A DNA stretch of 64,000 bases from positions 458,514 to 522,513 of the forward strand of contig JAFFSR010000096.1 of NCBI GenBank assembly GCA_017163975.1, given 5' to 3'. The notes below the pieces were generated by a model, which did no database searches, was not told where the DNA came from, and saw only the letters and a list, made by a program, of their open reading frames with translations. Below are positions 1 through 64,000 of the stretch, in pieces. The position numbers were made by a program, and so were the translations under genes. Within the stretch, counting starts at the first letter, position 1, and the number at the start of each line of letters is the position of its first letter. This stretch comes from Anastatus disparis (Eukaryota > Arthropoda > Insecta > Hymenoptera > Eupelmidae).

Positions 1-83
1 AAAATATTAGGCAGCTACACTAAAAAGGGAAGCGAACTGTGACTGTACTCTACGGTACAATCGGTGTCATTTTTAGAATACAG

Positions 84-578
84 CCCTAGTGGAAATCGAA
101 TCTGTGAATAACTGGGAATAACTGGGAATAACTGGGAATAACTGTTATAAACTGTTCAGTTTGAGACAGGAATAACAGTTATTCCCAGTTATTCCCAGTT
201 ATTCCCAGTTATTCACAGTTATTCCCAGTTATTTACAGTTTAGTTTAAAAATAATTTGAAAAATATAAATTTGAAAAAATGAAAAAAATATATATTTTTT
301 TTATTTTTTTTTCTATTATAAATATATTTGGGAATGACTGTTATTCGTACCTCTGTTTTTTCAAATTATTTTTAAGCTATAAACTGTGAATAACTGGGAA
401 TAACTGAGAATAACTGGGAATAACTGGGAATAACTGGGAATAACTGGGAATAACTGTTATTCCTGTCTCAAACTGAACAGTTTATAACAGTTATTCCCAG
501 TTATTCACAGTTATTCCCAGTTATTTCCAGTTATTTCCAGTTATTCCCAGTTATTCACAGATTCGATTTCCACTAGGG
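84..578. mobile_element. Foldback MITE with GGAATAACTG decamer arms
   Basis: Both ends carry the same inverted terminus, CCCTAGTGGAAATCGAATC. Each arm then consists of 10-bp units of the form GGAATAACTG, with the words GTTATAAACTG and TTTGAGACAGG in mirror positions, around an AT-rich centre near 240-370. There is no coding capacity. No convincing target-site duplication is visible. Similar termini (CCYAG, then GGAAAT) recur at 1195, 39774 and 40716, so this looks like one non-autonomous family. The superfamily is not assigned. Confidence 0.8.
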
Positions 579-1194
579 AGTCAGCCTACGCGTCAAAATG
601 CGAACTAGTAGTCTCTAGAGAAGACTCATTATTCTCTGAGCGAAGACCTGCTCATTTCTTCGAACAAAGAAACATCGCGGAGAACACTCAAAACCTCGCA
701 GAGAGCACTCATTATCCTCTAGAAAACACTACCATCTTTTTAGTACTTCAATGAATGTTCGCTATCGATACTAGCGCCACTCGCCGCCATAGAGTACAAC
801 CACTGTTCTAACCCCTTCTCAGTGTACGGTTAATAAGGTAGTTGATAAGGGCGTTGAGGAGTAGATAGCGTAAGTGTAACGTTGTTGGCGGGCAATAGAG
901 GCGAAGATGTCGAATAAAAATACTTTGTTTTACTTAACCTTCAAAAATGCAGCCCAAGGAAAACGACTAAATTAATGTGCGAGGCACGATATAAAACTAA
1001 TGTCTAATATATCAATCAATGCCTTGCAGTTTTGCGTGTTGCCTGCAACAAAAACGCCCGTAGGCAGGATTAAGCAGCAACAAGTATCAAATGAAGAGAG
1101 AGCACCATGCAGCACAACCAACTATACTCACTTGGAGAGAGAGAGAGAGAAAGAGAGGGATAAATGAAAATAGTGTTCAAATGAGTATCAGGAT
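579..1194. other. Gene-less, less AT-rich spacer
   Basis: I see no gene here. The first half is richer in G and C than its surroundings and contains short repeated words such as GAGARNACTCAT near 620-720. A GA dinucleotide run lies near 1135-1160. It may be old transposon sequence, but nothing identifies it. Confidence 0.4.
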
Positions 1195-1789
1195 CCTAGT
1201 GGAAATAGAAAATGTGCATTACTGCTTGAAATAGTATAAAATTATTCAAAACTATTTTAAAATGTTTAAAACTGTTTAAAACTGTTCGAAATAGTTTATA
1301 ATTGTGAAATTTCAAACATTTAGAGCAGTTATAAACAGTTTTAAACAGCTTTGAACAGTATAGAATAATTTGAAACTAAAGTGAACATTTTCTCGTATAA
1401 TAAATTTTAATATATAAAAGAAAATTTTCACAAACACAAAATTATGAAACACTGTTTGAAATCATTTCGAACTCTTTAAAACTGTTTGAAAGTGTTTAAA
1501 ACTCTTTAAAATTGTTTAAAACTGTTTAAATTAATAAAAAATAGTTTATATTGATTTAAAATTGTTTTTAAATATTTTAAAATAATAATTTATAACTTTC
1601 AAACATGGAAAATTCAAAACTATTAAACACTGTTTGAAATCATTTCGAATTTTTCAAAACTTTTTTAAACTGTTTAAAAATGTTTAAAACTGTTTATAAT
1701 TTTTTTAAATGTCCCAAATTTCACACTTATAAACTGTTTTAAACAGTTTTAAACAATTTTAAACATTTTATATTTTCGCTAGGGGGTGA
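1195..1789. mobile_element. Foldback MITE relic, TTTAAAACTG arms
   Basis: The left end CCTAGTGGAAATAGAAAATG and the right end, read on the other strand as CCTAGCGAAAATATAAAATG, form imperfect inverted termini. Between them are many diverged decamers of the type TTTAAAACTG, in both orientations. The design matches the element at 84-578 with a different decamer, so it is probably an older relative. It is non-coding. Confidence 0.65.
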
Positions 1790-3428
1790 GATAGAAGGAA
1801 AGAGGTAGTGAGAAAGAAAGAAAAGATTTAGTGAGCCCTAAATAAAAAATCAGATTAAAGAGCTATGTTAAGGAAATTATTATTCAAAAACTTTTCGCGT
1901 AAAATACAAAAAAAATGAAACATAAAAATTAAAACAAAATTTTTTAAACGGCTCTAAAATTCAAACTACGCTAAGGAAACTAATTTTCAATATAGCTTCC
2001 GGACCAGTTAAACAAAAAAATAAATTGTCTGCAAAATTTGAAGCAAATCCATCGAGTAGTTTTTGAGATGTAACTGGCGTAATGAATACATACACACACC
2101 TGCATACATACAGACATTTTCTGAAAACCACTTTTTTCGACTCCCCGAATCCAAATAAGTACAAGTTAATGAAAAAATTGAAAAAAAAATTTTTTATTAA
2201 TACAATGCTTTCTTTATGAGAAAGCAAAAAAAGTCAGTTTTTATCAACAACATTTTTCACAAAGAAAAGCTGATGGAACCTTGTGATTTTACAGTATCTG
2301 ATGATGTATATTCGAGTCTTTATATATACAAATAATTTTTTTCTTATCGCTGAACATTTTCAATAAACATGCTTTATAGCGTCTTTCATTATTATACATA
2401 GTAAATGTCTAAATAGAGTTCAAGATAAAGCTGAAATCAATGTCAAATCTAAACTTGAGGATAAAGGTAAGATTGATATGACAAATGCATCAAATACTGT
2501 TGATTTACTGTTTAAATAAAAAATTAATGTAATTATTTTTTTAATTATTTGAATGGCTGTTTCTTTAAAATTTCAAAAATATAGCGTTGCTTATAGAATT
2601 TTCAGGTAAAACCATAATTTATCGTAAGGAATCAAATATTTTTGAAACAATTTTGAATGCGCAGTTTAATATAGCCTTATAAAAAAGTAAGGTTTGCATT
2701 TTATATTAAGGTAGTTTTGGCCTCTTTTATAAAAGCATGGAAAGCTTGTCAAAAAAATTTAGGAAATATAAGATTACAAAATTAAAAAAAAGTTTTTTGA
2801 ATTTGGAAAAATATAATATAGGCAAAATAGCATTTTTGGTTATAACTTTATAATAAAAAATTTTTTTTTCACTAATAAAAAATAAAATAATGTATTATTC
2901 TGTTACAAAGTTAAGTTAATCAAATAAATCGGCACAGTAATTATGAAAAAATATGTTTTGAAAATGACTATTATTGTTAGGATAAGAACTCTAGCTGTAG
3001 TCAATTGCAGTTATTTTTATTAATAGTATTTTATTATTCTTATTTGTAGAATCCCGACTAGATATATAAAAAAATAATAGATAATTATTAATTTCATATT
3101 TATTTTATATTTATTAAATTATTTTATGTTTTTTAACTCTTAAATGTAAATGAATAAAAAAATATTATATAAATAAAAATACAACAAGTTCGATGTTGAA
3201 CTTGGTGCAGTTATTTTTTATAACTTTTTTAATGAGTTGAAGCTGAAACCTGATTAAGTCTGAGTACAAAGGCTGTTCTATTGTCTCGTATGTAGTCAGC
3301 ATACATATTTGAGTATATATCGAACGCAAAAATGACTGGGTTCCATTTTCATTTCTCCTGATTTGAATTTTATTTCAGTTCAAGTTCAACCATTTTTCAA
3401 TAATAACCTTAAAATCATTTAAGTTATA
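1790..3428. other. AT-rich gene-less region
   Basis: No gene is recognisable. A stretch at about 1960-2230 contains CATA/CACA tracts and resembles dispersed repeat sequence, but I cannot name the family. The rest is A+T homopolymer-rich DNA. Confidence 0.4.
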
Positions 3429-3817
3429 TTAAGAGGAGGTCACGTATCTCTGTCCTTTTCTAATCAAAGAAATAATTTTTTTACAAAAACTAATAACTTT
3501 ATCAAAAAATGAAGTGAAAGCCGCATCTTGTATCAAAAAAAGCAATAATTTCTTTGATAAGAAAAAATTAATTTTATAGCTTTGTTCTCAAGAAAACCTT
3601 GAAAAACCAAATTGTCCACCCTAACCTCTATGATTTAAGTTTTTCAAGGTTTTCTTGAGAACGAAGCAATAAAATTAATTTTTTCTTATCAAAGAAAATA
3701 TTGCTTTTTTTGATACAAGATGCGGCTTTCTCTTCATTTTTTGATAAAGTTATTAGTTTTTGTAAAAAAATCATTTCTTTGATTAGAAAAGGACAGAGAT
3801 ACGTGACCTCCTCTTAA
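3429..3817. mobile_element. piggyBac-like foldback MITE, copy 1
   Basis: Two arms of about 170 bp are near-perfect inverted copies, beginning TTAAGAGGAGGTCACGTATC and ending with its mirror. The outermost four bases on both sides are TTAA, the target site used by piggyBac-type transposons. Two relatives lie at 11013-11554 and 47640-48022. It is non-coding, so the classification rests on the TTAA ends and is an inference. Confidence 0.8.
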
Positions 3818-4665
3818 TGCTTAATTTATTTATAAATTTGAGCGAATTTCGTTTGCGAACATTTTTCCGTGTGTACTATTTTTTGGAGCATATACTACTG
3901 GAGAAAGCATGCAAATTGCAGCATGCACTACAAGGCAAAAGAAGACATAGCTGCTATCAAGGTATGTACTACCTCTCTCTCGTCCCATTAGATTTGCTGT
4001 TTCCGTTTCCCGCGAACGGAAGTAGCCAATCGAGTGAGGCTAAAGAGAGATAGTCTATACCTTAGCCTATCTGCCTTCTCTTTTTTCGCCTTGTCACGAT
4101 TTTAATAGCTGGGAGGCTCCCTCCTGTAGTACATGCTCGCAAACTATTTTTTACCACATCCAGGCCGTAAATATCGTTTTTGCGTTTTGGAGCCGGGAAC
4201 GAAAGAGTTATTTTTGAATAGAGTGTGGTCAATGTATTATTTTTCGCTTCTAATCTAATAAACAATTACGTCCTTCTATAAATGTATTAAAATGCGAGAA
4301 CATTAATTTTTTCTCACCAAGTTTGTAAGGATAATTGAACTGTTTTAATTATATTGTTACCAATGACGTACAATAGCAAATATAGAAAAAATGCAAATGA
4401 GCATTTTATACAATATGGAGCGACCAAAGAAATTAAAATGCATCAGCGGCAACGGCTCAAAATTTCAGCACTTGTCTGTGGTTCGAGACACTTTGCAGAC
4501 GTTTTCTGGTCTTTTTTATAATTTAATATTAGCGGAAAATACCTCGCTTCCGACGTCACTCGGTTGAATTTTCATATATTACTACTATTATATTAAAGTA
4601 AAGAATTAAGACTTTATTCTTACGTGAATATCTTCTGCATTACTGTCACATACATACATACACAT
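3818..4665. other. Gene-less spacer
   Basis: Short open frames exist on both strands (for example 3817-4053 plus and 4062-4265 minus), but they have no recognisable domain and one starts inside a MITE end. The right part runs into CATA repeats just before the next element. Confidence 0.4.
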
Positions 4666-5368
4666 TAGGGGTGTGCGAGTAGCTCGAACTACGAGTAACT
4701 CGAACAAATTACTCGACTCGACTCGAGCTCGTCCGCGTCGAGTATTAACTCGGACTTTTCGAGTTACTCGAATTTATTGAGTTACTCGAAAAAATATAAA
4801 CTACTCGAATAACTCGAGTTACTCGAATAACCCGAGTTACTCGTATAGCTCGAGTTACTCGAATGACTCGAGTAACTCCAATGACTCGAGCTACTCGAAC
4901 AACTCGAAAAACGAGATTATATTATTATCTATGAATTAGTTTTTTTTAGACGAAAAAAATTATTTTTTTACACTTTATTTTTATTAATTTTCTGTGAATT
5001 CTGTTTATCCGTATATTTATAAAGAATATTGGAAAAAATTTTAAAATAACTTCGAGCGAGTCCAGTATTATATTCGAGTAACTCGAACTTTTCGAGTAAC
5101 TCGAGCCATCCGAGTTACTCGAATCTACCGAGTAACTCGAGCCATCTGAGTTACTCGGATCTATCAAGTAACTCGCGCCATCCGAGTAATTCGAATTACT
5201 CGAGTAACTCGTATTTTTTCGAGTAATTCGAATTACTCGAGTAACTCGTATTTTTTCGAGTAGTTCGTATTTTTTCGAGTACTTAAGGATCTCGAGTACT
5301 CGACCCGAACTCGAAGAAAAAACTCGACTCGACTCGAACTCGATTATTTGAGTATTTGCACACCCCTA
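4666..5368. mobile_element. hAT-type MITE filled with ACTCGA words
   Basis: The element has perfect 11-bp terminal inverted repeats, TAGGGGTGTGC. It is flanked by the 8-bp direct repeat ATACACAT at 4658-4665 and ATAAACAT at 5369-5376 (seven of eight match). An 8-bp duplication with TAGGGG-type termini is the hAT pattern. The inside is almost entirely the words ACTCGAG, ACTCGAA and GAGTTACTCG in both orientations, with an AT-rich centre near 4920-5040. There is no coding sequence, so it must have moved using a transposase from elsewhere. Confidence 0.82.
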
Positions 5369-5419
5369 ATAAACATATACACGTGCATCTTTAACATACA
5401 CGTACACACACACAATATC

Positions 5420-7080
5420 CGTCTCTCCATCTCCGTCTCTTTGTCTCCGTCTCTCCGTCTCCGCCTCCGTGTCTCCGTTTCTCCGTCACCACTTCTCCGA
5501 CTCTGCCTCTCCGTCTCTGTCTATACGTCTCCGTATCTTCATCTCCGTCCCTCTGTCAATGCCTCCATTTCTCCGTCTTCGCCTCTCCATCTCTACGTCT
5601 TCGTCACTCCACCTCCGTCTCTCCGTCTCCATCTCTCCGTCTCCGTCACTCCGTCAACATCTCTTTGTCTCCATCTCTCCATCTACTCGTCTTCGTCTCC
5701 GTGTCTCCGCCAACATCTCACCGTCTCTGTCTCTGTCTTTCAGTCTCCGTCTCTCCGTCTCTCCGTCTCCATCTTTCCGTCTCCGTCTCTCCGTCTCTAG
5801 CTGTAAGTATTCGCTTCTCCAACTCCGTCTCTCCATCTCCGTTTCTCCGTCTCTCCATCTCTGTTTCCCCATCTTCGTCTGTCTGCCTCAGTCTTTCCGT
5901 ATCTCCGTCTCCGTTTGTCTGTCTCAGTCTCGCCATCCCTTTTTCTCCGTCTCCGTCTTTTCGTCTCCATCTTTCCGTCTCTTAGTCTCCATCTTTCCGT
6001 CTCTGTCTCTCCGTCTCTGTTTCCGTCTATCTGCCTTCGTCTCTCCGTTTCCGTTCCTTTATCTCTATTTCTCCGTCTACGTGTGCCTGTCTCATTCTCT
6101 TCGTCCCTCCGTCTCCATCTTTTCGTCTTCGTCTCTCTGCCTCTCCGTCTCTGTCTCTCCATCTCCGTTTATCTGTCTCCGTCTTTCTGTCTCCGTTTTT
6201 CCGTCTACGTCTCTCCAACTCCGTCCCTTTGTCTCCAGTTCTCCGTCTCCGTCTGTCTGTTTCCGTCTCTATGTCTCAATCCCCCCGTCTCCATCTCTCC
6301 ATCTCCGTCTCTGTCTCTCCGTCTCTCCGTCTATCTGCCTTCGTCTCTCTGCCTCCGTCTCTCTGCCTCTCTTTCTACGTGTCTCCGTCTCCGTCTGTCT
6401 GTCTTAGTCTCTCAGTCCCCTCGTCTTTGTCTCTCTATCTCCGTCTTTGCCCCTCCGTCTCCGTCTTTTTGTCTCTGTCTCTCTGTCTCCGTCTTTCTGT
6501 CTCCATCTCTCCGCCTACGTCTCTTTGTCTTTATTTCTTCGTCTCCGTCTGTCCGTTTCCGACTCTCCGTCTGCGTCTTTCCGACTCCATCTCTCTTTCT
6601 CTGTCTCTTTATCTACATTTCTCCGCCTCCGTCTTCCTGTCTGCGTCTATCCGTTTACGTCTCTCCGTCTCTCCGTCTTCGTCTCTAACTCACCATCAAC
6701 ATCTCTCCGTCTCTGTCTCTCCGTCTCCCTATCTTCGTCTCTGTCTCTCCGTCAACATCTCCTTCCTCTTGGTCTCTTCTTTTTTCGTCTCTCCGTCTGC
6801 CTGTCACCATCTCTCCGTCTTTGTTTCTCCGTCTCTCCATCCGTCTGTCTCCGTCTCTCCATCTCCGTTCTTCCGTCTTCTGTTCTTCACCTCCATCTCT
6901 ACATCTCCGTCTTTTTGTCTCCATCTCTCCGTTTTTGTCTGACCGCCTTCGTTTCTATGTTTCCGTCTCTCCGTTTTCGTCTCTCCGTCTCCGTCTCTTC
7001 GTTCTCGTCTCTCCGTCTCCACCTGTATGACCTATCTGTCTCCGTTTGTCCGCCTCCGTCACTCCGTCTCTCTCTTAACC
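5420..7080. repeat. TCTCCG hexamer minisatellite array
   Basis: About 1.65 kb of degenerate TCTCCG repeats (variants TCTCTG, TCTTCG, TTTCCG, TCTGCC). The plus strand is strongly pyrimidine-rich. Several frames stay open for more than 200 codons on the plus strand and are Ser/Arg/Leu-rich; this is expected of a hexamer lacking stop codons and is not evidence of a gene. It lies about 190 bp beyond the 3' end of the Helitron helicase relic, so it may have been carried or seeded by that element. Confidence 0.9.
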
Positions 7081-7271
7081 ACACAGCGCTAAATTCTACT
7101 TCATAATTTTTCTATATTTAATATTATATTAGAGTTTTAAATATGTTTGATTTTATTTGCTTATTTATTATATTTGATTTTTGTATAGTAGTTTTATAAT
7201 ATTTTATTGTAAACGATGTTTTCAGTATATTCCATCTATAAATTTTCTTGATTTTTCTGGTTATAATATTT

Positions 7272-8469
7272 TCAAATTTTTTTATTAGTTATCCTTAAAA
7301 GTGCCACGTATAACTGCTTATGACTGGAAATTGGTGTTGGTAAATACGCTTCTACTATCTTAAATGGTTATCCTTGCGACTTATTAATAGTGATTTCATA
7401 AGCAAGTTTTACATGAAATTATTTTCTGGTCATCTGGAATGGCTGTTCATCATTTGCTGATAAGTTCATACGTAGTAAGAATATAGTACTTTTTTACTTT
7501 CTGTTAATATTTGTACAATAATAGTAAATTGTTTTATTTTCGTTAACCGTGTTGCGTTACAAAGTCCTTCATTTAAATTAACTTTTCTTAGAGGCGTTAC
7601 TATAGCTCCTTTTTTTAATTGTAATCTATGCGGAGGTCAACCGTTCGGCGTTAAATAATTTAAAAATTCTGTTGGCAAAATTGCATCTAAGCTTTCGTCA
7701 CTTACATCTTTTTTAGAGTCGATGCTAAAGTACTCTATTACTGGTTTATTTATTTTTGATAAAATTTTTTCATTCATTTCTGTTACACCAACGTTTTTCG
7801 GTGCTAATATAATATTTTCGTAATAGCCACAATTTTCAATATTTATATTATGACGTAAATTTCATTAATTAGATTGCCGTCTGACAATATTTCTTTTAGA
7901 ATTTGTATAACTTGATTTCCATTTTTCACATTTTGAATAAAAATCACCATTTCCTATATTTAGTAACCAATTTTTAAATTTATCATCTGATTCCAAAAAA
8001 CGTTCATCTTTTTTCAAAGACATACATTTAAAATGTTCCCATAAATAGCTTTTTTTGACACAATTTTCTACTATCTGTGTTCTATTTCCATGTTTTACTA
8101 TTAGTAATGTTTGTCTAAAATCCCCTGATATGATAATTGTTTTCCCTTCAAACAAATAATTATTATCATATACATCTTTAATCATGCGATGTACGGCTTT
8201 AAAAGCGTATTTTAATGTCATTGTGATTTTATCCCAGATAAGAATTGATACATTTTTCATTTTTTTATCTATTTCGCTGTTTACACTAATATTACATATT
8301 GTGTCTTTAGATATGTTCGGTAATTTAAATGCTGTATGTACTGTCACACCGTCTTGTAATAAATTAGACGTTTTACCTGTCCATGATACAACTAAATAGT
8401 TGATTCCATGATTTTTAGATAAGTTATAATTGTATTTAATAAGTAGCTTTTGCCACTTTCACCCGACCG
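7272..8469 (-). pseudogene. Helitron PIF1-like helicase, broken
   Basis: This is the C-terminal half of a Helitron Rep/helicase protein, the enzyme that unwinds DNA during rolling-circle transposition. Reading on the minus strand, a Walker A site GESGKS lies at about 8448-8466. It is followed by VHTAFKLP, then ILIWDK in place of the usual Walker B DE, and SGDFRQ with GNRTQIVENC. Further on come APKNVGVTEMN, LTPNG with PPHRL, GLCNATRL, the TINKSQG motif and a final QLYVALLRIT. The parts fall in three frames: a shift near 7880 and another near 7500, with in-frame TGA/TAA codons around 7650 and 7370-7430. The catalytic Asp-Glu of Walker B reads Asp-Lys. The N-terminal Rep part is missing; the frame runs into a TA repeat at 8472. 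It is certainly non-functional. Confidence 0.88.
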
Positions 8470-8471
8470 TC

Positions 8472-8480
8472 TATATATAT

Positions 8481-8521
<41 letters not shown>
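8472..8521. repeat. TA microsatellite
   Basis: A near-pure TA dinucleotide run that truncates the Helitron helicase relic at its 5' side. Confidence 0.95.
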
Positions 8522-8522
<1 letters not shown>

Positions 8523-9630
8523 TTTTCGGTGCAGTTTGTATTAGTAGTTATTGGGGCACCATGGACTGTCGGAAACATACCCCCACTCTGCAACCCCAAA
8601 GGTTACTGATTGGTGAATCAATGACCTCTGAGAAGGCAAAGTAGGGGCTGTTGAGACGGAACATTGGTGCCCTAAGAAATAAATGCACGCTTACACACGT
8701 ACACGCACACACACTCACACGCACACGCACGCACACACAAATAAATACACAAAATTTGAAATTGAGTGCCACATAATGATTGCTTACCAGCTGATCACAG
8801 TTGCAAGCACATCCCGACCTTGACCCACATTGTAGAACAACCTATCTGCCCGGAGTTTCGATGAAGACTGACAGTTAAGCCGAATCTTCACCCCTTAATA
8901 GCCTAACTCTCCCCACCAAAAAATAAAAATATTACATACCATTCTCACATTACGAATAGCAACTCGATACTCTTTGAAAGAAAATATTAATAAGTGTATT
9001 TTGAGGAGCATATTTTAAAATAAAGTTAAAATAATCATAACTAATAAAAAATCACATACCATTCTTACGCTAAGATTGTTAATCGGACTCTTTTTGCAAT
9101 CAATTTCATGAAAAAGACGTATTTTAGGGTGCTGATATTATAAAATTTAAAATTTCAACGTAAGAAATCTCTCTCTCTATAAGACGTATGTACGGGTTTT
9201 GATTTTGTAAAAATTAAAATTTTTCTCTCTCTCTCTCTCTTTCTTTCTGTCTTTACCCTATTTCATTATTATAAAATAAATTAAAAATATGCGTGTATAT
9301 AAGCCTCTCTCTCTCTCCTCTCTCACTCTCTTTCTATCTTTCTAATATGTATGTCTATAAAAAATTTAGAAAACTGCAATATCGGTAACTATGAAGAAAT
9401 CATATATTCTATCACATCCTCTTAACGTGAAACATCTCAAACCTCTCCTTCTCTTTCAGAGTCAGTTAATTTGTATCCAATTATAAATAAAGAAAAAGAA
9501 TAGACTTTAACTAATTTATTCTTTCCAACATCCATTTAAAAAAAAACAGATTAAAATTACCTAAATTCTAATAAAATTTATTTGTTATATACACTGAAGC
9601 GTTCCCGACTTTATTCACGGTCGCCAGGTA
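8522..9630. other. Gene-less region with simple repeats
   Basis: No gene is recognised. An imperfect CA/CG-containing run lies near 8690-8745. Two diverged direct units of about 115 bp sharing CATACCATTCT start near 8935 and 9055. CT runs lie at about 9165-9180, 9220-9245 and 9308-9335. A pyrimidine-rich tract ending in TTTCAG near 9450-9462 could be a 3' splice site of a transcript entering the hairpin cluster, but this is weak. Confidence 0.4.
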
Positions 9631-9713
9631 ATATTTTAATTACCGAATTTAAATTTACTTCATTATTTTAATTAATTACATGCATATACAAGGTGCATAC
9701 AACAATATTGTAT

Positions 9714-9785
9714 AAGAAAATTATGTTTATCGACGATCTCCTCCAGTGCAATACTCTTGGAGATGCGATAATTTATAATTTTCTT
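9714..9785. ncRNA. Covarying hairpin 1 of 4
   Basis: A 72-nt imperfect hairpin. The outer stem pairs AAGAAAATTAT with ATAATTTTCTT and continues through TTATCG/CGATAA. A small internal loop (ACG opposite G) follows, then the stem ATCTCC/GGAGAT and the terminal segment AGTGCAATACT. The inner core and loop match the next three hairpins, while both stems differ in sequence yet stay paired. The strand is not determined. Candidate pre-miRNA or structured RNA; there is no expression evidence. Confidence 0.55.
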
Positions 9786-9810
9786 TACGTGTGGAGGAGA
9801 GGGTAGAATG

Positions 9811-9880
9811 ATAAAAGTTATTATCGACGACTCCGTTGAGTGCAATACTCTAAAGAGTGCGATAATCAACTTTTTTATTA
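9811..9880. ncRNA. Covarying hairpin 2 of 4
   Basis: The outer stem is AAAAGTT/AACTTTT leading into TTATCG/CGATAA. The second stem is ACTC/GAGT, and the terminal stem-loop is GAGT-GCAAT-ACTC. The stem sequences differ from hairpin 1, but pairing is kept around the constant TATCGACGA and TGCGATAA blocks. Confidence 0.55.
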
Positions 9881-9891
9881 TATGAGATATG

Positions 9892-9961
9892 TAGAAAAGT
9901 GTTTAAATCGACGACATCTTTGAGTGCAATACTCTTAGATGTGCGATAAATAACACTTCTA
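9892..9961. ncRNA. Covarying hairpin 3 of 4
   Basis: The outer stem pairs GTGTT/AACAC with AGAA/TTCT flanks (two extra A on the left). The core is ATCG/CGAT, the second stem is ACATCT/AGATGT (six perfect pairs), and the terminal stem-loop is GAGT-GCAAT-ACTC. It is the cleanest example of the shared fold. Confidence 0.58.
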
Positions 9962-9975
9962 TTTAATGCAAAATG

Positions 9976-10049
9976 AATAAACAAATTATTATCGACGACA
10001 TATCCAAGTGCAATACTCTTCAATGTGCGATAATTAATTTGTTTAGTAT
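9976..10049. ncRNA. Covarying hairpin 4 of 4
   Basis: The outer stem pairs AATAAACAAATTA with TAATTTGTTTA plus GTATT, continuing through TTATCG/CGATAA. The second stem is ACAT/ATGT and the terminal segment is AAGT-GCAAT-ACTC. It belongs to the same family as the three hairpins upstream; the copies are spaced roughly 80-95 bp apart. Confidence 0.56.
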
Positions 10050-10830
10050 TTATATGAAAAATGATTAATGAAATGAGATGAGTTATACTTTTATCAATAA
10101 CTTTTTAAACACAGTCTCATTTAAATTTGAAATACTTAATCTTTTTATTAAAAAATTAAGAAAATATATATTTTACAAAGATTCAAAAGTTACTTAGTAT
10201 TTTAAGACAGAATGCTTAAATCTTATACTTTTGACAGTATAAGATTGAATGAATATAGTATCCATGTTAGATGTTACATGGTCGAACATCTAAAAGATAA
10301 TGAGAGAGCTTGCTTGAGTTCACGCTCTTTTATATTATTTCTTAAACCTTCTATGAGGTTCTATTTCTTATTGAAGAATTATATTTTAGGAAATAAAATG
10401 TTCCATAACATTTATTTTAGATATTTACAAAAGAAACATTTAATTAAGATAAATGTATTAGTAGAAGAAACATTCTATTTCCTTTACATTTCAAATAACT
10501 ATTTTTTATAGTTAATTTTATTATTTATTAATTGAAAAAGTTAATCTTTTATATTTTAATTAATATCTTTAAACTTTAAATAGAGTAATCAGTTTCATAC
10601 ATATTATATAAATTGAATGTTCTATTTATATATACACAATTATTTTAGAAAGTTACATTTTATTATTAACAATTAAATATTGATAATACTTTTTATTAAA
10701 AGAAATAGAACATTCTATTTCTATAATCATTTTACTATATCTATATATATACATTTGAGTTATCTTATCGACCTCAGTAGGTAACTATGAAGTCCTACTT
10801 ATTTTTTTTTATGTAATTTAAATTTCTTAT
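10050..10830. other. Hairpin-rich AT DNA downstream of the cluster
   Basis: No gene is recognised. Short inverted repeats are dense: AATCTTATAC with its mirror near 10217-10247, TTAGATGTT with its mirror near 10266-10293, TAACTAT/ATAGTTA near 10497-10514, GAAATAGAA/TTCTATTTC near 10702-10722 and AGTAGG/CCTACT near 10778-10800. The word TTCTATTTC or a close form recurs at about 10360, 10473 and 10713. Some of this is expected by chance in AT-rich DNA. Confidence 0.4.
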
Positions 10831-11012
10831 AACTAAAATTTATTCTATCTTTTAAATAATATAGTCATTCTTATGACATATTTGTGTTTAATTTAATAAT
10901 TATACCCAAAATCAATATGCGCCGTTACAACACATATATTACTACGAACTTGTGAAAGGTAAGTCCTGGCACTAAGACTGGTTCCTTACGAAATATAAAA
11001 AAAGATAAATTA

Positions 11013-11554
11013 TTAAGAGCAGGTCGTATATCTCTATCCTTTTCTAACCAAAAAATCAATTTTTCTGCAAAACTTAATAATTGTAGCAAAAAAATAAGAA
11101 GAAAGCCCCATCTTGTATGATAGAAAGCAATATTTTCTTTTATGAGAAAAAATTATTTTTATCGCTTCGTTTTTAAAAAAAATTTGAAAAATTGAATTGT
11201 CTATTCTAACCTCTACTTTTTAAGTTTTTCAAGGTATTCTTCAAAACGAATCGATAAAAATAATATTTACTTAACTAGTGCAGAAAATTCATTTTCTGCC
11301 CATTTTTTAATTTTCCACACGCTTAATTTTTCGTGCGACAAACAGGCATTAAATTTTATTCGGTACGGAAATGAGGCACCGAAAAACGGATTTTCCGAAC
11401 GCCGTGTTAAAAATAATTTTTCCTCATAAAAGAAAATATTGCTTTTTATGATAAAAGATGGGGCTATCTTCTTATTTTTTGCTACAATTATTAGTTTAAA
11501 AAAAAAATCAATTCTTTTAATAGAAAAGGACAGATATACTCGACCTCCCCTTAA
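11013..11554. mobile_element. piggyBac-like foldback MITE, copy 2
   Basis: Same family as 3429-3817: TTAAGAGCAGGTCGTATATC at the left and its mirror ending in TTAA at the right, with shared inner words such as GCCCCATCTTGTAT and AGCAATATTTTC. It is longer than the other two copies because of a 144-bp insertion at 11265-11408. Confidence 0.8.
11265..11408. mobile_element. 144-bp insertion nested in the MITE
   Basis: The insertion interrupts the right arm of the MITE and is flanked by a perfect 9-bp direct repeat, AAAAATAAT (11256-11264 and 11409-11417). It is less AT-rich than its host, with words such as GGCACCG and CGAACGCCGTG. Its ends do not form obvious inverted repeats. The superfamily is unknown; 8-10-bp duplications occur in hAT, P and Mutator-like elements, among others. 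Confidence 0.6.
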
Positions 11555-12128
11555 GAACCCAATGACCGAAGTATTTTCGGTCGTTGCAAATGGCATCCCT
11601 TGTGGGGACCAGATAAACCTATTTACAAGTTCATGTGCAAAATGATATTATTTAACAATTAAAATATTAAAATTGCGAGATATGAAATCAGTTATATAAT
11701 GAAATAACCGATTATATATAATTTAAATGAAAATTAGAACTAAATTAAATATTCGAAAATTTTATAATAAAGATCTACAATGCGCACCATCATATAAAAT
11801 TATATATTAGTTAGATTTCGTAAGAATTAACATTTAAAATATTATAATTTGAATATTGAAAATTTATAATTTTCTTTTAACGACGGCAGTCAACGATCTT
11901 GCTGAGCTGACAATTCATGCTGCAACCTAGATCGTATCATAAGACGCAAACCGGTGTTAAAACAAAATTTATTTCATATGTGTAGAATACTATTAGAAAA
12001 ATAGTATTTACATACATGTATGGAGAAAATTTAATTCGTTCCCTTAAAATCTACTTAAACAAAAAAATAAATAAAATAACTTTAATTAAATTCTCTATAT
12101 AATCATATAAAAATTAAACTTCATTCTC
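11555..12128. other. Gene-less AT-rich spacer
   Basis: No gene is seen. A short less AT-rich piece near 11555-11640 and another near 11880-11960 interrupt the A+T background. Confidence 0.4.
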
Positions 12129-12527
12129 TTAAGAGCATGACGAAGCTGTCCGCCTTCTAATAATATTTCCAATCTTAACTTATGAATAAACGATGCGTTT
12201 AATTGAGTTTTTTTGCTATAAAGAAAAAATTTGTAAGATTAAACTCTAGTGCGGACAACTCAAGAAAACCACCAAAATATTATACATACAAAGTTATAAT
12301 AAAAACTTTCAATATATCGTATTTTAAGGTTAGGTTTGTCGAGTTTGATATCTAATTTCCAATCCAAGCTCATAAAAAAATAACGAGTCCAAATGATTTT
12401 TTATTTTAACAAAAATTATTGTACTAATATAACTTTAGTGCGGACAAGTCATTATATTTGTTTAATTTAAGAATTTAAAAAGATATCGATAAAATAAAAA
12501 AAGCAAAACTCGATTGCTGCAGCTCCG
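12129..12527. repeat. Dimeric GAGCATGACG repeat, copy A
   Basis: Begins TTAAGAGCATGACGAAGC and ends near ATTGCTGCAGCTCC. Two internally related halves each hold a run around TTTCCAATC, an AT stretch and the word AGTGCGGACAA (near 12250 and 12437), so the unit looks like a diverged tandem dimer of about 180 bp. A second copy lies at 48864-49817 with an insertion. There is no coding potential and no terminal inverted repeat; the class is unknown. Confidence 0.7.
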
Positions 12528-13380
12528 ATATGCCGTTAACGAAATCAATGAAAATTTCATAAATTTGACATGTATAACATTCTTGTAACATCATTAGTAA
12601 TTATAATCTGTATACATATAAATTTATTTTTTTAATGTATTTGATCTTTTATTAAAAACAATATTCATTAATATAAAATTTTTTTTATATATTATAAACT
12701 GAAATAATAAATTTTGCTCAAAATTATTAATAAAATTGAATAGAACAAGATATTTCAAGTAATTATTAAGGAAATTAAACTTGTACAACCTATCAAATAA
12801 AATTATCTTTAACGAATAATTATATTATATATTATTACATCATATATGTTTGATTTTTCTATTTAAATAATTAAATAAAGTTTAAAGGTGTCAGCAATAT
12901 AAAATTGCAACTCCAAAGGTTGATTGAACTTAGTCATCAAAACGTACACTGAAAGAAATTTTTGCTTTGGAGACTACAATTAAATTTGAATAAAAAAAAT
13001 TCAATGGATTTGATGAAATTGACTCCAGCTTTGAATAACTAGACATTAAAACTTGAGATACTTCAATTAAAAAACTATTGAAATGACAGAACTCAAAAGT
13101 TCACTAAATATAATCATATTTTGAATTCTTTAACTTTGAAAAATATTTGAATTGGCTGCATTCGATACTGGGTACCGACAGACTCTGCGTTGGGCTTACC
13201 AGACTCCCGAATTCGAATTGCCGTTCTTCAAATTTAATTAACTTAATTTTATTCTAAATCCCGCTTTCCGTATTTTTAGGTTTGTATTCAGTAAGATTAA
13301 AATAATAATAATCTGTTTAGTAATTGTTATAAATTTTACTTTTTTAATAAATATATGAAAATATTAATTAATGTATTTAC
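12528..13380. other. Gene-less AT-rich spacer
   Basis: No gene or named repeat is visible. A less AT-rich patch occurs at about 13150-13225. Confidence 0.4.
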
Positions 13381-13800
13381 ATTGAGCGGGAGTAAAGAAC
13401 TTTTTTCTCTTAAATTTCATTATTTATAAAATTGAGCAGGCGTAAAGTACTTTTCTACATCAAATTTCATTCTTTAGAAAATTAGGCGGACGTAAAGTTC
13501 CCTTTTCTCTCAAATTTGATGCTTGAGAAAATTGAGGGGGTGTCAAGTACTTTTCTCCCTAGAATTTGATGCTTAAGAAGATTGAGCGGGCGTAATGTAC
13601 TTTTCTCCCGCAAATTTCATTCTTTAGATATTAAGCGGGTGTAAAGTACTTATCTTCCTTAAATTTGATGCTTGAGAAGATTGAGCGGGCGTAAAGTACT
13701 TTTCTTCAGCAAATGTTATTCTTTAGAAAATTCAGCGGGTGTAAAGTACTTTTCTCTCGCAAATTTGATTCCTTAAAAAGTTAAGCGGGAGAAAAATACT
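13381..13800. repeat. 50-bp minisatellite
   Basis: Eight units plus a partial ninth, starting at 13381, 13431, 13481, 13531, 13581, 13630, 13680, 13730 and 13780: a strict 50-bp period with one 49-bp step. The unit reads roughly ATTGAGCGGGCGTAAAGTAC, then TTTTCTCCCGCAAATTTGAT and a GCTTGAGAA tail. Most units contain a potential hairpin, GCGGG and CCCGC around the palindrome AAAGTACTTT. The position of conserved and variable sites suggests decay after amplification. Confidence 0.9.
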
Positions 13801-13833
13801 CCAAACCCACTTAATTTAAAAAAATGATATTCC

Positions 13834-13893
13834 AGGGAGAAAAGTAGTTTACACCCGCTCAATTTTCTCAAGCATCAAATTTAAGGAAGAAAA
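13834..13893. repeat. Inverted unit of the 50-bp minisatellite
   Basis: Immediately after the array, one unit appears on the opposite strand (GGGAGAAAAGTAGTTTACAC, then CCGCTCAATTTTCTC). The array therefore ends in an inverted copy, which could fold back on any unit. Confidence 0.8.
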
Positions 13894-15106
13894 CTAAAAA
13901 ACTCTTAGACTCCCAATGTTGAAGTAAATGACTTTGAGCGTTGAGTTACGCTACTTCGATGAGTCTTTAAATTTCAAGGTTATTTCAAGATCAAGCGAGT
14001 TATTTCAAATGACCATTTTTGGGGTAGTTCTCCTGGCCTACTAATGGAAAATTTTAATTTATTTCTATGTAACGTCCGGGTTATCAGACTCACGTGTAGC
14101 GTCGTCGCTAGAGGGTTTAAATTGAGTGCCTAGGTTTTCACCCAATTGCACTCTAGGTTGCTTAACTTAAGAGAGCTTATGCGAATTATAGTTTATTTAA
14201 TATATGAAAATAATATAATTAACAAAAAAAAATGTAAATAAAATAATAATATAATAATAAAATAGTAATAATAAAAAATATAATTATAATAATTAGAAAT
14301 AATAATAAAATAGCAATAATAGAAAATATTGTAATTATAATAATTAGAAATAATAATAAAAAAGCAAAAAAAAATTTTAAAAAGTAATTTAAATAAACAG
14401 AATAATAAAAGTAAAAATAGAAAAATTAGTAAAGTAGTATAATTGTTTACAGATTCAGCTTAATAGTAATTATGAATTTCAGTGAAAAATTAGTAATTAA
14501 TATTGTAAAATTCAGTGAGAAACTTTGAGTTTGATAATAGAATCCAGTGTAAAAATATTTATATGGAAATTTTTATAAAATTCAGTGATTATAAAATTCA
14601 ATAAAATTCAGTGTAAATTAGTAAAATAACGTTTAGTTATTCAAAACAAATAAACTCACAAAATCAGTAAAATCAGTGAATATTTAATTAATATTTAGAT
14701 ATAATAAAATCAGTGTATAAGTGAAATTACAAGTGCATGCAGTGTTGAGTTTAAATAAATAAAAAATACTAAAAATTGAATTTAATTCGAGTTTATTAAT
14801 AAAAATGAATTTTAACTTACTTTTTTCTGTTGAAGAGCGTAGAAAGAGAGAGGTAAAACACATGACTTAACTTTGAAACGATTTAGAAACTTTAGAATAA
14901 ATTTGTATTGCTACTACTAGCCTTGATGATGCTTCGTTGTATTCAGTGAATTTAGTGACTACTTGTAGAAGATGCTTGCTTGGTGATTGATTGTGAAAAA
15001 ACGCTTGAAAGTGCTTAGGGCCTGTGCACTAGTCCGAGTAGCTTCCTTAGACGAACTGAACCTTTTGGGTCTTCTCTTTTCTTTTATAGGATTTGAAAAG
15101 CTATAC
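13894..15106. other. Gene-less region with TCAGTG motifs
   Basis: No gene is recognised. AATAAT-rich DNA occupies 14210-14360. The word TCAGTG, often as AAATTCAGTG, recurs about ten times between 14480 and 14720. A sequence beginning TGTAACGTCCGGG at 14074 has the look of an LTR 5' end, but no matching LTR or primer site was found. An open frame at 14987-15337 has no recognisable domain and half of it is repeated at 15781. Confidence 0.35.
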
Positions 15107-15339
15107 CGAACTTTTCGGCAAATTTCCCTTTCTTCAAAAGCTATGCAAAAACTTGGTACTGGGCGGACCCTTTTGAATCTTCTGTCTTGGTCTTTCTTCA
15201 GTTCCTCTCTTTCTATTTTAGTACTAACAACTTTGTTTGAGGAAATATCTCAGGCAGATTTTACTATGATTGTTTATTTATATTCTCTCTTTCTATTCTT
15301 TTCCAGAAAAAGTAATTTTTACAAAAATGATTATTAGTG
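15107..15339. repeat. 233-bp flanking duplication, left copy
   Basis: Starts CGAACTTTTCGGCAAATTTC and ends TGATTATTAGTG. A near-identical copy lies at 15781-16014, and the stretch between them is pure ATCGAA satellite. The differences are few (short indels, CTTCAG versus ATCAG near 15196). Confidence 0.9.
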
Positions 15340-15780
15340 AACTTATCGAACTTGATCAAATTTGCTTAAATTTTGATCGAACTTGATCGAATTTTGATCG
15401 AATGTATATCGAATTTGATCGAATGTATATCGGATTTGAACGAATTTGATCGAATCTTTATCGAATTTTGATCGAATTTTCATCGAATTTGATCGAATGT
15501 TCATCGAATCTAATCGAAGGTTTATCAAACTTTAATCGAATTTGATCGAATCTTTATTGAATTTGATCGAATGTTTATCGACTTTCATCGAATAATTATC
15601 GAATTTGATCAAATATTTATCGAATTTTGATCGAATGATTATCGAATTTTTATCAAATTTTGATCAAATTTTGATTAAATCTTCATTTAATTTGATTGAA
15701 TAATTATTGAACTTGATCGAATCTTTATCGAATTTGATTGAATGTTTATCGAACTTGATCGAATTTGATCGAATGATTAT
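15340..15780. repeat. Small ATCGAA satellite block
   Basis: About 440 bp of the same 10/11-bp ATCGA words that make the large array further right. It sits exactly between the two 233-bp copies, with satellite beginning at the base after the left copy and stopping at the base before the right copy. Confidence 0.92.
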
Positions 15781-16014
15781 CGAACTTTTCGGCAAATTTC
15801 CCTTTCTTCAAAAGCTATGCAAAAACTTGGTACTGGGCGGACCCTTTGAATCTTCTGTTTTGGTCTTTTATCAGTTCCTCTCTCTCTATTTTAGTACTAA
15901 CAACTTTGATTGAGGAAATATCTCAGGCAGATTTTACTATGATTGTTTATTTATATTCTCTCTCTTTCTATTCTTTTCCAGAAAAAGTAATTTTTACAAA
16001 AATGATTATTAGTG
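15781..16014. repeat. 233-bp flanking duplication, right copy
   Basis: Direct copy of 15107-15339 on the far side of the satellite block. The junction CGAACTT is itself a satellite-like word, which may have guided an unequal exchange. Confidence 0.9.
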
Positions 16015-16450
16015 TTTAATATTGTATAAAATGGACTACTTGGGGTGATATTATTATACAGAAATATTGAAGATTAACAATGTTTATTAAATTTAAAAAG
16101 AAAAACGCTAAGATAAGAGAAAATGGCTTACAAATATTTTTATGATTACGCAATATCTTAAAAAACAATCTGTTATTGCTAATTTAATTTTTAATTTTAT
16201 GTATATCGCTAAATAATAAAAATAACGCTTAAATGATTGCTTATACGAGGATTACAATCTGTTTCTTTACTTATAAAACCTAATAACTAATTTCGCCGTT
16301 ATATGAAAAATATATTTGGTACATAAGTGTTTATTCATTATATTAAAATAATATTTATATTTATATATATATATATATATAATATTCTATATATACATAT
16401 ATATATATATATGTGTAAATAATATTTATATATTCTATGAAAATAAAAAA
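16015..16450. other. Gene-less AT-rich spacer with TA runs
   Basis: AT-rich DNA with TA microsatellite segments near 16362-16412. No gene is seen, but it may be part of the decayed Polinton whose polymerase fragment follows. Confidence 0.4.
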
Positions 16451-16816
16451 ATACATGTACCTAACCTGTGTGTTGTACAACAAGTTTGTAGTTTTTGTCT
16501 AGAGGATACTGATACATCAACTATCTGTAAAGATTGTGGTATTCGTGAATTTGTATTTCAAAAAGATCCAGTAAAACAATTTGTCTGGTTAGCTCTATCA
16601 CGACGTGAAAAGTTTAAAAAAGTTATTTGTATGGCACACAATTCGCAAGAGTTTGATTGTCAATTTGTATTCAAGTATATCGTAGAAAACCATTGTTCAC
16701 AGGAGAAACTAACGATGATTTTAAACGGTTCTAAAATAATTCCGATGCAAATTTCAAGCGTTAAATTTATAGATAGTCTAAATTATTTTTATATGCCACT
16801 ATGAGATTTACCCAAA
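16451..16816 (+). pseudogene. Polinton/Maverick DNA polymerase B fragment
   Basis: About 122 codons of a protein-primed family B DNA polymerase of the Polinton (Maverick) type, the replicase of these virus-like DNA transposons. The reading frame starts IHVPNLCVVQQVC, followed by a Cys-rich piece (CSFC, then CKDCG), QKDPVKQFVWL, and the exonuclease-region motif AHNSQEFDCQF at about 16634-16666. It continues through ILNGSKIIPM and VKFIDSLNYFYMPL. A TGA stop then interrupts it before DLPK, after which the frame runs straight into the satellite at 16818. The first half of the exonuclease domain is present; the rest of the exonuclease and the whole polymerase domain are missing. The family call is from motif recognition; no other Polinton gene is visible nearby. 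Confidence 0.82.
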
Positions 16817-19800
16817 TGTTTATCGAACTTGATTCAATTTGATCGAATCTTTATCTAATTTTGATCGAATTTTGATCGAATTTGATCGAATATTTATTGA
16901 ATTTAATCGAATGTTTATCGAAATTGATCGAATCTTTATAAAATTTAATCAAATGTTTATCGACTTTCATCGACTCTTATCGACTCTCACTGATTTTTCA
17001 TTAACTTTTATCGACTTTTATCGATTCTCATTGACTTTTCATCAACTTTCATCGACACTTATCGAATTTGATCGAATTTGATCTAATTGTTATCGAATTT
17101 TGATCGAATGTTTATCGAATTTTTATCAAATTTTGATCAAATTTTGATTGAATCTTCATTAAATTTGATTGAATAATTATTGAACTTGATCGAATCTTTA
17201 TCGAATTTGATTGAATGTTTATCGACTCGCATCGAATTTTGATCGAATTTGATTAAATCTTAATTGAATTTAATCGACTGTTTATCGAACTTGATCGAAT
17301 CTATATTGAATTTGATTGAATGTTTATCGAACTTGATCGAATTTGATCGAATGTTTATCGAACTTTATCAATTGTTTATTAAACTTGATCGAATTTGATC
17401 GAATCTTCATCTAATTTTGATCGAATTTTGATCGAATTTGATTGAATCTTTCTTAAATTTGATCGAGAGTTTATCGAACTTGATCGAATCTTTATTGAAT
17501 TTAAACGAACGTTTATCGAACTTGATCAAATCTTTATCGAATTTTGATCGAATTTCATCGAATCTTTATTGAATTAGATCAAATATTTATCGAACTTTAA
17601 TCGAATTTGATCGAATTTTTATTGAATTCGATCGATGGTTTATCAATTTTGATCGAATCTTTATCGAATTTTGATCGAATTTTAATTGAATTTGATCGCA
17701 TCTTTATTGAAGTTGATCGAATGTTTATCGAATTTTGATCGAATTTGATCGAATGCTTATCGAAATTTGATCGAATGTTTATCGAAGTTTAATCGAATTT
17801 GATCGAATCTTTATTGAATTTGATTGGATGTTTATCGAACTTGATCGAATTTCGATCGAATTTTTTTCGAATTTTTTCGAATGTATATCGACTTTCATCG
17901 ACTCTTATCGACTCTCATCGACTCTTACCGATTTTTCATCGACTTTTATCGATTTTTAACAACTTTCATCGACTTTTCATCAACTTTCATCGACTTTTCA
18001 TCAACTTTCATCGACTTTTTATCAACTTTCATCGACTCTTATCGCATTTTGATCGAATGTTTATCGTATTTGGATCGAATTTCGATCGAATTTTGATCGA
18101 ATCTTCATTGAATTTGATTAAATATTTATCGAACTTGATCGAATCTTTATTGAATTCGATCGAATGTTTATCGAACTTGATCGTATCATTATTGAATTTG
18201 ATCGAATGTTTATCAAACTTGATCGTATCATTATTGAATTTAATCGAATGTTTATCGAACTTGATCAAATATTTATCGAACTTGATCAAATTTCATCGAA
18301 TGTTTATCGAATCTTTATTGAATTTGATCGAATGTTTATCGAACTTGATCGAAACTTTATTGAATTTGATTGAATGTTTATCGAATCTTTATTGAATTTG
18401 ATCGCACGTTTATCGAAGTTTGATCAAAATTGTCCGAATCTTGATTGTATTAGATCGAATGTTTATCGACTTTCATTGACTCTTATCGACTCTCATCGAC
18501 TTTTATCGACTCTTATCAACTCTCATCGACTTTTTAACGACTTTCATCGACTTTTATCAACTCTTATCAACTATTATCGACTCGTATCGAATTTTGATCG
18601 AATTTGATTGAATCTTTATTCAATTTAATCGACTGTTTATCGAATTTGATCGAATCTATATAGAATTTGATTGAATTTTTATCGAACTTGATCGAATTTG
18701 ATCGAATGTTTATCGAACTTGATCAATTGTTTATTAAACTTAATCGAATTTGATCGAATCTTCATCTAATTTTGATCAAATTTTGATCGAATTTGATTGA
18801 ATCTTTCTTAAATTTGATCGAGTGTTTATCGAACTTGATCGAATCTTTATTGAATTCAAACGAATGTTTATCGAACTTGATCGAATCTTTATCGAATTTT
18901 GATCGAATTTCATCGAATCTTCATTGAATTTGATTAAATATTTATCGAACTTGATCGAATCTTTAATGAATTCGATCGAATGTTTATCGAACTTGATCGT
19001 ATCATTATTAAATTTGATCGAATGTTTATCGAACTTGATCGAATATTTATCGAACTTGATCGAATTTCATCGAATGTTTATCGAATCTTTATTGAATTTG
19101 ATCGCACGTTTATCGAAGTTTGATCAAAATTGTCCGAATCTTGATTGTATTAGATCGAATGTTTATCGACTTTCATTGACTCTTATCGACTCTCATAGAC
19201 TTTTATCGACTCTTATCGACTCTCCTCGATTTTTTAACGACTTTCATCGACTTTTATCAACTCTTATCAACTATTATCGACTCGCATCGAATTTTGATCG
19301 AATTTGATTGAATCTTTATTGAATTTAATCGACTGTTTATCGAACTTGATCGAATCTATATTAAATTTGATTGCATGTTTATCGAACTCGATCGAATTTG
19401 ATCGAATGTTTATCGAACTTGATCAATTGTTTACTAAACTTGATTGAATTTGATTGAATTTTGATCGAGTTTGATCGAATCTTTCTTAAATTTGATCGAG
19501 TGTTTATCGAACTTGATCGAATCTTCATTGAATTTGATTAAATATTTATCGAACTTGATCGAATCTTTATTGAATTCGATCGAATGTTTATCGAACTTGA
19601 TCGTATCATTATTGAATTTGATCGAATGTTTATCGAACTTGATCGAATATTTATCGAACTTGATCGAATTTCATCGAATGTTTATCGAATCTTTATTGAA
19701 TTTGATCGAATGTTTATCGAACTTGATCGAAACTTTATTGAATTTGATTGAATGTTTATCGAATCTTTATTGAATTTGATCGCACGTTTATCGAAGTTTG

Positions 19801-20613
19801 ATCAAAATTTTCCGAATCTTGATTGTATTAGATCGAATGTTTATCGACTTTCATTGACTCTTATCGACTCTCATAGACTTTTATCGACTCTTATCGACTC
19901 TCATCGATTTTTTAACGACTTTCATCGACTTTTATTGACTCTTATCAAATTTTATCGACTCGCATCGAATTTTGATCGAATTTGATTGAATCTTAATTGA
20001 ATTTAATCGACTGTTTATCGAACTTGATCGAATCTATATTGAATTTGATTGAATGTTTATCGAACTTGATCGAATTTGATCGAATGTTTATCGAACTTTA
20101 TCAATTGTTTATTAAACTTGATCGAATTTGATCGAATCTTCATCTAATTTTGATCGAATTTTGATCGAATTTGATTGAATCTTTCTAAAATTTGATCGAG
20201 TGTTTATCGAACTTGATCGAATCTTTATTGAATTTAAACGAACGTTTATCGAACTTGATCGAATCTTTATCGAATTTTGATCGAATTTCATCGAATCTTT
20301 ATTGAATTAGATCGAATATTTATCGAACTTTAATCGAATTTGATCGAATCTTTATTGAATTCGATCGATGGTTTATCAATTTTGATCGAATCTTTATCGA
20401 ATTTTGATCAAATTTTAATTGAATTTGATCGCATCTTTATTGAAGTTGATCGAATGTTTATCGAATTTTGATCGAATTTGATCGAATGCTTATCGAAATT
20501 TGATCGAATGTTTATCGAAGTTTAATTGAATTTGATCGAATCTTTATTGAATTTGATTGGATGTTTATCGAACTTGATCGAATTTCGATCGAATTTTTTT
20601 CGAATTTTTTCGA

Positions 20614-21264
20614 ATGTATATCGACTTTCATCGACTCTTATCGACTCTCATCGACTCTTACCGATTTTTCATCGACTTTTATCGATTTTTAACAACTTTC
20701 ATCGACTTTTCATCAACTTTCATCGACTTTTCATCAACTTTCATCGACTTTTTATCAACTTTCATCGACTCTTATCGCATTTTGATCGAATGTTTATCGT
20801 ATTTGGATCGAATTTCGATCGAATTTTGATCGAATCTTCATTGAATTTGATTAAATATTTATCGAACTTGATCGAATCCTTATTGAATTTGATTGGATGT
20901 TTATCGAACTTGATCGAATTTCGATCGAATTTTTTTCGAATTTTTTCGAATGTATATCGACTTTCATCGACTCTTATCGACTCTCATCGACTCTTACCGA
21001 TTTTTCATCGACTTTTATCGATTTTTAACAACTTTCATCGACTTTTCATCAACTTTCATCGACTTTTTATCAACTTTCATCGACTCTTATCGCATTTTGA
21101 TCGAATGTTTATCGTATTTGGATCGAATTTCGATCGAATTTTGATCGAATCTTCATTGAATTTGATTAAATATTTATCGAACTTGATCGAATCCTTATTG
21201 AATTCGATCGAATGTTTATCGAACTTGATCGTATCATTATTGAATTTGATCGAATGTTTATCGA
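20614..21264. repeat. 336-bp local tandem duplication in the satellite
   Basis: The segment starting ATGTATATCGACTTTCATCG at 20614 recurs at 20950, exactly 336 bp (16 x 21) later. The second copy lacks one 21-bp unit present in the first. Confidence 0.85.
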
Positions 21265-24200
21265 ACTTGATCGTATCATTATTGAATTTGATCGAATGTT
21301 TATCGAACTTGATCGTATCATTATTGAATTTGATCTAATGTTTATCGAACTTGATCGAATATTTATCGAACTTGATCGAATTTCATTGAATGTTTATCGA
21401 ATCTTTATTGAATTTGATCGAATGTTTATCGAACTTGATCGAAACTTTATTGAATTTGATTGAATGTTTATCGAATCTTTATTGAATTTGATCGCACGTT
21501 TATCGAAGTTTGATCAAAATTGTCCGAATCTTTATTGTATTAGATCGAATGTTTATCGACTTTTATTGACTCTTATCGACTCTCATCGACTTTTATCGAC
21601 TCTTATCAACTGTCATCGACTTTTTAACGTCTTTCATCGACTTTTATCAACTCTTATCAACTATTATCGACTCGCATCGAATTTTGATCGAATTTGATTG
21701 AATCTTAATTGAATTTAATCTACTGTTTATCGAATTTGATCGAATCTATATAGAATTTGATTGAATTTTTATCGAACTTGATCGAATTTGGTCGAATGTT
21801 TATCGTACTTGATCAATTGTTTACTAAACTTGATCGAATTTGATTGAATTTTGATCGAATTTGATCGAATCTTTCTTAAATTTGATCGAGTGTTTATCGA
21901 ACTTGATCGAATCTTCATTGAATTTGATTAAATATTTATCGAACTTGATCGAATCTTTATTGAATTCGATCGAATGTTTATCGAACTTGATCGTATCATT
22001 ATTGAATTTAATCGAATGTTTATCGAACTTGATCGAATATTTATCGAACTTGATCGAATTCCATCGAATGTTTATCGAATCTTTATTGAATTTGATCGAA
22101 TGTTTATCGAACTTGATCGAAACTTTATTGAATTTGATTGAATGTTTATCGAATCTTTATTGAATTTGATCGCACGTTTATCGAAGTTTGATCAAAATTT
22201 TCCGAATCTTGATTGTATTAGATCGAATGTTTATCGACTTTCATTGACTCTTATCGACTCTCATAGACTTTTATCGACTCTTATCGACTCTCATCGATTT
22301 CTTAACGACTTTCATCGACTTTTATCGACTCTTATCAAATTTTATCGACTCGCATCGAATTTTGATCGAATTTGATTGAATCTTAATTGAATTTAATCGA
22401 CTGTTTATCGAACTTAATCGAATCTATATTGAATTTGATTGAATGTTTATCGAACTTGATCGAATTTGATCGAATGTTTATCGAACTTTATCAATTGTTT
22501 ATTAAACTTGATCGAATTTCATCGAATCTTCATCTAATTTTGATCGAATTTTGATCGAATTTGATTGAATCTTTCTTAAATTTGATCGAGTGTTTATCGA
22601 ACTTGATCGAATCTTTATTGAATTTAAACGAACGTTTATCGAACTTGATCGAATTTCGATCGAATTTTTTTCGAATTTTTTCGAATGTATATCGACTTTC
22701 ATCGACTCTTATCGACTCTCATCGACTCTTACCGATTTTTCATCGACTTTTATCGATTTTTAACAACTTTCATCGACTTTTCATCAACTTTCATCGACTT
22801 TTCATCAACTTTCATCGACTTTTTATCAACTTTCATCGACTCTTATCGCATTTTGATCGAATGTTTATCGTATTTGGATCGAATTTCGATCGAATTTTGA
22901 TCGAATCTTCATTGAATTTGATTAAATATTTATCGAACTTGATCGAATCCTTATTGAATTCGATCGAATGTTTATCGAACTTGATCGTATCATTATTGAA
23001 TTTGATCGAATGTTTATCGAACTTGATCGTATCATTATTGAATTTGATCGAATGTTTATCGAACTTGATCGTATCATTATTGAATTTGATCTAATGTTTA
23101 TCGAACTTGATCGAATATTTATCGAACTTGATCGAATTTCATTGAATGTTTATCGAATCTTTATTGAATTTGATCGAATGTTTATCGAACTTGATCGAAA
23201 CTTTATTGAATTTGATTGAATGTTTATCGAATCTTTATTGAATTTGATCGCACGTTTATCGAAGTTTGATCAAAATTGTCCGAATCTTTATTGTATTAGA
23301 TCGAATGTTTATCGACTTTTATTGACTCTTATCGACTCTCATCGACTTTTATCGACTCTTATCAACTATTATCGACTCGCATCGAATTTTGATCGAATTT
23401 GATTGAATCTTAATTGAATTTAATCGACTGTTTATCGAATTTGATCGAATCTATATAGAATTTGATTGAATTTTTATCGAACTTGATCGAATTTGGTCGA
23501 ATGTTTATCGTACTTGATCAATTGTTTACTAAACTTGATCGAATTTGATTGAATTTTGATCGAATTTGATCGAATCTTTCTTAAATTTGATCGAGTGTTT
23601 ATCGAACTTGATCGAATCTTCATTGAATTTGATTAAATATTTATCGAACTTGATCGAATCTTTATTGAATTCGATCGAATGTTTATCGAACTTGATCGTA
23701 TTATTATTGAATTTGATCGAATGTTTATCGAACTTGATCGAATATTTATCGAACTTGATCGAATTCCATCGAATGTTTATCGAATCTTTATTGAATTTGA
23801 TCGAATGTTTATCGAACTTGATCGAAACTTTATTGAATTTGATTGAATGTTTATCGAATCTTTATTGAATTTGATCGCACGTTTATCAAGTTTGATCAAA
23901 ATTGTCCGAATCTTATTGTATTAGATCGAATGTTTATCGACTTTATGACTCACGACCACGTTATCAACTCATCGCTATAATTTGATCGCACGTTTATCGA
24001 AGTTTGATCAAAATTTTCCGAATCTTGATTGTATTAGATCGAATGTTTATCGACTTTCATTGACTCTTATCGACTCTCATAGACTTTTATCGACTCTTAT
24101 CGACTCTCATCGATTTTTTAACGACTTTCATCGACTTTTATCGACTCTTATCAAATTTTATCGACTCGCATCGAATTTTGATCGAATTTGATTGAATCTT

Positions 24201-24390
24201 AATTGAATTTAATCGACTGTTTATCGAACTTAATCGAATCTATATTGAATTTGATTGAATGTTTATCGAACTTGATCGAATTTGATCGAATGTTTATCGA
24301 ACTTTATCAATTGTTTATTAAACTTGATCGAATTTCATCGAAGCTTCATCTAATTTTTATCGAATTTTGATCGAATTTGATTGAATCTTT
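20950..24390. repeat. 1.7-kb higher-order repeat pair
   Basis: Sequence from 20950 matches sequence from 22685 in the same order. Offsets are 1735-1756 bp, falling to 1705 bp after a 51-bp deletion in the second copy near 23365. The offset changes by 21 bp where a satellite unit is gained or lost. The second copy contains the scrambled patch at 23880-23990. Confidence 0.8.
23880..23990. other. Scrambled patch inside the satellite
   Basis: Within otherwise regular satellite, single-base losses accumulate (GTTTATCAAG for GTTTATCGAAG, CTTATTG for CTTGATTG). The order then breaks at TTTATGACTCACGACCACG before normal sequence resumes with ATAATTTGATCGCACG. The pattern looks like a poorly resolved consensus or an assembly join rather than ordinary mutation. 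Confidence 0.6.
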
Positions 24391-27300
24391 CTTAAATTTG
24401 ATCGAATGTTTATCGAACTTGATCGAAACTTTATTGAATTAGATTGAATGTTTATCGAATCTTTATTGAATTTGATCGCACGTTTATCGAAGTTTGATCA
24501 AAATTGTCCGAATCTTGATTGTATTAGATCGAATGTTTATCGACTTTCATTGACTCTTATCGACTCTCATCGACTTTTATCGACTCTTATCAACTGTCAT
24601 CGACTTTTTAACGACTTTCATCGACTTTTATCAACTCTTATCAACTATTATCGACTCGCATCGAATTTTGATCGAATTTGATTGAATCTTTATTGAATTT
24701 AATCGACTGTTTATCGAATTTGATCGAATCTATATAGAATTTGATTGAATTTTTATCGAACTTGATCGAATTTGATCGAATGTTTATCGAACTTGATCAA
24801 TTGTTTACTAAACTTGATCGAATTTGATTGAATTTTGATCGAATTTGATCGAATCTTTCTTAAATTTGATCGAGTGTTTATCGAACTTGATCGAATCTTC
24901 ATTGAATTTGATTAAATATTTATCGAACTTGATCGAATCTTTATTGAATTCGATCGAATGTTTATCGAACTTGATCGTATCATTATTGAATTTGATCGAA
25001 TGTTTATCGAACTTGATCGAATATTTATCGAACTTGATCGAATTCCATCGAACGTTTATCGAATCTTTATTGAATTTGATCGAATGTTTATCGAACTTGA
25101 TCGAAACTTTATTGAATTTGATTGAATGTTTATCGAATCTTTATTGAATTTGATCGCACGTTTATCGAAGTTTGATCAAAATTTTCCGAATCTTGATTGT
25201 ATTAGATCGAATGTTTATCGACTTTCATTGACTCTTATCGACTCTCATAGACTTTTATCGACTCTTATCGACTCTCATCGATTTTTTAACGACTTTCATC
25301 GACTTTTATCGACTCTTATCAAATTTTATCGACTCGCATCGAATTTTGATCGAATTTGATTGAATCTTAATTGAATTTAATCGACTGTTTATCGAACTTA
25401 ATCGAATCTATATTGAATTTGATTGAATGTTTATCGAACTTGATCGAATTTGATCGAATGTTTATCGAACTTTATCAATTGTTTATTAAACTTGATCGAA
25501 TTTCATCGAATCTTCATCTAATTTTGATCGAATTTTGATCGAATTTGATTGAATCTTTCTTAAATTTGATCGAATGTTTATCGAACTTGATCGAAACTTT
25601 ATTGAATTAGATTGAATGTTTATCGAATCTTTATTGAATTTGATCGCACGTTTATCGAAGTTTGATCAAAATTGTCCGAATCTTGATTGTATTAGATCGA
25701 ATGTTTATCGACTTTCATTGACTCTTATCGACTCTCATCGACTTTTATCGACTCTTATCAACTGTCATCGACTTTTTAACGACTTTCATCGACTTTTATC
25801 AACTCTTATCAACTATTATCGACTCGCATCGAATTTTGATCGAATTTGATTGAATCTTTATTGAATTTAATCGACTGTTTATCGATTTTGATCGAATCTA
25901 TATAGAATTTGATTGAATTTTTATCGAACTTGATCGAATTTGATCGAATGTTTATCGAACTTGATCAATTGTTTACTAAACTTGATCGAATTTGATTGAA
26001 TTTTGATCGAATTTGATCGAATCTTTCTTAAATTTGATCGAGTGTTTATCGAACTTGATCGAATCTTCATTGAATTTGATTAAATATTTATCGAACTTGA
26101 TCGAATCTTTATTGAATTCGATCGAATGTTTATCGAACTTGATCGTATCATTATTGAATTTGATCGAATGTTTATCGAACTTGATCGAATATTTATCGAA
26201 CTTGATCGAATTTCATCGAATGTTTATCGAATCTTTATTGAATTTGATCGAATGTTTATCGAACTTGATCGAAACTTTATTGAAATTGATTGAATGTTTA
26301 TCGAATCTTTATTGAATTTGATCGCACGTTTATCGAAGTTTGATCAAAATTTTCCGAATCTTGATTGTATTAGATCGAATGTTTATTGACTTTCATTGAC
26401 TCTTATTGACTCTCATCGACTTTTATTGACTCTTATCGACTCTCATCGACTTTTTAACGACTTTCATCGCCTTTTATCGACTCTTATCAAATTTTATCGA
26501 CTCGCATCGAATTTTGATCGAATTTGATCGAATTTGATTGAATCTTAATTGAATTCAATCGACTGTTTATCGAACTTGATCGAATCTATATTGAATTTGA
26601 TTGAACGTTTATCGAACTTGATCGAATTTGATCGAATGTTTATCGAACTTGATCAATTGTTTATTAAACTTGATCGAATTTGATCGAATCTTCATCTAAT
26701 TTTGATCGAATTTTGATCGAATTTGATTGAATGTTTATCGAACTTGATCAATTGTTTACTAAACTTGATCGAATTTGATTGAATTTTGATCGAATTTGAT
26801 CGAATCTTTCTTAAATTTGATCGAGTGTTTATCGAACTTGATCGAATCTTCATTGAATTTGATTAAATATTTATCGAACTTGATCGAATCTTTATTGAAT
26901 TCGATCGAATGTTTATCGAACTTGATCGTATCATTATTGAATTTGATCGAATGTTTATCGAACTTGATCGAATATTTATCGAACTTGATCGAATTCCATC
27001 GAATGTTTATCGAATCTTTATTGAATTTGATCGAATGTTTATCGAACTTGATCGAAACTTTATTGAATTTGATTGAATGTTTATCGAATCTTTATTGAAT
27101 TTGATCGCACGTTTATCGAAGTTTGATCAAAATTTTCCGAATCTTGATTGTATTAGATCGAATGTTTATCGACTTTCATTGACTCTTATCGACTCTCATA
27201 GACTTTTATCGACTCTTATCGACTCTCATCGATTTTTTAACGACTTTCATCGACTTTTATCGACTCTTATCAAATTTTATCGACTCGCATCGAATTTTGA

Positions 27301-29132
27301 TCGAATTTGATTGAATCTTAATTGAATTTAATCGACTGTTTATCGAACTTAATCGAATCTATATTGAATTTGATTGAATGTTTATCGAACTTGATCGAAT
27401 TTGATCGAATGTTTATCGAACTTTATCAATTGTTTATTAAACTTGATCGAATTTCATCGAATCTTCATCTAATTTTGATCGAATTTTGATCGAATTTAAT
27501 TGAATCTTTCTTAAATTTGATCGAATGTTTATCGAACTTGATCGAAACTTTATTGAATTAGATTGAATGTTTATCGAATCTTTATTGAATTTGATCGCAC
27601 GTTTATCGAAGTTTGATCAAAATTGTCCGAATCTTGATTGTATTAGATCGAATGTTTATCGACTTTCATTGACTCTTATCGACTCTCATCGACTTTTATC
27701 GACTCTTATCAACTGTCATCGACTTTTTAACGACTTTCATCGACTTTTATCAACTCTTATCAACTATTATCGACTCGCATCGAATTTTGATCGAATTTGA
27801 TTGAATCTTTATTGAATTTAATCGACTGTTTATCGAATTTGATCGAATCTATATAGAATTTGATTGAATTTTTATCGAACTTGATCGAATTTGATCGAAT
27901 GTTTATCGAACTTGATCAATTGTTTACTAAACTTGATCGAATTTGATTGAATTTTGATCGAATTTGATCGAATCTTTCTTAAATTTGATCGAGTGTTTAT
28001 CGAACTTGATCGAATCTTTATTGAATTTGATTAAATATTTATCGAACTTGATCGAATCTTTATTGAATTCGATCGAATGTTTATCGAACTTGATCGTATC
28101 ATTATTGAATTTGATCGAATGTTTATCGAACTTGATCGAATATTTATCGAACTTGATCGAATTTCATCGAATGTTTATCGAATCTTTATTGAATTTGATC
28201 GAATGTTTATCGAACTTGATCGAAACTTTATTGAAATTGATTGAATGTTTATCGAATCTTTATTGAATTTGATCGCACGTTTATCGAAGTTTGATCAAAA
28301 TTTTCCGAATCTTGATTGTATTAGATCGAATGTTTATTGACTTTCATTGACTCTTATTGACTCTCATCGACTTTTATTGACTCTTATCGACTCTCATCGA
28401 CTTTTTAACGACTTTCATCGCCTTTTATCGACTCTTATCAAATTTTATCGACTCGCATCGAATTTTGATCGAATTTGATCGAATTTGATTGAATCTTAAT
28501 TGAATTCAATCGACTGTTTATCGAACTTGATCGAATCTATATTGAATTTGATTGAACGTTTATCGAACTTGATCGAATTTGATCGAATGTTTATCGAACT
28601 TGATCAATTGTTTATTAAACTTGATCGAATTTGATCGAATCTTCATCTAATTTTGATCGAATTTTGATCGAATTTGATTGAATCTTTCTTAAATTTGATC
28701 GAGTGTTTATCGAACTTGATCGAATCTTTATTGAATTCAAACGAACGTTTATCGAACTTGATTGAATCTTTATCGAATTTTGATCGAATTTCATCGAATC
28801 TCTATTGAATTAGATCGAATATTTATCGAACTTCAATCGAATTTGATCGAATCTTTATTGAATTCGATCGATGGTTTATCAATTTTGATCGAATCTTTAT
28901 CGAATTTCGATCGAATTTTAATTGAATTTTATCGCATCTTTATTGAAGTTGATCGAATGTTTATCGAATTTCGATCGAATTTGATCGAATGCTTATCGAA
29001 ATTTGATCGAATGTTCATCGAAGTTTAATCGAATTTGATCGAATCTTTATTGAATTTGATTGGATGTTTATCGAACTTGATCGAATTTCGATCGAATTTT
29101 TTTCGAATTTTTTCGAATGTATATCGACTTTC
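24130..29132. repeat. 5.0-kb higher-order repeat, copy 1
   Basis: Matches 29133-34135 at a constant offset of 5003, then 5001-5002 bp. It contains sub-repeats spaced 1168, 783, 1168 and 1884 bp that recur with the same spacing in copy 2. Rare marker variants such as GAAGCTTCATC (24340 and 29343) are shared. Confidence 0.88.
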
Positions 29133-32100
29133 ATCGACTTTTATCGACTCTTATCAAATTTTATCGACTCGCATCGAATTTTGATCGAATTTGATTAAAT
29201 CTTAATTGAATTTAATCGACTGTTTATCGAACTTAATCGAATCTATATTGAATTTGATTGAATGTTTATCGAACTTGATCGAATTTGATCGAATGTTTAT
29301 CGAACTTTATCAATTGTTTATTAAACTTGATCGAATTTCATCGAAGCTTCATCTAATTTTGATCGAATTTTGATCGAATTTGATTGAATCTTTCTTAAAT
29401 TTGATCGAATGTTTATCGAACTTGATCGAAACTTTATTGAATTAGATTGAATGTTTATCGAATCTTTATTGAATTTGATCGCACGTTTATCGAAGTTTGA
29501 TCAAAATTGTCCGAATCTTGATTGTATTAGATCGAATGTTTATCGACTTTCATTGACTCTTATCGACTCTCATCGACTTTTATCGACTCTTATCAACTGT
29601 CATCGACTTTTCAACGACTTTCATCGACTTTTATCAACTCTTATCAACTATTATCGACTCGCATCGAATTTTGATCGAATTTGATTGAATCTTTATTGAA
29701 TTTAATCGACTGTTTATCGAATTTGATCGAATCTATATAGAATTTGATTGAATTTTTATCGAACTTGATCGAATTTGATCGAATGTTTATCGAACTTGAT
29801 CAATTGTTTACTAAACTTGATCGAATTTGATTGAATTTTGATCGAATTTGATCGAATCTTTCTTAAATTTGATCGAGTGTTTATCGAACTTGATCGAATC
29901 TTCATTGAATTTGATTAAATATTTATCGAACTTGATCGAATCTTTATTGAATTCGATCGAATGTTTATCGAACTTGATCGTATCATTATTGAATTTGATC
30001 GAATGTTTATCGAACTTGATCGAATATTTATCGAACTTGATCGAATTCCATCGAATGTTTATCGAATCTTTATTGAATTTGATCGAATGTTTATCGAACT
30101 TGATCGAAACTTTATTGAATTTGATTGAATGTTTATCGAATCTTTATTGAATTTGATCGCACGTTTATCGAAGTTTGATCAAAATTTTCCGAATCTTGAT
30201 TGTATTAGATCGAATGTTTATCGACTTTCATTGACTCTTATCGACTCCCATAGACTTTTATCGACTCTTATCGACTCTCATCGATTTTTTAACGACTTTC
30301 ATCGACTTTTATCGACTCTTATCAAATTTTATCGACTCGCATCGAATTTTGATCGAATTTGATTGAATCTTAATTGAATTTAATCGACTGTTTATCGAAC
30401 TTAATCGAATCTATATTGAATTTGATTGAATGTTTATCGAACTTGATCGAATTTGATCGAATGTTTATCGAACTTTATCAATTGTTTATTAAACTTGATC
30501 GAATTTCATCGAATCTTCATCTAATTTTGATCGAATTTTGATCGAATTTGATTGAATCTTTTTAAATTTGATCGAATGTTTATCGAACTTGATCGAAACT
30601 TTATTGAATTAGATTGAATGTTTATCGAATCTTTATTGAATTTGATCGCACGTTTATCGAAGTTTGATCAAAATTGTCCGAATCTTGATTGTATTAGATC
30701 GAATGTTTATCGACTTTCATTGACTCTTATCGACTCTCATCGACTTTTATCGACTCTTATCAACTGTCATCGACTTTTAACGACTTTCATCGACTTTTAT
30801 CAACTCTTATCAACTATTATCGACTCGCATCGAATTTTGATCGAATTTGATTGAATCTTTATTGAATTTAATCGACTGTTTATCGAATTTGATCGAATCT
30901 ATATAGAATTTGATTGAATTTTTATCGAACTTGATCGAATTTGATCGAATGTTTATCGAACTTGATCAATTGTTTACTAAACTTGATCGAATTTGATTGA
31001 ATTTTGATCGAATTTGATCGAATCTTTCTTAAATTTGATCGAGTGTTTATCGAACTTGATCGAATCTTCATTGAATTTGATTAAATATTTATCGAACTTG
31101 ATCGAATCTTTTATTGAATTCGATCGAATGTTTATCGAACTTGATCGTATCATTATTGAATTTGATCGAATGTTTATCGAACTTGATCGAATATTTATCG
31201 AACTTGATCGAATTTCATCGAATGTTTATCGAATCTTTATTGAATTTGATCGAATGTTTATCGAACTTGATCGAAACTTTATTGAAATTGATTGAATGTT
31301 TATCGAATCTTTATTGAATTTGATCGCACGTTTATCGAAGTTTGATCAAAATTTTCCGAATCTTGATTGTATTAGATCGAATGTTTATTGACTTTCATTG
31401 ACTCTTATTGACTCTCATCGACTTTTATTGACTCTTATCGACTCTCATCGACTTTTTAACGACTTTCATCGCCTTTTATCGACTCTTATCAAATTTTATC
31501 GACTCGCATCGAATTTTGATCGAATTTGATCGAATTTGATTGAATCTTAATTGAATTCAATCGACTGTTTATCGAACTTGATCGAATCTATATTGAATTT
31601 GATTGAACGTTTATCGAACTTGATCGAATTTGATCGAATGTTTATCGAACTTGATCAATTGTTTATTAAACTTGATCGAATTTGATCGAATCTTCATCTA
31701 ATTTTGATCGAATTTTGATCGAATTTGATTGAATGTTTATCGAACTTGATCAATTGTTTACTAAACTTGATCGAATTTGATTGAATTTTGATCGAATTTG
31801 ATCGAATCTTTCTTAAATTTGATCGAGTGTTTATCGAACTTGATCGAATCTTCATTGAATTTGATTAAATATTTATCGAACTTGATCGAATCTTTATTGA
31901 ATTCGATCGAATGTTTATCGAACTTGATCGTATCATTATTGAATTTGATCGAATGTTTATCGAACTTGATCGAATATTTATCGAACTTGATCGAATTCCA
32001 TCGAATGTTTATCGAATCTTTATTGAATTTGATCGAATGTTTATCGAACTTGATCGAAACTTTATTGAATTTGATTGAATGTTTATCGAATCTTTATTGA

Positions 32101-34135
32101 ATTTGATCGCACGTTTATCGAAGTTTGATCAAAATTTTCCGAATCTTGATTGTATTAGATCGAATGTTTATCGACTTTCATTGACTCTTATCGACTCTCA
32201 TAGACTTTTATCGACTCTTATCGACTCTCATCGATTTTTTAACGACTTTCATCGACTTTTATCGACTCTTATCAAATTTTATCGACTCGCATCGAATTTT
32301 GATCGAATTTGATTGAATCTTAATTGAATTTAATCGACTGTTTATCGAACTTAATCGAATCTATATTGAATTTGATTGAATGTTTATCGAACTTGATCGA
32401 ATTTGATCGAATGTTTATCGAACTTTATCAATTGTTTATTAAACTTGATCGAATTTCATCGAATCTTCATCTAATTTTGATCGAATTTTGATCGAATTTG
32501 ATTGAATCTTTCTTAAATTTGATCGAATGTTTATCGAACTTGATCGAAACTTTATTGAATTAGATTGAATGTTTATCGAATCTTTATTGAATTTGATCGC
32601 ACGTTTATCGAAGTTTGATCAAAATTGTCCGAATCTTGATTGTATTAGATCGAATGTTTATCGACTTTCATTGACTCTTATCGACTCTCATCGACTTTTA
32701 TCGACTCTTATCAACTGTCATCGACTTTTTAACGACTTTCATCGACTTTTATCAACTCTTATCAACTATTATCGACTCGCATCGAATTTTGATCGAATTT
32801 GATTGAATCTTTATTGAATTTAATCGACTGTTTATCGAATTTGATCGAATCTATATAGAATTTGATTGAATTTTTATCGAACTTGATCGAATTTGATCGA
32901 ATGTTTATCGAACTTGATCAATTGTTTACTAAACTTGATCGAATTTGATTGAATTTTGATCGAATTTGATCGAATCTTTCTTAAATTTGATCGAGTGTTT
33001 ATCGAACTTGATCGAATCTTCATTGAATTTGATTAAATATTTATCGAACTTGATCGAATCTTTATTGAATTCGATCGAATGTTTATCGAACTTGATCGTA
33101 TCATTATTGAATTTGATCGAATGTTTATCGAACTTGATCGAATATTTATCGAACTTGATCGAATTTCATCGAATGTTTATCGAATCTTTATTGAATTTGA
33201 TCGAATGTTTATCGAACTTGATCGAAACTTTATTGAAATTGATTGAATGTTTATCGAATCTTTATTGAATTTGATCGCACGTTTATCGAAGTTTGATCAA
33301 AATTTTCCGAATCTTGATTGTATTAGATCGAATGTTTATTGACTTTCATTGACTCTTATTGACTCTCATCGACTTTTATTGACTCTTATCGACTCTCATC
33401 GACTTTTTAACGACTTTCATCGCCTTTTATCGACTCTTATCAAATTTTATCGACTCGCATCGAATTTTGATCGAATTTGATCGAATTTGATTGAATCTTA
33501 ATTGAATTCAATCGACTGTTTATCGAACTTGATCGAATCTATATTGAATTTGATTGAACGTTTATCGAACTTGATCGAATTTGATCGAATGTTTATCGAA
33601 CTTGATCAATTGTTTATTAAACTTGATCGAATTTGATCGAATCTTCATCTAATTTTGATCGAATTTTGATCGAATTTGATTGAATCTTTCTTAAATTTGA
33701 TCGAGTGTTTATCGAACTTGATCGAATCTTTATTGAATTCAAACGAACGTTTATCGAACTTGATTGAATCTTTATCGAATTTTGATCGAATTTCATCGAA
33801 TCTCTATTGAATTAGATCGAATATTTATCGAACTTCAATCGAATTTGATCGAATCTTTATTGAATTCGATCGATGGTTTATCAATTTTGATCGAATCTTT
33901 ATCGAATTTCGATCGAATTTTAATTGAATTTTATCGCATCTTTATTGAAGTTGATCGAATGTTTATCGAATTTCGATCGAATTTGATCGAATGCTTATCG
34001 AAATTTGATCGAATGTTCATCGAAGTTTAATCGAATTTGATCGAATCTTTATTGAATTTGATTGGATGTTTATCGAACTTGATCGAATTTCGATCGAATT
34101 TTTTTCGAATTTTTTCGAATGTATATCGACTTTCA
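29133..34135. repeat. 5.0-kb higher-order repeat, copy 2
   Basis: Near-identical to copy 1. The differences I could see are mostly one-base changes in T-runs: one T lost near 30562 and 30773, and one gained near 31109. After about 34136 it continues into sequence related to the 17.9- and 20.6-kb blocks rather than into a third copy. Confidence 0.88.
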
Positions 34136-35060
34136 TCGACTCTTATCGACTCTTATCGACTCTTACCGATTTTTCATCGACTTTTATCGATTTTTAACAA
34201 CTTTCATCGACTTTTCATCAACTTTCATCGACTTTTTATCAACTTTCATCGACTTTTTATCAACTTTCATCGACTCTTATCGCATTTTGATCGAATGTTT
34301 ATCGTATTTGGATCGAATTTCGATCGAATTTTGATCGAATCTTCATTGAATTTGATTAAATATTTATCGAACTTGTTCGAATCTTTATTGAATTCGATCG
34401 AATGTTTATCGAACTTGATCGTATCATTATTGAATTTGATCGAATGTTTATCGAACTTGATCGAATGTTTATCGAACTTGATCGAATTTCATCGAATGTT
34501 TATCGAATCTTTATTGAATTTGATCGAATGCTTATCGAACTTGATCGAAACTTTATTGAATTTGATCGAATGTTTATCGAATCTTTATTGAATTTGATCG
34601 CACGTTTATCGAAGTTTGATCAAAATTGTCCGAATCTTGATTGTATTTGATCGAATGTTTATCGACTTTTATTGACTCTTATAGACTCTCATCGACTTTT
34701 ATCGACTCTTATCGACTCTCATCGACTTTTTAACGACTTTCATCGACTTTTATCGACTCTTATCAACTCTTATCGACTCGCATTGAATTTTGATCGAATT
34801 TGATTGAATCTTTATTGAATTTAATCGACTGTTTATCGAACTTGATTGAATCTATATTGAATTTGATCGAGTTTTCTTTGACTATTATCGACTCTTATCG
34901 ACTTTTCATCGACTTTCATCGTATTTCATCGACTCTCATCGACTCTCATCGACTTTCATCGATTTTGTATCTACTTTCATCAACTCTCATCGAATTTCAT
35001 CGACTTTTATCGACTGTTATCAACTTTCATTGACTCTCATTGAATTTCGTTCGAATTTAA

Positions 35061-35274
35061 TTGAATATTGATCGAAATTGATATAATTTTCATCAAATTC
35101 GCTGATTTTAAAGTTACATGATGGAAATGGTTAGATGTTCATTCAATTTATAAAATTATCAAGTTTTCTTAAAATCATCTTATCATCTTATTAAACTTGT
35201 TACATACTAGGTTAATTGACTATAAATACTACCGATTCTAGATCTGACAATCATAGTACACTTGAGCTATCAAC
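35061..35274. other. Satellite edge and unique spacer
   Basis: Decayed satellite words stop near 35095. The remaining sequence is AT-rich and without recognisable features. Confidence 0.5.
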
Positions 35275-36302
35275 ATGGCTTACTTTCTGGAAATTGAAAA
35301 ACAAAGGGAGGCGATTTAATCTAAACTTCCAAATCAATCAAATACAATCCTGGTCAATTATTTAATTCTAATCAAAATACAGAAACGTCGTCCACAGGTA
35401 ATTTAGAGACCGAAGTTACTTTGAACGATGCTGATAAGTCTACGCTTAATACATCTCTTCAACTTATAAAAAGTTCTAAAGGAAAAGATAAACTTCTTCT
35501 AAATGGTATTCCATTTTATAAGGATAAGGTCATGAGTAATGGTAATATTTACTGAAAGTGTCAATGTTATTGTTCAAAACAATGTTCAAGTCGTACTGTA
35601 ACTAAGGAAATGAGATTTATAAGTTGTATATCACATAACCATATAATAACGCCTGTGCAGCAAGAAAATGTAACAAGAAACATGACTTTTAAGGAAAAAC
35701 GTAAGCTTAATGATGCTCTCAACACACATCATACAAATGATAAACTCGCGAGGAAAGATAATACTGATTTTATCGATCACCAAAGGTATCCAGAATCAAA
35801 ATTACTTCAAAATAGTTATTCTAGCTCTGATGATGGAATAGAAAATTATTAAAAGAGAAAAAACACATTTGAAAGTTGTAAGAGAAAATTGGATAGTAAG
35901 GTTTTATCAGTATCAAGATGTAAAAAGTTAAAAATGATTTCTAACGATGTTAATAGCAGTACATTATCAGATTCTTCTAATAATACCTTCTTTAAACTCG
36001 AAAATAATCAAAAGAGTGAAGAAGAAAATTTAGAAAACTTTAAAAGAAAATCTAATACTAAAATTTTACAAGTATCCAGATAAAAAAAAGCTAAAGTAAG
36101 TTCCATAGATTCCTGCGATGAAACTTTATCAGATTATTCTAGTAGTAATGAATCTCATTATACATATATAGGATGGGATGATCCTAATGTATTAGTTGAT
36201 CGTCTTCGTATTCTTACATCTTCAACTAATAAAAGTCTTTATACTTATGAAAAGATAAATTTCAGAATTGGTGAACTACGAGACGCTGGTTATATATGTT
36301 GA
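35275..36302 (+). pseudogene. FLYWCH-type zinc-finger protein, broken
   Basis: Relic of a protein with a FLYWCH zinc-finger domain, a DNA- or protein-binding fold found in mod(mdg4)-like proteins and repeatedly recruited from transposons. From about 35470 the frame reads KGKDKLLLNGIPFYKDKV, then GNIY followed by a stop where the family has Trp, then KCQC, SRTVTKEMRFISC and a terminal HNH, fitting the Phe-Leu-Tyr-Trp-Cys-His pattern. A Ser/Lys/Asn-rich linker follows, then a C-terminal segment WDDPNVLVDRLRIL with IGELRDAGYIC. In-frame stops lie at 35553-35555 (TGA), 35850-35852 (TAA) and 36081-36083 (TAA). The Met at 35275 is in another frame, so a shift lies near 35320. Otherwise the frame is continuous. 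No neighbour suggests a function; it may be a decayed transposon-carried gene or a host paralogue. Confidence 0.72.
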
Positions 36303-37369
36303 GTTAACTTAGGATGATATAACATTTATTTCAAATGAATATCATCAGTTAAAAAGGCTTTGAAGATAAAAAAAATCATCGATATAAAATCAAAAGTTTC
36401 TTTGCTTTTTGAATGTCTGTTCGGAATAGTAATAGAGATAATATTTTCTAGCTTGCTATCTGCTTGATCTTGTCTAATTGGAAAGTCAGCGCCATCAGTT
36501 ACAACGTTTGAAAACTTATACGAGTGGTGGGGATCCAAAATGGTGGGAAAACCATTATAAAAGGCTGAATCTTCAGTAAAAGATTCATTTAGGGTAAAGT
36601 ACTTGGGGGATATGCAAGGCTTCAAATAGTCAGATTCAGAGACTTGGCTATATAGCTTTCAAAAATGATTCCAACTTTGTTGTACCACAATTTAAGAAGT
36701 CTTATTCTTGACATCAACTACCGTACAAGAGAGAAAACAATAGTATATTTGTGTAACGACTTTCCACAGTATTGAAGAAACACTTGTATATCTTGACATT
36801 CTTTTGGAGGCTACACTGATGGTGGTGGCTGATCATTCCCACGATTTGGGTCACCTCTGCAGCATAAACTCGAGCAAGTTCCAGTCGCCGATAGTCCGCC
36901 TCAGTCAGTTGATATTCGTCCTTTGTCTCCATTCTGAAATTAATTTAATTTCTATCCGACTTTCGTAATTATTGAAAGTCATTTGGATGTCTCATGCCTT
37001 GATTGCTGCTTCCCTTTATGTTTTGAACTTTGTTACTTTTCTTGAGGAAAGCCATACACCACCTAGCGCCCATGAAGTGAACTATGATACGGCCGCAATA
37101 CTTCAAAGATCGGGGATTCCCCGTGTATACGTGAGAAACCGAAAAATTCATTTTTCAGTTAGTTTTTCAGTTTCAGTCAACAAAGTTAATTTTAGGTACT
37201 TAATATAATTGAAAATAATTTGATGAAACATAATATAAAAATATATGTACACAAGTGCTTAAAGTAAAAAAGCGTATAATTTATTCCACCAAGTGACTAT
37301 TTCTCACTCTACTTCCATAAGAAAAACAAAGATAGTACGATATTTGATATAAATAAACTAAGAACTGGG
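36303..37369. other. Unrecognised region with small minus-strand frames
   Basis: Two minus-strand frames, 36326-36625 (99 codons) and 36714-36932 (72 codons, starting METKDEYQLTEADYRRL), have protein-like composition but no domain I recognise and no clear start context or splice link. They could be exons of a decayed gene or chance frames. A plus-strand frame at 36972-37208 is equally unsupported. Confidence 0.3.
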
Positions 37370-37689
37370 AACTGACAAGAAAAGTATCCCAGGTATACCC
37401 CACCGACTTTCTTCATTTTTTGATATGTTGTAGTACATCGAAAAATATTTGACACGTGTTTTTTCGTTCGTGCTAATTCGTTGATTTTAGGGGTGAAAAC
37501 CACCCCAGAAGTTTAGCCCCAAAAATGGTTTTTCCTACATTTCTCGGAAACTATTTCGAATTTCTCGGTGAAACAAAGTAAATATTATTTGTTATTCAAA
37601 AACAAGTATTTGTGTATGATTTTCACCGATAAAGGTTGCATCCCCTTGTTTTTATAAGAGAAAAACTATATTTTTCGACAGTTCGATAT
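37370..37689 (-). repeat. 3' tail of the pogo-like element
   Basis: Non-coding sequence downstream of the transposase relic. It contains the word GGTGGTTTTCACCCCT on the minus strand and a run around ACACGTGTCAAATATTTTTC. A close copy lies in opposite orientation at 54755-55075, so this is a dispersed tail of one element family. Confidence 0.7.
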
Positions 37690-39284
37690 TTTGTACAGTA
37701 ATGATAGTCTTCAAAAAAATGCTTTAGGCAAAATTTTTTTTTGCACCATGAACATCTGATTATTCCTACATTTGAACAGCCCTCGACTTCACATTTCACG
37801 TCAGATTTGTCTCTGAATCCAAATTCAACCAGATTAATAAAATTTTCTGGTTTTTCTTCTACATATCCACTTTTGTACCAAGATTACTTGAATAAATTTT
37901 TATACCTTGGCGAAGATAATTGATTATGTACTAGTGATTGGAGTTATATTATGTTATTTCTCAAATGTAGATTTAAATCTTCATCCATCAGAATGACACT
38001 GTCTGGAAAATGTCGAACGTAATTTTTTCAAATTCTGAATCCATGAACGTCTAATGGCTGAATTTTACTAGTAGTGCCTTTGGGAATTACCTTTACGATA
38101 AGTTCCTTATTAGCAGGTTTTACTTCTTGAATTACTTCAGGACAATGTCCACTCCATAAGTCAAGTAAAAGAACACTAGTCGAACCGACATTCGGAAAAT
38201 ATACTTCTTTAAGCCATGTTTTAAAATGATCTGCAATAAAATTAATTTTAAAATTGGTGGTATATTATGAAATTTAACTCTAGGAATGCATAATATAAAT
38301 CTTACCTGAAGTTAATTTTCCAGATTTAGATGCCATAACATAAACATTGTTCGGTCGAAAAAGATCTTTCTGTACGACAGGTCCAAATTCTCCGGCTTTT
38401 TCCTTTAATACCATAAAAAGTGGCGACATAAGCTGACCATCTCCAGAAATAAACGGTCGAATGGTGTAACTGTGAGTTTTTGAGAAGACTGATTGAACGA
38501 GGCATTGAACTTGCTTTTCTCCTTCCACTGCTAAGATTCTTCCAGATTCTTCCATACTTGTTTTTGAATAATCTCCAACTGAAATCCGCTTTGATCAGTA
38601 TTAAAAATATTAGCTGTACCTTTTTCCTTTATGATATTTTTAATTTCATGAACGAAAACATTGGCTTGACTTTCTAAATAATCAGCCCCCTCTAAAGCTT
38701 TTTTTGTAAAAAAATTATTAATTTTTCTACCCACTATTCTATGGGCTTTTTTAAAATTATTCAACCAATGTTTTGATACTTTAAAACGTGTATCTTCAGA
38801 ACCAATCCGTTTTTGTGCTTGTAGTGCCCATCTTTGCAAATCATTATTGTGTACTATATGACCAGCTTCAATAGCATTTTGGAAATTCTGTGAAACAAAA
38901 TCACAAATTCTTCCTATTTTCTCTCTGTAAGTGCCTCCTTTATTTAGCGTTTCAGCTTAACGTTTTAATTGGGTTATGGATGAAACTTTACGAAATCTAT
39001 TTTGCACTGTCTTTAGAGCAAGATTTTTATTTTTTCCGCTTCTCCAGAATTTAACCGCTCTGCTTTTATAATCATGAGACAATCCTTCTTCGTCTTCAGT
39101 ACACTGTCCAAGATCGTTAAAGTAAGCCCAATCTTTATCGTCATCTTCTACAATTTCCATGTTAACATCTTCATAAGGTTCTTCAAAATCCAAGGTGTTA
39201 TCGACGGTTATCTAACAACACTTTTTCAATAACATTCTTTAAAATAATTTCCTCTTCATTTATAGGGGTATTTTCTAAATTCAT
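37690..39284 (-). pseudogene. pogo/Tigger-like DDE transposase, broken
   Basis: Decayed transposase of the pogo/Tigger group (Tc1-mariner superfamily), which cuts and pastes its element at TA sites. It starts MNLENTPIN at 39284, has an acidic N-terminal part (EIVEDDDKDW) and a CENP-B-like helix-turn-helix region (AVKFWRSGKN to FKVSKHWLNNFKKAH). The DDE core has TDQSG (Asp at 38594-38596), LLLDLWSGH (Asp at 38160-38162) and IQPLDVHGF (Asp at 38049-38051), the last two 36 residues apart. A Cys/His tail (CEVEGCSN, CSWC, YHYC) ends it. A 75-bp GT-AG intron splits the core at 38231-38305. Damage: frameshifts near 39195 and 38545, and stops near 38957, 38028 (TGA for Trp), 37950 and 37888. About 505 codons would be near full length. 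The catalytic residues survive, so the element decayed recently enough to be read through. Confidence 0.88.
38231..38305 (-). other. 75-bp GT-AG intron in the transposase relic
   Basis: On the minus strand the coding sequence stops at AACTTCAG, followed by GTAAGATTTATATTATG, a T-rich stretch and TTTTATTGCAG. The frame then resumes in phase as DHFKTWLKEV. Removing it restores the expected LTSDHF continuity across the DDE core. Both splice sites match consensus. Confidence 0.85.
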
Positions 39285-39773
39285 TGACTGGAAAGCTATC
39301 AATAGCAGATTTATTACATTCATAGGGTTGACGTACATCTTGTTTATAAGTTACCTACAAACAGTGTTGATGTTGTAATTCGGATTAATTTCTGTTGGTT
39401 TCTGTTATATTATTTACATAGTAAAATAATTTATAACTCTGATTCATAACTTCTGAAAGATACACAAATATTTATTTTGCTTCTTCAAAGTGAAAGCTTA
39501 GTAATAATGAAAAATAAAATTACTGAATAAACATGTTGATAATATGTTTTATGACATCTTGAGTTGATGTATCCTGTTTGTAGAAAGTTTAATATCATGA
39601 ATATATTAATAGCGCATTAGAGTCAGCATAAAACTCTCTTTAATTTAAAAACACATACACACATACACCCACACACACACACACACACATGCATACACAC
39701 ACGCACGCACACACAGAGTCTATTGTGAGACGTTGAATTAAAACTTAAAATGTGATAAAATATAGTCTCTCCC
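39285..39773. other. Gene-less spacer with CA run
   Basis: Probably includes the 5' flank of the pogo-like element. A CA/CG-containing microsatellite lies at about 39648-39718. No other feature is seen. Confidence 0.4.
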
Positions 39774-40131
39774 AGACGGAAATAAATTCAGTAAGTAATT
39801 TTTAATGATAGTATACAACTTTTTATAATTTTAGAAACAGTATATAACTGTTTGGAACGTAAGATTTGAGACTATATAATAACAGCTTATGAAAGTTATC
39901 AAATTTTTTTTTATTATTATCAGGTAAAAAAGAGTTAACTTTTATTAACTTTTTTTTTATATGAATTTTATGTTATTAAATGTCTTTGTAATAAGCAAAA
40001 AAAAAATACAAAAAGTATATAACTATTTATAATGACTTTAAACTTTTTTAAGTCACAAAACCTGACTATAACCTGTTTATGTCAGTTATAAACTTTTTTA
40101 AACATTTATCATAAAAGACGATTTCCACCTG
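39774..40131. mobile_element. MITE relic, CAGRYGGAAAT termini
   Basis: The left end CCCAGACGGAAATAAATTC and the right end ATTTCCACCTG form inverted termini of the type CAGRYGGAAAT. The inside holds diverged TTTATAACTG-like decamers. It is related in design to 84-578 and 40716-54229. The boundaries are approximate. Confidence 0.5.
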
Positions 40132-40715
40132 TGATTAAAAAAAAATGTATAAAAGTATCTAACAATTTATAACTTTGAAATGTTTATAATGAATTTATAA
40201 TGAATGTATTTTACAACATTTTTAAATGTTTCAATTCCGACTTTTGTAACCAGCTATTTAAATCAGTTATAAACTTTTTAAATCTTCTATATTAGTAGAT
40301 GATTTAGAATAATAATTACTACAGAATACGAAATATAATGTTATATTCTCATAAATAATACATTACGGACTATATTATTCGAATAAATGTATTTAGATAA
40401 AGCATTAATCTCTGAATGATTTTACAAAGACAAAACTAATTTCATAGAACAATTACTTAAATTTGAAGAAGCGCTGTCAATGAATTTAAAAAAAATGTAA
40501 TGTTATGTATTTAAAAAAAATTTTGTTGATACTATTACAAAGCTTCTTATTTGAGAAAACAAAAGTGACTTCAGATACATTTTTTTATTTAATAAATTAT
40601 AGAAACATTGAACATACCTTAACTTAAGATAATTGATAAAAATAATCTGCGTTTTTCGGAGAGGGAAGAAGGTCAACCAAAAATACTTTGTTTATGTTTC
40701 TTATTTCATGAATAA
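40132..40715. other. Gene-less AT-rich spacer
   Basis: A+T-rich DNA with TTATAAACTTTTT-like words that may be further decayed MITE arms. No gene is seen. Confidence 0.4.
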
Positions 40716-40975
40716 CCCAGCCGGAAATAATCTTTTATAATAAAAGATTAAAAGAGTTTATAACTGGTAAAAACAGATTATAAACGTCGGAATTGAAACT
40801 ATTGAAAAAGTTTTAAGCTCTTATACATAGCTGTAAATAATTATAAATAAATATATACCATTTTACAGTTCTTTGCTTATTATAAAAATATTTTATGACA
40901 TAAAGTTCATATAAGAAAAAAAAGTTTATAACTGATAACAAGTTTTATTAACAGATTGCTTTTATGATTATACAC
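40716..40975. mobile_element. MITE, left half, split by the 13-kb element
   Basis: Starts CCCAGCCGGAAATAATC after the flank AATAA. The right half is found 13.2 kb away at 54153-54229, ending TTTTTGCCTGGG before the flank AATAA. The two halves join cleanly if the large element and one 8-bp repeat are removed, giving a MITE of about 330 bp with a possible 5-bp target duplication. Confidence 0.68.
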
Positions 40976-41095
40976 CATGGTTGCGAAAAAAGTAATTAAA
41001 AATTATTTGAATCACGAATCATTTTTGAATTTGTAATTAAAGTTTTATTTAATTAACAATTCCTTTTAAATTAACAATTAAAAATATTTTAATTA

Positions 41096-41460
41096 ACAAA
41101 TCAAAATCTAATCGTGAATTGAAAAGGCTTTAATTAAAAAATCAAAAGGAATTCTCAATTAAATAAATTTCAATTGAGAAATCAAAATGTAATCGTGAAT
41201 TGAAAGGGCTTTAATTACAAAATCAAAAGGAATTCTTAATTAAATAAATTTCAATTAAGAAATCAAAAATTAATCGTGAATTGAAAGGGCTTTAATTCCA
41301 AAATCAAAAGGAATCCTTAATTAAATAAATTTCAATTAAGAAATCAAAATGTAATCGTGAATTGAAAGGGCTTTAATTCCAAAATCAAAAGGAATCCTTA
41401 ATTAAATAAATTTCAATTAAGAAATCAAAATGTTATTGTGAATTGAAAGAGCGTCAGTTA
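41096..41460. repeat. 81-bp minisatellite, left arm
   Basis: Five units at an exact 81-bp period (GTGAATTGAAA at 41114, 41195, 41276, 41357 and 41438). Each unit alternates AAATCAAAA, AATCGTGAATTGAAAGGGC, TTTAATTCC and TTAATTAAATAAATTTC. Confidence 0.92.
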
Positions 41461-41529
41461 TGATTATGATTTGTGAATTCGAGGGCTTTAATTAAAAATT
41501 CCACAATTCCTTTTTAATTAAACGTACTA

Positions 41530-41650
41530 AGGAATTTGTATCATATATATGTATATAGAAAAACATATGTGGACGCGCACATACATACGCACCTACGCTC
41601 ATATATATGCAACATTTCATGTCGACCCACACGCACACATACGGACAAGT

Positions 41651-41707
<57 letters not shown>

Positions 41708-42132
41708 GTCCGTTTCATGTCAACCTGCACCCGTTGACCCGTATATATTTTGGTTTATATATATGTATATATATATACATACATACATACATACATGGGA
41801 TATTTCATGTCGGTTAGCACGTACTCATAAGTACAGGTTTTCTTTATATGTGGTACATTTCATGACAACACGCACACACCCATTCGTGTACCCTTAGATT
41901 TATATATATGGGACATTTCATGTCGATTCGCATGCATGCACACGCACGTTAATAAACATAGGATTTTTCACGTCAATTCGAAAGCACACACACAGGTTTA
42001 TATATATGGGACATTTCATGTCTATTCGCATGCATGCACACAGACTTTAATAAACATGGGATTTTTCACGTCAATTGGAACGCACGCACTTACAGGTTTA
42101 GATATATGGGACATTTCATGCCAATGCGCACG

Positions 42133-42174
<42 letters not shown>

Positions 42175-42527
42175 ATTATATATGGGACATTTCATGTCAA
42201 CTCGTACATACTCATAATGACAGGCTTTTTTATATGTGTGGGACATTTTATGACAACACGCACACACCCATCCTAGTAACCTTAGGTTTATATATATATA
42301 TATGGGACATTTCATGTCGATTCGCATGCATGCACACGCACGTTAATATATATAGGATTTTTCATGTCAATTCGAACGCACACACACAGGTTTACATATA
42401 TATGGGACATTTCATGTCAATTCGCATGCATGCACACAAACTTTAATAAATATTGGATTTTTCACGTCAATTGGAACGTACGCACATACAGGTATATATA
42501 TATATGAGATATTTCATGTCGTTTACA

Positions 42528-42566
<39 letters not shown>
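41530..42566. repeat. GGGACATTTCATGTC repeats, left arm
   Basis: Roughly 110-bp diverged units containing GGGACATTTCATGTC, GCATGCATGCACAC and GTTAATATACATGGG. Between them are a TA run (about 41650-41703), a CA run (about 42132-42172) and CATA repeats. Frames giving MGHFMSIRTHA-like peptides are by-products. Confidence 0.85.
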
Positions 42567-42568
<2 letters not shown>

Positions 42569-44422
42569 GACGTTTCAGGTCAACTCACCGAACAAAAAAA
42601 TAAAATTCGTTGTAAATCTGTGAAAATGTTCCATTTCATACCCAAAATATACAAAAAAATTTTCAGAGGTATAGATCCAATGGATTAAGAGTAATGAGTA
42701 ATGAAATATTGTGATTTTTCAAAATTTTTGGTGAATTCATCAAATTAATAATTTTTTACTCAAAAACTAAGGGTCCTAGAGATGTACTTATGAAGACATT
42801 TCTTGTTGCAAATTAAGCGTAGAATCAGCACAAATTTTTTTAAATCTCAAGATTGCTATCTTCTGATTGGTCCACTTTGTTATTTCATATAATTTGCAAT
42901 TACTTGAGTTCGAACAGGTTGATTTCACTCCTGTTGGAGTATGTTATGTTTTCTGATAACATATTGAAGTAAGCTTTTGCTCCACTTGGCTCGAGCCCTA
43001 GGAGAGGAGCTATAGAACTTTGAATATTGAAAAATTTTTTAATTTTGAATTTAACACATACATCAACATTTTCTTCTTCGATGTTCATAGATAATACAAT
43101 ATACGAATGCATGATTGTCTAAATATTTTAACATTTATCTATTTCTTTATGATGCAAGTGTTTTATTAAAATATTAATTATGCATTACGTACACATCATC
43201 AAGATACACTCATAAACAAGAAAATTTTATTCGTTTAACTAATTTGTCATTATAACTATTTTGCATACGTATTAAAAATTATTTAAATATACATATTTAG
43301 GAATTAAAATTAATACTATATATCTGGAAATAAAAGGATAAAGTTAAATAAATTCTATACGGATAAAATTTATTCAATATAAAAATTTATTACAAAATGA
43401 AAGAATCTGTTATTTGTGTATTCTGTAACTTTTAACAAGTACTTCTTAATTTATCTCATTTTTCTGAAAATAAATTACTCAAAAATTTTTTTTTAAATTG
43501 AAATGGTATTTTAAAATTATAATGTCATTAGAGTGGAGATAAATTAAGAAGTACTTGTTAAAAGTTACAGAATACACAAATAACAGATTCTTTCATTTTG
43601 TAATAAATTTTTATATTGAATAAATTTTATCCGTATAGAATTTATTTAACTTTATCCTTTTATTTCCAGATATATAGTATTAATTTTAATTCCTAAATAT
43701 GTATATTTAAATAATTTTTTAATACGTATGCAAAATAGTTATAATGACAAATTAGTTAAACGAATAAAATTTTCTTGTTTATGAGTGTATCTTGATGATG
43801 TGTATGTAATGCATAATTAATATTTTAATAAAGCACTTGCATCATAAAAGAAATAGATAAATGTTAAAATATTTAGACAATCATGCATTCGTATATTGTA
43901 TTATCTATGAACATCGAAGAAGAAAATGTTGATGTATGTTAAATTCAAAATTAAAAATTTTTCAATATTCAAAGTTCTATAGCTCCTTCCTAGGCTGAGC
44001 AAGTGGAGCAAAAGCTTACTTCAATATGTTATCAGAAAACATAACATACTCCAACAGGAGTGAAATCAACCTGTTCGAACTCAAGTAATTGCAAATTATA
44101 TGAAATAACAAAGTGGACCAATCAGAAGATAGCAATCTTGAGATTTAAAAAAATTTGTGCTGATTCTACGCTTAATTTGCAACAAGAAATGTCTTCATAA
44201 GTACATCTCTAGGACCCTTAGTTTTTGAGTAAAAAAATTATTAATTTGATGAATTCACCAAAAATTTTGAAAAATCACAATATTTCATTACTCATTACTC
44301 TTAATCCATTGGATCTATACCTCTGAAAATTTTTTTGTATATTTTGGGTATGAAATGGAACATTTTCACAGATTTACAACGAATTTTATTTTTTTGTTCG
44401 GTGAGTTGACCTGAAACGTCCC
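42567..44422. repeat. 1.86-kb near-palindrome
   Basis: Left arm 42567-43457 and right arm 43536-44422 are inverted copies of about 0.89 kb around a 78-bp spacer. They begin and end in GGGACGTTTC and its mirror. The arms differ at scattered positions, for example TCTCCTAGGGCTCGAGCC against the right-arm form TTCCTAGGCTGAGC near 43985. The left arm has a 70-codon minus-strand frame (42900-43112, starting MHSYIVLSMNIEEENVDV) that is shifted in the right arm; it is not recognised. Confidence 0.92.
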
Positions 44423-44860
44423 ATATATATATATATATATATGGGACAGTACATGTCGTTGCGCATGCATGCACACACACGTTAATATACATGGGATTTT
44501 CCATGTCAATTCGAACGCACGCACACACATACAGGTTTATACATATGGTACATTTAATATCGATTTGCATGCATGCACACACGTTAATATACATAGGATT
44601 TTTCACGTCAATTATTACCCACGCCTATACAGGTTTATATATATGGGACATTTCATGACAACTCTAACACACCTATCCAAGCGCCCTTAGGTTCACATAT
44701 ATGGGACGTATCATGTCAACACGCACGCACCGGTTTTCATATATTTGACATATCTTGTCAACTCGAACACGCAAACACATCTAAACATGTATTTGAAATT
44801 TGTATTTATATATATGGGACCGTTTCTGTCAATTCGCATGTACGCACACACATGGGCTTA

Positions 44861-44910
<50 letters not shown>

Positions 44911-45215
44911 TATGTGTGTATATCTGTGTACACATATACATGGGATATTTAATGTTAATTCACACGCGCGCACATACACACAGGTTTATATACACGGGAC
45001 GTTTCATGTCAATTTACATGCATGACACACGTACTTGAGTTTGTATATATTTTTCTTTATATATATATGGGGCTGTTCCTGCCAAGGCGCATGCACGCAC
45101 ACACATGGGCTTATGAATATATGTATATACATATACATGGGATATTTTATGTCAATTCACATGCGCGCACACACACACACACACACAGGTATATATATAT
45201 ATGTATATATATATA
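44423..45215. repeat. GGGACATTTCATGTC repeats beyond the palindrome
   Basis: Continuation of the same diverged units as at 41530-42566, with TA runs near 44862-44902 and a CA run near 45168-45188. This suggests the palindrome was inserted into, or grew out of, this repeat field. Confidence 0.8.
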
Positions 45216-47281
45216 TATGAGTGCCACCAGATTTTTTTTTAAACAAGTGAGCAGTTTTTAATCAGTTACACAAACAGGTTATTTTTTCTATGTTACTTAA
45301 AATAAAAAAAATTCTAATTTAGGAAAAATTGCTAATATTAATACTGATAAAAATCTTAAAGATTTTTAAGGAATGGTTTTACTTTTTGATGGATAATTTG
45401 ATTATATGATTTTATTTTCAAAAAAGTTTTTCCCATAATAGTTATCTGTAATAAAAAAATTCTTTTACAATGTTAATTACTTTTTCCTGACATTCGTTTT
45501 GAAAGTTTATGCTTAGCAATTTTAAAATTTGGTTGTGACACTGATGATGCTGCTATAAATTATTTTGGATGTGTTATAATTAGTGTGCTGCCTCAATTTT
45601 CAACTGAAGGATTATAAATTAAGGATATTTTGGATTGAATTGCGGAAATAAAATAAATGATTAAAGAATTACAATCAACAAATCAATAAATTCAATTATT
45701 AATAGTTAAAAAAAAATGTTACCATGTCAGTGAGTTTTTTCAACAGGGTTATACATAAATTAAATTAATTAAAATTAATATTTTTAATCAATCATATACC
45801 TATTTTTTTTATTGAAAACATATATTTTTACAAAATATGTAACAGTAAAAGAGTAGTTCACAGAAAAAAATTGTACTTCGTTAAAAAATTTTATAAATTA
45901 TAAAAACACAAGTTTTTTAAACTTCATAAAATAATGAATAGCGTACTGTACATATTGTTCTTGTAGCAAAAATTCTACATGTAAAAAATGTAATAAGATT
46001 AAAATACAAATAACGATTAATTAAACGTATTTATAAATTATAACATAAATTTAGCAAATGAAATAAAATTTTAGGAAATCCTATTCTAATCTCTGCTGCA
46101 CTGTAACAATAGTCTCATTCTAATATGAAAAATTGAAAAAATTATAAAACTTATTCTTTTTTATAACTTTGGCATGTAAATTGCATGAAATAAGCGACAA
46201 AATGTTTTTTATTTGAAAAATAGACTTTTCAAATTTTTGGAAATTATATCATACAAATTTTCCTGGACATTTTCCGACTTCACCCCTTTAAATTAATGTT
46301 TAGTGACAAAATATATAAAAAAATTTTTTGAACCGTGGACTTTAATGTTACTATAGCAATCTCCCTATTTTCCGACCTGACTTTTTCATGTGAGCACCGT
46401 TGCGCGGTACTTTCTGAATAAGCGGTTCAATTATTCGTGAAAAATTAAAGGAAGACCGCAACCAGCCTAAACCATTCTTTTTTATCAACAGTGGGTGGAT
46501 TAAAGAATAATTTTAGCTAATTAAAATGTAAAAATTCTTAATTATATTGGTCACCAATGATTAGTGCAATAAAATAAAAAAATCATTAAAAATGGCAAAA
46601 TGAGTTTTTTTATATTTATGATGTTTTTACAGAGAAATGATGCAATGTACGGCAAAATTGATAAGAATATTTTCGACTTAATATTTGATGAAAAACACGA
46701 AAAATTATGTTTTTCTGCGAAGAATTAACAACCAGAAAATTTACTTTAGAGATTTTCCTAACTATTTTCCAGCTATCCACCCTCGGAATTCGTGTTCAAG
46801 GCACCAAAACACATAGGAAAAACTTTGGTGGAGCCGTGGATCTCCATCGGCTACGGAAACTCTCCTAGCTACCTATATTAGTTATAAATGTCCTCCGTAT
46901 TCAGGTGAAATACCCCGGTGAACATATACATTAAGGTTTGGAAAAATTCTGATGTAAAAGAACCTTTCTAATTTTTTGCGGTTTTGGTACCAGTCCATAA
47001 TACAACTTTGTGAACTCTTATGAAAAAAAATTGTCATGATTTTCGTTGATACCTTCTGAACTTTTTTGATTCATTAAGTTTTATTAAGGAATAGTAACCT
47101 TAATTTTATCGTATTCACAATTAATGAACAATTAAGATCGCTTTAGAATTGAACAGCACTGTAAAGTTTTCAGGAGAATCCTTCTAGATTGTATTTTAAA
47201 AAATTCTTCAGAAATATTTTTCACGTTTTATCATCGTATGAATATATTTATTAAATTATTGGTAAATAAATGATTATAAAT
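45216..47281. other. AT-rich interior of the giant element
   Basis: No gene is recognised. Less AT-rich patches lie at about 46370-46480 and 46780-46920, but they carry no domain-like frame. Confidence 0.4.
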
Positions 47282-47294
47282 CTATGAAATCATT

Positions 47295-47494
47295 TTTTTT
47301 TTTTTTAACGTCGCTATATTTATGCTATGCTATTATTGCTATGCTAATCAGCGACGGAGCTCGTAAGTGTGTTTGTGAACAAAGCACATGTAACGTACAG
47401 TGGTGCTTGTATCAATCGGCCGAGAGCGGGATTCGAACTCGGAACTTCGAGATTACGAATCCAACGCTCTACCGAATGAGCCACAGACCGACTC
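47295..47494 (-). mobile_element. tRNA-derived SINE
   Basis: A 200-bp SINE on the minus strand. Its head (47416-47494) is tRNA-like: TCGGTC/GGCCGA acceptor pairing, a D-arm GCTC-ATTCGGTA-GAGC that also serves as A box, an anticodon loop TTCGTAA (anticodon CGT, Thr-like), and the B-box-like GTTCGAATCCC. The anticodon and T stems have mismatches, so it is a pseudo-tRNA. A short body follows and the element ends in about 15 A residues. It is flanked by a 13-bp target duplication, CTATGAAATCATT (47282-47294) and CTATGAGATCATT (47495-47507), one mismatch. Mobilisation by a LINE reverse transcriptase is the known route for such elements. Confidence 0.85.
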
Positions 47495-47639
47495 CTATGA
47501 GATCATTTAAGAATACGGATGAATCTTTATATTTTCTGTATATTGATTGAAAGGTTAATGAAACTTCACGAACTCTGTGGAAGTAAATCGAGATGAATTA
47601 TTACAATCTTGTAAAGAGTTTAATAGCTATTAAAGATCC

Positions 47640-48022
47640 TTAAGAGGAGGTCGAGTATATATGTCCTATTGTAATCAAAAATTGATTTTTTACAAAAACT
47701 AATAATTTTAGCAAAAATAAAGAGAAAGCCCCATCTTGTATCATAAAAGCAATATTTTCTTTAATTAGGAAAAAATTTTTTATCGATTCCTTTGAAAAAA
47801 AACCTTGAAAAACATAAAATATCGAGGTTTGGATGGACAATTCAGTTTTTCAAAGTTTTCTTTGAAACGAAGCGATAAAAATAATTTTTTCTCATAAGAG
47901 AAAATATTGCTTTTAGTATACGAGATGGGGCTTTCTTCTTATTTTTGCTACAATCATAAGGTTTTGCAGAAAATTGAATTTTTTTTATTATAAAAGGATA
48001 GAGATGTACGACCTGCTATTAA
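47640..48022. mobile_element. piggyBac-like foldback MITE, copy 3
   Basis: Same family as 3429-3817 and 11013-11554: TTAAGAGGAGGTCGAG at the left, mirror ending ACGACCTGCTATTAA at the right, and shared inner words GCCCCATCTTGTAT and ACCTTGAAAAAC. It has the compact size of copy 1 and lies inside the giant element, so it inserted later. Confidence 0.8.
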
Positions 48023-48352
48023 TAAAATACCGTGAAAATTATTTATGATTCTCAGTAACGATCTTGAAGTTATAAAAAAATATACATATTATTAAATTTT
48101 TTTAACTCTTGAAATAGTTAAGCATACCATGGAATTGTTTGATAGTGGAAATAAAGCCATTTTACACGACTAAGCTATAAATTTTTTTTGTGAATAAATA
48201 CAATAAATCGCACTAATTTATTAATACTAGGCAATTTTTCAGTTTATTAATAAGTTAATTTAATTAATACTATGATATGCCCTTAAAAAATCACTATTCA
48301 ATATATTAGAAATTCATAAAGAATCTGAAGAAGTTATAATCATATTTTTTTA

Positions 48353-48737
48353 TATATGGGGATATCCACAAAACTTTTAATTGTCTAGTAACATGTCATA
48401 TTACAGCTGTTACTGGGTTACCGCATGATGCACATTGTTTAAACTAGGTTCAAATCTTTTGTGCTATCCTGTAACTTTATTTCTGATGTATTTTGTAAAT
48501 GTTTAACAAACGGCGCAGTAGATATTTCCATGAAACATTCATTTTTACACATAAAAAATTACCGTAATTTATCTTATGTGTAAATTTACTTTTTATAGAA
48601 TTATCTGCTGCACCGTTTGTGGCACATTTACAAAATACATCAGAAATAGAGTTACGGGATAGCACAAAAGATTATAACCTAGTTTAAATAATGACCTGTT
48701 ACTAGAGAATTTAAAGTTGGATGGATATCCCCATATA
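48353..48737. mobile_element. TA-type foldback MITE
   Basis: The termini TATATGGGGATATCC and GGATATCCCCATATA are inverted. Arms of about 170 bp match imperfectly (shared TTTTGTGCTATCC, TTCTGATGTATTTTG and GGYGCAG words on opposite strands). TA at both edges suggests Tc1-mariner-type target use. Non-coding. Confidence 0.7.
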
Positions 48738-48863
48738 ATACCATAGTGGTACACATGAAATTGGAAAGGTTCTAAAAATATATAAATTACAATAACTTTT
48801 CTGATGAGGATATATTATTCAGATTAATATTATTTTTAAAATTAGATAACATTATTTTTATTT

Positions 48864-49817
48864 TTAAGAGCATGACGAAGCTTCCAGTCTTCTAATAATA
48901 TTTCCAATCCCAAGTTATGAATAAACAATGCGTTTAATAACATTTTTTTGCGACAAAGAAAAAATTTGTAAGATTCAACTCGAGTGCGGACAACTCAAGA
49001 AACCCACGAAAATACTACATAAAAAGTAATAATACAAACTTTCAATGTAACGTATTTTAAGATTAGGTTTGTCGAGCTTGATATAATTTCCAATCCAAGT
49101 TCATAAAAAATTTACAAGTTTGAATGATTTTTTATTTTAACAAAAATTATTGTATTAACATAGCTTTAGTGCGGACAAGTCATTATATTTGTTTTTCTCA
49201 TCCGTGCTGAGTAAGCGGTCTATAGCGCATGCGTTTTCGGGGTAGTAAGTAGCTAATAGCGCGCGCTGCGTGTGTTGTTTTTTGAGGGCGCGTGTTTCAC
49301 AGCTATGTATAATATTATTTTGTATTAAATCACGTAAATACGTTACATTCTGTAAAATAATGTCACGCAAAAGCGTTAATTAATGTAAAATCGCAAAGGT
49401 TTATACAAGCGCAGCGCCCTCATACTGTATCTCATCGACCATATGATGAATTTTATACTCTATCTCGCTTTAACCTCTGACAAAGTAAATCGTATCATCT
49501 ATTCTTGTATTATTTTTACATTAACGAAATCGTAATTATTCCGTATAAACGTGAAATTGGTGAACTAAAAGTATGTAATTTAATTACAAATAATAGTACC
49601 AAAAAGTATTGAAATATACTATTGCGAGTCAGTCGTACGGCAGATATGAGAGAGAGAGAGTCTCGGGCAATGGCGCTATTCGCTACGCTCGTGCGCTAAC
49701 TTGCCCTCGTGCGCAATAGTCAACTAAACCTTACTCGTTACACAATATACTATTAATTTACGAATTTAAAATGATATTAATGAAATAAAAAAAGCAAAAC
49801 TTGATTGCTGTAGCTCC
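48864..49817. repeat. Dimeric GAGCATGACG repeat, copy B, interrupted
   Basis: Homologous to 12129-12527 throughout, with the same two AGTGCGGACAA words and the same ATTGCTGTAGCTCC end. Homology breaks at about 49190 and resumes at about 49757. Confidence 0.7.
49190..49757. mobile_element. CpG-rich insertion in copy B
   Basis: About 565 bp absent from copy A. Its ends are CpG-rich (TAGCGCATGCG, GCGCGCGCTGCG at the left; CGTGCGCAATAG at the right), unlike the surrounding AT-rich DNA. GAGTAAG near 49209 and CTTACTC near 49730 suggest imperfect inverted termini, with CTATAGCGCA echoed as CTATTGCGCA. A GA run lies near 49650. The class is unknown; a minus-strand frame of 71 codons is not recognisable. 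Confidence 0.5.
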
Positions 49818-50571
49818 AACATCAGATAAATATTACGGAAAGAAACATAATGAATCACCCAAATTCACAATTTTATAAATTACAACTGAATCACTGGAAA
49901 AATAGTTGCATACAATAGACTTTTCCAAATTTTATGAGTAACGGCTTATAATTGAAATTTCAATGTCGGAACGATTCGGAAAACCTGAAACATTTATCAA
50001 TTTTCATTTCATAATAGTTCTTAAACATTCTTTAAAGACCGGAAAAATATTTGTTCCGATTCTTTTAGAAATTTTCGGGTCATTTTAACGAGGATATAAC
50101 TGATGATGATGTAACAAAATTCAACTGCAATAATCACAAATTTTCCAATCGAAAATGTTTCCATAAATAATTTCCATAACTTTATAATTTCCGCGAAAAT
50201 AATCATAATCTTCATAATTCTGCAAAAATGACGATTTATATTGACTTTTTCATAAATTTAAGTAACTTATAGAAATTTTCTCAAATTCAATTTACTTGTT
50301 TTTGTCATAAAAAACAAAAGATAATTAGTCTCAAAGCAGACTTAACGCAGGTAAATATTATTTTTTTATATACGCTTTTCTTATATTCGCCTTCATGTCT
50401 GTTTGCATGTTTGTCTGTCTGTAATCAAATCTTGCGCCCTCGATTTCAGGCACTTTTTGACAGATATAAATTCTGACAATTGGCATAGACTTTGGTCTTG
50501 GATGACAATACAATAATCAGTTGTCATTTTGGTACCTGGACATCCAGGTCGATGATAATGGGTGTGAAAAG
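49818..50571. other. AT-rich interior, gene-less
   Basis: No gene is seen. A TGTCTG-repeat piece near 50395-50425, followed by a less AT-rich stretch, marks the start of an unidentified dispersed repeat that continues into the next feature. Confidence 0.35.
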
Positions 50572-50800
50572 TCATCTCCGAGGAAGTATAAATGGGGAGG
50601 CTTTCTTTGGGTCAAGGCGAGTTTCTCGGGGGTTTTCAGGGTTGCTAAAACCGAATTTGAGATCAAACAATTGCCACAAAGTGATGCACGTTGTCCAGAA
50701 TACGCATGGACGTCGTCTCCGAGGAAGTACGAGTGGGGAGGCTTTCTCTGGGTCGAGGTGGGTTCCCCGGGGGATTTCGGGGCTGCTAAAACCTAATTCA
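50572..50800. repeat. Two 87-bp direct repeats, 141 bp apart
   Basis: TCATCTCCGAGGAAGTA at 50572 and TCGTCTCCGAGGAAGTA at 50713 each start an approximately 87-bp unit ending GCTAAAACC. The offset, 141 bp, is a multiple of three, and open frames span both units on each strand (50521-50796 plus, 50572-50946 minus). No domain is recognised. Likely part of a dispersed transposon. Confidence 0.65.
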
Positions 50801-51789
50801 AGGTTTGAAAGTGAATCTATAATGCATAATAATGATTTAGGATGAAGAGGTCGAACTGGAGTACCAAGTCGCCGATAACGGATGTACCTGAGTGTAATCT
50901 TCGAAAAGTCTAGTTGCAATGTAACTCTAAATGATAATAAAAACAATTTTAACTTAAAAATAGAAAATACAAAATTTTAAAAACATGCTTTAAAAATAAA
51001 ATACAATAATTGAATAAATAGACTAAAAAGTATAAAATAAATAAATTAACTTTTTTTAAATTTTTTAAATACTAGCGCTTATTACCTGTATATCGAAATG
51101 ATGTTTGATGAAAAAATGTTAAAATTATTCACTAATTACAATAGTAATATGCTTTCTCGAAGTTAAATTTCGCTGGCATTATTCGAACGAAAAATTCATA
51201 AATTAGTAGGGATATTACCGCAAATTTATATGCGAGATGATTTGTATGAATGATCTTTATATATGGGTATCAACTACGAGTAAATCAACATATTTCATGG
51301 AACTTGCATGAATCTTAAACAATTGTTCTTTTAAAATCTTTTTATTTCCGAGTATTCTCCGACCCAATCAAACAACCTTAGAATCGAAATCTAAAAGAAT
51401 CTCCAAGTTTCATTTGACGTAGTCCCTGCAAATATCTGTAAACTTCATAATCGGTATGGAAAATTTCAAAATTCATTCATATAGACGATTTCCAGGTAGC
51501 CAGGATCACCTGGATATTGTGAGATGTCATCTCGGGAAACGTACATGTTATTAATAAATAATGGCTAAATTTCAAAAGATATTCTTGTAGACAATGTTTA
51601 TCTTACTCGGAACATCCATGTTTGGCTAGATAACATTTGAAATAACTTCAAAGTAGTTATTAAACTATAAGTTGAATTTCAAAAGTTTCAGCTGTAGATG
51701 ATGTTTATGTTGTCATTAACACCTAGGTATCCAAAGACGGCGATCGTGGGTACCACAGCATAATAAATAACTATTTTTTAAATATTGTC
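50801..51789. other. Gene-less AT-rich interior
   Basis: No gene is recognised between the direct repeats and the right arm of the giant element. Confidence 0.4.
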
Positions 51790-51807
51790 TACATCGATAA
51801 GGTAAAG

Positions 51808-51865
<58 letters not shown>

Positions 51866-52202
51866 TAAATATGTGTTTGTATGTGTGAGCGTGTGCGTGT
51901 GCGTATGAGTTGAAATTAAATGTTCCATATAAACTTGAATAAACCTGTGTGTGTACGTGCGATTCTACATGAAATGTCCCTTATGTATATATATATATAT
52001 ATATGTTTATATCATGCTTGTAAGTCGACATGAAAAGTCCCACGTACATGAACGCGTGTGTGCATGCATGCGAATTGACATGAAACGTCCTATATATATA
52101 AACCTAAGGGTACTTAGATAGGTGTGTACAAGTCATGAAATGTCCCATTTATATATAGAAAAACCTGTGCTTATGAGTACGTGCAAGTTGACATGAAATA
52201 TC

Positions 52203-52260
<58 letters not shown>

Positions 52261-52526
52261 AAAAAAATTGCGGGTAAAGGTGAGCAATTTGATATGAAAT
52301 GGACCATATATACATATGCAAAAACCTGTCAGTAAGGTCGTACATGAGTTGACATGAAGAGTCGCATGTATATAAAAGCGTGTATGCATGAATGCAAATT
52401 GACATGAAACGTCGCATATATGTAAACCTGAAGGAACTCGGATAGGTGTGTGAGAGTTGTCATGAAATGTTTCATATATATAGAAAAGCCTGTGATTATG
52501 AGTACATACGAGTTGACATGAAATGT

Positions 52527-52575
<49 letters not shown>

Positions 52576-53100
52576 CCTGTGTGTGTGCATGCGCATTGGC
52601 ATGAAATGTCCCATATATATATAAACCTGTATGTGCGTGCGTTGAAATTTACAGAAAAAATCCCATGTATATCAACGTGTGTGTGCATGAATGAAAATTG
52701 ACACAAAACGTCCCATGTATGAAAACCTGAGAACTCGGATAGGTGTGTGAGAGTTGTCATGAAATGTTCCATATATATAGATGAGCCTGTGATTATGAGT
52801 ATGTACAAGTTGACATGAAATGTCCCATATATATATATAATGCTGTGTGTGTGTATGTGTGCGTGCGCATTGGCATGAAATGTCCCATATATATAAACCT
52901 GTATGTGTGTGCGTTGAAATTTACATAAAAAATCCCATGTATATTAACGTGTGTGTGCATGAATGAAAATTGACATGAAACGTCCCATATATGCGAACCT
53001 GAAGGAACTCGGATAGGTATGTGAGAGTTGTCATGAAATGTTCCATATATATAGAGAAGCCTGTGATCATGAGTACGTACGAGTTGACCCGAAATGTCCC

Positions 53101-53169
<69 letters not shown>

Positions 53170-53440
53170 ATCCTGTGTGTGTGCATGCGCATTGGCATGA
53201 AATGTCCCATATATATAAACCTGTCTGTGGGTGCGTTCTAATTGACGTGGAATGTCCCACGTATGTATGTATGTATGTATATATATATATATATATGTAT
53301 CAACTTGTCTGTATGTGTGCGTTTGGGTCGACACGAAATGTTGCATATATATGAGCCCAGGTGCGTATGTATGTGCGCGTCCACATATGTTTTTCTATAT
53401 ACATATATATGATAAAAATTCCTTTAAAACGTTTATTTAA
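51790..53440. repeat. GGGACATTTCATGTC repeats, right arm
   Basis: The same family as the left arm on the opposite strand (GACATGAAATGTCCCATATA). TA runs lie near 51810-51862, 52203-52257, 52530-52574 and 53104-53170. The outer end (about 53270-53415) mirrors 41535-41720 closely, including the CATATGTTTTTCTATATAC word. Confidence 0.85.
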
Positions 53441-53499
53441 AAAGGAATTATGGAATTTTTAATCAAAGCCCTCGAATTCACAAATCATAATCATAACTG

Positions 53500-54010
53500 A
53501 CGCTCTTTCAATTCACGATTACATTTTGATTTCTTAATTGAAATTTATTTAATTAAGGATTCCTTTTGATTTTGGAATTTAAGTCCTTTCAATTCACGAT
53601 TAAATTTTGATTTTTTAATTGAAATTTATTCAATTAAGAATTCCTTTTGATTTTGGAATTAAAGCCCTTTTAATTCACGATTACATTTTGATTTCTTAAT
53701 TGAAATTTATTTAATTAAGGATTCCTTTTGATTTTGGAATTAAAGCCCTTTCAATTCACGATTAAATTTTGATTTCTTAATTGAAATTTATTTAATTAAG
53801 GATTCCTTTTGATTTTGGAATTAAAGCCCTTTCAATTCACGATTAAATTTTGATTTCTTAATTGAAATTTATTTAATTAAGAATTCCTTTTGATTTTGTA
53901 ATTAAAGCCCTTTCAATTCACGATTACATTTTGATTTCTTAATTGAAATTTATTTAACTAAGAATTCCTTTTGATTTTTTAATTAAAGCCTTTTCAATTC
54001 ACGATTAGAT
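53500..54010. repeat. 81-bp minisatellite, right arm
   Basis: Seven units in inverted orientation relative to the left arm, again at 81-bp steps, built around CAATTCACGATTA. The copy number differs between arms (five against seven), which implies independent expansion or contraction. Confidence 0.9.
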
Positions 54011-54152
54011 TTTGATTTGTTAATTAAAATATTTTTAATTATTAATTTAAAAGGAATTGTTAATTAAATAAAACTCTAATTACGAATTCAAAAAGGATTT
54101 GTGAATTAAAATTTATTTAAAGCCCAAAATGATTTAAATATTTGCAACCCTG

Positions 54153-54229
54153 TTATACACTGCATCCAAAAAAAAGTAAATAAAAGTTAATAACTGTTAT
54201 AACCTTTGCTAAATTTATTTTTGCCTGGG
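54153..54229. mobile_element. MITE, right half
   Basis: Continuation of 40716-40975 across the giant insertion. It contains a GTTAATAACTGTTATAACC word and ends TTTTTGCCTGGG. Confidence 0.62.
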
Positions 54230-54754
54230 AATAACTGATTATGTCAACAATATAAGCGACGTCTACTACTGAATTAATTCCTTACCAATACGAGTAGAAT
54301 ATGAAGACTCTACAATAGAAAAAACTGACTAGATCTATTTATATATTTATATTTTTTTATAAAAGGAGTGTTCTGTCCTTACACGTAGAAATAAATGCTC
54401 GCCATCAAACAAAAATTATTATCCATTTTGTTTCATTTAGAAACTCGAAGCGGTTTCTGAGAAATTGAAAAATGCATTATCGGGGTTTTAATTTTAGGAG
54501 TGTTTTACCCCCTAAGCAGGGTTTTTCCTGAAGAATTCCGGACCACATAAATTTTAATTATACACATGAATATAATACGTTGATTTACTCGACGATATTC
54601 ATCTGGAATATTAAGTTATTGAAATAGCCCTGTTGAGGGTAGTATACCCCTTTTGAGGGATGTTTTGGAAAAATTTTCAATTATGCTTATATTATTTCGA
54701 AATTTTGTGTATAATGCGATGATTTCTTTTCAGATTCGACAAATTTTAGAATTT
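54230..54754. other. Gene-less spacer
   Basis: AT-rich DNA with words such as GTGTTTTACCCCCT that resemble the pogo tail loosely. No gene is seen. Confidence 0.4.
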
Positions 54755-55075
54755 TTGTATAGGAGAAACTGTCGAAAAATATAGTTTTTCTCTTATAAAA
54801 ACAAGGGGATGCAACCTTTATCGGTGAAAATCATACACAAATACTTGTTTTTGAATAACAAATAATATTTACTTTGTTTCACCGAGAAATTCGAAATAGT
54901 TTCCGAGAAATGTAGGAAAAACCATTTTTGGGGGTGAACTTCTGGGGTGGTTTTCACCCCTCAAATCGCCAAATTAGCACGAATGAAAAAACACGTGTCA
55001 AATATTTTTCGATGTACTACAACATATCAAAAAATGAAAAAAGTCGGTAGAGTACACATGGGGTACTTTCCTTGT
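54755..55075 (+). repeat. Second copy of the pogo-like 3' tail
   Basis: Close inverted match to the tail at 37370-37689 and slightly into the C-terminal coding end (AACTGTCGAAAAATATAG). No transposase accompanies it, so it is a truncated or solo tail. Confidence 0.72.
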
Positions 55076-56842
55076 GAGTAACAACTATAATTTCCAGACC
55101 TCAATATATGACCATAAATTTGAATTATAAATTTAATTTTTACGTGAAACATGGTTGAAAAAAATTTTGTGTTTATTTCTAATAAAAATATCTTCACAAA
55201 TGTATTTCATTTATATGGAATACGAAATTTAAATTAAAAAAACTATAAGATTAAAATACACATTTTTGGTTAATTATAAATTTGAATATTTTAGATTAAT
55301 AAAATAACTGTTTGCAATCACTTCACAATCCTTTTTCCTCTAATATAAAATGTTAATGAAATACAAATATTACAAAGTGTATGTATCACAAGTAAGGTTT
55401 GCATATCATAAATATTATAATTTTTAGTAAATTCTTGATATTAATAGATTATTAATTTAAAAAATTAAATATTTTTTCATTGATGACAAGGAACTTTTTA
55501 AATATAGTTAAAATAATACTGTAAATATCAATCAAATAACATTTTCATCAAAATAAATTTCAACGCTATAATTACTAAAATAAACGTTTTTATTTAATTA
55601 CAATGATAATTACTTTTTAAATATATATATTAAAAAAATAATAATGTTATTTGATGAATAGTTATATAAATATTATATATTTATAATTTTAAAACTGAAT
55701 TTATTTAATTTAAATTGTATTCAGTTATCATTCAGAGAGTAAAGTATTTAAATTAGTTATCATAAAAATATATTATTCAAAAAGTTACTTGTTAACCATT
55801 TTTTATAAATAACATGAATTCCACCTCAATTACATTTTCATTTGTACACGTGTTAGTATTTAAATTAATTGTCATTCATATAAAAATTGTTAACAATTAA
55901 ATGTATCAAAATTACATTTTAATATATTAAAATTATACTTATCTTAATTACATTTTCATTTGTACACGTGTTTGTATTCAAGCAATTAAATATATTAAAA
56001 TTCATTTCATTTAAGCAATAATATTTTTAATAAGAGAAACATATTAATTTTTAAAACATATCATATTACCTCATTTAAAAAATTATCATTACATGATATA
56101 AATTATTTTTTTTAATATCATTTGAACATAAATTTTATAAAATACAATTTAAAAAAATTATTTATTAGATATTTAATTTTTTTTAATAATCAATTATATA
56201 GATAGGAAAATGTATGAACTATGAATAAATTTTTCTGATTATGTCTTTAATTATGAATTTATATTTATGAACCGTCTAGATAAAAGTAAAATTTCTTCTA
56301 AAAAATTAAACATTTCAAAAGAAAATTCAGTTATTATTTGCGAAACATTTATTATAAATGCGAAAAAAATAATATTCTGTAATATCACTCTAAAATTTGT
56401 ATTAAATATGATACAAATCATTGAAAGTACAATTATTTTATTATGTTAAATTTGCTGTCAAAGTTCGATTATATTTTACTATAAGAAGATATAAAAATTA
56501 ACTGTCTTTCCAGTCTATTGCTGAATTTCCATAAAAGGAATGTATTAACTTGTAGTATGTACGATGATGATTATTTATTTAAATTTTCAAATTATTCCAA
56601 TCATTAGTTTTCAAGATATTTAGATTTCTGATTCCAAATAGAAAAACTTTAGTAAATAATATTGGAACCCAAACTCCTCAATAACTAATGAATAGATTTA
56701 TTCAAAAATTCAACTGAATAATCTTCGTGATACATACTTGATGTTAATGCATCTCTTTATTCAAAATTTCGAAGTACAATGGAAATACGGTCAATATTTA
56801 TGGGTGCAAGTGTACTGTCCATTTTACATCTCCTTAAATAAT
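55076..56842. other. Long AT-rich gene-less stretch
   Basis: Very AT-rich, with a repeated word ACATTTTCATTTGTACACGTG near 55839 and 55949 as the only structure noticed. A 60-codon frame at 56267-56449 has no support. Confidence 0.4.
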
Positions 56843-57578
56843 TTATACTTGGCTGATTCCATTCAGATTCATGCAGGCCGTCACTGATCAAATTTTTTTT
56901 TTCTTCTAAGTAATAAAAATACCTTCTATTATGTATATAAAGATAAAATTTACCTCGTAGAACGCTCAAAAAATTTTTTTTTTTACTACAGCAATTCTAG
57001 TGTTGGATATAAAAACGAAAATTCAAAAATTGAAAATGAACCTCTACTTTTAAATGACTATAGCTCCGTCAATTTTTAACCTTTTTGGGCGTTCTTTTAA
57101 CGAAAGTGTGCGGAATTTTGTCTAGTTTAAAATACAATCTCGATTTTTGTAATACAATTTGATTTTACTGAGTAATTTACGAAAAACCGAAAAAAGCGAT
57201 ATTTTTCAAACACGATTTTCTCAAAAACTATATTTTTTTTTTTTGAAATTTTTATATGATTTTATACATAAAAAATACTAACTTTTAGGGTAGGTGAGAA
57301 TATGCGATTTTGCCTTATTTTTTTTTAACAGATTTTTAAACGTTTTTTTTTATATTTTCGATTTTAAAACATTGATACCATGGTGCATTGTACTATTTTT
57401 CCAACTTTACGTGTTCTTATAACTATTTTTATGCTTTTATTTATTAATATATCAAAAATATCAACAATAATCTTTGAAATAAACCCCGGATCGAATATTT
57501 TCATCAATTAGAACCAAAGTTGTGACGATTTAAAGTTTAAAAAAAAAATGCTGAAACTTTAAATAAATATATTTACTT

Positions 57579-57650
57579 TGAATTTTGAATTTTGAATTTT
57601 GAATTTGAATTTTGAATTTTGAATTTTGAATTTTAAATTTAAATTCTGAA
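57579..57650. repeat. GAATTTT heptamer microsatellite
   Basis: About ten copies of TTTTGAA at the inner edge of the left inverted repeat. They have no counterpart in the right arm, so they expanded after the element formed. Confidence 0.9.
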
Positions 57651-57841
57651 AAGGTGAGTTTTTTAAATACTAAAATATATTATTTGGTCATTTTCAATGA
57701 ACAAATAATATGCGATACAATTGAGAAAGAATACTAATAAATTGAGAACTAATGTGAATAAAAAAATCCAGATTTGAATAAAACCTTTCAGTTTACTTCT
57801 TGCCACTCATGTCTCGAAGTTTTGGCAGTGTAGATTTAGTT

Positions 57842-59815
57842 TCGTTCACTTTTCCAACAGTGAATCTCTTGAATACCTTTAATTTCTTTTGCATTTCCTA
57901 ACCATTCCATTTTTGTTTGTCAGTCGAAAAACTTCTAACTCATCCTTGCGGATAACAAGAATGTTAATCGACGGAGTATATTTTGATACGTGAGTGGCGA
58001 AATTTTCAGCGTTTCTAATAAAATCTGCACTCTTCTTGGACAGATTATGCGTGGTAGCATAATGTTTAACTAAACCACCAATACCGTCATATGCGCCTTT
58101 ACCATGACCTGTTGCAGAAAAAAGCCATTTTCTGTTTACTTTTGAGTTTTGAAGCTCATAGAATTGATATCTATTTTTAAAATGACTGGCAGCTCCATCG
58201 GAAATGGTTATGATTTCATCAAGATCTTGCGCAATATGTTTTTGTTTTAAGTTATCGATAATTAAATGTATAGCCATTAGGACATGAGACGAATCATGTT
58301 TAATATCGTCAGAGACGGTGACATAACTGATTGTTTTATCATTTCCAAAATAGCATACCGACGTAAATATTGATATTTGGTTTTTACTCCAATGATAGCT
58401 TTGAATTTCATTTTGAAGCAGAACTGTCCAATTTTCTGCAAAATCGACATGAATAACTAATTGGAAGTCATTATTTTTCGCTAAAAGTTTAACCTATTTA
58501 ATTGCTATACGTTAAATTTCTTTGACCAATTTATGAGCTCTTACAGTGAGAGCGCGCTCTCTTAACTCTATTGAGAAATTTTCAATTGTGCTAGTTTTAT
58601 TCAGTAAATTTGATTTTTCCCAAACACCATAAATTATTTCTTCATATAAATCTTTTTCTGTCAAAGAAATTACTTGTAAATCAATAGAATCTCCAATGGG
58701 ACATTCTTTACATTCTCTTAGTACACATTTCATATCATCTTTTAAACAAAAAAGTGAAGAACATATTTTCAATTCCAAATCTGCAATGTCTTGTTTATTC
58801 TCTTTTTTATAATTATTCAAAGCATCTAACATAAGTTTAAGATTCTCGCAGTAAACGCAAAGACACGAATCGGTGGGTGGATGTGGTATAACCCACTTTG
58901 GTCTTAAAGCGTAGAATGTTGATTTACCAATTTTTGTTTTCATTTCAGGATTTTTGTCTTTAAATAATTGATATATTTCTTTTATGCTTCGCGTAAGGAG
59001 GCGTTTGACTTTTTTAGTTTTCATACCATTTTCTTTGATAGATACTGTGTCGCTTTTATTCACACTTTGATGAGAACAATTAAAATCATCGTTCAGATAA
59101 TCCTTTACTTTTATTACAATTTCACTATCCAGAGAATGGCCACAATAGTTCTCAGACTGCTTGTAAATTTTTTTATTATTCACCAATGATCGTGCTTGAT
59201 CAATCATATAAATAGTTACATTTGGTAAAACTGATAATAAATAATCTTTGGAAATATCACTTGGTATAATACGGAACAATCGCACGTTCTCAAGAAAATT
59301 TGAACAATTATCTAATGCAATTTTAATATTCTCAAGCCATTATCATTTGTTTTACATTCATTATTTTCATTCAATGCGAGCAAATCCGTTATATCGTAGA
59401 CTTTCATCATTTTACTTGCTATTTGTGAATCAAATGCATCGTTTATTTGTTTTCTTTTTCGGAGAGCATAAGATTCTCGCATCTTGATATTGATACTTTG
59501 AGGCATTTTAATTGGTGAAATGTTCAATTTCAAATTACTTGAAGTCTCGTTGAGCTGTTCTACCACAGCCTCACTATGAATTAAATCTTCCGAAGATTGT
59601 TGACTGTTTGAAGTCGATGAAATAGGCGCATTTTTCACTTCATCTAATAATATTTTGTTACACGAAGGGCATACTTTATCTTCTCTAGAGAAAGAAGTGT
59701 TTGGATACAAGCGCTTCAAAGACTCTGTTAGATCACCTTATTCTCTAAGCGGACTTTTGGAGCAATCATAAACAACTTTTTGTGCCTTTCTTTTAAATCC
59801 TTGCACTTCATTTTA
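57842..59815 (-). pseudogene. DDE-type transposase of the long-TIR transposon, broken
   Basis: About 650 codons of a transposase. The N-terminal part reads KRKAQKVVYDCSKSPLRE, followed by a zinc-type pair CPSCNK. A linker leads to LFRIIPSDIS, a Cys-rich block HPPTDSCLCVYCENLK with CKEC, and a catalytic core: HVDFAENW (Asp at 58443-58445), ISDGAASHFKNR (Asp at 58197-58199) and SATGHGKGAYDGIGG. The same combination (VDFAEN, SDGA with FKN, HGKG with DGIGG) occurs in a widespread insect transposase family; I would not assign a superfamily without a search. Damage: TAA near 59750, a frameshift near 59335, stops at 58512-58514 (TAA) and 58494-58496 (TAG), and a one-base shift near 57905 before the end ERN. 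Between these, one frame runs over 450 codons, so inactivation is recent. Confidence 0.82.
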
Positions 59816-60767
59816 ACAATCAGTGATGCCATTATTGATATTCTGTTCAATGACAGATCGAAAAAAATAATTTTTCTTAAACAACTTTATTTTTTATCTT
59901 CCTTTTCTTATATTTTTAAACGCGTCAAGTCGTTGATGAGAATGCAAAGAACGAATCATCGCCACCTAGTAGTGACATGCGTCAACTCCCTACAAAATAA
60001 ATTTTCCAAAAAAAATTTTACAAAAAAAAATATTCTTTAACAAAAAAAATTTTTATTATAATAATGTACCATAAAAAGAGGATGAATGGTTATATATTCT
60101 TTCATCAAAATAACTTTTTTTTTAAATTAAAAAATTCATATCTTCAGATTTTAATCTTTAACGAAAATTGCGTTTCCTCAATGTAAATATCATATTTATT
60201 TAAAGTTTCAGCATTTTTTTTTAAACTTTAAATCGTCATAACTTTGGTTCTAATCGATCAAAATATTCGATCCGGGGTTTATTTTACAGATTATTGTTGA
60301 TATTTTTGATATATTAATAAATAAAAGCATCAAAATAGTTGCAAGAACACGTAAAGTTGGAAAAATAGTACAATGCACCATGGTATCAATGTTTTAAAAT
60401 CGAAAATATAAAAAAAACGTTTAAAAATCTGTTAAAAAAAATAAGGAAAAATCGCATATTCTCATCTACCCTAAAAGTTAGTATTTTTTATGTATAAAAT
60501 CATATAAAAATTTCAAAAAAAAAAATATAGTTTTTGAGAAAATCGTGTTTGAGAAAAATCGCTTTTTTTCGGTTTTTCGTAAATAACTCAGAAAAATTAA
60601 ATTGTATTACAAAAATCGAGATTGTATTTTAAACTAGACAAAATCCCGCACACTTTCGTTAAAAGAACGCCCAAAAAGGTTAAAAATTGACAGACCTATA
60701 GTCATTTAAAAGTAGCGGTTCATTTTTAATTTTTTAATTTTTGTTTTCACATCCAACACGAGAATTG

Positions 60768-61108
60768 AGTATGTGTGAAGATAATGGCCTTTCTGCCCAA
60801 TCAATAACTTTACAATTCTCCTTTTAAAAAATTCCTTTATTTTTCAACGTTTCGGACATTTTATAATTATGATGTCCCTCTCGTCAATGACGATCAACGT
60901 TGTTACAGTATAATACGTAGTGATTAAATTATTTCGACTTAATTTTGCTCCTGAAGAGGGACATCATAATTATAAAATGTCCGAAACGTTGAAAAATAAA
61001 GGAATTTTTTAAAAGGAGAATTGTAAAGTTATTGATTTGGCAGAAAGGCCATTATCTTCACACATATTCATATTATAACTATCTGCCATTCGCTGCTTAA
61101 ACCATCAT
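60768..61108. mobile_element. 341-bp foldback insertion, possibly Penelope-derived
   Basis: Interrupts the right arm and is flanked by a 14-bp direct repeat, CAACACGAGAATTG (60754-60767) and CAACACTAGAATTG (61109-61122). Its own ends are inverted (TATGTGTGAAGATAATGG and mirror), with arms of about 130 bp. The right arm contains CTGAAGA, a GGACAT/ATGTCC stem and GAAACGTTGA, a hammerhead-like order. A duplication this long is more typical of target-primed retroelements than of cut-and-paste elements. Assignment is tentative. Confidence 0.55.
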
Positions 61109-61265
61109 CAACACTAGAATTGCTGTGGTAAAAAAAAAAATTTTTTTGAGCATTCTACGAGGTAAATTTTATCTTTAAATACATAATAGAAGGTATTTTT
61201 ATTACTTAGAAGAAAAAAAAAATTCGATCAGTGACGGCCTGCATGAATCTGAATGGAATCAGCCA

Positions 61266-61907
61266 CTTATAAAATTTACATAATATTATATAAAAATTAT
61301 TAAAATGATAATCATATATTTAATATTATTTTAAACTTTGAATAAAAAGTTTATAAAATTATTATTAAGTGATAAATTATAAATGGTTATATTATTTTAT
61401 TAAATACATTTTCAACCTAAATAATTAACTTCATGTTGAAACTAAATTTCATTAGCATTTAATACAACAAGTTAGTTAAAAAATTTACCATTATTCAAAG
61501 TTATTAAAAAGTTATTTATAAAAAGTATTCCCATATCAAAATTTCAAAATTCTATTAATATAATTTTTTATTCTTTACATTAGAGAATTAGTTTTGATGT
61601 TGAAATTTTTTTGTGATATGCAACATATATATATATATATTATCTTATAGTAAAATATTTTATCACCTTGTATGAAAATTATTTTGTAAAAGTAGAATAA
61701 TACTGTGAATAAACAAATCATTATAAGAAAATATTAAAAACTGTAAATTACAATAAAAAAGCGTTAGGTTGAAAATAAATAATGGTTGTTTATTATCATG
61801 TTAAGTGACAAAATTTTCGCCTCCTAATTTTCTTTATTTACCTATTAACTCTTAAATTTATTCTTTTAATTTATTACAATGATGAAAAGAAATAGGTCTT
61901 AAAAGTA
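61266..61907. other. Gene-less AT-rich spacer
   Basis: No gene, repeat or structured feature recognised. Confidence 0.4.
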
Positions 61908-63479
61908 TCAAGGCCAATTTCTTTTCACACTTTTATCAATTTTCCAAGAAGCCAAGCTCGATCGTTGACGGGAGCCTTCGCTTCGTCTCCACTCTTTCTC
62001 TACTTCGTTGAGTTGAAGTGGGGACTTAGCGTCGGTTCCCATGCATAAGACGGGTGAGAGCAACGGAGAGAGAGAACTACCTTTCTCTGTCTTCGCGCTC
62101 TCCCCCACAACAATTAAAAACGTTTGAAGCTGGCTTGACGAAAGATTGTCAAGCGAAGAAATTTTTTTCAGAGAGACGCGCGTGACCAGGCCTAGGGCAG
62201 GTGTGCTGCAGCCCGCGAGGTTGCAGACACTAACTTCAAATTTTCTATTGTTTGTTTTCGGTTTTGCTTTTCGTTTTTTTTTTTGTTGTTCTATTTCATT
62301 CATAGGGGTAACTTTTGTATTAAATTCATTGCGCAAACTAGTGTGTTGACTTATTTATTTATTTAAATTTTCTTTTTCGGATGTTGCTACACTAAACATC
62401 GTTTAACCGGGATTAGAGTCGAGAAAACTCGCTTGTCGTGTTTTGAGCGGTATAGTGCAGTGTGTTCGCGTATTCACGATTAGTTTTTTTGGGTGCCTAT
62501 CCGGAGCAGCTTGGAGAGTCCAGGAAAGCCGGCAATGCTGTGCCAGCCGGCCCACACTTTATAAATTACAGATAAGTACCCAAGTTCATAAATAGTTCAT
62601 TTCTCTTCATGTTGTAATTCGTTAAAAAAAGAAAATAATAAACAGAAAGGACAAGTGTCATAAAAGACATATCCGAGGGTAAAGCATGCAAGTTGTGATG
62701 ATATAATGAGTGCAAGCATGATTTTATTCTGATTGAAATTTTTCGAATTTTTTATACCATTAATAACCATGTTAAAGTGTTATAAAGACTCATTAATCAT
62801 CAAAATTTACCAAAAATTTCTATGTAAAAGGTGACGGTTATAAATCTAAGTTAACTGATAGGCTTTTGAATATTTTAATTTACACTCATTCCCGTAAATA
62901 GAATAAGAAGCAGATTTCTTGTTAATTGTAGAGTATTCATGAAATTTTACAATACAACTTTTCAAAAATAGATTGTGCGATATGAAGTATTAAAAAAAAA
63001 TTACAAAAATTTTTACTAATAAAACAGTGAGGGTTTATAAGCAAGGATTTTCATATAATAAATTTCCAGATTCACGAGATAATAAAATTTGCAAATCAGA
63101 AAAATAAGAGAATTTTTAAATTATGACATAAGCATTAAATAAATGATTTATTTAATGAATAGCATGACTAATTATGACTAAAAAAAAAAAAATTTAATCA
63201 AGTGAAAAATGTATTTGAAGTATTTTCTTTTTTTTTAAACTGCAGAAACGAAGTTAATAATAAAGAGAGATCTACCACTGTATCGATTGTAGTATTAGTT
63301 AGAAAGATTTTGCTTTGTCTCAATTAAAGTTAAACTAAAAAGTGAAAATTGTTTTTCTTTTATCCTGCCGTTTATTCCATTGAGGAATTTCGTTAACCTT
63401 ACCTATTTAATTAAACAATAATAAAAACCATATACAGTTAAGTAATGGGTAATTTAATGAAGTATAATTGGGTTGGTTT
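61908..63479. other. Less AT-rich region upstream of the LTR end
   Basis: 61950-62240 is clearly richer in G and C than the rest of the window and carries a minus-strand frame of 142 codons (61908-62336, Lys/Ser-rich, no domain recognised). A GCCGGC-bounded hairpin lies near 62529-62552, followed by ACTTTATAAATTACAG. Part of this may belong to a long LTR ending at 63572, or to an unrelated promoter-like region; the LTR 5' end was not found. Confidence 0.35.
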
Positions 63480-63572
63480 CTCGATTTCAGAAGGTAAATA
63501 AAAGTAAGTTGTTGGCGGCGGGGTTTGTTAAGGGAGGTAAAACTCTTTAAGGAAGACCCCGCCTCTTTACAC
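63480..63572 (+). mobile_element. LTR retroelement, 3' end of the 5' LTR
   Basis: The stretch ends CCTCTTTACA directly before a tRNA primer-binding site, as LTRs do (terminal CA). A GTAAATAAAAG word near 63495 could serve polyadenylation. The LTR start is not resolved, so only the terminal part is annotated. Confidence 0.6.
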
Positions 63573-63590
63573 TGGCGCCCAACGTGGGGC
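63573..63590 (+). promoter_or_regulatory. Primer-binding site for tRNA-Lys(CUU)
   Basis: The 18 bases TGGCGCCCAACGTGGGGC are complementary to the 3' end (including CCA) of animal tRNA-Lys(CUU), as I know that tRNA. This is the site where reverse transcription of an LTR retroelement is primed; similar sites occur in Ty3/gypsy and related elements. Confidence 0.85.
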
Positions 63591-64000
63591 ACCGATCAAA
63601 GGATGACCGGGGTTTTGCCTAAATTTTGGCAAAACTTTAGTTATCTTGCACGAAATGCTGGCTCGGTGAGAGCTTAACGGTGAGTGCCCGCGACCCGACG
63701 GAAGAAAAATATCAGCGATATAATAGATGTAAGTGCGTAAATTTAAGAAAGAAAAATGATGAATGAATTTATTATTATTATTATTAAAAAAAAAAAGAAG
63801 TAGAAAAAAAATTTTTTGTTGAATTATTAAAGTTAATTCATAAAATCAATGGATAGCCGTGGTTTTATAAGTTCAAATATATTTTTCTTTTGCCTGTTTA
63901 TTCTTTTCAAACATATTGATTACAAAGTTTCTAATTGCGTGAAATTCTATATTAAAATAGTTATAATAATCTCGTTAGTTTAATCTCATTTTTTATATAA
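63591..64000 (+). mobile_element. LTR retroelement leader, cut by the window edge
   Basis: Non-coding leader downstream of the primer site. A strong splice-donor match, AACGGTGAGTG, lies at 63677-63687, which would suit a spliced subgenomic RNA. No gag frame begins before the window ends, so the element type stays open. Confidence 0.55.

What the first reader, a model, noticed from the sequence alone, without database searches (positions are those of the whole stretch)
9714..10049. Four tandem hairpins with constant core and covarying stems
Four ~70-nt hairpins in 336 bp share TATCGACGA on the left, GTGCAATACTC at the tip and TGCGATAA on the right. The stems between and outside these blocks are different in every copy yet stay paired: ATCTCC/GGAGAT, ACTC/GAGT, ACATCT/AGATGT and ACAT/ATGT inside; AAGAAAATTAT, AAAAGTT, GTGTT and AATAAACAAATTA with their mirrors outside. 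That is compensatory change across four paralogues, strong evidence that the fold is selected, probably as RNA. The layout would suit a miRNA cluster (3' arms could start at a shared GUGCGAU-like seed), but a conserved loop with free stems is the reverse of the usual miRNA pattern and points to a protein- or RNA-binding loop. I know no RNA family with this consensus.
Basis: partly seen in the sequence, partly recalled or inferred. Interest (0 to 1): 0.88.

Follow-up and report, generated by a model that had tools for sequence, protein, structure and literature searches.

The report
Four tandem microRNA-like hairpins, unknown family
A short stretch of a probably insect genome holds four neighbouring hairpins whose tips and bulged cores are identical while their stems differ in sequence yet mostly stay paired; they are likely a cluster of microRNA-like genes of a family that Rfam does not list, but no expression could be tested.

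Summary
Four hairpins at 9714-10049 share a 43-nt core, ATCGACGA-N8-AGTGCAATACTCT-N6-TGCGATAA: 29 of 29 block positions are identical in all four copies, 0 of 14 spacer positions are. The free stems covary: 102 of 116 pair cells hold, against at most 54% when partners are slid by 1-3 columns; 9 of 29 pairs change on both sides, 7 of these paired in all copies. As a set, arms pair best with their own partners. Rfam 15 has no match. Exact patterns found no relative in viral or prokaryotic contigs; the host genome is not held, so homologues and expression stay untested. Best reading (0.42): a tandem cluster of miRNA-type precursors, probably read from the minus strand, whose 5' arm has an invariant 1-8 (UUAUCGCA, a seed), free 9-14 and invariant 15-27 running into the loop. 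Against it: the 45-nt upper hairpin and 5-nt tip are small for Dicer, and the block opposite the seed, bulges included, is also invariant. A two-part protein-binding motif is close behind (0.33). Template switching can mimic the stem covariation but not the fixed core.

The parts
9714..9787 (.). Hairpin copy 1 (core 9729-9771); inner stem ATCTCC/GGAGAT, outer stem AAGAAAATTAT with its mirror
9808..9881 (.). Hairpin copy 2 (core 9823-9865); inner stem ACTC/GAGT
9892..9965 (.). Hairpin copy 3 (core 9907-9949); inner stem ACATCT/AGATGT; AA replaces TT just outside the left block, leaving those two pairs unpaired
9976..10049 (.). Hairpin copy 4 (core 9991-10033); inner stem ACAT/ATGT; outer arms TAAACAAATT and AATTTGTTTA
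9750..9771 (-). Predicted 5p guide of copy 1, UUAUCGCAUCUCCAAGAGUAUU (22 nt; ends are inferred, no reads)
   Evidence: ends inferred
9844..9865 (-). Predicted 5p guide of copy 2, UUAUCGCACUCUUUAGAGUAUU
   Evidence: ends inferred
9928..9949 (-). Predicted 5p guide of copy 3, UUAUCGCACAUCUAAGAGUAUU
   Evidence: ends inferred
10012..10033 (-). Predicted 5p guide of copy 4, UUAUCGCACAUUGAAGAGUAUU
   Evidence: ends inferred
9792..9807 (.). Linker between copies 1 and 2; its TGGAGGAGA is an exact complement of TCTCCTCCA in the left arm of copy 1 (duplex -20.6 kcal/mol); possible template-switch scar or competing pairing

Best explanation
The array is likely a tandem-duplicated cluster of four paralogous microRNA-type precursors, predicted to be transcribed together and probably from the minus strand. 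Shown: four hairpins in the same orientation, 84-94 nt apart, with an identical bulged core and tip and with stems that covary. Inferred: a Drosha-type cut near the border between the free outer stem (lower stem) and the block UUAUCG would release four short hairpins. The 5' arm of each would then be loaded into an Argonaute protein as guide UUAUCGCA-N6-AGAGUAUU(GCACU). All four guides share one seed (positions 2-8, UAUCGCA) and one 3' part and so would repress one common set of mRNAs. The central positions 9-14, which animal miRNAs hardly use for target pairing (established knowledge, not tested here), are free to drift so long as the other arm follows. The tip would be kept because it is the 3' part of the guide, because a loop-binding processing factor reads it, or both.
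For: Four separate hairpins of about 74 nt at 84-94 nt spacing in one orientation. Predicted lower stems are 11-15 bp on + and 8-14 bp on -, next to the conserved block; Drosha is described as cutting about 11 bp from the basal junction (PMC8865264, passages). Minus 5' arm invariance profile ********......************* over 27 nt: seed fixed, centre free, 3' part fixed. In copy 3 the seed side UU stays while its partner changes and pairing is lost there, as expected if that strand carries the guide. Minus-strand pairs are somewhat more probable in context (mean 0.87-0.97 against 0.62-0.95 on +), and minus pairs 102 against 100 of 116 cells. Covariation of inner and outer stems. Conserved loops are a known minority pattern: about 14% (74 of 533) of human pri-miRNAs (PMC2631628, passages). 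Fast-evolving paralogous miRNA clusters are known in Tribolium (PMC4691753, passages), and some fly clusters arose by tandem duplication (PMC3763532, passages).
Against: The upper hairpin from UUAUCG to CGAUAA is 45 nt in every copy, against about 55-70 nt for usual pre-miRNAs (PMC3919586, passages). The tip loop is 3-5 nt as folded; if the 3-bp tip helix is discounted the loop is 17-21 nt (counted by eye from the columns) but the upper stem then has only about 13 nt; typical terminal loops are 8-38 nt on a stem of about 35 bp. The other arm's block, TCGTCGAT on minus with two bulged bases, is just as invariant; a mere star strand would not need that. Counting 11 nt from the predicted base does not give the same cut in each copy (lower 5' arm 17, 9, 11, 12 nt on minus; 17, 13, 14, 11 on plus). 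No CNNC motif recurs downstream on the plus strand (read by eye; minus not checked). The strand evidence is weak, and both strands fold. The abstract of PMC3763532 says that most fly clusters arose by new hairpins, not by duplication. No expression data and no homologue in another species.
Confidence: 0.42

Rival explanations
1. The hairpins are tandem binding sites for a protein in a long non-coding RNA or an untranslated region. The double bulge and the apical tip are the read-out; the stems are spacers whose sequence does not matter. This is how iron-responsive elements (recalled) or the roX stem-loops work.
For: Both sides of the bulged block and the tip are invariant, 29 of 29, and the spacers have constant length (8 and 6) with strongly diverged sequence. 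The two bulged bases are kept although the helices on either side covary. Tandem stem-loops that bind one protein are known in roX2 (PMC6451107, passages).
Against: No Rfam element matches at gathering. The inner helix is short and imperfect in copies 2 and 4. No binding partner can be named.
Confidence: 0.33
2. The stem covariation is a mutational product: template switching at a quasi-palindrome keeps rewriting one arm from the other, without selection on an RNA fold.
For: Template switching is proposed to create and maintain hairpins, with multi-base compensatory changes (PMC8794818, abstract and passages). A 9-nt reverse-complement copy of part of copy 1 sits in the next linker. Foldback elements are common in the window.
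Against: It does not explain 29 of 29 identical core positions next to 0 of 14, nor the constant 43-nt length. A switch tract running through the arm would erase the two bulges, yet they persist in all four copies. It may still be the mutational source of the stem changes.
Confidence: 0.13
3. The hairpins act as DNA (extruded cruciforms or sites for a recombinase or transposase), or are a short satellite-like repeat in a transposon-rich region.
For: The neighbourhood is rich in foldback elements and satellites. DNA hairpins need no strand preference, and the two strands fold almost equally well. A 13-nt exact direct repeat (9384-9396 and 10780-10792) and a 22-nt inverted pair at 82% (9332-9353 and 10596-10617) straddle the array, both weak in such A+T-rich DNA.
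Against: The array has no second copy in the window. No long, well-matched terminal repeats lie around it among the 25 of 31 inverted pairs shown. No element of this build is known in animals to the author (recalled).
Confidence: 0.07

Closest known systems
Paralogous miRNA clusters of insects (Tribolium mir-3851 and mir-3836 clusters; fly mir-310 cluster)
   Same: Several related hairpins close together on one strand, with divergence outside shared blocks
   Different: Shared seeds named for mir-3851/3836 (AGUACG, AGUACA, CACUGG) are not the ones here; an invariant loop and an invariant opposite-arm block are not described in the passages read; no expression known here
mir-451 class (Dicer-independent, Argonaute-sliced short hairpin)
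   Same: Upper hairpin near 45 nt with a very small tip; a 5p guide would have to run into the loop
   Different: Two bulged bases opposite the seed and imperfect pairing beyond guide position 11 in some copies, unlike the completely complementary stem of pre-miR-451-type designs (start of the abstract of PMC4121517 in the listing). The passages say that no such hairpins had been identified in Drosophila or C. elegans by 2013, though that paper reports candidates
pri-miRNAs with conserved terminal loops (pri-miR-18a type)
   Same: Conserved tip that may be a landing pad for a processing factor
   Different: There conservation is of whole precursors between species; here the centres of the arms vary between paralogues
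roX tandem stem-loops; iron-responsive element
   Same: Works-like resemblance: several stem-loops in one RNA, or a fixed bulge and fixed tip with a free stem between
   Different: Rfam finds no match; the IRE and roX motifs themselves are recalled and were not aligned

Membership tests
Metazoan canonical miRNA precursor | Processed ~22-nt reads with a fixed 5' end from one or both arms | not testable with these tools
   No reads available
Metazoan canonical miRNA precursor | Stem of about 35 bp with a terminal loop of 8-38 nt | tested here: not met
   26-32 pairs per copy on + and 24-30 on -, tip helix included, with a tip loop of 3-5 nt; criteria from PMC8865264 passages
Metazoan canonical miRNA precursor | Lower stem of about 11 bp below the cut | tested here: inconclusive
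   15, 13, 11, 11 bp on + and 14, 8, 9, 11 bp on -, outside the conserved block
Metazoan canonical miRNA precursor | Conserved seed on one arm | tested here: met
   Minus 5' arm positions 1-8 and plus 5' arm positions 2-9 invariant in 4 of 4 paralogues; only paralogues, no other species
mir-451 class | Short pre-miRNA (42 nt in mir-451) too short for Dicer | tested here: inconclusive
   45 nt from UUAUCG to CGAUAA in 4 of 4, if the cut lies there; reference from PMC3919586 passages
mir-451 class | Continuous pairing across seed and slicing site | tested here: not met
   Pairing at guide 9-11 holds in 4 of 4, but two bases are bulged opposite the seed region in 4 of 4
Any Rfam 15 family | Score at or above gathering | tested here: not met
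   0 matches in the window; best E-value below threshold in the array is snR11, 17.6 bits against 42
Tribolium mir-3851 / mir-3836 families | 3p seed AGUACG, AGUACA or CACUGG | tested here: not met
   Seeds compared by eye with the arms: none at a predicted guide start
roX stem-loops / iron-responsive element | Family sequence motif | not tested
   Considered from memory; only the Rfam scans bear on it

The most novel reading that the evidence does not exclude
A natural invertebrate family of mir-451-like, Dicer-independent guide RNAs: four short hairpins whose guide starts with an invariant seed, runs through an invariant tip, and has a free centre (positions 9-14) that the opposite arm tracks by covariation.
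Probability: 0.1. Interest if true: 0.82.

Novelty: new variant of a known kind. Interest (0 to 1): 0.55.

Why it matters
The pattern is the reverse of the usual one: tip and bulged core fixed, stems free but paired. If these are miRNA genes, they separate seed and 3' part from the centre in a natural family and would show which parts of a guide selection guards. If instead they bind a protein, they define a new two-part RNA recognition motif, testable with a 74-nt RNA. Either way the 29-letter core is a sharp query for other animal genomes.

Tried and rejected
Known RNA family: Rfam at gathering gives 0; at E up to 10 on the array, 6 matches, all far below gathering. At E up to 0.5 the whole window gives 40 sub-threshold rows, mostly in tandem or inverted repeats elsewhere, none in the array.

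More copies: a covariance model of the four finds these four at 87-92 bits. The next rows are the same four hairpins read on the other strand (32-19 bits) and two rows at 47.8 kb with E 0.37 and 3.

Relatives elsewhere, exact patterns only: viral contigs 0, 0 and 0 for three patterns. Prokaryotic contigs: 2 matches to a pattern with 19 fixed bases; they are near-identical bacterial stretches in two genomes, without the left block, and about two such hits are expected by chance (own estimate). Rejected.

Literature: the RNA words GUGCAAUACUC and UAUCGACGA (6 papers) and UAUCGCAC with miRNA (1 paper) gave nothing relevant by title. DNA spellings gave 208 papers, of which the 15 listed are unrelated by title; the other 193 were not seen.

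Result against the arm test: although the native pairing is the best set, single swaps can do better. For the inner stem the left arms of copies 2 and 4 fold more stably with the G+C-rich right arm of copy 1 than with their own.

Considered and set aside: U1A/SNF loop motif AUUGCAC, present on the minus strand in the tip (recalled; the required closing pair is absent); SECIS, attC and IRE (recalled; layout does not match or not tested); 3'-arm GUGCGAU seed (not shared by copy 1); mir-8 seed AAUACU in the plus tip (it lies in the loop).

Mistake: one search used a structure out of register by two columns (50% paired, no covariation; its +2 slide gives 86%); one search is the corrected version.

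Full report
What is there. The window holds four hairpins at 9714-9787, 9808-9881, 9892-9965 and 9976-10049, with start-to-start spacing 94, 84 and 84. Written out, every copy is ATCGACGA-N8-AGTGCAATACTCT-N6-TGCGATAA, 43 nt, without a length change. In the four-copy alignment 29 of 29 block positions are identical, 0 of 14 spacer positions are, and 7 of 35 flank columns are. Pairwise, the spacers differ at 3-7 of 8 and 2-6 of 6 positions while the blocks differ at none.

Fold. Each copy folds better than all 200 dinucleotide shuffles on either strand, and the fold of the whole 9650-10100 stretch keeps all four on both strands. Mean pair probability in that context is 0.62-0.95 on plus and 0.87-0.97 on minus. 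Low energy is common in this window: 30 of 2283 80-nt windows scanned on the plus strand, the 16.8-35 kb satellite left out, lie below z -4.5, many of them in repeats and foldback elements. Energy is therefore not the argument; the pattern of change is.

Covariation. On the ungapped minus-strand alignment I counted 29 pairs: 102 of 116 cells are standard pairs, against 37.9-53.8% when the partner is slid by 1-3 columns. Nine pairs change on both sides (shuffled mean 4.6; 2 of 500 shuffles reach it), and the covariation score is 0.362 (shuffled 0.150; 0 of 500). Seven of the nine are paired in all four copies: four in the outer stem and three in the inner stem. The other two, columns 5-72 and 29-47, are each unpaired in two copies. 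Restricted to the free stems, 60 of 72 cells pair, again 9 pairs change on both sides, and the score is 0.583 (shuffled 0.245; 0 of 500). The structure was derived from these sequences, and the tool warns that this and relatedness can inflate such scores. A stricter check swaps whole right arms between copies. By summed folding energy the native pairing is best of 24 arrangements for inner and outer stems on both strands, although the inner left arms of copies 2 and 4 fold better with copy 1's right arm than with their own. By pair counts the native arrangement is best for the outer stem (43 of 52, next 41) and tied best for the inner stem (17 of 20, one other arrangement equal). With four copies 1 in 24 is the floor of this test.

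What the covariation does not prove. Template switching during replication is proposed to write compensatory, even multi-base, changes into both arms in one event (PMC8794818, abstract and passages). The linker 9792-9807 carries a 9-nt exact complement of part of the left arm of copy 1, which could be such a scar. What template switching does not explain is the fixed core. On the plus strand the left arm has two bulged bases, A and G, around one C-G pair, in all four copies, with covarying helices on both sides; a switch tract through the arm would have removed them. So I take the fixed core as the independent sign of selection and the covarying stems as consistent with it.

Known families. 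Rfam 15 gives no match at gathering in the window and nothing credible on the array. Exact-pattern scans of viral contigs gave nothing. Two prokaryotic matches are near-identical bacterial stretches without the left block. No genome is held for the window and no eukaryotic collection was available, so absence elsewhere is not shown. That the source is an insect is an inference from low G+C and transposon content, not a tool result.

Which mechanism. Two readings compete. (1) miRNA cluster. The spacing, the shared orientation and a lower stem of about the right size outside the conserved block (criterion from PMC8865264 passages) fit. On the minus strand the 5' arm is invariant at 1-8, free at 9-14 and invariant at 15-27: seed and 3' part fixed, centre free. 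In copy 3 the partner of the first two bases has changed while the seed side has not. The plus 5' arm keeps 2-9 and is the second choice; on the 3' arms the seed window is broken by a spacer. (2) Protein-binding motif. Both sides of the bulged block and the tip are fixed, with spacers of constant length. A bulge and a tip held apart by a free helix is the layout of recognition elements such as the iron-responsive element (recalled); tandem stem-loops bound by one protein are known in roX2 (PMC6451107 passages).

I prefer (1) at 0.42 because paralogous miRNA clusters are known in insects (PMC4691753; PMC3763532, which adds that most fly clusters arose by new hairpins instead; passages) and because conserved loops are a known minority, about 14% (74 of 533) of human pri-miRNAs (PMC2631628 passages). 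The geometry is a real weakness: a 45-nt upper hairpin and a tip loop of 3-5 nt against about 55-70 nt for usual pre-miRNAs (PMC3919586 passages) and loops of 8-38 nt. That weakness is what opens the novel case, a mir-451-like route in which the guide runs through the tip. Fly cells can use such precursors when given them, and the passages read say that hairpins analogous to mir-451 had not been identified in Drosophila or C. elegans by 2013, though that paper reports candidates. The two bulges opposite the seed speak against slicing.

Status of each step. Shown: the hairpins, their constant core, the covariation, the lack of an Rfam match, and the single occurrence in the window. Inferred: transcription, strand, Drosha-type cutting, guide identity and targets. 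Not testable here: expression, homologues in animals, and binding partners.

Noticed in passing
9792-9807: Linker between copies 1 and 2 contains an exact 9-nt complement of the left arm of copy 1 (16 nt at 81%, duplex -20.6 kcal/mol); a possible template-switch scar or competing fold.
   Followed up: partly
9384-9396 and 10780-10792: Exact 13-nt direct repeat GGTAACTATGAAG on either side of the array; may be chance.
   Followed up: no
10211-10286: Another local hairpin with an 11-bp stem around ATCTTATACT/AGTATAAGAT, z -4.2 on + and -4.9 on -; no likeness to the array seen by eye.
   Followed up: no
11010-11497, 3424-3818, 47640-48027: Family of foldback (MITE-like) elements, pieces 76-88% alike between places.
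   Followed up: partly
56992-60767: Inverted repeats of about 590 nt, 94% alike (56992-57581 and 60178-60767), enclose minus-strand ORFs at 57879-59737; probably a TIR transposon. ORF 58512-59339 has one 43% relative and a 94% identical piece (26% of the query) in a record labelled Escherichia coli, probably animal contamination of that record.
   Followed up: partly
16819-34932: About 18 kb of diverged satellite with a 21-nt unit, TTTATCGAATTTTGATCGAAT, and higher-order periods.
   Followed up: no
41006-45138 and 51815-54120: Large inverted arrangement of shared 50-nt and 81-nt minisatellites (up to 96% alike); within the first part 42547-44442 is a 1.9-kb self-inverted element.
   Followed up: no
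7865-8344: Fragment of a PIF1-like helicase on the minus strand, perhaps a Helitron remnant (Helitron link recalled).
   Followed up: no
38028-39211: Minus-strand ORFs look like a DDE transposase of the Jerky/pogo type (recalled likeness); 4 relatives of one ORF, 54-59% identical, were found in the protein collection.
   Followed up: partly
47401-47480: tRNA-like sequence by eye on the minus strand; ARAGORN calls no tRNA. Possibly a tRNA-derived repeat.
   Followed up: partly
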